From an uncultured Ignavibacterium sp. (GTDB lineage: Bacteria > Bacteroidota > Ignavibacteria > Ignavibacteriales > Ignavibacteriaceae), in assembly GCA_937125135.1 (NCBI GenBank), contig CAKZLD010000238.1, positions 1-39,909 on the forward strand: a stretch of 39,909 nucleotides of DNA. Direction: 5' to 3'. Positions within the stretch are counted from its first letter, which is position 1. Each line of letters begins with the position of its first letter. The notes beneath the pieces were generated by a model that saw only the letters and a list, made by a program, of their open reading frames with translations, searched no databases and had not been told where the DNA came from. The translations under genes and the position numbers were made by a program. Below, one piece after another: positions 1 through 39,909 of the stretch.

Positions 1-2202
1 TTTTACTCTGACATTAATTCTGAGAGAATTTATTTCGGAAATAATATTTACGATTTTGCAACTTCAATATCTTTTGATACAGATTCAATTAACTTTTCAG
101 CTAAAGGATTTATTGAAGATTTGCTGAGTTTCAATTTCTTTTCTTCAAATAAGATTTACGAGGATAAAATCAACTCTAGATTTGATAATCTTGTGTTGAA
201 TTTCAGAGGGATTCCTGTCTCCAACAAAGAACAGATAATGTTATCATATTCAAAAGGTAATATTGAAATTGGTCAATTTAAACTAAAACTTGGAAACGGT
301 TTATTTGAAAGCAAAGGAATTTTTGGTGAATCTTCTGATGGACTTATTGAATTTAGTATATCTGATTTAGAAGGAAGTTCAGTTCTCGATAGATTACTAA
401 ATTTACCAGCTTCGAGCAGAATTAATTCAAAAATTAATCTTGCCGGAAAAGTAACTGGCAGTTTAAGTAACCCGATAGTTTCCTTTAGTTCTGATTTAGA
501 TGATATATTCATAAATAAAAATCCATTTGGCTCAATTAAAGCAGGTATGACTTACTCCGAGCAGATTATAAATATTGATTTAAGACTTATTGAAAAAATT
601 GGAGAGAATATTTTCGAACGACTAACCGTTGCAGGTAACATTCCATTAAAGAGTTCAATCAAAAAGAATGATTCGGTTAATAACAATAATGAAATTGAAT
701 TAAAAGTAATTGCAGATGATTTGAACCTATCTCCGCTTGGTAAAATTTTCCCTCAGGTAGAAGTCAATAATGGATTTATAGAAAGTGAAATTTATATAAA
801 TGGCACTTTGACCAAACCAATTGTTGTTGGATACTTAAATTTAGTTGACATCGCTATTAAGCCTTCGTTTAATAATCTTAATTACTATGTAAACTCAAAT
901 ATCTTCTGGGATGACGAAAAAATTACAATAGAAAATGCCTCTATAACAAACGAAGCCAATATCAGAAATGCCGGGACAATTTTGTGTAATGGTTTTATCA
1001 AACTAAAAGAAATGAGTCTCGATTCTGTTTCTATTACAGCAAAAGGAAAACTAAAAGTGCTGGATCAAATATCCAAAGAAGTTAATCAGTTTATTTACGG
1101 TGATTTGACAATCGAATCTAAATCAGACATTACTTTTTCACTAACTGAAAATGAAATAAGTCTTAATCTTCCTGTAAATATTTCAAAAGCAGATTTGGTG
1201 TTACCACTTTCACGCACCGCATATTCGAATACTTCAGATATCATTTATCGTTTTGCTTCCTCATTCGAAAAATCTGATGTTGAATCAGAACTCGATAAAT
1301 TGGTTGAAGAATTTGAAAGCAGAAGAAAAGCATCAGCCGGCATAAATGGCTCAAAAAGTTTAAACTACAATATTGATGTAAGTATCAGCAATGAAGCGAA
1401 AGTTGTGGTCGTTCTTTCAAAAGAATTAAATCAGGATTTAGTAGCATTGCTTTCTGGAAATATAAATCTGATTTCCAAAGATGGAATCGAACGAACAAGC
1501 GGTCAATTTAATCTTCTTGAAGGTTCAAAACTTTCTTTCATAAAAACATTTGAAGCCAGAGGGAATGTACGATTCGAAAAACTTGATAATCCATTACTTG
1601 ATATAACTGCAACTTACCGAGATTATATCTATCCTGTAACAGAAACAGGAACTTCACAGGAGCAGGAAGTAGCAGTTAAAATTAAACTAAAGGGTCAACT
1701 TAACGAGCTTAATCAGAATTTTGTAAGAGATCCTGAAAATATTGGCGTTTATATCGGAACAGAAAATATTCAGAAGGAACAAAGGGATGAATCTAAAACA
1801 CCTACCGATGCCTTATTCTTTATAATCGCAGGCAAATTCACTGATGGGGCAACTTTGCAGGAAAGAAGCACTGTAGCTTCCACTGCTACAAGTTTTGCGG
1901 GTTCTATAATCGGAAATGTTTTAAATCAGTATCTTGGTGATTATGTAAGAAGTGTTCAATTGAGGCAATTTGGTGATCAAACAAAATTCAGTTTGATTGG
2001 TAAAGTCGGAAATTTCAGATATGAAATAGGCGGGACAACAGAAGTATTTCAGGATTTGAGCCGGGCTAACGTTAAAATTGAATTACCAATTCAACAAAGA
2101 TTAATACTGCGTCTTGAAAGAAAAGAATCTATTACAGATCAATCAACAGTGAATGCCTCTCTTTATAACGAGTTTGGCGTTAAATATAAATTCGAGTTTT
2201 AA
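1..2202 (+). CDS. tamB: TamB-like translocation/assembly protein, C-terminal part (5' end outside window)
   Basis: The reading frame is open from base 1, so this is the C-terminal ~733 residues of a larger protein. The sequence is long, almost entirely beta-rich, with repeated short strands, and shows the TamB (DUF490) C-terminal pattern: an NLLEGSKLSF segment, then a G-x-V-x-F strand, then a P-L-L-D-I-T-A strand near 1500-1610. It ends in LYNEFGVKYKFEF with a terminal Phe, as in the outer-membrane-facing TamB end. TamB proteins span the periplasm and, with an Omp85 partner, help assemble outer-membrane proteins or move lipids. Its stop overlaps the rnr start by one base (TAATG), so the two are probably translationally coupled. 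No Omp85 partner is visible upstream because the window starts inside the gene. The family is fairly sure; the exact role is inference. Confidence 0.82.
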   Translation, partial: FYSDINSERIYFGNNIYDFATSISFDTDSINFSAKGFIEDLLSFNFFSSNKIYEDKINSRFDNLVLNFRGIPVSNKEQIMLSYSKGNIEIGQFKLKLGNGLFESKGIFGESSDGLIEFSISDLEGSSVLDRLLNLPASSRINSKINLAGKVTGSLSNPIVSFSSDLDDIFINKNPFGSIKAGMTYSEQIINIDLRLIEKIGENIFERLTVAGNIPLKSSIKKNDSVNNNNEIELKVIADDLNLSPLGKIFPQVEVNNGFIESEIYINGTLTKPIVVGYLNLVDIAIKPSFNNLNYYVNSNIFWDDEKITIENASITNEANIRNAGTILCNGFIKLKEMSLDSVSITAKGKLKVLDQISKEVNQFIYGDLTIESKSDITFSLTENEISLNLPVNISKADLVLPLSRTAYSNTSDIIYRFASSFEKSDVESELDKLVEEFESRRKASAGINGSKSLNYNIDVSISNEAKVVVVLSKELNQDLVALLSGNINLISKDGIERTSGQFNLLEGSKLSFIKTFEARGNVRFEKLDNPLLDITATYRDYIYPVTETGTSQEQEVAVKIKLKGQLNELNQNFVRDPENIGVYIGTENIQKEQRDESKTPTDALFFIIAGKFTDGATLQERSTVASTATSFAGSIIGNVLNQYLGDYVRSVQLRQFGDQTKFSLIGKVGNFRYEIGGTTEVFQDLSRANVKIELPIQQRLILRLERKESITDQSTVNASLYNEFGVKYKFEF

Positions 2203-4298
2203 TGAAAAAAGAATTAAAATCATTCTTTAAGAAGTTTTCTGATCAATCCTTTAAATCAAAAGAAATTGCCAGAAAACTTGGAATCAAGACCGATCACGAA
2301 TATCAGCAGCTCAAAGCAACTTTATACAAACTCTATCAGGAGAACTATCTGATAAGAATCGGTAAAAAATATAAACTAAACATATTGCCTACCTCAAATA
2401 AAATAACAGGGACTTTATCACTTACCGAAGAAGGTTATGGATTTGTAATTCCTGATAACAAATCTTTGAAAGATATTTTTATTCCCACCAGATATATTGG
2501 AAATGCTTTTAATGGTGACAAGGTTGAAGTTTTATTGTTTGCTACAAAAAAGGGAAAAAATCTTGAAGGACAGATAATCTCTGTAATTTCAAGAAAAAGG
2601 AAAGAGTTTATTGGAGTTCTGAAACAAAAAAAATCTCTGCCTTATATTGTCCCTGAAGAGCCTGATGTTCACAAAGATATTCTCATTGATCCTAAATCAT
2701 TAAAAGATGCAAAGTTTGGAGATAAGGTCGTTGTCGGAAATCTAACTTGGGACGAAGAAACTTCCAATCCGGTAGGAGAAATAATAGAGGTTTTCGGTCA
2801 ACATGATAATCTTGAAGTTGAAGTAGTTTCTATCGCAAGAGATTTTGGAATACCTTTCTCATTCACAAAAAAATCTTTGGATGAAGCAAAAAATATTAGT
2901 CCGATTATAGATAAAAAACATTTATCAGATAGAATAGATTTCAGAGATAAAATAGTTTTTACAATAGATCCCGATGATGCCAAGGATTTTGATGATGCTC
3001 TTTCAATTGAAAAAAACGAGAACGGTAATTTTTTAGTTGGAATTCACATCGCAGATGTAAGCCACTATATCATTCCTGATTCAAATCTTGATAAAGAAGC
3101 TCTTGCAAGAGGAAATAGTGTTTACCTTGTGGGTAAAGCAATTCCAATGCTTCCTGAAGAATTATCCAACGGAATTTGTTCCTTAAAGCCAAATGAAGAT
3201 AGGCTTACTTATTCGGTAATTGCAGAGCTTACACCAAGAGGAAAAGTTGTAAATCATCAGATAAAGAAAAGTGTTATAAACAGCAAAAGAAGATTTACTT
3301 ACGAAGAAGTTCAGGAAATTATTGAAACAGGAAGTGGTGATTTTGCAGATGAAATATTGGAGCTCGATAAACTTGCTAAAACTCTTCGAAAGAAAAGAAT
3401 GAAAGCAGGCAGTTTTGATTTTAACACATCTGAAGTCAAATTCAAACTTGATGAATCCGGATATCCAATTGAAGCTTTTGTAAAAACTATGAAAGACAGC
3501 AACATGCTTGTTGAAGAGTTTATGCTTCTTGCAAATAAAATAGTTGCCGAGGAATTTTCAAGGAATAAAAAACTTGCCTCAAAACCTTTTGTTTTCAGAG
3601 TGCACGACTTACCTGATCAGGATAAAATAAATGAATTTGCAAGATTTGTTAAATCTTTGGGATATCAATTAAATCCATCAAACATTAAACGACCAACAGA
3701 ATTTCAGAAAGTACTTGAACAGGCGAAAGGAAAAGCAGAAGAAAATTTAATCAATGAGTTAGCAATTCGCTCAATGGCTAAAGCTTTTTATTCTACTCAA
3801 AATATCGGGCATTACGGATTGGGATTTAAGTATTACACTCATTTCACATCCCCAATCAGACGATATAGTGATTTAATTGTTCATAGACTACTATTCGGCT
3901 ATTTGCAAAAGAAGACAAAAAATCTTTATGATAATGAAGAATTAGAAGAAATTTGTGAACATATTTCTGCCACCGAAAGAATCGCAATGGAAGCTGAAAG
4001 ATTTTCTGTTAAACTTAAACAAGTCGAACTTTTGTCTAATCAATTGGGTTATGAATTTGATGCTATTATTTCTGGTATAGTTCATTTTGGAATTTTTGTT
4101 AAAATTACAACCATCTTAGCCGAAGGATTGATTAGACTACGCGACCTTGATGATGATTTTTACATCTATGATGAAAAAAAGTATGCTATTATTGGAAGGC
4201 GAACAAAAAAAATGTACAGACTTGGTGATAAAGTTACAGTTAAACTTGTTAAAGTAAATTCCGATAAAATGGAATTAGATTTTACAATCGTTGATTAA
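2202..4298 (+). CDS. rnr: Ribonuclease R (3'-5' exoribonuclease)
   Basis: This is a 698-residue processive 3'-5' exoribonuclease that degrades structured RNA. Order of domains: an N-terminal winged-helix-like segment (about 1-60), two cold-shock OB folds (about 65-215), the RNB catalytic domain with the signature DPDDAKDFDDA at 256-266, where Asp256, Asp262, Asp264 and Asp265 are the expected Mg2+ ligands, and a C-terminal S1 domain (about 615-698; motif SGIVHFGIFVKI). It is shorter than E. coli RNase R (813 aa) and lacks the long Lys-rich tail, which is common outside the gammaproteobacteria. The ATG overlaps the tamB stop (TAATG). It is followed 16 bases later by the metallopeptidase/barrel gene, so all three are probably one transcript. 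Confidence 0.95.
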   Translation: MKKELKSFFKKFSDQSFKSKEIARKLGIKTDHEYQQLKATLYKLYQENYLIRIGKKYKLNILPTSNKITGTLSLTEEGYGFVIPDNKSLKDIFIPTRYIGNAFNGDKVEVLLFATKKGKNLEGQIISVISRKRKEFIGVLKQKKSLPYIVPEEPDVHKDILIDPKSLKDAKFGDKVVVGNLTWDEETSNPVGEIIEVFGQHDNLEVEVVSIARDFGIPFSFTKKSLDEAKNISPIIDKKHLSDRIDFRDKIVFTIDPDDAKDFDDALSIEKNENGNFLVGIHIADVSHYIIPDSNLDKEALARGNSVYLVGKAIPMLPEELSNGICSLKPNEDRLTYSVIAELTPRGKVVNHQIKKSVINSKRRFTYEEVQEIIETGSGDFADEILELDKLAKTLRKKRMKAGSFDFNTSEVKFKLDESGYPIEAFVKTMKDSNMLVEEFMLLANKIVAEEFSRNKKLASKPFVFRVHDLPDQDKINEFARFVKSLGYQLNPSNIKRPTEFQKVLEQAKGKAEENLINELAIRSMAKAFYSTQNIGHYGLGFKYYTHFTSPIRRYSDLIVHRLLFGYLQKKTKNLYDNEELEEICEHISATERIAMEAERFSVKLKQVELLSNQLGYEFDAIISGIVHFGIFVKITTILAEGLIRLRDLDDDFYIYDEKKYAIIGRRTKKMYRLGDKVTVKLVKVNSDKMELDFTIVD

Positions 4299-4314
4299 AC
4301 AAGGAGTTTAATAA

Positions 4315-7300
4315 ATGAAGAAATTATTGATTTTATTTTTAATACTTGCCACTGCGTTTGAAGTATTCGCACAATTTGGAAAAAATAAAGTTCAATACAA
4401 AGATTATGTTTGGTATTACATTCAAACAGAGCACTTCGATATTTATTTCAACGAAGGTGGAGAAACTTTAACAGAATTTACTGCACAAGCAGCAGAAGAT
4501 GCGTTAAAATCAATTCAAAATACTTTTAATTATAAAATCAGCAGCAGAATCACTTTAATTATTTACAACTCTCAAAATGATTTTCAGGAAACAAACGTAG
4601 TTGACGTTTATTTGAGTGAAGGAATTCAGGGTTTTACTGAGTTATTTAAGAACAGAGTAGTTGTTCAGTTTACAGGCTCTTATAAACAATATAGACATTT
4701 AATTCACCACGAGCTTGTTCACGCCGTAATGAACGATATGTTTTATGGCGGATCAATTCAAAACATAATATCAAATAATATTACACTTTCATTTCCACTA
4801 TGGTTTTCAGAAGGATTAGCTGAATATGAATCTTTAGGTTGGGATGTTGACACTGATATGTATATCCGTGATGCAATAATAAGTGGAACATTACCAGACT
4901 TAATGAATCTTGATGGTTATTTTGCTTATCGCGGTGGGCAATCAGTTCTTTATTTTATTGCAAATAAGTATGGTAAACAAAAAATTGCCGAACTAATGAA
5001 TAAAATAAAAGGAACAGGCAATTTTCCGGAAGCATTCAAACAAACTATTGGAATTGATTTAAAGGAATTTGGTGAAAGATGGAAAAAGGAAATCAAAAAA
5101 ACTTATTGGCCAGATATTGCTACAAGACAAGATCCCGAAGATTTTTCTAAAAGACTAACTAATCCTAAAAATGATGATGGATTTTTCAATTCAAGCCCTG
5201 CACTCTCACCACAAGGAGACAAAATTGCTTTTATTTCGAATCGCGATTTCTTCTTTGATGTCTTCCTGATGGATGCAGCAGATGGAAAAATTATTAAAAA
5301 ATTAGTTCGTGGAAACAGAACTCCTGACTTTGAAGAGCTTAACATTTTAACCCCGGGTTTAACTTGGTCACCTGATGGTAAAAAAATCGCTCTCTCTGCA
5401 AAAAGTAACGGATTCGATAATATTTATGTTATTGATATAAACACAGAAAAAAATGAAATTCTCCCAATTAAAATGGATGGAATTAGCAGTGTTACTTGGT
5501 CTCGCGATGGGAAAAGACTTGCATTCGTGGGACAGAACAAAAAACAATCTGATATCTATATCTATGATTTTGAAACTAAAGAACTGAATAATCTTACTAA
5601 TGATATTTTTGGTGATTATGATCCGAGTTGGTCGCACGATAATTCTCAAATTTATTTTATATCAGACCGTGGTAATTACTTGAAAACTGATTATCACTTA
5701 ACCGGCGATGAGGTTTATAAGATTGACTATCATCAAAAAGATATTTACAGAATTAACGTCAATGACAGAACTATTAAAAGAATTACCAATTTGCCAGAAA
5801 GTGATGAAACTTCGGTCAATGAAGACGCCGAAGGAAAAAATCTGATACTGATTTCTGATATCAACGGAATAAATAATATCTACACAATTCCAATATCTGA
5901 TTCCGAAATAATAAGTGAATCGGAAATGAAACCAATTACTAATTCATTGACAGGATTGTATCAGCTCTCTTTGTCCTATGATACAAAAAAATTAGTATTC
6001 TCAACTTTATCTCAATCCGTTTTTAATATCTTTTTAATGAATAATCCATTCGAAAGCAAAACTCAATTAACACAGCTTGAGCCAACTTTATATATACAAC
6101 AGCTTCGTAATAAAGATATTAAAAGTGACGAGGTAATAATCATTACTGAATCTGAGACCAAAGATTCCGAAAAAGATTCGAAAAATGATATTTCAATATT
6201 TACCGGAAACATCGTGGTCAGTCCTGATACTGCTGACAAAGAAGGAATTGATTATTCGAGATATATTTTCGGAAGACAGGATACAACAAGTTCCAAAAAA
6301 GATATTACTAACCTTTTTACTCCAAATGATAATCTTGATGACAATGGTAATTTTAGAGTCAGAAAATATAAAATCACTTTTGCACCTGATCTAGTTTATG
6401 CAAATGCCGGCTATAGTACTTTTTACGGTTTGATTGGAACCACTATTCTTTCATTCAGTGATGTACTTGGTGATCACCGTTTAATTGGAGTTACAGGTTT
6501 ACAAATTGATTTAAAGAATAGCGATTACGGATTAGCTTATTATAATTTGGGCGGAAGAATAAACTTCGGAGTAGAAGGTTTTCACACTGCAAGATTTGTA
6601 AATATCATTAAAGGGAATTATAGCTATTTATATCGTTTCAGAAACCTGCAAGTTTCTGTTAATGCTAATTATCCCTTGAACAGATTTTACAGAGTTGAAA
6701 CTGGTCTTAGTTATATGAATGTTCGAAGTGAAAATCTTGATAACATCAGATTTCCATTGCAGGAAGATAATTTTGTTGTACCATCTCTTTCATTTGTTCA
6801 CGACAATATTCTATTTGGTTATACAGCACCAATCGAAGGAACCCGATACAGATTCGACACATACGGAAATCCCGGACTAAACAAAAAGAAATTGAGTTTT
6901 TGGACAATTACTGGTGATTACAGAACCTACTTTAGATTTTTCACGGATTACAGTTTTGCAATGCGTTTTTCAATGGGCTATTCTTCAGGAGCAAATGCTC
7001 AAAGGTTTTTCCTCGGTGGAACAGAAAACTGGATTAACAGAAGTTTTGCAACAACAGAAATCCCGCTAGAATCAAATACTGATTTTGCTTTTCTTACAGT
7101 TGTTTTACCAATGCGTGGCTTTGATTATTCGGAAAGAATAGGAACAAAGTATGCTTTGATGAACTATGAACTTCGTTTCCCCTTAATTAGATATATCATA
7201 CCAGCTGGATTACCTATTTTCTTCAATAATATTCTTGGTGTTGCCTTTTTAGATGTTGGAACTGCTTGGACGAAAAACGAGCGTCTTCAATTATTTACCC

Positions 7301-7467
7301 GTAACGATAGAGATGAAATCAAAACGAAAGATTTACTTATCGGAACTGGTCTGGGAACAAGAGTTTATTTATTCGGTTTCATCTTAAAGTTTGATTATGC
7401 TTGGTCTTATACAGTTGAGAAGTGGTCTAAACCAAAATTTTATTTTTCTTTAGGATTAGATTTTTAA
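4315..7467 (+). CDS. Exported HExxH metallopeptidase - PD40 propeller - Omp85-type barrel fusion
   Basis: A protein of 1050 residues with a signal peptide (residues 1-19, ending VFA-Q). Residues about 30-260 resemble peptidase-MA-like gluzincins: His132-Glu133-Leu-Val-His136 is an HExxH zinc site and WFSEGLAEY (163-171) supplies the probable third ligand Glu166 or Glu170. Residues about 275-610 contain repeated PD40/TolB-like propeller blades (SPQGDKIAFIS, SPDGKKIALSA, SRDGKRLAFVG, SHDNSQIYFIS). After an acidic, Ser/Asp-rich linker (about 625-690) comes a barrel of about 360 residues with an MRGF motif at 933-936, matching the Omp85 loop-6 (V/I)RG(F/Y) signature, and a C-terminal Phe (FSLGLDF). 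No POTRA domain is apparent. A strong AAGGAG at 4301-4306 sits 8 nt before the ATG. I infer a surface- or periplasm-facing protease anchored by its own barrel; substrate unknown. Confidence 0.85.
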   Translation: MKKLLILFLILATAFEVFAQFGKNKVQYKDYVWYYIQTEHFDIYFNEGGETLTEFTAQAAEDALKSIQNTFNYKISSRITLIIYNSQNDFQETNVVDVYLSEGIQGFTELFKNRVVVQFTGSYKQYRHLIHHELVHAVMNDMFYGGSIQNIISNNITLSFPLWFSEGLAEYESLGWDVDTDMYIRDAIISGTLPDLMNLDGYFAYRGGQSVLYFIANKYGKQKIAELMNKIKGTGNFPEAFKQTIGIDLKEFGERWKKEIKKTYWPDIATRQDPEDFSKRLTNPKNDDGFFNSSPALSPQGDKIAFISNRDFFFDVFLMDAADGKIIKKLVRGNRTPDFEELNILTPGLTWSPDGKKIALSAKSNGFDNIYVIDINTEKNEILPIKMDGISSVTWSRDGKRLAFVGQNKKQSDIYIYDFETKELNNLTNDIFGDYDPSWSHDNSQIYFISDRGNYLKTDYHLTGDEVYKIDYHQKDIYRINVNDRTIKRITNLPESDETSVNEDAEGKNLILISDINGINNIYTIPISDSEIISESEMKPITNSLTGLYQLSLSYDTKKLVFSTLSQSVFNIFLMNNPFESKTQLTQLEPTLYIQQLRNKDIKSDEVIIITESETKDSEKDSKNDISIFTGNIVVSPDTADKEGIDYSRYIFGRQDTTSSKKDITNLFTPNDNLDDNGNFRVRKYKITFAPDLVYANAGYSTFYGLIGTTILSFSDVLGDHRLIGVTGLQIDLKNSDYGLAYYNLGGRINFGVEGFHTARFVNIIKGNYSYLYRFRNLQVSVNANYPLNRFYRVETGLSYMNVRSENLDNIRFPLQEDNFVVPSLSFVHDNILFGYTAPIEGTRYRFDTYGNPGLNKKKLSFWTITGDYRTYFRFFTDYSFAMRFSMGYSSGANAQRFFLGGTENWINRSFATTEIPLESNTDFAFLTVVLPMRGFDYSERIGTKYALMNYELRFPLIRYIIPAGLPIFFNNILGVAFLDVGTAWTKNERLQLFTRNDRDEIKTKDLLIGTGLGTRVYLFGFILKFDYAWSYTVEKWSKPKFYFSLGLDF

Positions 7468-7762
7468 CAAGATATTATTTTAACAGAAACTTCTGTAATA
7501 TTTCTTATTTGTCAGTCTGATTAGGTAACTAACTGATGAGGAAGACAGCTGTTGGCGGTGACACCCTTCAGTTGTACTACATCTCAGGATAACGCCCTTC
7601 CATTCCACTATCGCTCAGGGTGAGACTCTTTGATTGAACTACTGATCAGAGTGACGTCCTTCGATTGAACTACCGATCAGGGTATCAGATTTCTTGAATT
7701 TTTCTGACTTCTTTGAAATCAATTCCAATTAAAAATTTACAAATAGTTTCGTCTATTGAATC
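7468..7762. other. Intergenic region between convergent genes, holding a tandem repeat
   Basis: This gap lies between the ends of two convergent genes. I see no coding frame of note. It contains the four-unit repeat at 7558-7681, annotated separately. A short inverted repeat (ACAGAA/TTCTGT at 7483-7496) has a 2-nt loop and is too small to call a terminator. The part from about 7540 to 7685 is visibly richer in G+C than the flanking AT-rich sequence. Confidence 0.8.
7558..7681. repeat. Four tandem degenerate 31-bp repeat units
   Basis: Four head-to-tail units of exactly 31 bp start at 7558, 7589, 7620 and 7651. Each follows the pattern (G/A)T(G/A)A(C/G), two bases, a (C/T)CTT core, a variable middle ending CTA(C/T), then a TCAG-type end. 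Units 3 and 4 are the most alike and share TGATTGAACTAC / CGATTGAACTAC followed by (T/C)GATCAG(A/G). Each unit is weakly palindromic (CCTTCGAT against ATCAGG). The array ends where GTATCAG breaks the pattern. I recall similar CCTTCGA...CTCAGGGTGAC units scattered in intergenic DNA of related genomes, but that cannot be checked here. There are no spacers, so it is not a CRISPR array. Confidence 0.85.
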
Positions 7763-8752
7763 CTATTCGTTTTTAAATGGGTTATCTCTGCTTTCATCGA
7801 AAAAAGGTCTGTAATAATCATTACTTTCATATTCCTGAACCCAGCCGTTTTCCAATTCATATTTTTCTAATAAATCAATTGCTTTCTGATATTCTTTGTA
7901 TGATATAGTTCTATTTATCAACTCATATTTATGTGCGTTATTTGTTGGGTAATATTGCGACATCAAAGAGATATGAATTTTTTTATCTAATTCCGAGATG
8001 AACCTGAATATTCTTTCAGTATCTGCAAGTCCATTTGGCAGAATTAAATGCCTGATAATCAATCCTCTCATCAAAACATTATTATCAATAACCAACTCAC
8101 TCCCAACCTGATTGTACATTTCTTTGATAGCTGATTTAGTTACTTCAAAGTAATTTTTTGCTTTTGAATAAATCTTCGCTGTTTCATCATCACCATATTT
8201 GAAGTCGGGTAGGTAAATATCAATGATATCATCAAACAATTTTAATGTCTGAACAGAATCATAACCATTTGAATTATAAATGATAGGAATATTCAATCCC
8301 TTCTTCGAGGCAAGAAAAATTGCGTGAATTATTGGAGCAGCAAAATGTGTTGGCGAAACTAATCCAATATTGTGGCTTTTTCTTGATTGTAATCCAAGCA
8401 TTATCCTTGAAAGCTGATCAACGGATATTTCATTATTCTTTTCTGTCTGTGGATTTTGGCTAATAAGGTAGTTCTGACAGTAAACACACTTTAAGTTACA
8501 GTTACCAAAGAAAATATTTCCTGCTCCTCTGTTGCCTGATATCAAAGGCTCTTCACCAAAATGAAGAGTATATGAAGAAACAATTGGTTTATCAGTACTG
8601 AAGCATAAAGAAGTCTGTCCGTCAAGTCTGTTTACTTTACATTCATTCGGACAGCAAATGCATTCTTTAAATATCTCATATGCCGCATCAATTCTTTTTT
8701 CAAACTCTGAATCACTTATTTTTTTATAAGAAGGAATGAAATCCTTTGACAT
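7763..8752 (-). CDS. Radical SAM protein, PflX-like (COG1313 type)
   Basis: A protein of 329 residues with the radical SAM [4Fe-4S] motif CxxxCxxC at Cys85, Cys89 and Cys92 (context GNCNLKCVYCQNY). It also has an N-terminal cysteine cluster (Cys31, Cys33, Cys34, Cys38, Cys50) typical of the PflX group, relatives of pyruvate formate-lyase activating enzyme. Members cleave S-adenosylmethionine to make a 5'-deoxyadenosyl radical; the substrate of this subgroup is not known to me. No glycyl-radical enzyme is encoded nearby, so a PFL-activating role has no contextual support. It is the last gene of the rpmH-rnpA-yidC-patatin operon; its ATG is 6 nt past the patatin stop. Confidence 0.85.
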   Translation of the reverse strand: MSKDFIPSYKKISDSEFEKRIDAAYEIFKECICCPNECKVNRLDGQTSLCFSTDKPIVSSYTLHFGEEPLISGNRGAGNIFFGNCNLKCVYCQNYLISQNPQTEKNNEISVDQLSRIMLGLQSRKSHNIGLVSPTHFAAPIIHAIFLASKKGLNIPIIYNSNGYDSVQTLKLFDDIIDIYLPDFKYGDDETAKIYSKAKNYFEVTKSAIKEMYNQVGSELVIDNNVLMRGLIIRHLILPNGLADTERIFRFISELDKKIHISLMSQYYPTNNAHKYELINRTISYKEYQKAIDLLEKYELENGWVQEYESNDYYRPFFDESRDNPFKNE

Positions 8753-8758
8753 AATTTT

Positions 8759-11464
8759 TTAATAGTAATATCCGATTGAAAAATAAAAAAGAATATCACC
8801 CCAGCTAATCTGATTTTTGGGAATAGTGTTTTTTATCAAAAAACTTCTTCCAACTGAAAATTCAGCAGGACCAATTGGAGTATCAAAAGATAGAGTCGAA
8901 CCGATGCCGTGTTTTAAGTCTTTGAATCTTATCTGTTCCTGATTTTCCCAGACATTTCCTAAATCATATCTCGCAGAAATATAAGTTGGGAAGAAAATTT
9001 TAAATGGCAGTTTTAATCTATAAGAAAGTGATGTGGTGAATATCTGCCTTCCCCGATATTCAAAATCTCTCATTCCGAAAAATGAATCTTGTCCGCCTAG
9101 AGAAAAATGCTGAGAAAGAGGAAGTGTCTTATCTGCAAAGCCCCATCTGAATCTTGTCGAAATTATGTTATCTGTAAAAAGCGATAAATAATTTTTATAA
9201 TCGAAAGCAAAAACAGTATAACCAAGTTCGCTTAAGAGGAAAGATTGAGCAGTTTCGTAATAAGCATTAAAGTAAATTCCTTTTTCGGGGAATGGAAATT
9301 TATCCTGCGTATCAATTGTTGAACTGATTTTTAATGTTAGAAATTTTGTATTGTATGGCTCAACAATATTGTTAGAAAGATTTTTTATTTCATCAATCTG
9401 ATATTTGCCCTCGAAAATCAGATTTCCGAATCTTTCGACCTGAGTACCCAAAGCAAGTGAAACACCATAATTGATTTGTCTGTATTCACCGTTTACTAAT
9501 CTCGAAAAACGCGTTTCAGTTAAATTATTTGTTTGAAATGTATAAATATCTCTGAATGAATGAAACACATTTAATTTATAAGTGAAATATGTGTTGAATA
9601 TCCTGTTTGATTTATGATCAATCGAAAACAATCTGTTTCTTGTGCCCGTGAAGAAAGTTAGCCCAATTTCACTTCCGGTACCAAATAAATTTTCTTCACG
9701 AACATCAACACCAATTTGAAATTTATAATCGTTATCAATTCTGTTTGAAAATCTGATCAATCCTGTTGGCTTTTCGGTTACTATAATGTTCAGTGTATTT
9801 TGACCATTTTTTTCGGCGACAGTTATTTCCACAAATTCAAAAAGCCCTGTGCTTCGTAAATTTCTTAAACCTTTTTCAATATCTACAATCTTAAAAAAGT
9901 CGCCAACTGAAACGGGAAGTTCTCTTGTAATTACATCATGATCTGTTTTCTCATTTCCTGAAACTTCAATTTTGGATATTATGCCTTCATCAATAAACAC
10001 GATAAGTCTATTAGTTTCTTCTTCGAATCTTATTTCCTGAACTTTTGCAAGTGAAAGTCCTTCTTCTCTATAGATGGAAATTAATTTGGTTAGCGCCTCC
10101 GAAAGTTTGATTGTGCTATACGGATGATTTACAACTTCTGTAAATATCTCGTTAATGTTTGATGATGGAATCTGAGATACTCCAAATAACATCAGATTTT
10201 TAACTAAAGGATTTTTTTTCTTAATCAAGGTCAACTTTGTTTTAGTTGAATCAAAATTTGCAGTGATTGAAAGATCATCATAGTAGCCTGTGGCAAACAA
10301 TTTTTCTAATTGAATCTGAATATCGGTATTCAACACAGAATCTGAGTTTATAAAATCTTTAAAGTATAAAATCTCAGATGAATCGAAACTGCTATCAAAT
10401 TGTAAATTTTTTAAGAAAATTTTCTCGCTCGAAATCTTTTTTTGATAAATCTCATTTACTCTTTCTTTTATTTCATTAACAAACTTCAATGAATTTTCAT
10501 ATCCGAGTAAAATCAAACTATCAACTTTGGAAAAATTAGTTGATGTATAATCCTTAAGTTCAGGAGAGATTACGATATCTGCTTGAGTTAACTGTTTTTT
10601 ATTCAGCTTTCTAATTGGAATACTCACTATCTGATCAGCCACAATCCACGGATATTCAAGTTCAGATTCAGACCACAGAGGACTTGTAACATCAACAGCG
10701 ATTACATAATCAGGATTTTCTGAGCGAGCAATTTCAACAGGAACATTCGCAACTAATCCTCCATCAACAAGAATCAGAGAATCATATTTAACTGGAGCAA
10801 GGAAGAATGTTACCGATGAACTGGCTCTGAGAGCTTTACTAAGTGAACCCGAACTTAAAACGACAATATCGCCTGTTATAAGATTTGTACATACAGCTCT
10901 AAATTTCGCTCTGAGTAAATCAAAACTTTCATCTGAATGTAATGGTGCATCAAAGGTAAGAATATTTAAATAGTTAGATAATTTCTGACCATCATTAAAT
11001 GAAGTAGGAATAATCGGAGTTAATCCATCAAGTCCGAGAGTTAAAAATGATTTATCTTGAATCAATTTTTGTTCAACAAATAAATCTCTTCTCTTATCAC
11101 GGCTATTAAAAGTTAATAAATCATTCCAATCTGTATTAATTGCAATACTTTCAAGCTGATTTACAGAATACCCGGCAGAATAAAGTCCTCCGACAATTCC
11201 TCCCATACTTGTTCCAACAATAATATCAGGCTCAATTTGATTTTCAATAAAAGATTTTAAAACACCAATTTGAGATAAGCCTCTTGCCCCACCACCACTG
11301 AGTGCAAGTGAGATAACAGGTTTGTTTGCCGAAACCTTTGCGGTAAGATTGTACGGGAGTAACTTTTCCTTTTTAGGAATTTGGAAAGTGTATTCTGATT
11401 GTGGGTGTCCGTTTACAAAAAGAGTAAATATTAGAAAAAATAAAATTTTTGGAAAACGATTCAT
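8759..11464 (-). CDS. Patatin-like phospholipase with POTRA domains and Omp85 barrel (type Vd secretion-like)
   Basis: A protein of 901 residues with a signal peptide (about 1-22). The patatin domain (about 48-330) has the oxyanion GGGARG at 57-62, the nucleophile motif GTSMG with Ser86, and the DGG motif with Asp234, giving the Ser-Asp dyad of patatin lipases. Residues about 340-585 look like two or three POTRA repeats (one has ISKIEVSGNEKTDHDVITREL). A BamA-like barrel runs from about 585 to the end (SIGYYY); the loop-6 motif is changed to MRDF. The layout matches PlpD/FplA type Vd autotransported lipases but is longer than PlpD (728 aa), with extra periplasmic sequence. It starts 24 nt after yidC. 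Lipase activity is inferred from the intact dyad. Confidence 0.88.
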   Translation of the reverse strand: MNRFPKILFFLIFTLFVNGHPQSEYTFQIPKKEKLLPYNLTAKVSANKPVISLALSGGGARGLSQIGVLKSFIENQIEPDIIVGTSMGGIVGGLYSAGYSVNQLESIAINTDWNDLLTFNSRDKRRDLFVEQKLIQDKSFLTLGLDGLTPIIPTSFNDGQKLSNYLNILTFDAPLHSDESFDLLRAKFRAVCTNLITGDIVVLSSGSLSKALRASSSVTFFLAPVKYDSLILVDGGLVANVPVEIARSENPDYVIAVDVTSPLWSESELEYPWIVADQIVSIPIRKLNKKQLTQADIVISPELKDYTSTNFSKVDSLILLGYENSLKFVNEIKERVNEIYQKKISSEKIFLKNLQFDSSFDSSEILYFKDFINSDSVLNTDIQIQLEKLFATGYYDDLSITANFDSTKTKLTLIKKKNPLVKNLMLFGVSQIPSSNINEIFTEVVNHPYSTIKLSEALTKLISIYREEGLSLAKVQEIRFEEETNRLIVFIDEGIISKIEVSGNEKTDHDVITRELPVSVGDFFKIVDIEKGLRNLRSTGLFEFVEITVAEKNGQNTLNIIVTEKPTGLIRFSNRIDNDYKFQIGVDVREENLFGTGSEIGLTFFTGTRNRLFSIDHKSNRIFNTYFTYKLNVFHSFRDIYTFQTNNLTETRFSRLVNGEYRQINYGVSLALGTQVERFGNLIFEGKYQIDEIKNLSNNIVEPYNTKFLTLKISSTIDTQDKFPFPEKGIYFNAYYETAQSFLLSELGYTVFAFDYKNYLSLFTDNIISTRFRWGFADKTLPLSQHFSLGGQDSFFGMRDFEYRGRQIFTTSLSYRLKLPFKIFFPTYISARYDLGNVWENQEQIRFKDLKHGIGSTLSFDTPIGPAEFSVGRSFLIKNTIPKNQISWGDILFYFSIGYYY

Positions 11465-11488
11465 AATAAGTTCTCCCCAATTAGAGAA

Positions 11489-13327
11489 CTATTTCTTTTT
11501 TTTCTGTTGCTGTTGTTTTGCTTGTTGCTCTGCAGCTTCCATCATTCTTGCCATAAATCCTTTTTTCTTATTTGGATTAGCAACTGGAACAAGCTCTATC
11601 TCACCAGCACTTCTGTTTATGTACCACTGCTGAATTATTGAAAATAAATTAAACAAGAAATAATATAAATTAAGTCCAGAAGGAAACGACATAAACAAAA
11701 TCGTCAACATTATTGGCATAATATAGACTAATGCTTTTTGATTTGGATCTTTAATTGTCATTTTCTGCTGAACGAAAGTTGTTATGCCCATCAATAGTGC
11801 AAGTCCGCTTATCTGTTGCACACCAAAAAGAGGAATTTTAAAGCCAAGGTCATAAATAACATCCGGAGTTGATAAATCTTTTATCCAGAAAATAAATGGT
11901 TGTAAACGTAAGTCAATCGCTGATTGGAACATTCCCCATAGTGCAATAAAAATCGGCATCTGTAAAAGAATGGGAAGACACCCACCAGCTGGATTAATTC
12001 CGTATGTTGAGTAAAGTTTCATCGTTTCTTTATTCAGTTTCTGCGGATCATCTTTGAATTTCTCTTTAAGTTCAGCAATCTTTGGCTGGAGTGCCTGCAT
12101 CTTTTTCATTGATTGATAACTTGATTTTGTCAATGGATAAACCACAATTTTAATAATCAATGAAAAGATGATGATAACGATACCATAGTTTGGAATAAAA
12201 GAATGTAAAAACTGAAACAAAGGTAAAAGAACATACTCAGCAATCGGTCTAACTAGAAAAGTCAAACCAAAGAAACTTCCGAAATTAACCAACGCTATAA
12301 GATTTCTTCCTAATGTTTTTAACTCCTGATAATCAACAGGTCCGATGTAAAGTGAAAAAGAATTTTTTTCGTTAATCTGATTATTAAAAGGAAGTGTCAA
12401 TCTCAGGTCATATCTTTCAACAAGTCCGTCAAAGCCTACTTTATTTCTAATCCCCTCGATATAACCTGATTCGATTTTATCTGGCTCAGATGGAATTATT
12501 ACTGAAGCAAAATATTTATTTCTTGCAGCAATCCAATCTATTCGACCGCCGAAATTTTTAGTAACTTTTTCTCCAACCGAAGAAGCATCAACCAAAACTT
12601 GTTCTCCACCTGAAAAGACACTCGCATCTGAATAATTCGCTTCATCAACAGAATTGTGTTCAACAAATCTTACTCCGTTATCCCAAGTTATATCGAACAG
12701 GTTGTTATTTACATAATTCTGAAAATTATCAAACTCTATTTCGGATTTAATTTCATAACTATCGGAGTAGAAAACATAACTCTTTGTAATACTTCTGTTG
12801 TTTTGAAGATTTACTTTGAATTCTATTTTTACTGAATCATTGTTTTTTAATGAAACAAATGTGTTGCCATCAAAATTAAAATTAATTTCAGAAGAATTTA
12901 TTTTTATTCCGTCCTGAGTTACGAAATCAATACTAAACGAATTTCCTTTGCTGTAATTTATTAACTGGACAAAGTTATTAATCTTCTCACCGTTTGATTT
13001 TGAAGAATACCAATTCCTGAATTTTTTCAGGAAAACTTTATTAAAATTTCCGCCTTTAGTTGTCAGTTCATATCGTGCAAGATTTGTTTCAACAACTATT
13101 GTTTTGGATGGTTTATTGTCATTTTCAGATAAAAATGGTTCATTCTTTTTTGTTTGATCAATATTTACTTCATTACTGATGGTGGGTTTTTCTGTCTGCT
13201 CAACTTTTACTGTATCTTTTGATGTCGGCTGTGTCTGAATCTGAGATGGATTAGGAGCTGTAATATACAGCCATATCATCAAAATTATTCCTATCAATAT
13301 AAAAGCTAATGTAGTTTGTTTGTCCAT
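11489..13327 (-). CDS. yidC: Membrane protein insertase YidC
   Basis: A 612-residue inner-membrane insertase/chaperone that inserts proteins with or without SecYEG. There is an N-terminal membrane anchor (about 7-24, LAFILIGIILMIWLYI), a large periplasmic beta-sandwich domain (about 55-340), and the conserved C-terminal hydrophobic core (about 345-585), including the segments PNYGIVIIIFSLIIKIVVYPLT and NPAGGCLPILLQMPIFIALW. The end is a basic, Gln/Lys-rich tail (about 588-612), as in YidC proteins that touch the ribosome directly. It lies 27 nt after rnpA in the classic rpmH-rnpA-yidC order; no yidD lies between them. An AGGGA-type ribosome site precedes the ATG. Confidence 0.97.
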   Translation of the reverse strand: MDKQTTLAFILIGIILMIWLYITAPNPSQIQTQPTSKDTVKVEQTEKPTISNEVNIDQTKKNEPFLSENDNKPSKTIVVETNLARYELTTKGGNFNKVFLKKFRNWYSSKSNGEKINNFVQLINYSKGNSFSIDFVTQDGIKINSSEINFNFDGNTFVSLKNNDSVKIEFKVNLQNNRSITKSYVFYSDSYEIKSEIEFDNFQNYVNNNLFDITWDNGVRFVEHNSVDEANYSDASVFSGGEQVLVDASSVGEKVTKNFGGRIDWIAARNKYFASVIIPSEPDKIESGYIEGIRNKVGFDGLVERYDLRLTLPFNNQINEKNSFSLYIGPVDYQELKTLGRNLIALVNFGSFFGLTFLVRPIAEYVLLPLFQFLHSFIPNYGIVIIIFSLIIKIVVYPLTKSSYQSMKKMQALQPKIAELKEKFKDDPQKLNKETMKLYSTYGINPAGGCLPILLQMPIFIALWGMFQSAIDLRLQPFIFWIKDLSTPDVIYDLGFKIPLFGVQQISGLALLMGITTFVQQKMTIKDPNQKALVYIMPIMLTILFMSFPSGLNLYYFLFNLFSIIQQWYINRSAGEIELVPVANPNKKKGFMARMMEAAEQQAKQQQQKKKK

Positions 13328-13354
13328 TTTTTCCCTGAGAATTCAATGTTAAGA

Positions 13355-13762
13355 TTATGAAAACGAATCAAGCTTTTTACGAACCGACTCTAAAAGCGAT
13401 ACAACCTGATTTTCTATTTCAAAATATTTAAGTTTTGGCGAAGATGATTGATTTAAATTAATAGGAGAAAACAAAATATAAATTCTCATCCTTTTTTGTT
13501 TTGCCATTTCTATCAGATTCAATTTGTTAAGTCTATATGAATTTCGAATGAGTCTTTTAAGTCTGTTTCTCCAAACCGAATTCCCTACTTTTTTTGATAT
13601 TCCGACAGCAATCTTTACACAAGTTTTATCTGATTTTTCAGTTAAATAGATAATTTTCAGAGAGTTGTTTTTTAAGAGAACTGTTTTTCCAGACTTAAAA
13701 AGTTGATCAAATATTTTTTTCTCTTTTATTCTCTCGTTTTTCGAAAGAGAGAAAGTCTTCAC
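13355..13762 (-). CDS. rnpA: Ribonuclease P protein component
   Basis: A 135-residue basic protein that binds the RNase P RNA and helps mature tRNA 5' ends. The signature RNRLKRLIRNSYR (about 66-78) is the conserved RNR motif of the family. The start codon is GTG at 13762-13760: the overlapping ATG two bases upstream reads straight into TGA, and the rnpA frame upstream has only non-start codons before a stop, so GTG is the only reasonable choice. It begins 7 nt after the rpmH stop, and the two are surely co-transcribed. Confidence 0.94.
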   Translation of the reverse strand: MKTFSLSKNERIKEKKIFDQLFKSGKTVLLKNNSLKIIYLTEKSDKTCVKIAVGISKKVGNSVWRNRLKRLIRNSYRLNKLNLIEMAKQKRMRIYILFSPINLNQSSSPKLKYFEIENQVVSLLESVRKKLDSFS

Positions 13763-13769
13763 ATTTAAA

Positions 13770-13916
13770 TTATCTTTCGTCGCTAACTGTTAATTTTTTT
13801 CTACCTTTTGCTCTTCTTCTGGCTAAAACTGCTCTGCCATCTTTTGTTTTCATTCTTTCCCTAAAACCGTGCTTATTTTTTCTTTTTCTGTTACTCGGCT
13901 GATAAGTTCTTTTCAT
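13770..13916 (-). CDS. rpmH: Large ribosomal subunit protein bL34
   Basis: A small gene of 48 codons. The protein begins [18 protein letters not shown] and continues with [20 protein letters not shown], the near-invariant bL34 sequence, then a short tail KKLTVSDER. It is a basic protein of the 50S subunit. TTGGAGAA (GGAG at 13928-13925) lies 8 nt before the ATG and acts as ribosome binding site. It is the first gene of the operon, and the Bacteroidota-type promoter at 13949-13980 sits directly upstream. rpmH-rnpA-yidC is a conserved bacterial order, often near the origin, though I see no convincing DnaA-box cluster here. Confidence 0.97.
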
Positions 13917-13948
13917 ATTATTTTCTCCAATTTTAATAATAAAGTGAG

Positions 13949-13980
13949 CAAAAATAGAGATTTAAAGCCTATTTAACAAG
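13949..13980 (-). promoter_or_regulatory. Bacteroidota-type promoter of the rpmH operon
   Basis: Reading the minus strand, CTTG (13980-13977) is followed after 20 nt by TATTTTTG (13956-13949). This matches the Bacteroidota housekeeping promoter form TTTG, 17-23 nt, TAnnTTTG: the -7 element is complete and the -33 element has one mismatch. Transcription would begin near 13942, giving a leader of about 25 nt before the rpmH ATG. Confidence 0.65.
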
Positions 13981-14228
13981 GATTGAAAATATGTTCAACA
14001 CCAAATAATCTTTAACCAAAACTAATATTCTAACTATACTGAGAACCGAATAAACTTTATGATAAACTAAATCCCAATTAAAAATAAACTTAGTTTATAA
14101 AATTTATCCATTATCTTCACTTTTGGTAGTTTTTACTCGATTTCTAAGTTCAACTTCAAAACCAATTAGTATTCAAATTCTTTATATTTTTGGTTATAAC
14201 TTATTATTTAATTAATCTGGTAAATAAA
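13981..14228. other. Divergent intergenic region rpmH / metG
   Basis: With the rpmH promoter, this makes a 312-bp gene-free region. It is very AT-rich. It holds three direct copies of ATAAACT at 14050-14056, 14062-14068 and 14084-14090 and one inverted copy (AGTTTAT, 14092-14098), the last two forming a 7-bp palindrome with a one-base centre. TATTTTTG at 14185-14192 could be a metG -7 element, but no -33 TTG is found at the right distance. I see no RNA gene or credible open frame. Confidence 0.5.
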
Positions 14229-16268
14229 TTGAAAAAAGAAAAGATTTTAGTTACTTCAGCTCTGCCTTATGCAAACGGACCAATTCATCTTGGTCATTTA
14301 AGCGGCGCTTATCTTCCGGCAGATATTTATGTTCGATATAAAAGATTAAACGGCGATGATGTTATTTACATTTGTGGTTCGGATGAACACGGCGTTCCGA
14401 TTACAATAAGTGCAGATAAAGAAAAAGTTTCACCACAAGTTATTATAGATCGCTATCACGAACAGAATAAAAAAGCATTCGAACGATTCGGAATGAGCTT
14501 CGATAATTATTCACGCACAAGTCTTCCAATTCACCACGAAACTGCAAAAGAATTCTTTATGAATTTTTACGAGCGTGGATTGCTGATTGAGAAAAAATCT
14601 CTGCAGTTCTATGATGAAATAGCAAAAATGTTTCTGCCCGACAGATATGTTGAGGGAACCTGTCCAAAGTGTGGTAATGAGCAAGCACGCAGTGATGAAT
14701 GTGAAGTCTGCGGTTCACTTTATGACCCTTCTGAACTTATAAATCCTGTTAGTAAAGTAAGTGGTGAACGACCTGTATTGAAAGAAACTTCTCATTGGTA
14801 CTTCCCCTTAGGAAAATATCAACCGGCACTTGAAAAGTATGTTGATGAGATGAATAAAAAGTACGGCTGGAAAGAAAATGTTCTTCAATATTGTCGCGGC
14901 TGGTTCAAAGATGGTCTGAAAGATCGTGCAATCACAAGAGATCTTGACTGGGGAATTAAAGTTCCGATTGAAGGAGTTGATGGGAAAGTAATTTATGTTT
15001 GGTTTGAAGCTGTACTTGGTTACATCTCTTCAACAAAAGAATACTCTCAAAAATGTGGTAATCCGGATTTATGGAAAAGATACTGGCAGGATGAAGACAC
15101 AAAGTATGTCGCATTCATTGGAAAAGATAATGTTGTTTTTCACACTATAATTTTTCCTGCAATTCTGATGGCATGGAATGAAGGTAACAAAGAAAAATAT
15201 TGCCTCCCTCAGAATGTTCCTGCAAATGAATTTTTGAATTTTGAAGGGAAAAAATTTTCCAAAAGTCGTGGTTGGGGAATTGACGTTGATGAATTCCTTG
15301 ATTTATTTCCTGCTGATACACTTCGTTACTGTCTCGCAGCAAATCTGCCTGAGAATCGTGACACAGATTTTTACTGGAAAGAATTTCAGCTACGGAACAA
15401 CAGCGAGCTTGCAGATATTCTTGGGAATTTCATCAATCGTACTTTCACCTTTGTTTTCAAACATTTCGATGGAAAAGTTCCTACACTCGGTAAGCTTGAA
15501 AAAATTGATGAGGAAATGATAAGAACCATTTCATCTTATCCACAAAAAATTGCTGAATTATTCGAGCAGTTCAAGATTAAAGATGGCGTAAATGAAATGA
15601 TGAATCTTGCCCGTGAAGGAAACAAATATTTCAACGACACTGAGCCGTGGAAGACTGTTAAATTAGATAAAGAAAGATGTGGCACAACTTTAAACATTTG
15701 TTTGCAAACAATTTACACACTTGCTGAATTATATTCTCCTGTTTTACCATTTTCATCTGAAAAGTTATTCAAAATGTTGAATGCAAAATCAATTGATTGG
15801 CTCGAATGTGGTAAACCCCAACTTCAGGCCGGTCATCAGCTAAATCAGGCAGAAATTCTATTTCCAAAAATTGAAGATGAAAAAATTGAATCGCAGGTAA
15901 GTAAACTCGGTTCGACTTCACAATCTGATGAAAAGAAAGATGAACTGATTAGTTATGATGACTTTATGAAAATTCAACTTCGGGTTGCGGAAGTAATTGA
16001 AGCCGAAAAAGTTAAAAAGAGTGATAAGCTATTAAAGCTGAAAGTGAAAATCGGAGACGAAGAAAGACAGGTGGTTGCTGGTATTGCTAAAAGTTATCAA
16101 CCCGAGGAACTATTACACAAAAAAGTTGTTATAGTAGCTAATTTACAGCCAGCAAAGTTGATGGGACTTGAATCCAAAGGAATGATTTTAGCTGTTGAAT
16201 CTGATTCCGGAGAATTGGAAATTTTAAGTGTATCTGAAAAAATAAAAACAGGAACAAGAGTTAAATAG
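14229..16268 (+). CDS. metG: Methionine-tRNA ligase with C-terminal tRNA-binding domain
   Basis: A 679-residue class I aminoacyl-tRNA synthetase charging tRNA-Met. It has the HIGH-type motif HLGH at 20-23, KFSKS at 342-346, and a zinc knuckle with two CxxC pairs (CPKC...CEVC) in the connective domain. The C-terminal OB-fold tRNA-binding domain (about 570-679) contains LRVAEVIEAEKVKKSDKLL and QVVAGIA, as in dimeric MetG1 proteins. I chose TTG at 14229 because the conserved start KKEKILVTSALPYANG begins there; an in-frame TTG at 14190 would add 13 unconserved residues. No Shine-Dalgarno sequence decides between them. A T9SS-exported protease gene begins 8 nt after the stop. Confidence 0.95.
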   Translation: MKKEKILVTSALPYANGPIHLGHLSGAYLPADIYVRYKRLNGDDVIYICGSDEHGVPITISADKEKVSPQVIIDRYHEQNKKAFERFGMSFDNYSRTSLPIHHETAKEFFMNFYERGLLIEKKSLQFYDEIAKMFLPDRYVEGTCPKCGNEQARSDECEVCGSLYDPSELINPVSKVSGERPVLKETSHWYFPLGKYQPALEKYVDEMNKKYGWKENVLQYCRGWFKDGLKDRAITRDLDWGIKVPIEGVDGKVIYVWFEAVLGYISSTKEYSQKCGNPDLWKRYWQDEDTKYVAFIGKDNVVFHTIIFPAILMAWNEGNKEKYCLPQNVPANEFLNFEGKKFSKSRGWGIDVDEFLDLFPADTLRYCLAANLPENRDTDFYWKEFQLRNNSELADILGNFINRTFTFVFKHFDGKVPTLGKLEKIDEEMIRTISSYPQKIAELFEQFKIKDGVNEMMNLAREGNKYFNDTEPWKTVKLDKERCGTTLNICLQTIYTLAELYSPVLPFSSEKLFKMLNAKSIDWLECGKPQLQAGHQLNQAEILFPKIEDEKIESQVSKLGSTSQSDEKKDELISYDDFMKIQLRVAEVIEAEKVKKSDKLLKLKVKIGDEERQVVAGIAKSYQPEELLHKKVVIVANLQPAKLMGLESKGMILAVESDSGELEILSVSEKIKTGTRVK

Positions 16269-16276
16269 GAATTTAT

Positions 16277-18007
16277 ATGAATAGAATTCTCATTTTGTTT
16301 ATTACTACTTTTAGTCTGATTTTTGCCCAAAGCCCAATGAATAAGATTTCTCAGAATCTTGCTTCAAAATTTCATACACAATCATCCAATCATACATTTC
16401 ACATTTGGGTTTATTTCACAGATAAAGGTGAGCAGATTGAAAATTACTTTTCTAATCCCTCATCTGTAGTTTCAGAGAAAAGTTTAATTAGAAGGCAGAA
16501 AGTCAATTTATCAATTGACTTTTCAGATCTACCAGTAAATAAATCTTACATTGAACAAATCAAATCATTTGGTTTTGAAATCAAACAAAAATCGAGATGG
16601 TTTAATGCTGTAAGTGGATTTGCCAATAAATCAGTAATAAACGAAATATCAAAACTTGGTTTCGTAAAGAAGATTGATATTGTAAAATCATTCTCAAAAT
16701 CAAAATCTAATTTGGAATTTGAAGAGAGTGTTTTCTTAGAAACCCAAAAACAAATTCAGCCAGAAAATACTTTTCTACTTGATTATGGTAACTCTTTCGC
16801 ACAAGTAAATCAAATCAATGTTCCGGCAGTTCATAACCTTGGCTACAATGGAAACGGAGTTACAATTTGTGTAATGGATGCTGGATTTAATAATCTTGCT
16901 CACGTTGTCTTTAGTACGATTGATATTTTAGCAACTTGGGATTTTGTAAATGGCGATCCAAATGTTGGTGATGAAAATGATATGGGAAGCGGTTCACATG
17001 GAACTTATGTACTTTCTGTTCTTGGAGGATATGCTCCCGGTTATTTAATTGGTCCCGCATATCGAGCAAAATTTTTATTAGCTAAAACAGAGAACACAGA
17101 CAGTGAAACCCCTGTTGAAGAAGATAACTGGGTTGCTGCATTAGAGTGGGCTGACAGTATCGGTGTTGATTTGACTTCAACATCTCTCGGTTATTTAGAT
17201 TATGATTTTCCGTTCACAAGTTATACTTGGCAAAATATGGATGGTAATACCGCACTCATAACAAGAGCAGCAGATCTTGCAGTTAAAAAAGGAATTGTTG
17301 TAGTAAATTCAGCAGGTAATGAAGGAAGCAGAGGGACACCAAATACTTTAATGGCTCCTGCTGATGGAGATAGTGTTTTTGCAATTGGTGCTGTTGATAA
17401 TACCGGTTTAAGAGTTTCTTTTAGTTCTTATGGACCAACTGTGGATGGAAGAATTAAACCGGATTTTATGGCAATGGGAACAGGAGTGGTTGCTGCAAGA
17501 GCATTTAACCAAACTCAATATACTACTGTAAGTGGAACATCATTCAGCTGTCCACTTACTTCAGGAGCGATTGCTTTATTGCTTCAGGCTAATCCAAATC
17601 TAACTCCGATTCAATTGCGAAATATTTTAAGACAAACTTCATCACGAAGTAGTAATCCGGATAATTATTATGGCTGGGGAATAATAAACACACTTTCGGC
17701 ATTAAATCAGATACTGGGAGTAGAAGAGAATTCTATTCCAAATGAGTTCGCACTTTTTCAAAACTATCCTAACCCTTTCAATCCTTCTACAATAATTAGT
17801 TGGAAGATGGCAGAGAGTGGTTGGGTGTCGATAAAGTTATACAACTCACTTGGTCAGGAATTAGAAACGATTGTTGATGACTATTATGATAATGGCATTC
17901 ATTCAAAAACTTTCTCAGCTCCTCCCAAACTTTCAAGTGGAGTATATTTCTACCAGATAAAATCGGGTAATTTTATTGATACAAAAAAGATGATACTTAC
18001 AAGATGA
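16277..18007 (+). CDS. Subtilisin-like (S8) serine protease with T9SS sorting domain
   Basis: A 576-residue exported protease. The signal peptide is about 1-17 (ILILFITTFSLIFAQS). An inhibitor-like prodomain (about 40-145) precedes the peptidase domain (about 175-475) with the catalytic triad Asp201 (VMDAGF), His241 (GSGSHGT) and Ser422 (SGTSFSCP); the oxyanion Asn lies in NSAGNEG. The C-terminal ~85 residues are a T9SS type A sorting domain, with NYPNPFNPST, a central LYNSLGQE strand and a SSGVYFYQIKSG strand, ending KKMILTR. The type IX system would cross the outer membrane with this domain and remove it; no T9SS machinery gene is in the window. AGGA at 16267-16270 lies 6 nt before the ATG, overlapping the metG stop, so it is probably translated from the metG transcript. 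Confidence 0.93.
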   Translation: MNRILILFITTFSLIFAQSPMNKISQNLASKFHTQSSNHTFHIWVYFTDKGEQIENYFSNPSSVVSEKSLIRRQKVNLSIDFSDLPVNKSYIEQIKSFGFEIKQKSRWFNAVSGFANKSVINEISKLGFVKKIDIVKSFSKSKSNLEFEESVFLETQKQIQPENTFLLDYGNSFAQVNQINVPAVHNLGYNGNGVTICVMDAGFNNLAHVVFSTIDILATWDFVNGDPNVGDENDMGSGSHGTYVLSVLGGYAPGYLIGPAYRAKFLLAKTENTDSETPVEEDNWVAALEWADSIGVDLTSTSLGYLDYDFPFTSYTWQNMDGNTALITRAADLAVKKGIVVVNSAGNEGSRGTPNTLMAPADGDSVFAIGAVDNTGLRVSFSSYGPTVDGRIKPDFMAMGTGVVAARAFNQTQYTTVSGTSFSCPLTSGAIALLLQANPNLTPIQLRNILRQTSSRSSNPDNYYGWGIINTLSALNQILGVEENSIPNEFALFQNYPNPFNPSTIISWKMAESGWVSIKLYNSLGQELETIVDDYYDNGIHSKTFSAPPKLSSGVYFYQIKSGNFIDTKKMILTR

Positions 18008-18042
18008 TTTTATAGATTAATAAATCCTCGTAAAAGTCAATT

Positions 18043-19144
18043 CTAATTTTCATTAAACTGTAACAGATAAGCACGAATAAATCTATTCAGGTCGCCATCC
18101 ATAACACCTTGCGTGTCGGATGTTTCTACGTTTGTACGATGATCTTTAACCATGTTATAAGGATGAAAAACATAAGATCGAATCTGACTTCCCCATTCAA
18201 TTTTCATTTTGCTTTTTTCAATTTCAGCTTGTTCAGCTTTTTGTTTCTCCAACTCTAATTGATAAAGTCTTGACTTAAGCAACTTCATTGCATTTTGTCT
18301 GTTTTGCAACTGAGATCTTTCCGTTTGGCACGCAGCAACAATACCTGTTGGAATGTGAGTTATTCTTACAGCAGTTTCGACTTTATTAACATTTTGACCA
18401 CCTTTGCCACCACTTCTGAAAGTATCTATTTTCAAATCCGAAGGATTAATTTCGATTTCAATAGTATCGTCAACTTCAGGAATAACGAATACAGAGGCAA
18501 AAGAAGTATGTCTTTTCTTATTGGCATCGAATGGAGAAATTCTAACCAATCTGTGAACACCATTCTCTGCTTTCAGATAACCGTATGCATACTCACCTTC
18601 AACTTCAACAGTGGCAGATTTTATTCCGGCACCATCACCTTCAAGCAAATCAATGATAGTCATTTTATAACCATTTTGTTCGCCCCATCTCAAATACATT
18701 CTCAACAACATTTCTGCCCAGTCTTGTGCTTCCGTTCCTCCCGCACCAGAGTGAATTGTAAGAATACAATTTCGATGATCATCTTTTCCGCTTAACATAC
18801 TCCGGAATTCGGCAGATTCGATCAATTCTTCAAGAGATTTTATTTCAGAATGAATTTCATTTTCAAATGAAGCATCTTCCTCTGCCTGTGCTAAAAGAAT
18901 AATCTCTTCGGTCGAATCAGCTTTCTGATCGAGATTTTTCCAAAGGTCAACCCATTGCTGAAGACTTTTTATTTCCTGAAGAACTTGTTGAGCGGATTTT
19001 TGGTCATTCCAGAAATCTGATTCCTCAGATTTTTTCTGAAGTTCTTTTATCCGATTTATCTTTTTATCAACGTCAAAGATAGCTCCGCAGATTATTTACA
19101 CGGATTTTATAAGAATTTACTTTTTTAATTTCATCTTCGTACAT
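18043..19144 (-). CDS. prfB: Peptide chain release factor 2, expressed by programmed +1 frameshift
   Basis: Release factor 2 recognises UGA and UAA and triggers peptide release. The gene is in two frames. ATG at 19144-19142, with AGAGGA at 19156-19151 as ribosome site, starts 23 codons (MYEDEIKKV...LRSYL) that stop at TGA (19075-19073). The +1 frame resumes with GAC at 19074 and encodes 343 residues ([15 protein letters not shown]...), for a total of 366 aa against 365 in E. coli. The GGQ motif is in [12 protein letters not shown]; the anticodon-like RF2 tripeptide region lies in the preceding domain. Annotators who miss the shift will call only a truncated 260-residue protein starting at an internal TTG near 18825. 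It is convergent with the S8 protease gene, with no clear terminator between them. Confidence 0.95.
19073..19086 (-). promoter_or_regulatory. prfB +1 programmed frameshift site
   Basis: On the minus strand the sequence reads GGAGCTATCTTTGAC. CTT (19078-19076) is the slippery codon, TGA (19075-19073) the in-frame stop followed by C, and GGAG (19086-19083) the internal Shine-Dalgarno-like stimulator, 4 nt before CTT. This is the classic autoregulatory RF2 signal: low RF2 slows termination at UGA and favours slipping to TTT, after which GAC is read. Confidence 0.95.
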
Positions 19145-19194
19145 AAAAATTCCTCTATTTATTTCATAAAATTTAACTTAAGCATTTCATATGC

Positions 19195-19227
19195 CTTGCT
19201 TAAAATAAAAATGAATGATTATATTTG
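19195..19227 (+). promoter_or_regulatory. Bacteroidota-type promoter for the 19268-22238 operon
   Basis: CTTG (19195-19198) and a full-consensus TATATTTG (19220-19227) are separated by 21 nt, which fits TTTG, 17-23 nt, TAnnTTTG. The predicted start of transcription is near 19234. It lies in the gap upstream of prfB on the other strand and drives the small exported protein, the LytR_C protein, rsfS and argS if these form one operon. Confidence 0.7.
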
Positions 19228-19267
19228 TTCAAAAATAATGTAAATGGTTAAATTTGACGAGGCATAT

Positions 19268-19735
19268 ATGAAAAAGATTCTAATATTATTCATTGGTTTT
19301 TCAATAATTAGCTTTGCACAGTTTAGAGATAATGGATTTCCAAAAGAAGAACCGAAGAGTGGAATTTTTAATAGAGCCTCAAATTCTCTTTTCAGCTTTC
19401 TGACTGATGAAAATTTTTCAATGAGTCATTCAATAAATATGTCTTACTCTGCATTCGCAGGTCAAGGTTTAGCATTGGGAATTTATACAAACTCTATGAT
19501 GTATAAATTTTCAGATAACTTGAATGTTCAGCTTGATGCAAGCATTGTGAATTCGCCTTACAGTACTTTTGGCAAGGACTTTCAAAATAGTATTAACGGA
19601 CTTTATTTGAGTAGAGCAGCAATTAATTATAGACCTTGGAAAGATGTCTTTATTTCATTGCAGTACAATAGCTATCCGTTTTTAGGAAGCCGGAGTTATT
19701 ATAATCCTTTCTATAATTATTATTTTGGATATTAG
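19268..19735 (+). CDS. Hypothetical exported protein, possible small outer-membrane protein
   Basis: I do not recognise this 155-residue protein. It has a signal peptide (MKKILILFIGFSIISFA-Q). The mature part has alternating polar and aromatic segments that could be beta-strands, and it ends in a very Tyr/Asn-rich stretch (YYNPFYNYYFGY), compatible with a small beta-barrel or a surface-layer peptide, but this is speculative. I chose the ATG at 19268 because it begins the signal peptide and GAGG lies about 7 nt upstream; an in-frame ATG at 19244 would leave a leader of only about 10 nt after the predicted transcription start and put charged residues before the signal. It is the first gene of the operon. 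Confidence 0.7.
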   Translation: MKKILILFIGFSIISFAQFRDNGFPKEEPKSGIFNRASNSLFSFLTDENFSMSHSINMSYSAFAGQGLALGIYTNSMMYKFSDNLNVQLDASIVNSPYSTFGKDFQNSINGLYLSRAAINYRPWKDVFISLQYNSYPFLGSRSYYNPFYNYYFGY

Positions 19736-19738
19736 TTT

Positions 19739-19744
19739 GGAGGG
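19739..19744 (+). promoter_or_regulatory. Ribosome binding site before the LytR_C gene
   Basis: GGAGGG is one of the strongest Shine-Dalgarno sequences in the window. It is followed by AAACG and then ATC at 19750 (5 nt after GGAGGG, 6 after GGAGG). It marks where translation of the next gene must start even though no ATG, GTG or TTG is present. Confidence 0.7.
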
Positions 19745-19749
19745 AAACG

Positions 19750-20217
19750 ATCAACTCTCAAATAAAGTTAAACAAAAAAACCTCTTCAAAGTATAAATCG
19801 GGTAGTATTTTAGTTTTTAATATACTACTCATTTTAATCTCAGTTGTTCTAATTTATTCAATTATAAATAAAGTTTACTCTGACAGTCAAAAAGAAGTAA
19901 TTGCAAAAGAAACTCTCGATAGAGTTCCCACAGTTGAAATACTAAATGGCTGTGGTTATTCTGGACTAGCAGAAAAATTCACAGATTTACTCCGCTCGAA
20001 AAACTTCGATGTTGTCAAAATTGGAAATTTTTCTTCATTCGATGTTGACACAAGTTTTGTAATTGACAGGTGCGGCATTAAAAAATATGCAATTGCAGTA
20101 GCTGAATCTCTTGGGATTCCGACGAAGAATGTTATTCAGCATTTCAATAAAAATTATTTTCTTGATGTTACATTTGTAATCGGAAAAGATTTTAATAATT
20201 ATCTCAAGGTGAAGTAA
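19750..20217 (+). CDS. LytR_C-domain membrane protein with non-canonical start codon
   Basis: An open frame of about 155 codons with clear protein features and no usable ATG, GTG or TTG start. After a basic N-terminus (INSQIKLNKKTSSKYKSG) comes one transmembrane segment (about 20-40, SILVFNILLILISVVLIYS). A C-terminal domain follows (about 58-155) that begins VEILNGCGYSGLAEKFTDLL and matches the LytR/CpsA/Psr C-terminal (LytR_C) domain, an extracytoplasmic fold of unknown function. The last in-frame stop upstream is at 19714-19716, so the start lies after it. GGAGGG at 19739-19744 points to ATC at 19750, or less well to ACG at 19747, which is one transition from ATG. The stop TAA is followed at once by the TTG start of rsfS. 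The coding call is firm; the start is not. Confidence 0.8.
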   Translation: MNSQIKLNKKTSSKYKSGSILVFNILLILISVVLIYSIINKVYSDSQKEVIAKETLDRVPTVEILNGCGYSGLAEKFTDLLRSKNFDVVKIGNFSSFDVDTSFVIDRCGIKKYAIAVAESLGIPTKNVIQHFNKNYFLDVTFVIGKDFNNYLKVK

Positions 20218-20589
20218 TTGGAAACTCAACAACTCGCTCAACGAATAGCAGAGCTATGTTTCAATAAAAAAGGTTATGATGTAAAAATAATTGATTTGAA
20301 AAATGTTGCTTTATTTGCTGACTATTTTGTCATCTGTTCTGCTGATTCTGACATTCAGGTAAAAGCAATATCAGATGAAATTGATGATAAATTGAGAGAG
20401 CAGGGAATTAGATGCTGGCATAAAGAAGGATTGAAAGCACTTCAGTGGGTGTTGCTTGATTATGTTGATATTGTAGTTCATATTTTCAAAAAAGAAGCAC
20501 GAGAGTATTATAATCTTGAAAGATTGTGGTCTGATGCACCATCATGGAATGTGGAAGACCCGGCATTGGTCAAAGAGAACAAGAAGTAA
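20218..20589 (+). CDS. rsfS: Ribosomal silencing factor RsfS
   Basis: A 123-residue protein of the Iojap/RsfS family, which binds uL14 on the 50S subunit and blocks subunit joining when nutrients are low. The family patterns DLKNVALFADYFVICSA, an RCWHKEG segment, WVLLDYVDIVVHIF and YYNLERLWSDAP are present in the normal order and the length is typical. The start is TTG at 20218, directly abutting the TAA of the LytR_C gene (TAATTG), which implies translational coupling; no other start lies before the conserved domain. argS begins about 20 nt downstream. The LytR_C-rsfS pairing is one I recall from related genomes. Confidence 0.93.
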   Translation: METQQLAQRIAELCFNKKGYDVKIIDLKNVALFADYFVICSADSDIQVKAISDEIDDKLREQGIRCWHKEGLKALQWVLLDYVDIVVHIFKKEAREYYNLERLWSDAPSWNVEDPALVKENKK

Positions 20590-20609
20590 TATGTCAAAGA
20601 GACTTAAAA

Positions 20610-22238
20610 TTGAAAGAATATTTATATCAAATCTTTAAAGAAATTGAAGAACAAATACCTGAGCTAAAAGAAACTCCTCTGATTTTCGAAGTTCCAAAAT
20701 CCGAACAGCACGGCGATTTATCTTCCAATGTTGCAATGTTGCTATCGAAAAAGCTTAGAAAAAATCCAAGAGAAATTGCTAACGATATTTTAAGTTTAAT
20801 TAAATATGATTCTGAAATAATTTCAAAAGTAGAGATAGCTGGAGCTGGATTTATCAATTTCTTTTTCAATCCAAATTACTACACTAAAATCATAAAAATA
20901 ATTCTTGAACAAAAGGATAAATTTGGTAAATCGAGTAAGTATTCAGGAAAGAAGGCAAACGTAGAATTTGTTTCAGCAAATCCAACGGGACCTTTAACAG
21001 TCGGACACGGAAGAAATGCTGTAGTTGGTGACACTGTTGCTAATCTACTCGAATGGATTGGTTATCAGGTTGACCGCGAGTATTATTTCAATAATGCCGG
21101 CAGACAAATGCGTGTGCTGGGTGATTCCGTAAGATTACGTTATCTCGAAATACTTGGGGAGAAAATTGATTTTCCTGAAGATTACTATCAGGGAGATTAC
21201 ATTAAAGATATAGCTAAAAAATTATTTGATGAACACTCCGATAAACTAAAAGATGAAACCGCTGAAGGAATTTTTAAGGAAGTAGCTGAGCAGGAAATTT
21301 TCGCAGACATTAAAAAAACTTTGTTAAACCTCAACATCCGGCACAACATTTTTTACAATGAAAAATCTCTCTACGATGAAGGAAACATATCTCAGCTTTT
21401 GAAAGAATTCGAGCAGAAAGAACTGACATATATTAAAGATGGGGCTGTGTGGTTAAAACTTACATCGCTCGGGAAAGAACAAGATAAAGTTATTGTAAAA
21501 TCAAGTGGTGAGCCGACTTACAGGCTTCCTGATATTGCTTATCATATTACGAAATTCAATCGTGGTTATGATTTAATTGTTGATTTGTTCGGTTCCGATC
21601 ACGCTGCAACTTATCCTGATGTGATGGCTGGAGTCAGTGTTTTGAATTTCGACTCATCAAAAATGAAAGTTCTCATTCATCAGTTTGTTACAATCACTCA
21701 GGATGGAGAAGTTGTTAAGATGTCAACCCGAAAAGCTAATTACATTACTCTGGATGAACTGATAAATGAAGTGGGCAAAGATGTCGTTCGTTATTTCTTT
21801 AATATGCGAAACATTTCTTCTCACATGAATTTTGATTTGACGCTTGCTAAAAAACAGTCTGATGAAAATCCGGTTTTCTACTTACAATATGCTCACGCGA
21901 GAATTTGTTCAATCCTTCGAACTACAGAACAGGAGAATCTCAGATTATCAATAGATCATCTTGATTTATTAAACTCTGATGAAGAGAAAGATTTGATAAA
22001 AAAACTAAATCGCTTTGAAGAAGAAGTTTTATTAAGTGCTGAGAATTTCGAAACACACCGAGTTTGTTTTTATTTAGAAGATTTAGCTTCTGCTTTTCAC
22101 AAGTTTTATACTTTCAGAAGAATTTTGGGTTCAGAGAAAGATGTTGCCGAAGCAAGGCTGGCTTTAATAACTGCAGTAAAAATTGTTTTGAAAAACGGAC
22201 TTACAATTCTTGGCGTTGAAGCACCGGAAAAAATGTAG
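20610..22238 (+). CDS. argS: Arginine-tRNA ligase
   Basis: A 542-residue class I synthetase that charges tRNA-Arg. It has an N-terminal Add1-type domain (about 1-95), the HIGH-type motif in NPTGPLTVGHGRNAVVGD, and the KMSKS equivalent KMSTRKANYITLDEL, with a C-terminal DALR anticodon-binding domain (about 420-542; QYAHARICSILR). The start chosen is TTG at 20610, giving LKEYLYQIFKEIEEQ, the usual ArgRS beginning, with AAAGAG at 20596-20601 as ribosome site. An in-frame ATG at 20544 lies inside rsfS and would add 22 unconserved residues, while the ATG at 20591 is in another frame and stops soon. Last gene of the operon; convergent with comF, 13 nt apart. Confidence 0.95.
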   Translation: MKEYLYQIFKEIEEQIPELKETPLIFEVPKSEQHGDLSSNVAMLLSKKLRKNPREIANDILSLIKYDSEIISKVEIAGAGFINFFFNPNYYTKIIKIILEQKDKFGKSSKYSGKKANVEFVSANPTGPLTVGHGRNAVVGDTVANLLEWIGYQVDREYYFNNAGRQMRVLGDSVRLRYLEILGEKIDFPEDYYQGDYIKDIAKKLFDEHSDKLKDETAEGIFKEVAEQEIFADIKKTLLNLNIRHNIFYNEKSLYDEGNISQLLKEFEQKELTYIKDGAVWLKLTSLGKEQDKVIVKSSGEPTYRLPDIAYHITKFNRGYDLIVDLFGSDHAATYPDVMAGVSVLNFDSSKMKVLIHQFVTITQDGEVVKMSTRKANYITLDELINEVGKDVVRYFFNMRNISSHMNFDLTLAKKQSDENPVFYLQYAHARICSILRTTEQENLRLSIDHLDLLNSDEEKDLIKKLNRFEEEVLLSAENFETHRVCFYLEDLASAFHKFYTFRRILGSEKDVAEARLALITAVKIVLKNGLTILGVEAPEKM

Positions 22239-22251
22239 AATCAGATTTTAT

Positions 22252-22980
22252 TTAATTGTGAGCCATCGCAGCAAAAAGTGCAAATATTTTTTCCGCTCCA
22301 GCTTCTCTCAAAACTAATGCACATTCTGAAACTGTTGAACCTGTGGTAACCACATCATCTACTATAATAATTCTCTTTCCGGAGATTTCATTTTTGCGAG
22401 CAACCTTGAATGCGTTTTTTACGTTTTCTTTTCTTTCGATGAGATTTAAATGAGTTTGTGTTGCAGTGTGGCGGATTCTTTTTATTAAACGCGATTTAAA
22501 TGGAATGTTGAGTTCTTTACTTAATCCTTTTACAATGAAGTCGGATTGATTGTAACCCCTTTCTGATTTTTTTAGTCTATGCAAAGGCACGGGAACTATT
22601 AAGTCAGCATTCCACTTTATAATCTCATCGAACCAGATTTTAGCGATTAATCTTCCAAGAAAAATTCCAGCTAAAAATTTCTGTTCGTACTTAAGTGAGT
22701 GAATCAAATTTTGGATAGTGCTTCCTTCCTTGAATATAAAAGCTGCTTTAAATTCATCAATCAGCTTATCTTTTGAAAATTTTTTTTCGTATTCAGATTC
22801 AAGCTCATTGTTTTCAACGATACAAAATTCAGAGAGACATTTTGAACAAACTATTTGCTCATTTGTAGAAAGTTTTATTTTACAGGATAAACACAATCGT
22901 GGAAGAAGTAAATCGAGAAAAATGTTTATTTGCTTTTGTGTCTTTGATTGAAAATCAGTATGAGTAATCAGAGAATTCAT
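22252..22980 (-). CDS. comF: ComF-family phosphoribosyltransferase-like protein
   Basis: A 242-residue protein. The N-terminus has a double zinc knuckle (CLSC...CSKC, about 36-61). The C-terminal half is a PRTase fold with PVPLHRLKKSERGYNQS and the PRPP-binding loop IIIVDDVVTTGSTV near 214-227. ComF proteins support DNA uptake, perhaps in single-strand handling, though many non-competent bacteria keep them. No other competence gene is in the window. Its ATG overlaps the stop of the VWA gene by four bases (ATGA), so the two are coupled. Confidence 0.88.
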   Translation of the reverse strand: MNSLITHTDFQSKTQKQINIFLDLLLPRLCLSCKIKLSTNEQIVCSKCLSEFCIVENNELESEYEKKFSKDKLIDEFKAAFIFKEGSTIQNLIHSLKYEQKFLAGIFLGRLIAKIWFDEIIKWNADLIVPVPLHRLKKSERGYNQSDFIVKGLSKELNIPFKSRLIKRIRHTATQTHLNLIERKENVKNAFKVARKNEISGKRIIIVDDVVTTGSTVSECALVLREAGAEKIFALFAAMAHN

Positions 22981-25124
22981 ATCAAACTCGATTGCTTACG
23001 AATAAACCACTCAATGCCGAATAAGATTATTGCAAGAATCATAAATATTTCATTCGACCATAATTTGAACTGCGAACTGATTGTCTTCAAAGAAGAAGTT
23101 CTTTGGTTTAACTCCTTCAAAGTGTTAAAATATAAATTAAATTCATCAAGAAAGAATACTTCACCATTTGTTCTTTTACTTAAATCAGATAAAAATTCAT
23201 AATTCATTCTCAAATCAATTGTCTCAATATCCACATCGCCGATATTAAATTTTCCTGTGGCTGAATGTGTTGTTTTATTATTCTGTTTTACATTTGCTGA
23301 GAAATTATAATCACCCGATTTATTCAAATTGATTTTCCCCTCGTACAGTCCGTTACCCAAATCAGTTAATTGAATTTTTCTGGCTTCAACTTCATTTTTT
23401 ATTTCTACTTCTATAATTCCATTGTTAACCGGATTTAATAATTCGTCATATAACTCTGCAACGAATTCAGCTTCTTCTCCAACCGAATAAAATTTCTTTA
23501 GAGTTTTAATTTTGAATTGTTGATTTCCATCTTCGGCACTAAGCCATTTTGTAGTATTCAAAATTAAATTATCAAACAAACCAATATTCTCGGTTGCGGT
23601 TTGAAGTTTCCAACGCCAGAATTCTTTTCCAACAAAGCAAATAACTCTTGATGAAGCAATTGACCTTTGAACAATCAAAGGTAGTTTCATTTTGTTGTTT
23701 TCTGTTTTGATATAACTTATAACTCTGCTCTCTGTTTTTGCCGAGACTGAATTTGGAGGATATAAAACAGGCGGCAACTTGTTCCAGTCGGTTTCGAATA
23801 TGTTACTAAGCAAGTCGAAATTTTCATTAAAGTTTATGTCTGGCTGAGCTTTGATGTAAGTATCAGAAAAAGTTTCAAATTTTACTGGCAGTGCTGATTC
23901 AACTTGACGGATTTTATTGTAGTCAACATCATTGTTTATCATCAAAAAGAACGGTGCTTTTTTATTCAATATTTTATTCTTGATTTCACCCCAAATTATC
24001 TCCGGAGTGAATTTGTTAGGAAAGCCGATCAAATAAAGAATATCTGCACTATCAATTTTTGCTTTGTGATTGTCTTCTAAAAATTTATCCGCACTTATCT
24101 GAGTTAGTGTATTTATTAAAAAAATTTCTTCATTTCCAATAACATTTTTAATAAAAGTAAAATCTGGATTTGGATTGCCAGTAATTATTAAAATTCTGGT
24201 TTTTTCTTCTGATACTTTCAAAAAGAAAGGATAAGCATTATTGTTTTTATTAAACTCTCCCTCCAGTTGCTGAACTTTCACCTGAAGCTTTTTCTCACCT
24301 TTTTCTTTTGGCAGATAGTTAAAATTCACAACGTTAACTCCAGCCGCATCAAGTGTAACTATTTGACTTTCTAAAATTTTATCACCTTCAATCAAAGAAA
24401 CATTTACATTCGTATTTTGATAACCGATATTGGTTACTGTTGTAGAAATTGTACTTTGATTACCTAAATAAACATTCTCATTATAAACTACATTTTTGAT
24501 AATTACATCTTTCTTCTTCGAACTATCGCCAATAGCAAAAACGTAAACAGGTATTCCAAGTTTTTCTGCCTGATAAATTGGATTTATTCCGTCGGTAATA
24601 ATTCCATCAGTTAAAATTGTAATTGAGGCAGGGTTGATTTTTTGATAGTCTTCTTTAAGGACTTCATTTAAGTTAAAAACTTTTGAAAGATTCGTAACCC
24701 TTTCATCGAAATTAATTTTAGTGTTATCAATTTTTATTTCATTTACTTCTTTTCCGAAAGTAAAAAATTTCAGCTCACTACCATTCACATTATTTTCTAA
24801 ACTAAAGATATTTTCCAAAAGTTTTTTCAAACTCTCCTTATCTTTCACCTGTGAAATAGATTTGCTGTTATCAATGAAGATCAAATGAGACGGTTTAACT
24901 GATACTTTTTTCTCTAAAGACAAAATTGGCTCAAAGAAAATTGATATCAGTAAAAGCAGTGCTAAAAATCTAAGTGATATAAGAATAATTCTTTTAAAGT
25001 TAGAAATCGGAGGAAGAGTAAAACGATAAGAATAAACTGTGAATACCAAAGCAATGCTAATCAAAAGAATAAGTAAAACCCAGTGGTAAGAGAAGATGAA
25101 AATTATTTTATCGTATCCGAACAT
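22977..25124 (-). CDS. Membrane-anchored von Willebrand factor A-like protein
   Basis: A 715-residue protein with two N-terminal membrane segments (about 14-33 and 46-65) and one near the C-terminus (about 694-710, IFMILAIILFGIEWFI). A VWA-like fold starts at about 79; the MIDAS motif DxSxS is present as Asp85-Asn-Ser87-Lys-Ser89, and ILTDGIITDG carries the later metal-binding acidic residue. The central part (about 215-640) looks like Ig-type and Rossmann/glutamine-amidotransferase-like domains, as in the large VWA proteins common in Bacteroidota. The function is unknown; a periplasmic scaffold role is speculative. It overlaps comF by 4 nt. No strong ribosome site precedes the ATG. Confidence 0.78.
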   Translation of the reverse strand: MFGYDKIIFIFSYHWVLLILLISIALVFTVYSYRFTLPPISNFKRIILISLRFLALLLLISIFFEPILSLEKKVSVKPSHLIFIDNSKSISQVKDKESLKKLLENIFSLENNVNGSELKFFTFGKEVNEIKIDNTKINFDERVTNLSKVFNLNEVLKEDYQKINPASITILTDGIITDGINPIYQAEKLGIPVYVFAIGDSSKKKDVIIKNVVYNENVYLGNQSTISTTVTNIGYQNTNVNVSLIEGDKILESQIVTLDAAGVNVVNFNYLPKEKGEKKLQVKVQQLEGEFNKNNNAYPFFLKVSEEKTRILIITGNPNPDFTFIKNVIGNEEIFLINTLTQISADKFLEDNHKAKIDSADILYLIGFPNKFTPEIIWGEIKNKILNKKAPFFLMINNDVDYNKIRQVESALPVKFETFSDTYIKAQPDINFNENFDLLSNIFETDWNKLPPVLYPPNSVSAKTESRVISYIKTENNKMKLPLIVQRSIASSRVICFVGKEFWRWKLQTATENIGLFDNLILNTTKWLSAEDGNQQFKIKTLKKFYSVGEEAEFVAELYDELLNPVNNGIIEVEIKNEVEARKIQLTDLGNGLYEGKINLNKSGDYNFSANVKQNNKTTHSATGKFNIGDVDIETIDLRMNYEFLSDLSKRTNGEVFFLDEFNLYFNTLKELNQRTSSLKTISSQFKLWSNEIFMILAIILFGIEWFIRKQSSLI

Positions 25125-25221
25125 TCTTGAAACACTTTTTTATTATAAATATGATGGAAGATTAAAAGTTTTACGCTGACAAAAAATGTGGAAAAGTATG
25201 GAGAGTTAAAGTTATTTATCA

Positions 25222-25830
25222 TTACAATTTGAAAATTTCCTTAATTAAAGCTTTCCTTGCATAAAAAGCTCTTGAAGTACTCCCGTGTCCAGCTCCTTTT
25301 GTCCTTGCTTGAATCCATTTTCCATCTCTAGCAGTTAAGGCATTAAAACCATGATTTATCAGTTTCGCTCTAATGAATTCATAATCAGCTTCAATTTCAC
25401 TTATTAAATTTTGATCATCAATGAAATCAAATGATTGAACTTTTAACAATTCCGATTTTTCACTATTTCTGCCGTGCCATGACACCGCACAATAAATAAG
25501 TGATTTTAATTTTTCCCAGCAGTGGCTTTTGAAAAAAGATTCATCAATTAAATCTTGCTGATTAATCATAGTGATTGTAAATGTTTCTTTTGGAGTCCAT
25601 CTATCTTTGACTTTATAAAAAGCAGTTGATTTAAGTTCGAAATCAAGACCATTCGGAGCACGGGTATTATTGTTGGAAATGCCAGCAAGTCTTTCTAAAG
25701 TTAATCCTTTCCAATTCTTGTTTTGTTTTTCATCTTTAAATATTGTAATACCAAATTGTTTAGCATAAACGGATAATTCTTGTCCAATAAACTTTTGAAG
25801 ATTTTTGACAGCTACGGCTCTTGTTATCAA
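25222..25830 (-). CDS. Type II restriction endonuclease, MutH-fold (MvaI/BcnI-like)
   Basis: A 202-residue protein. NWKGLTLERLAGISNN (39-54) followed by NGLDFELKST (60-69) matches the MutH-type nuclease core: Glu46, Asp63, Glu65 and Lys67 are candidates for the E...D-x-E-x-K active site. The C-terminal WIQARTKGAGHGSTSRAFYARK (about 173-194) is a conserved basic patch seen in MvaI/BcnI-type enzymes. The start is TTG at 25830; an in-frame TAG stands three codons upstream and the next ATG is about 87 codons in. It follows the methyltransferase by 65 nt on the same strand, as expected for an R-M unit. The family assignment is from recalled motifs and the target site is unknown. Confidence 0.75.
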   Translation of the reverse strand: MITRAVAVKNLQKFIGQELSVYAKQFGITIFKDEKQNKNWKGLTLERLAGISNNNTRAPNGLDFELKSTAFYKVKDRWTPKETFTITMINQQDLIDESFFKSHCWEKLKSLIYCAVSWHGRNSEKSELLKVQSFDFIDDQNLISEIEADYEFIRAKLINHGFNALTARDGKWIQARTKGAGHGSTSRAFYARKALIKEIFKL

Positions 25831-25895
25831 AATAATCTAATTATTTTTTTAGTGCGTTCTTTGTAAATATATGCTAATCATATTGTAAATATTTT

Positions 25896-26816
25896 TCAGT
25901 AATTAAATAAAGATGGAAATCCATTTTGTTTAACAGCATTATATCTCTTGATAGTTAAGTCAGTATATTCTTTGTTAATATCACAGCCAATAAATTTTCT
26001 ATTACCTATAATTGTTGAAGCTATTCCTGTTGTACCACTTCCACAAAATGGATCAAAAATTATATCCTCTGGTTTTGTTGACGCTAAAATAATTCTTTTC
26101 AAAAGAGCCAAAGGTTTTTGAGTAAGGTGTTTGCCAAATTCTTTTTCACTTTGTGAAGTTGTAGGAATACTCCATACACTCCTCATTTGATTATCAGGTT
26201 TTTTCAAACTATCCTCGGGAAATTTCCCGTTTTTCATCGCCTCATAATTGAAATAATGCTTTGCTTTTTTATCTTTTCTAGCCCAAAGAATTGTTTCGTG
26301 AGACGCAGTAAAGAATCTACAAGAAAGGTTAGGAGAAGCATTTGGTTTGAACCAGGCAATATCATTCAATAAGTGAAATTTATGTTTTTGCAAAAGATAT
26401 CCACATTGATAGATACTATGATATGTGCCACTGATCCAAATAGTTCCCTCTGGTTTGAGAATCCTTCTACATTCTTTAATCCAAGCTTCGTGAAAGACTA
26501 AATCATTATCAAAGCCATTTGATTTATCCCAATTACCTTTATTAACACTTACCATCCGACCATTTTGACAAGTAAATCCATCATTAGAAAGCAAATAAGG
26601 TGGGTCTGCGAAAATCATATCTACATAATTATCAGAAAAGCGATTCATCAAAGCAAGACTATCTACGTTATACAGCGCAAAATCATCTGTTTTGAATACA
26701 GGCTTTATATTTTGCTTAATCTCATTCGTTGAAATATATTCTACTAATTTTTCTAAGACTAAATTGCTAGGTGACATTGGGTAGATTTGATTTTCTCTTA
26801 TCTTAAATTTAATCAA
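25896..26816 (-). CDS. Type II DNA methyltransferase, beta class, DpnA-like (probable N6-adenine)
   Basis: A 306-residue enzyme using S-adenosylmethionine. Motif IV is DPPY (71-74, in MIFADPPYLLSNDG) and comes before the SAM-binding motif I FDPFCGSGTTG (254-264), the beta-class order. The stretch VSVNKGNWDK (89-98), the NPAPNLSCR-like NASPNLSCRFFT (159-170) and HYFNYEAM recall DpnA, the second methylase of the DpnII system, which modifies GATC. It is therefore likely to protect against the endonuclease downstream. The start may be TTG at 26816 or ATG at 26777 (MSPSNLVLEK); neither has a good ribosome site. It lies 26 nt after surE on the same strand. Confidence 0.85.
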   Translation of the reverse strand: MIKFKIRENQIYPMSPSNLVLEKLVEYISTNEIKQNIKPVFKTDDFALYNVDSLALMNRFSDNYVDMIFADPPYLLSNDGFTCQNGRMVSVNKGNWDKSNGFDNDLVFHEAWIKECRRILKPEGTIWISGTYHSIYQCGYLLQKHKFHLLNDIAWFKPNASPNLSCRFFTASHETILWARKDKKAKHYFNYEAMKNGKFPEDSLKKPDNQMRSVWSIPTTSQSEKEFGKHLTQKPLALLKRIILASTKPEDIIFDPFCGSGTTGIASTIIGNRKFIGCDINKEYTDLTIKRYNAVKQNGFPSLFNY

Positions 26817-26842
26817 AAAACAATTAAAAATTTACCTTTAAA

Positions 26843-27619
26843 CTATTTCTTCGATTCAATCAATCTTTCAACATCCCATTCTTTCATTTTTTCATACATG
26901 TCATAGTCTGTCAAATCAAAATGAATAGGTGTAACGGATACATATTTATTTTTTATTGCTATCTGATCGAATTCGAGAGAATTATCAAGCTCAACTAAAT
27001 TACCCGTGAGCCAATAGTAATTTCTTCCATATGGATCAACTCTTTTTTCATAAACATCATCCCACTTAGATTTTCCCTGCTTAGTGATTCTTATTCCTGC
27101 TATTTGTTCTTCAGGCAAATTCGGCACATTAACATTGAGCATAGTCCCATTCGGAATTCCGCGCTTTTTAATTTCGAGTGAAAGATATTTTGCAACTTTT
27201 GCAGCAAAAGAAAAATCATTTACTGTATGACTTGTAACTGAAACAGCCATTGAAGGCACATCCATAATCGCTGCTTCACGTGCAGCTGATACAGTCCCCG
27301 AATAAATTATATTAACTGCAGTATTCGAGCCGTGATTTATTCCGGATACCATCAAATCAGGATATTCATTCATAATATTGCGTATTCCGATTTTTACACA
27401 ATCAGCAGGAGTTCCGTCAATTGCGTATCCGAAAAATTTTCCATCTCTGTGATACTCAAAAACGCGTAAAGGAGTTTGCATTGTAATTGCGTGTCCGACT
27501 GCACTCTGCTCTTTGTGTGGAGCTACAACTGTTACATCTGCAATTTCTTTCAATGAATTTACTAATGCGTAAATTCCTGCAGAGTCGATACCGTCATCAT
27601 TTGAAACTAAAATTTTCAA
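26843..27619 (-). CDS. surE: 5'/3'-nucleotidase SurE
   Basis: A 258-residue metal-dependent phosphatase that removes phosphate from nucleoside monophosphates. The start MKILVSNDDGIDSAG carries the metal-binding Asp8-Asp9 pair. Other conserved segments are SAVGHAIT (about 39-46), the SGINHGSNTAVN loop (about 92-104), YSGTVSAAREA and LNVNVPNLP. The length is typical. The gene is divergent from the short-chain dehydrogenase gene, with 111 bp between the starts; I did not find a full-consensus promoter for either direction. The restriction-modification genes follow on the same strand. Confidence 0.96.
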   Translation of the reverse strand: MKILVSNDDGIDSAGIYALVNSLKEIADVTVVAPHKEQSAVGHAITMQTPLRVFEYHRDGKFFGYAIDGTPADCVKIGIRNIMNEYPDLMVSGINHGSNTAVNIIYSGTVSAAREAAIMDVPSMAVSVTSHTVNDFSFAAKVAKYLSLEIKKRGIPNGTMLNVNVPNLPEEQIAGIRITKQGKSKWDDVYEKRVDPYGRNYYWLTGNLVELDNSLEFDQIAIKNKYVSVTPIHFDLTDYDMYEKMKEWDVERLIESKK

Positions 27620-27730
27620 CTTTATTTCCTAAATTATTTTTTTCAACTTGTAATATACCACCAACACAAAAAATTTTAGTAAATAAACTCTTCCTTTCTT
27701 AATATTAATACAAAGATTTAAGAATTTATT

Positions 27731-28507
27731 ATGAAGATTGATTTATCAAACAAAGTCATACTTATAACCGGAGCTTCTTCCGGAATTGGCTATTATCTTG
27801 TAAAAAAGTTGACAAGCGAAAAGGTAAGACTTGCAATTATCTCACGAAGAAAAGAATTACTTGATGAACTTATTGAAGAACTCAATCCACTCAACCAACA
27901 AATAATTGCTTACAAATGTGATGTCCGAAATTTTGAGGAAGTTAAGTTTGTTTACAATCAAATTAAAAATGATTTCGGGCAGGTCGATATCGCAATCTTA
28001 AATTCAGGAGTGAGCTATCGAATGAGTGAGAGCTCTTTTGAAATTGAAAAAGCCAGAGAAATTTTCGACACAAACTTTTTCGGTGTTGTCAATTTTGTTA
28101 GTGTTATGAAGAATGATTTTATTGAAAAGAAATCAGGAACTATAGTTGGAGTCTCAAGTCTCGCAGATACACGAGGATTTCCGGGAAGTGGATTTTACTG
28201 TGCAAGCAAATCAGCACTTACAACATTTTTGGAAAGTTTAAGAATTGAATTGCGTAAACATAATGTTTCTGTTATAACAGTTAGACCGGGGTTTGTAAGA
28301 ACTCCGATGACTGATAAAAATGAATTCTTTATGCCGTTTCTAATGGAGCCTGATTTAGCTGCGGAAATTATTATCAAAAGAATAAAGAAAAACAAACCTG
28401 TTATTGAATTCCCATTCGCTTTAAGTTTGATGGTAAGAGTTCTAAAGTTTATGCCAAGAAGTATTTTCGAATTCTTAGCTTCAAAAAAATTAAAATCACG
28501 TTTATAA
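27731..28507 (+). CDS. Short-chain dehydrogenase/reductase
   Basis: A 258-residue SDR with an N-terminal nucleotide-binding motif TGASSGIG (13-20), CDVRNFEEV after the fourth strand, NSG in place of the usual NAG, catalytic Ser in GVSSLAD and the YxxxK pair Tyr156/Lys160 (FYCASK). The arginine-rich SRRKE after the second strand favours NADPH. The substrate cannot be told from sequence; the profile resembles DltE/YqjQ-like and sphinganine-reductase-like SDRs. The lamin-tail protein gene starts 15 nt after its stop, so the two may be co-transcribed. Confidence 0.9.
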   Translation: MKIDLSNKVILITGASSGIGYYLVKKLTSEKVRLAIISRRKELLDELIEELNPLNQQIIAYKCDVRNFEEVKFVYNQIKNDFGQVDIAILNSGVSYRMSESSFEIEKAREIFDTNFFGVVNFVSVMKNDFIEKKSGTIVGVSSLADTRGFPGSGFYCASKSALTTFLESLRIELRKHNVSVITVRPGFVRTPMTDKNEFFMPFLMEPDLAAEIIIKRIKKNKPVIEFPFALSLMVRVLKFMPRSIFEFLASKKLKSRL

Positions 28508-28521
28508 TCGGTGAAAGTTTT

Positions 28522-31500
28522 ATGAAAAAATTATATTTACTATTTTTTTTCATTTTTATAACTCTGAGAGTTTCAGCACAAATTGATACCTCAATAATTT
28601 TTTCTGAGATCATGTTTAATCCAATAAGCGGTAACAATGAGTTCGTTGAGATTTACAATCTAAGCTCCACCTCATCTGTAAACCTCGCTGGATTGAAGAT
28701 TAAATATTACACCTCAACTCCTGATTTAATAATTGATGCTGGCTTTGGAACAGTTCTGCCGCCAAATTCTTACGCAGTAGTTTTTGAAAATGATTATGAT
28801 TTAACAAGCGGGATTTATTCGGGACTTGTTCCACCAAATGCTTTGATATTGAAAATATCAGATAATTCTTTTGGAACATCAGGAATGGCAAACACAACAA
28901 GCCGACCACTATGGCTTCTTCGTGCCAATAATGATACTATTGATGCATATATCTATTCAGCGAATAATTCAACATCATTCTCTGATGAAAAAATTATTCT
29001 CAACAGAGATTCATCTCAAACTAACTGGGCAAATTCTTTGATTGTTAACGGAACACCGGGATTTAAAAATTCTGTTTCACCAACGAATTATGATTTACAG
29101 TTAGCTTCATTAATTTTTAATCCGGAGTTTCCCATCTCTGGAAGTAATGTTACGGTAACTGCCAAAGTGAAAAATGTTGGAATTTTAACCGCACAAAATT
29201 TTGTTGTCAGATTATATAATGATTTAAATTTTGATTCTACTGCTCAGACAAATGAATTAATTTTTTCACAAAACATATCTTCTCTTTTAAGTAATGATTC
29301 GATCAACGTAAATCATACTATCCTCTCTCCTCAAATTGGATTATATCAGATAATTGCCCAAGTGTTTTTCAATGAAGATGAAAACCCAAACAACAACAGA
29401 AGAATCGGTAGATTCACTGTCAGTCCGCCAGGAGCACAGTACAACGATATTGTGATAAACGAGATAATGTATGCTCCATCTTCTCCGCAACCAGAATGGA
29501 TAGAGTTGTTGAATAAAAGTTCTAATCCAATTAACCTGAAAAAATGGAGAGTGTTTGACGCTTCTTCTTCTGTATTGATTACAAGTCAGGATTTTGTTTT
29601 ACAACCAGATTCATTTGTTGTGATAACTGCTGATTCATCAGTATTAAATTATTTCCCAATCACATCAAGAATAATTAGAGTTTCACTGCCGGCACTAAAT
29701 AATAACGGGGATGCTGTTGTTATAAAAGATTCTCTAAACTTCATTATTGACTCACTCTTTTACTTACCAAGTTGGGGTGGTAATACTGGCGGAAGGTCTC
29801 TCGAAAGAGTTTTCAAAGACGCTTCAAGTACAGAGCCATCCAACTGGAAAACATCATTGAGTCCTTTTAGAGCAACTCCTGGCAGAATAAATTCTGTAAC
29901 TCCGAAAGATTATGATCTTGCAATTACTTCCTTCAATCCACTAAAAACTTTTGCAGTTGTTGGTGAAGAAATTCAGTTTAAGGTGGGAATAAAAAATGTT
30001 GGACTAAATCTGATATCTTCCTCATCAGCTTTACTATATCGCGATGCAAATCAGGATTCAATACCACAAGCAAACGAATTTATTAGTCAGAATGTAATCC
30101 AATCTTTGAATGTGAATGATAGCACAACATTTATCATCTCAACTAACAACTTTGATGAAGGCATTAACAGATACATATTGAAACTTCTGTCATTTTCAGA
30201 TGATGATACATCAAATAACATTGCTTTATCATCGGTAAATGGAGTTTCAATCAATGAAATCCGAAACGATCTTGTAATCAATGAAATAATGTATGCACCA
30301 CAAAGTCCCGAACCCGAGTGGATAGAAATTTATAATCGTTCAAACAAAGTAATTAACCTGCTAAGCTATAAAATTGCAGATGCTGTGGATACACAGAAAG
30401 TAGTTTTCTCAAGCACTGTACTACAGCCACAGGAGTACTTAGTAATTTCAAAAGATTCTTCTATCTTTAATTTATACCCAATAAACTCTAAAGTAATAAT
30501 CAGAAGTTTTCCATCATTAAATAATAGTGATGATAAAATAATTTTACTGGATTCGCTGAATCGTGTAATAGATTCACTTCAATACTTTTCACGATGGGGT
30601 GGAACAAATGGTAAATCGCTTGAAAGAATAAGCAGTGAACTTGCATCAACAGATTCATCCAATTGGAAAACATCCTCAAGCAAATTGAAAGCTACACCCG
30701 GATGGATCAATTCCGTTACTCAGAAAAACTATGATGTGCAAATTTCTGATATTATTTTTAGTCCACGATTTCCGATTTCTGGTGATAATGTTTCCATATC
30801 ATCGTTGATTAAAAATATTGGGAAGAATTTTGCAACAATTACCACAAAACTTTTCGAAGACACTGATTTGGATTCAATCCCAGACATTCTGTTAGAAACG
30901 AAAGCACAAATCAATATTGGCAGCTTGGACTCAATATCTGTTTTGTTCAATTATCAAATTCAGAATATTCAAAGTGAAAGAGCATTTTTTGTTCAGGCAG
31001 TATTTTCTGCAGACGAGGATACATCGAACAACTATTTCTATAAAAGAATTCAGTCAGGATTTCAGTTTAACAATATTGTCATCAACGAAATAATGTTTGC
31101 TCCAATCGGAGGTGAACCAGAGTGGATTGAACTTTATAACAAAACAGATTTTCAAATCAACTTAAAAGGATGGCGAATCTCTGATGTAATTACAACTCCT
31201 CAATCAACAGAAATCAAAAATGATTTTTTCATTCTTCCAAAATCTTACGTTGTAATTAGCAAAGACACATCCATTTTTAACTTTCACAGAGTTATTCCTT
31301 CTCCAGTATTAAGACTTAATTTTGCTTCGCTGAATAATGATATTGATGGGGTTATTCTAAGAGACAATCGCGGACTTAGCATTGATTCGGTTTTTTATTC
31401 GAATCAGTGGGGAGGAACGAATGGATTTTCATTGGAAAGAATTTCAATTAACTCACAATCAAATCTATCATCAAATTGGGCAAGCAGTTTGGACAATGAG

Positions 31501-33198
31501 CAAAGCACTCCGGGAAGAATAAACAGCATTACACCAAAGCAGGAAGATTTGTCTGTAACTGATTTGTTGTTCAGTCCAAGATTTCCTACGTTAGGACAGA
31601 ATGTAAACGTATCAGCTAAGATCAAAAATTTCGGTTCGAATCGTTCCTCAAGTTTTGAAGTCAGATTTTACATTGATAGCGACTCGAATAATGTGGTAGA
31701 TCAGTTATTGGGTGTTTCTACCGCTAATAATGTAAATCCATCTGATTCAATAATTATCAATTGTCCGAATCGAATAACAAATCTCAATAAAAAAATTTTA
31801 GTTGCTGCAGAAGTTAAATATTCAAATGATGAAGACACATTAAATAATTTTATTGAAAAGTTTATTGAGCCGGGTTTTGCAGAAGGCTTGATTAAATTCA
31901 GTGAAGTAATGTATAATCCCGCTGATAATAAACCAGAATGGATAGAGCTTTATAATTCATCTTCTGATTCAATTAACATTAAAAACTGGAGTATAAGTGA
32001 TATACTAACAACTCCGACAAAAGGATTTATTACTAATCAGGATATTTATGTTAAACCTCAAGAGTATTTCATAATTACAAAGGACACATCCTTTAATAGA
32101 TTTTATCCTGATGTAACCTCAAAAATATTTTATACTAACTTTGGAACGTTGGGAAATACTTCAGATGGAATAATTTTATATGACTTCAGAAATGGAATTA
32201 TTGATAGTTTGTTCTACCGTTCAAGTTGGGGAAATAAAAAAGATGTTTCTCTTGAAAGAATCTCTTTCAATCAATTGACGAACGACAGTACAAACTGGAC
32301 TCTCTCGATTAGTAGAAACGGTAGTACTCCCGGCAAAGAAAATTCTATTAACAATGCTCCTCTCTATCAGAGAAACTCAGTAGTCTTCAATGAAATTATG
32401 TTCGATCCTGATATTGATAATAGTGAGTTCATCGAGTTCTATAATATTTCAGATGATCCCGTAAATATTGGTGGATGGTTTATCAGCGATGGGAATGACA
32501 ATAAATTTAGATTAAGTAATTCAAATTTCAGTTTGCCTCCAAAGTCGTATTTTTTATTGGCAGCCGACTCGATCACAATTTCAAAATATAATTTGCAGTC
32601 ATCAGAGAATATTAATATAGTTGGTAAATCTGACATCAGTCTTTCAAACAGCGGTGAAATAATTTTATTAAAAGATGTTCTTGGAAGAGTTATTGATTCA
32701 ATTTATTATTCACCGAAATGGCACAACCGAAATTTTACAAATACAAAAAATCGTTCGCTTGAAAGAATAAATCCGTTTTTGAATTCTAACGAGCCGTCGA
32801 ATTGGAATTCAAGTGTAAGTGAAATCGGAGCAACACCAAATAAAACCAATAGTATTTTCACCATCAACCCAAACTCTCAGTCAACTTTATCAGTTTCACC
32901 AAATCCATTTTCTCCTGACAATGATGGATTTGAAGATTTCTGTATTATAAATTATAATCTTACTCAGACAGTTGCTCAGGTAAGAATTAAAATATTCGAT
33001 AGCAAAGGTAGATTAGTAAGAACATTATTGAATAATCAACCGAGCGGCTCAAGTGGTTCAGTAATTTTCGATGGTAAAGATGATGATGGAAGAACTTTGA
33101 GAATTGGTATCTATATTATTTTCATTGAAGCTTTGAACGATAATTCAGGAGTTGTGGAGACTAATAAGACAGTGGTTGTTGTTGCGAGAAAATTGTAA
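28522..33198 (+). CDS. Large exported protein with six lamin-tail domains alternating with CARDB domains
   Basis: A 1558-residue protein with a signal peptide (LYLLFFFIFITLRVSAQ). Six lamin-tail (LTD) domains begin near residues 28, 309, 583, 850, 1123 and 1286; each opens with a form of INEIMYAP...PEWIELYN. Four CARDB-like Ig domains (each opening YD(L/V)...F(S/N)PxFP...G) sit after the first four LTDs, making a ~270-residue module repeated four times. The C-terminal ~100 residues (from SVSPNPFSPDNDGFEDF, with IKIFDSKGRLVRTL and LRIGIYIIFI) form a FlgD-like/T9SS-type sorting domain. In bacteria LTD domains occur in surface and extracellular proteins, often with nucleases, but no nuclease domain is visible here. 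It may act as a long surface fibre or adhesive spacer; this is inference. Confidence 0.87.
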   Translation: MKKLYLLFFFIFITLRVSAQIDTSIIFSEIMFNPISGNNEFVEIYNLSSTSSVNLAGLKIKYYTSTPDLIIDAGFGTVLPPNSYAVVFENDYDLTSGIYSGLVPPNALILKISDNSFGTSGMANTTSRPLWLLRANNDTIDAYIYSANNSTSFSDEKIILNRDSSQTNWANSLIVNGTPGFKNSVSPTNYDLQLASLIFNPEFPISGSNVTVTAKVKNVGILTAQNFVVRLYNDLNFDSTAQTNELIFSQNISSLLSNDSINVNHTILSPQIGLYQIIAQVFFNEDENPNNNRRIGRFTVSPPGAQYNDIVINEIMYAPSSPQPEWIELLNKSSNPINLKKWRVFDASSSVLITSQDFVLQPDSFVVITADSSVLNYFPITSRIIRVSLPALNNNGDAVVIKDSLNFIIDSLFYLPSWGGNTGGRSLERVFKDASSTEPSNWKTSLSPFRATPGRINSVTPKDYDLAITSFNPLKTFAVVGEEIQFKVGIKNVGLNLISSSSALLYRDANQDSIPQANEFISQNVIQSLNVNDSTTFIISTNNFDEGINRYILKLLSFSDDDTSNNIALSSVNGVSINEIRNDLVINEIMYAPQSPEPEWIEIYNRSNKVINLLSYKIADAVDTQKVVFSSTVLQPQEYLVISKDSSIFNLYPINSKVIIRSFPSLNNSDDKIILLDSLNRVIDSLQYFSRWGGTNGKSLERISSELASTDSSNWKTSSSKLKATPGWINSVTQKNYDVQISDIIFSPRFPISGDNVSISSLIKNIGKNFATITTKLFEDTDLDSIPDILLETKAQINIGSLDSISVLFNYQIQNIQSERAFFVQAVFSADEDTSNNYFYKRIQSGFQFNNIVINEIMFAPIGGEPEWIELYNKTDFQINLKGWRISDVITTPQSTEIKNDFFILPKSYVVISKDTSIFNFHRVIPSPVLRLNFASLNNDIDGVILRDNRGLSIDSVFYSNQWGGTNGFSLERISINSQSNLSSNWASSLDNEQSTPGRINSITPKQEDLSVTDLLFSPRFPTLGQNVNVSAKIKNFGSNRSSSFEVRFYIDSDSNNVVDQLLGVSTANNVNPSDSIIINCPNRITNLNKKILVAAEVKYSNDEDTLNNFIEKFIEPGFAEGLIKFSEVMYNPADNKPEWIELYNSSSDSINIKNWSISDILTTPTKGFITNQDIYVKPQEYFIITKDTSFNRFYPDVTSKIFYTNFGTLGNTSDGIILYDFRNGIIDSLFYRSSWGNKKDVSLERISFNQLTNDSTNWTLSISRNGSTPGKENSINNAPLYQRNSVVFNEIMFDPDIDNSEFIEFYNISDDPVNIGGWFISDGNDNKFRLSNSNFSLPPKSYFLLAADSITISKYNLQSSENINIVGKSDISLSNSGEIILLKDVLGRVIDSIYYSPKWHNRNFTNTKNRSLERINPFLNSNEPSNWNSSVSEIGATPNKTNSIFTINPNSQSTLSVSPNPFSPDNDGFEDFCIINYNLTQTVAQVRIKIFDSKGRLVRTLLNNQPSGSSGSVIFDGKDDDGRTLRIGIYIIFIEALNDNSGVVETNKTVVVVARKL

Positions 33199-33212
33199 CT
33201 CTGGAAATAAAA

Positions 33213-33236
33213 AAGCCGTTCATTTCTGAACGGCTT
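33213..33236 (-). terminator. Rho-independent terminator between convergent genes
   Basis: A perfect 10-bp stem (AAGCCGTTCA / TGAACGGCTT) with a 4-nt loop. On the minus strand it is followed by TTTTATTT, so it ends the T9SS cargo gene at 33260-34489. On the plus strand the hairpin lies 15 nt after the lamin-tail gene stop but is followed by CTATCTC rather than a T-run, so it would be weaker in that direction. Confidence 0.9.
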
Positions 33237-33259
33237 CTATCTCTCTTATACAAACCGAA

Positions 33260-34489
33260 TTACTTACTTAGAATCATTTTCTTAACTGAACTGAATTTGG
33301 TTCCGTCAATTCCTGCAGCTTCTAATTTATAGAAGTAAACACCTGTGTTCATTCCAGCAGCGTTGAAATTAATTTCATGATTTCCAGCAGCGAGATTTCC
33401 ATTCAATAGAGTTGATACTTCCTGTCCCAATACATTAAATACTTTCAAGCTTACTTTGCTATCTGCTGCTAAGCTGAAGTTAATCTTAGTTGAAGGATTG
33501 AATGGATTAGGAAAGTTCTGATTTAAAGAAAATTCTTTCGGATTAAGAATTTCAACTTCAACTACTTTGCTCAAATCTGATGTCCCATCTAAATCAATTT
33601 GCTTTAATCTGTAAGAATAGGTTCCTGAATTCAAGTTTCTATCAATGAACTGATAATTTTGTGGTTGAGTAGTTGTACCTGCACCTTTTACAAATCCAAT
33701 AGTTGTAAATCCATTTCCATTACTTCTTTGAATTTCGAAACCTTGGTTATTCTTTTCTGTAGCCGTTGCCCAATTAAGAACGACATTATTATTGTTTGCA
33801 GTTGCAGTGAAAGAAGTGAGTTCTACAGGAATATATCCTGCTCCTCTAACTTCAAGTTTGTCAATACCAACATAATTCGAATAATTTCCACTAGGTCCAC
33901 CATCAAAAATTTGATATTGAATTGCAAATCTTACAAAACCAGTAACTGTAAAAATATATCTATAAATTTCCCAGCCACTTTCGCCGGTACGAAATCTTGG
34001 CGATGATATTGTAAAATCGGAAATTGCACTTCCACCTGTAGGAGAAACTTTTACATAAAGTGAATCATCATAAGTATTATTGTCCGGTGAACGATGATAG
34101 AAACTAAGAGTATCACCAGCTGTAACTCCAATTATAGGAGAAATGAGCCAATGATCAATATAAAATCCGTTTGCTCCATTAAAATTTGAAGCTACATATC
34201 CTGAGTCGGGTCCTTCAAATGCAGTAAAAACAAATGGAGTACCAGTAAACCAAGCTGCAGTAGTTCCTCCACCATCCTGATTAATGACAGTCCATCCTCG
34301 GGCTTGCAATGCTGCTACTGAATTACTTTGATTGAAGTAATCTGAAAAGATCAAAGCTTCAATATTCATAGTTGTATTATCAGGTTCTGGTTTAAGACTT
34401 TCTCCTGTTCCGGGTCGAGCGCCGTTGTCTTGCGCAATTAAAAAATTAAATGCAAGTAAAGAAACGAAAAGAACTAATAAATTTTTCAT
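33260..34489 (-). CDS. T9SS cargo protein with choice-of-anchor J domain
   Basis: A 409-residue exported protein. The signal peptide is about 1-19 (LLVLFVSLLAFNFLIAQ). Residues about 45-215 form a choice-of-anchor J (cleaved-adhesin-like) beta-sandwich: FSDYFNQ, GWTVINQDG, WLISPIIGV, SFYHRSPD and SLYVKVSPTG. From residue 220 (PVELTSFTA) runs a ~95-residue fibronectin-III-like domain, then the T9SS sorting domain (FPNPFNPSTKINFSL, VFNVLGQEV, NTGVYFYKLE, KKMILSK). The tail from 220 onward is shared with the next two genes. An excellent ribosome site, AAGGAGGT (34498-34491), precedes the ATG. Function beyond surface binding is unknown. Confidence 0.9.
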   Translation of the reverse strand: MKNLLVLFVSLLAFNFLIAQDNGARPGTGESLKPEPDNTTMNIEALIFSDYFNQSNSVAALQARGWTVINQDGGGTTAAWFTGTPFVFTAFEGPDSGYVASNFNGANGFYIDHWLISPIIGVTAGDTLSFYHRSPDNNTYDDSLYVKVSPTGGSAISDFTISSPRFRTGESGWEIYRYIFTVTGFVRFAIQYQIFDGGPSGNYSNYVGIDKLEVRGAGYIPVELTSFTATANNNNVVLNWATATEKNNQGFEIQRSNGNGFTTIGFVKGAGTTTQPQNYQFIDRNLNSGTYSYRLKQIDLDGTSDLSKVVEVEILNPKEFSLNQNFPNPFNPSTKINFSLAADSKVSLKVFNVLGQEVSTLLNGNLAAGNHEINFNAAGMNTGVYFYKLEAAGIDGTKFSSVKKMILSK

Positions 34490-34517
34490 AACCTCCTTAA
34501 ATTATTGAACAATATAA

Positions 34518-34552
34518 AAGATGACATCTTTTTGCTAAAAAGATGTCATCTT
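34518..34552 (-). terminator. Rho-independent terminator with nested palindrome
   Basis: A perfect 16-bp inverted repeat, AAGATGACATCTTTTT / AAAAAGATGTCATCTT, with loop GCT. Read on the minus strand it is followed by TTATATTG and lies 12 nt after the stop of the 700-residue cargo gene, so it terminates that transcript. The outer 13 bases of each arm are themselves almost palindromic (AAGATGACATCTT), so each arm could also fold alone. Confidence 0.85.
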
Positions 34553-34563
34553 GGTGAATTAAA

Positions 34564-36666
34564 CTATTTATTTAAGATCATCTTCTTAACGTCAGTGAAT
34601 TTCTGTCCATCAACGCCGAATGCATCTATTCTGTAGAAATAAACACCACTGTTTAATTTGCTTGCATCAAAAGTAACATTGTGAGTTCCAGCAGTCTTTG
34701 TTTCATTCATTAAAGTCATTATTTCTTGTCCTAAAACATCAAAAATCTTCAATGATACTTTGCTATCAACTGCGAGGTTGAAGCTTAATGTCGTTGTTGG
34801 GTTGAATGGATTGGGATAATTCTGAGCTAATGAGAATTCTCTTACACCAATAACGTCAACTTCAATTTCAGGTGAATATTCGAATTGACCGTTGAAATCA
34901 ATTTGCTTTAATCTGTAGGTGAATTTACCTGCATTAACATTTTTATCAACGAACGAATACTGTTGTGGTTGAACGGTGGTTCCGTTTCCACTTATAAATC
35001 CTACAACCTGATATTCACCACCATTGCTTCTCTGAATTTCAAAGCCCTGATTGTTTTTCTCTGTTGCAGTTGACCAGTTCAATTGAACATCATTTCCTAT
35101 TGCTGTTGCTGTAAATGAGGTTAATTCTACAGGGATAATGTACTGAACTAGTAGGTCATCAAAGAAAATATTATCATTATTGAATGAGTTTCCATTAAAG
35201 AAGAATGCCAGCTTGAATTCAGATTGAGTTAAGCTGAAAGTGAAGTTAACTAATTCTGGTCCAACATTTCCGGTTGGATCAACAACTTGATTCAATGGTG
35301 TATATGTTGTACCGTCATCATAAGTAATTGCAAGCCCAAATGTTCCGGAAGGATTTGCATACCAATCAAAGAATCGTCTGTACGAGCCTTGAAGAGGTAA
35401 ACCAACAGGCCCATTTAATTGAATTGATTTAATATAACTTGCACCATTGAAAGAAGGTGTCCAGCTCATTCTCAATTCAGGAGCAGTTCCTCCAGCGTTT
35501 GCGGAAGCATTAGCTGACCAGTTGGTTAATCCTAAAGGACCAGCTGGTGTCCAGTTATTGAGATTTGGGAATGGTTCGTTTATAAGAACCTGAATTAATG
35601 GATCTGCCATTGTTGTAAATGACCACACAGGACCATCAACTCCACAAGTATCATTTTCACATCTTACTCTCCAGTTGTAAGTTGTGCTATATTGAAGTGG
35701 ACCAGGAATAGCAATTTGTGAAATTGCATTTCCGCTGTAAACCTGCTGCATATTTCCTGCAGGACCGAAGAATACTTTTACTTTTGTTGTACCAGCTCCG
35801 TTTGTCCAAGTTGCATTTCCAGGGTTAATAGAAACGTTTGTTGCATTATTTGCAGGATTTGGATTCGTAGGCGGCTCAACCGGGCAAGCAGCTCCCGCAT
35901 TTCCATAAATTATAAATGGAGCACCATTTGGTGAAGTTGTTCCGTTTAAAGCATTTACCCAACCCGTAGCAGTTTTTTGTTTTGCATTACCTGTAACTGC
36001 CACTCCTTGAATTGTAACAGGTGGTTGCCAAGGACCAGAGGTCGATGTTCCGGTAATACCCCATTGGATCCAGTATGTGCCAGCTGGTAAATTAGCATTA
36101 ATTGTGGCAGTAACAATTTGTATCCTTCTAGTACAATCTGTCGGAGTTGTATTTTGAGCTCTATACATATTACTTAAATATGTTCTGACCATTCTATTCG
36201 TGGTTAAATCACCCCAAACAACTACACCACCTGAATCTGGAGGACCGTTCCAAATTTGAACATAAACACCAGTAATGGTTGAGGTGGTTGCTCCTGTTTG
36301 ATAGGTGAAAAAACGTACTGAGTCAATATTCCATGCAGCAGTACTTGTAAAATCATCTGCAATGTAAAAATTTGTTCCGGGAGCAGCACCGTGATTAACG
36401 TTCCAGCCAAAAAGTGTATGACCACCAACATTTCCATCCAATATACTTGCATCACCACCAGCACAACCTCCACCTGGTAATGTTACGAGAGGACCATTGT
36501 CAAAAAGAACATTTTCACCGCCTTCAAAATAAACGGTTTGATAAGGTAGTTCTACTTTATCACCTTCTCTTACTCCACCCGGAATGTTTTCAGATGCATT
36601 CTGAGCAAAAAGAGCAGGAGTTAAAGCGAGCAAAAGAAAAGAAAGAAGAAGAAAGGATTTTTTCAT
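34564..36666 (-). CDS. T9SS cargo protein with fibronectin-like and jelly-roll domains
   Basis: A 700-residue exported protein. The signal peptide is about 1-21 (FLLLSFLLLALTPALFAQ). Residues about 60-250 are a beta-sandwich of unknown family, rich in aromatic and Gly residues. Residues about 262-352 resemble a fibronectin-III domain (PTNPNPANNATNVS...YNWRVRCEND). Residues about 355-508 form a choice-of-anchor-like jelly roll (EPFPNLNNWTP...DNIFFDDLLVQ). The shared Fn3-like plus T9SS tail begins at 511 (PVELTSFTATA, STATEKNNQGFEIQR), ending NYPNPFNPTTTLSF...KKMILNK. AAGGAG (36677-36672) precedes the ATG. No catalytic motif is evident. Confidence 0.88.
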   Translation of the reverse strand: MKKSFLLLSFLLLALTPALFAQNASENIPGGVREGDKVELPYQTVYFEGGENVLFDNGPLVTLPGGGCAGGDASILDGNVGGHTLFGWNVNHGAAPGTNFYIADDFTSTAAWNIDSVRFFTYQTGATTSTITGVYVQIWNGPPDSGGVVVWGDLTTNRMVRTYLSNMYRAQNTTPTDCTRRIQIVTATINANLPAGTYWIQWGITGTSTSGPWQPPVTIQGVAVTGNAKQKTATGWVNALNGTTSPNGAPFIIYGNAGAACPVEPPTNPNPANNATNVSINPGNATWTNGAGTTKVKVFFGPAGNMQQVYSGNAISQIAIPGPLQYSTTYNWRVRCENDTCGVDGPVWSFTTMADPLIQVLINEPFPNLNNWTPAGPLGLTNWSANASANAGGTAPELRMSWTPSFNGASYIKSIQLNGPVGLPLQGSYRRFFDWYANPSGTFGLAITYDDGTTYTPLNQVVDPTGNVGPELVNFTFSLTQSEFKLAFFFNGNSFNNDNIFFDDLLVQYIIPVELTSFTATAIGNDVQLNWSTATEKNNQGFEIQRSNGGEYQVVGFISGNGTTVQPQQYSFVDKNVNAGKFTYRLKQIDFNGQFEYSPEIEVDVIGVREFSLAQNYPNPFNPTTTLSFNLAVDSKVSLKIFDVLGQEIMTLMNETKTAGTHNVTFDASKLNSGVYFYRIDAFGVDGQKFTDVKKMILNK

Positions 36667-36798
36667 AAGTACTCCTTTTTAATTAATAATTAGGACGATT
36701 AGTTAATTAAATGATATTTCAATTCTAAAATGTGAATATTATTATTTAATGTCAAGTGAAATATCAATTTTTTTTGCAAAGAGATTTAAGTAAGAAAA

Positions 36799-36827
36799 TG
36801 AGCTGTCTTCAAAAAGAAGACAGCTCA
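36799..36827 (-). terminator. Rho-independent terminator
   Basis: A perfect 12-bp stem (TGAGCTGTCTTC / GAAGACAGCTCA) with a 5-nt loop. On the minus strand it is followed by TTTTCTTACTT. It lies 7 nt past the stop of the 941-residue cargo gene, which it should terminate. Confidence 0.88.
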
Positions 36828-36834
36828 AAGAATT

Positions 36835-39660
36835 TTATTTGCTGAGAATCATCTTATTTACTGCTGAATTAGTAATTCCGTTTGACCCAACAGCTTCTAA
36901 TTTATAAATATATACTCCACTACTTAACATTGAGCCATCGAAACTAACTTCGTGATAACCTGCTTCCATATCTTTATTTATTAACTCTGTTATCTGCTGA
37001 CCAAGCACATCGAATATCTTTAATGTAACTTTTGAACTAACCGGTAGAGAGAAATTAATCTTTGTAACAGGGTTGAAAGGATTTGGATAGTTTTGTGACA
37101 TTGCAAATTCAACTGGAGTTGTTACCTCAGCAAATACTTCATTACTAATGTGTCTTGTACCATCAAAATCAATTTGAACTAAACGATATGAATAGCTACC
37201 AACAGGCAACTTGGAATCAACGAAAGCATAGTCTTTTGTTTCAGTTGTTGTTCCGTTTCCTTTAACAAACCCGATGGTTTGATATTCTCCCTCTTTTGAT
37301 TTACGTTGAACATCAAAACCATAATTATTCTTTTCAGTAGCAGTTGACCAATTTAATATTACATTGTTTGCGTTTGCTAATGCTGTGAAAGAACTTAATT
37401 CAACCGGAATTACTAGATAATTTAGAGCTCCTTGCAACATTCTTTGTACAGGAGAACCGGTAGGACTATCAACCGCAGGTCTTAGTGATTCAACATCAAC
37501 CGCAAATGTTGAAACTTCAAAATTCGGTTTCTTATTACCAATTGCATTGTATGTTGTGTCATTGAATCTAAATCTATACAACGGCTCGGAGGTTGTTCCG
37601 AAAACTCCTAATACATCAGGCCATGTTCCTATTGTACTATCAGGAGCAGTGAAATGAGGAGGAAGAATACCGATTAATCCCTGAGCTCCTCCGGAGGCAG
37701 GTCTATCTAAATAATAAACTGCACCTAAATAGTTTTGCATAAAGTCTAAATCAATATATGTTGAGCCTGTTCTACCAAACTGATAACCTATGTCTTCAGC
37801 AAAAATTATCAAATTTCTTTTCTTAGTCGGCAATCCAGAGTTTAACCAAGCTTTTATAGAATCTTTTTGCACATTTGACATTACACTTGTTCCTTCACCC
37901 GTCCATACAATTCTATCATAATTTCTGAAAGAAATAACATTAGTTGAAGTTTGTCCACCTCTATTAAACAAATCAAAAGTCAGCCCTAATCTTGCTAATA
38001 CTGCTGTAACAGAGTCCCTGTTGATTCTTCCATTTGTTAAAGTTGAATCATAAGCTACAAGTACATCGCCCAGTCCTTGCCTTTGCAAAGTAATATTAAA
38101 TGTTTGAACTGATTTTAATGAATCAACTCCATTATAAGCCCATACAGCCCATTGAGCATTGATTGATTGTCCTGGCAATATACCTTGTGAAGCTAAGAAA
38201 GCATCTATACCTGAATTTATTAAAGTTAATACGGTATCATATCCATTATTATTCGAAGGTAAATTTAATAACGGATTTGAAAGATTAGGACCTAATTTAA
38301 ATCTATAATTAACTGCTTCTCCGGATCTTCTCCAAGTAATATTAACCGGATTATTATTAAAAGGTGAAGTAACAAGAGTAACTCCATTTGCGGGAGAAAC
38401 TAAATTAAATGCTATTAATTGCGGAATTCCTCTTGTAACTTGAATAGTTCGAGGTCCATTTGAGGATTTTAATGAATCATTCGCAGGGAAATTATTTCTG
38501 AATGCCCATACATCCCATTGACCAACAATTGTCTGACCAGGGAGCACTCCAAAGCCCGCTAATAGCGCATCAATTTGACCCAAAGTTAATGTTAAACTGT
38601 TCGTGCCAGTTGGAAATGTTAATAATCTTGGAGGAACTGTTGGCGAACCAAATATCCATTTATAAGTGGCATTTGCTCTTGATGTATCCCAAGTTATCAC
38701 AACTGGAGTATTTGAATTTGGCAATGTAGTAATAGAAGCTCCATTTGCAGGAGAAGTTAAGTTAAATGGTGCCAGAACACCAGCGTCTGTAACAAAAATT
38801 TCGTATCCAAATAATCTATCAGGTGTTCCTTGCAATACACCACCAAGCACAACTTTACCAGGAACTAAGTCTGCGGTAATAAATAAACCTCCGGCAATTG
38901 CTTGAGTATTAGTTGGATCAATATCAGGGACAACATTTCTCTGAACTCCGGTGGGGGTACCAGAAGCAACAGAAATCTGAATAATATTTTGTGCAGTTCC
39001 TGCGCCGCCTCCCTGTGACCAAACCCAAAGATATGGACCACCGACAGACCAATAATCATAAGCTATTCCATAAACTCCAGTAATCGCAGTATTATTAATA
39101 ATGCCTATCTGCGCTCCTGAACGATTGACCAAATAGAAATGTAAATTTCCAGCATTCCAGTTTCCAACCCAAAATCCGCCATTGTTACTATTAGCACTTG
39201 GATCGTAAGTTATGAAACGTGCGGTTATCGTAGTAGGCATCGTTATTTGTCCTACTGTTGCTCTGGTAACAGGATTAACTCGGTATAATATGTTGGTTGC
39301 ATTCCCGCAGACTACTTCATTATTAACCGGATCATAAACCATATTTCTAGTTCCGGTAAAACCTGATGTAGTAAAAGAGTCAACAATAGCACCTGTTGTA
39401 CTAATTACATAAACTCTTCCTGCAGGAGTTGACCAACGGGAAACCCAAAACTGATTAAGAGTTGGGATGTAAACTGCACCAGCATTACCAAGTCCGCCGG
39501 TAATGGTTTGAAGATTATAATTGAACAAGACATCCCAAATTGCCTCCGTTCCAGGTTTGTTGTAAGCACCGAGGAAAGGACTAACTTCAGCTTTATCCTG
39601 AGCGAGTGTTATCTGAAAGGATATTAGTCCTGCGAAAAGAAATAAAAGAACTTTTTTCAT
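36835..39660 (-). CDS. Large T9SS cargo protein: propeller-like head, two Ig-like repeats, amidotransferase-like domain
   Basis: A 941-residue exported protein with signal peptide about 1-20 (LLFLFAGLISFQITLAQ). Residues about 40-290 look like a beta-propeller (repeats such as FWVSRWSTPAGRVYVIS, NILYRVNPVT, GGFWVGNWNAGNLHFYLV). Two tandem Ig-like domains at about 298-410 and 413-528 share FNL(T/V)SPANG, ITW, and LPGQ(T/S)I...W(D/A)VWA, and resemble SusE-type repeats. Residues about 530-740 (DVLVAYDSTLTNG, DRIVWTGEGTS, RNLIIFAEDIGY) look like a Rossmann or class I amidotransferase-like fold without an obvious catalytic Cys. The shared Fn3-like plus T9SS tail begins at about 751. AAGGAG (39671-39666) and a Bacteroidota-type promoter precede the gene. 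Confidence 0.85.
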   Translation of the reverse strand: MKKVLLFLFAGLISFQITLAQDKAEVSPFLGAYNKPGTEAIWDVLFNYNLQTITGGLGNAGAVYIPTLNQFWVSRWSTPAGRVYVISTTGAIVDSFTTSGFTGTRNMVYDPVNNEVVCGNATNILYRVNPVTRATVGQITMPTTITARFITYDPSANSNNGGFWVGNWNAGNLHFYLVNRSGAQIGIINNTAITGVYGIAYDYWSVGGPYLWVWSQGGGAGTAQNIIQISVASGTPTGVQRNVVPDIDPTNTQAIAGGLFITADLVPGKVVLGGVLQGTPDRLFGYEIFVTDAGVLAPFNLTSPANGASITTLPNSNTPVVITWDTSRANATYKWIFGSPTVPPRLLTFPTGTNSLTLTLGQIDALLAGFGVLPGQTIVGQWDVWAFRNNFPANDSLKSSNGPRTIQVTRGIPQLIAFNLVSPANGVTLVTSPFNNNPVNITWRRSGEAVNYRFKLGPNLSNPLLNLPSNNNGYDTVLTLINSGIDAFLASQGILPGQSINAQWAVWAYNGVDSLKSVQTFNITLQRQGLGDVLVAYDSTLTNGRINRDSVTAVLARLGLTFDLFNRGGQTSTNVISFRNYDRIVWTGEGTSVMSNVQKDSIKAWLNSGLPTKKRNLIIFAEDIGYQFGRTGSTYIDLDFMQNYLGAVYYLDRPASGGAQGLIGILPPHFTAPDSTIGTWPDVLGVFGTTSEPLYRFRFNDTTYNAIGNKKPNFEVSTFAVDVESLRPAVDSPTGSPVQRMLQGALNYLVIPVELSSFTALANANNVILNWSTATEKNNYGFDVQRKSKEGEYQTIGFVKGNGTTTETKDYAFVDSKLPVGSYSYRLVQIDFDGTRHISNEVFAEVTTPVEFAMSQNYPNPFNPVTKINFSLPVSSKVTLKIFDVLGQQITELINKDMEAGYHEVSFDGSMLSSGVYIYKLEAVGSNGITNSAVNKMILSK

Positions 39661-39713
39661 TTTTGCTCCTTTTATTGATTGATGGAAGTTAGTTTTTTAG
39701 TGGATGATTATTC

Positions 39714-39745
39714 GAAAAATAAAATTTTTTGTTCAAATATTCAAA
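39714..39745 (-). promoter_or_regulatory. Bacteroidota-type promoter of the 941-residue T9SS cargo gene
   Basis: On the minus strand TTTG (39745-39742) is followed after 20 nt by TATTTTTC (39721-39714), matching TTTG, 17-23 nt, TAnnTTTG with one mismatch at the last base. It lies 54 nt before the ATG and downstream of the probable purE stop, so the cargo gene is probably transcribed separately from purE. Confidence 0.55.
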
Positions 39746-39777
39746 TTAATTAACTATCATTTTTTTCTCGAATCAGT

Positions 39778-39909
39778 TTAATTCTTCAAGCTCAAATTTT
39801 TATTAAGCGAATCTTGTTTGATTTTTTCTTTAAAGTCATACATTTTTTGTTGCAAACTTTTAATACTTAAAGATAAAATTTCAACTGCTAACAGTCCTGC
39901 ATTCTTCGC
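39778..39909 (-). CDS. purE: Probable 5-(carboxyamino)imidazole ribonucleotide mutase, C-terminal fragment (5' end outside window)
   Basis: The minus-strand frame enters at the window edge and gives 43 codons before TAA at 39780-39778. The fragment reads AKNAGLLAVEILSLSIKSLQ, then QKMYDFKEKIKQDSL, then NKNLSLKN. The NAGLLAVEIL helix followed by an L-x-x-K-(M/L)-x-x-(F/W)-(K/R) helix is the usual C-terminus of PurE, which interconverts N5-CAIR and CAIR in purine synthesis. The fragment is short, so the call rests on this one motif. Confidence 0.68.
   Translation of the reverse strand, partial: AKNAGLLAVEILSLSIKSLQQKMYDFKEKIKQDSLNKNLSLKN

Follow-up and report, generated by a model that had tools for sequence, protein, structure and literature searches.

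A POTRA-less WD40-Omp85 protein of Ignavibacterium and other Bacteroidota with an invariant zinc-peptidase motif, a tamB-rnr gene-order link and a motif-less clade

The last gene of a compact row, tamB-like - rnr - gene, in an uncultured Ignavibacterium sp. encodes a protein of the POTRA-less WD40-Omp85 type with a zinc-peptidase motif that is invariant. Its link in gene order is a deep one, and in a related clade the motif is missing. A zinc-peptidase-like domain, a propeller and an Omp85-type barrel lie on one chain, as had been proposed from the sequence and as is now confirmed by Pfam, a scan of family members and structure models (Table 1). This layout is common to many bacteria of the same phylum. 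The reading we favor, with a probability of roughly 0.5, is a periplasmic peptidase or chaperone, anchored in the outer membrane, linked to outer-membrane assembly or quality control and connected with TamB. Coordinates refer to the window, i.e. the whole analyzed stretch of 39,909 nt, unless another contig is named.

Table 1. Features of the peptidase-propeller-barrel gene, its product and its upstream neighbors
Feature	Window position	Residues	Strand	Basis and remarks
TamB-like gene, C-terminal half, cut by contig end	1-2202		+	profile A3 positions 748-1481 at 13-2199
rnr (RNase R)	2202-4298		+	TIGR02063 3.4e-223, above cut-off; 16 bases before the gene; recurrent upstream neighbor
Peptidase-propeller-barrel gene	4315-7467	1-1050	+	1050 aa; signal peptide, Peptidase_MA_2, PD40/TolB-like propeller, linker, Omp85 barrel
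Signal peptide, N-terminal, type I by eye	4315-4371	1-19	+	sequence reading; lipobox Cys absent
Peptidase_MA_2 domain	4489-5097	59-261	+	Pfam E 1.1e-12; 31/31 members
HELVH	4708-4722	132-136	+	H132, E133, H136 invariant 62/62
WFSEGLAEY	4801-4827	163-171	+	W163, E166, G167, E170 invariant 62/62; third zinc ligand presumably E166 (or E170)
TolB-like six-bladed propeller	5134-6057	about 274-581	+	VIA-align with TolB model 9a2l and 1crz; PD40
Linker, poorly conserved	6058-6387	about 582-691	+	mean identity 0.19 at 601-650; pLDDT <50
Omp85-type barrel (predicted), loop-6 MRGF at 933-936	6388-7464	about 692-1050	+	VIA-align with BamA 9ccg and 9n2f; R934/G935 conservation

The gene is a single intact open reading frame with an ATG start, no inner stops in translation and AAGGAG a few bases 5' of the ATG. 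Translation places HELVH and WFSEGLAEY at the residues named in the original prediction, with MRGF following and Phe as the last residue of the protein, as stated there. A fusion or frameshift artefact was rejected in view of the one intact frame and of full-length relatives with the same domain order in many genomes. In the Pfam scan of the protein, PD40 (5.3e-15) and Peptidase_MA_2 each exceed the Pfam cut-off; POTRA is not among the 12 families matched at E<=1, and the window protein itself does not reach Omp85 (PF01103) at this threshold. In NCBIfam the protein matches TolB at 1.2e-35, which is below the cut-off, and BamA marginally over residues 932-1047 (0.013). Among the 31 family members scanned with Pfam, PD40 and Peptidase_MA_2 are found in all, and Omp85 (PF01103) in 15 at E<=0.01 (best 7.3e-15). 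POTRA is absent among the 25 shown of 26 Pfam families matched in these members, and the predicted lack of POTRA domains thus holds both for the protein (E<=1) and for the families shown.

Three lines of evidence, namely Pfam matches in relatives, a paralogue and structure models, agree that the last ~360 residues form a predicted Omp85 barrel. The paralogue, encoded in the same genome (contig C206), exceeds the curated Pfam cut-off for Omp85. Of the AlphaFold models, the full-length one has a mean pLDDT of 51.7, and the barrel-only one, built from 12 sequences, has 61.7; confidence in both is only moderate. Foldseek with the barrel-only model returned BamA or TamA chains in all 50 rows shown; in VIA-align this model matches BamA 9ccg (Z 21.2, rmsd 5.2, 294 residues), with CdiB and FhaC chains also listed. 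The barrel of the full-length model matches BamA 9n2f (Z 22.8, rmsd 3.7, 304 residues), and its residues 692-1049 match BamA 8xnb (Z 22.1). Closure of the barrel, on which the original prediction depended, is borne out in outline, as counting by eye gives 16 strands in both models if a short, poorly modelled strand before loop 6 is included. The RGF motif falls between strands 11 and 12 in both models and is strongly conserved in non-redundant full-length relatives (R934 in 62 of 62, G935 in 61 and F/Y936 in 53). Relative to the paralogue, loop 6 carries an insertion of about 30 residues between its GG and RGF motifs. The predicted fold and the loop-6 RGF motif are those of BamA and TamA barrels, but POTRA was not found here.

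VIA-align matches residues 274-581 of the full-length model to TolB model 9a2l with Z 27.2 (rmsd 2.7, 248 residues) and the propeller to the crystal structure 1crz with Z 27.1 (rmsd 2.3, 241 residues). The likeness to TolB is in the six-bladed propeller, whereas TolB exists as an independent periplasmic protein that has an N-terminal domain of its own but neither barrel nor peptidase. The idea that the propeller takes the place of POTRA domains was upheld in part: the propeller is present and POTRA is undetected, but a linker some 110 residues long and of low conservation separates it from the barrel, which argues against rigid POTRA mimicry and leaves rigid docking unsupported.

The peptidase domain was studied in an alignment of 62 rows, the window protein included, from which copies with identical last 600 residues and proteins shorter than 1000 residues had been dropped. 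Both parts of the Peptidase MA clan signature, HExxH and a downstream Glu, are present at the sequence level, and none of the 62 non-redundant full-length relatives, which are 33-83% identical to the window protein, differs at H132, E133, H136, W163, E166, G167 or E170. Judged from the alignment, such invariance is more than chance would be expected to give. M1 peptidases have a W-x-x-E-G motif, and from this analogy we take E166 to be the likely third zinc ligand. Residues 1-159 have pLDDT <50 in the full-length model, the sole one containing this region. Searching PDB sequences with the profile of the peptidase domain returned nothing at E<=5, and no gluzincin appeared in the structure comparisons, whose reach is limited to the propeller and barrel. 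The flagellinolysin-type HExxH peptidases (NF033876) are matched by all 31 peptidase domains (best 1.4e-10), but the window domain scores 36.9 bits against a curated cut-off of 205, and flagellinolysins are flagellin fusions, not outer-membrane barrels.

The distribution census covered one phylum, in a sample of 296 genomes. Matches at E<=1e-3 were obtained in 273 of them, many of the weak ones being propeller-only (e.g. G010, G029 and G057). The 73 listed genomes that share the class or are more closely related all match, none of them worse than 5.2e-83. With rows counted by hand and three matchless genomes absent from the list, this puts the class figure at no less than 73 of 76. The named relatives come from Ignavibacterium, other Ignavibacteria or Bacteroidota MAGs, and a scan of viral contigs gave no relatives. 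A paralogue group of about 943 residues (group B) is found in 33 of 41 close relatives (hand count, matches of at least 46% identity) and keeps HExxH in the copies inspected. The paralogue of the studied genome (L065:8750-11581, on G000:C206) is 943 aa long and 28% identical; it carries HExxH and WFVEGLAEY, and its loop 6, of the form GG-x4-RG, lacks the insertion.

A profile search of 21 more distant genomes gave matches at E<=1e-10 in 19. Full-length copies in 12 of the 21 (Bacteroidota) form group D, none of whose 12 copies has HExxH: no row retains more than one of H132, E133 and H136, and E166 is kept in two, while W163 and G167 are kept in all 12, together with the remaining architecture. 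Three of these 12 genomes (G037, G064 and G178) also carry an HExxH copy (group C); none was seen among the matches inspected in the other nine. Group D had been delimited by the missing motif before tree construction. In the tree, built by a quick method from 31 of the 62 rows of group A (the window protein and its full-length relatives) and 28 other sequences, with L129 on a long branch, groups A, B, C and D each make up one side of a branch (support by this method 94, 100, 100 and 100, respectively). Since the motif is present in groups A, B and C as well as in the wider Pfam family, its loss in group D is the simpler reading. Pfam Peptidase_MA_2 was matched in one of eight group-D proteins tested, below the cut-off; the N-terminal domain of this group is divergent, its putative identity being given by the family alignment. 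Retention of W163, G167 and the architecture in the motif-less copies suggests a binding role beside catalysis.

In the row to which the gene belongs, the TamB-like gene overlaps rnr by one base. A contig break divides the TamB-like gene, with one part at window 1-2202 and the other half at the end of another contig (G000:C236:986-3280); these two contig halves are the sole A3-type TamB homologue of the genome. Its homologues match the NCBIfam TamB model in nine of nine cases, below cut-off, and Pfam TamB (PF04357) in two of nine (best 1e-35). In this genome PF04357 has no matches at E<=0.01, and thus the TamB-like name is taken from the sub-cut-off NCBIfam matches and these two homologues. 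Gene order was compared in 38 loci with long flanks, eight from named records and 30 from other genomes; in three of the loci (L063, L064 and L068) a longer antisense frame overlapped the family gene, and neighbor counts there were taken from a separate listing. Upstream of the family gene there is rnr in 21 of the 38 and a TamB-like gene in 20, and these loci come from several families within the phylum sample. Neither neighbor is found upstream in the other 17, and neither in any of 15 further loci (12 of group D and three of group C); hence, the tamB-rnr linkage is not obligatory. Moreover, RNase R is a cytoplasmic enzyme encoded in the same row, so a shared neighborhood need not mean one function.

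Other genes of the window encode a subtilase with a Por_Secre_tail sorting domain (16277-18007, plus strand), a 941-residue protein with the same sorting domain (36835-39660, minus strand) and a 1558-residue protein (28522-33198, plus strand) that is likely to be a cargo of type IX secretion, as it matches lamin-tail six times, contains CARDB and ends in a C-terminus resembling CHU_C/FlgD. The prfB frame (18043-19095, minus strand) starts just after the stop upstream of IFDVDKK, resembling the programmed frameshift that is usual for release factor 2. A second enzyme-Omp85 fusion, a PlpD-type protein with patatin, POTRA and Omp85 parts in this order, is encoded at 8759-11464 on the minus strand, some 1.3 kb away from the studied gene and adjoining yidC. 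The genome as a whole encodes a separate POTRA-BamA (C234), two further POTRA-Omp85-like proteins (POTRA recognized by eye) and one patatin-Omp85 protein. The presence of the separate BamA led us to reject replacement of BamA as a role for the studied protein.

The original prediction had supposed that the layout might already exist in databases as a family, and such a family is indeed described. Heinz and Lithgow (2014, PMC4104836) defined a POTRA-less "WD40-Omp85" subfamily, compared it with a BamA-BamB fusion and counted POTRA-less subfamilies as Omp85 members. As in that subfamily, a TolB-closest beta-propeller lies here N-terminal to an Omp85 barrel and POTRA is lacking, and membership is assigned here on architecture, while a peptidase domain is unmentioned in the subfamily description as available to us (PMC4104836). 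The protein differs from classical Omp85 proteins, which have at least one POTRA domain, and from TamA and TamL in that, by Pfam, no POTRA precedes the barrel. The Omp85-"Metallo" proteins of the same paper (PMC4104836) have a hydrolase called metalloprotease by the authors joined to the barrel, but their domain is PF00149, not Peptidase_MA_2, and a propeller is unmentioned in the accessible text, where periplasmic quality control and surface delivery are discussed as alternatives. PlpD (patatin-Omp85, type Vd) also has a hydrolase domain N-terminal to an Omp85 barrel, but it combines patatin with POTRA instead of a zinc peptidase with a propeller, and its enzyme domain is periplasmic (PMC11116518). 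Our literature search found no paper joining Omp85, PD40 and peptidase, and the phrase "WD40-Omp85" in one paper; the protein is unmentioned in the available parts of three Bacteroidota BAM/TAM studies (PMC12611786, PMC12578637 and PMC12045153). No earlier description was found of the peptidase domain, its motif invariance, the loss in one clade or the tamB-rnr link.

Omp85 proteins keep their N-terminal domains in the periplasm. PlpD, the tested enzyme-Omp85 fusion behind the type Vd idea, also has its enzyme domain in the periplasm of P. aeruginosa (PMC11116518). On these two grounds the propeller and peptidase are placed in the periplasm. For this protein we infer the periplasmic side, catalysis, a substrate or client and a TAM/BAM link, which together would give the following picture. 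The exported protein would insert its Omp85-fold barrel into the outer membrane with both termini periplasmic, the propeller and zinc peptidase hanging in the periplasm. The propeller may bind a client or a partner that the peptidase would trim or remove, while the barrel would hold the enzyme at the insertion site, possibly in functional connection with the TamB-type bridge encoded two genes upstream. This last connection is argued from the row order, the tight spacing and the single A3-type TamB homologue, and against it we count the separate BamA and the two POTRA-Omp85 proteins, which could serve TamB.

Three other readings were weighed against the periplasmic peptidase or chaperone. In the original prediction the anchor of the protein itself would display or deliver the protease, with the barrel translocating its own peptidase to the cell surface or displaying it there in a new type V-like layout. 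This proposal found no support: although the barrel has the Omp85 fold, FhaC-like relatives export proteins, and the long flexible linker could thread through, the propeller and a folded zinc domain would need to cross the pore unfolded, and no POTRA was seen by Pfam in the protein and 31 members. As the enzyme domain of the analogue PlpD stays periplasmic (PMC11116518), type V surface display is ranked low, as highly doubtful. A plain anchor, with the peptidase acting on periplasmic, cell-wall or incoming peptides and no role in outer-membrane assembly, is possible although we think it rather unlikely. Peptidase_MA_2 is a broad family, and nearly half of the long loci (17 of 38) lack the tamB-rnr neighbors, as would suit such a role, but an anchor would hardly need the Omp85 hallmarks that are nevertheless kept (R934 and G935), and one clade retains the architecture in the absence of the active site.

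The gene order and the single TamB homologue could also mean that the protein substitutes for TamA as the outer-membrane partner of the TamB-like protein from the same row. TamA is thought to bind TamB through POTRA, but no POTRA domain was detected here, and other loci of the genome encode, in addition to BamA, two proteins of the POTRA-Omp85 type. Rows of BamA and TamB do exist in other phyla (PMC4494059), and even so we regard the substitution as improbable.

It is conceivable, though we hold it only tentatively and consider it on balance unlikely, that the family is an unrecognized phylum-wide branch of outer-membrane biogenesis with proteolysis built into an Omp85 machine, in which the propeller as adaptor and the peptidase would edit or clear clients handed over by TamB, and in which the peptidase would have turned into a pure binding domain in one lineage. 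The motif-less clade with its retained architecture offers a natural comparison for separating the catalytic role from the binding one. If the favored reading is true, a widely conserved, uncharacterized Omp85 protein would combine proteolysis with the handling of outer-membrane proteins in a single polypeptide.
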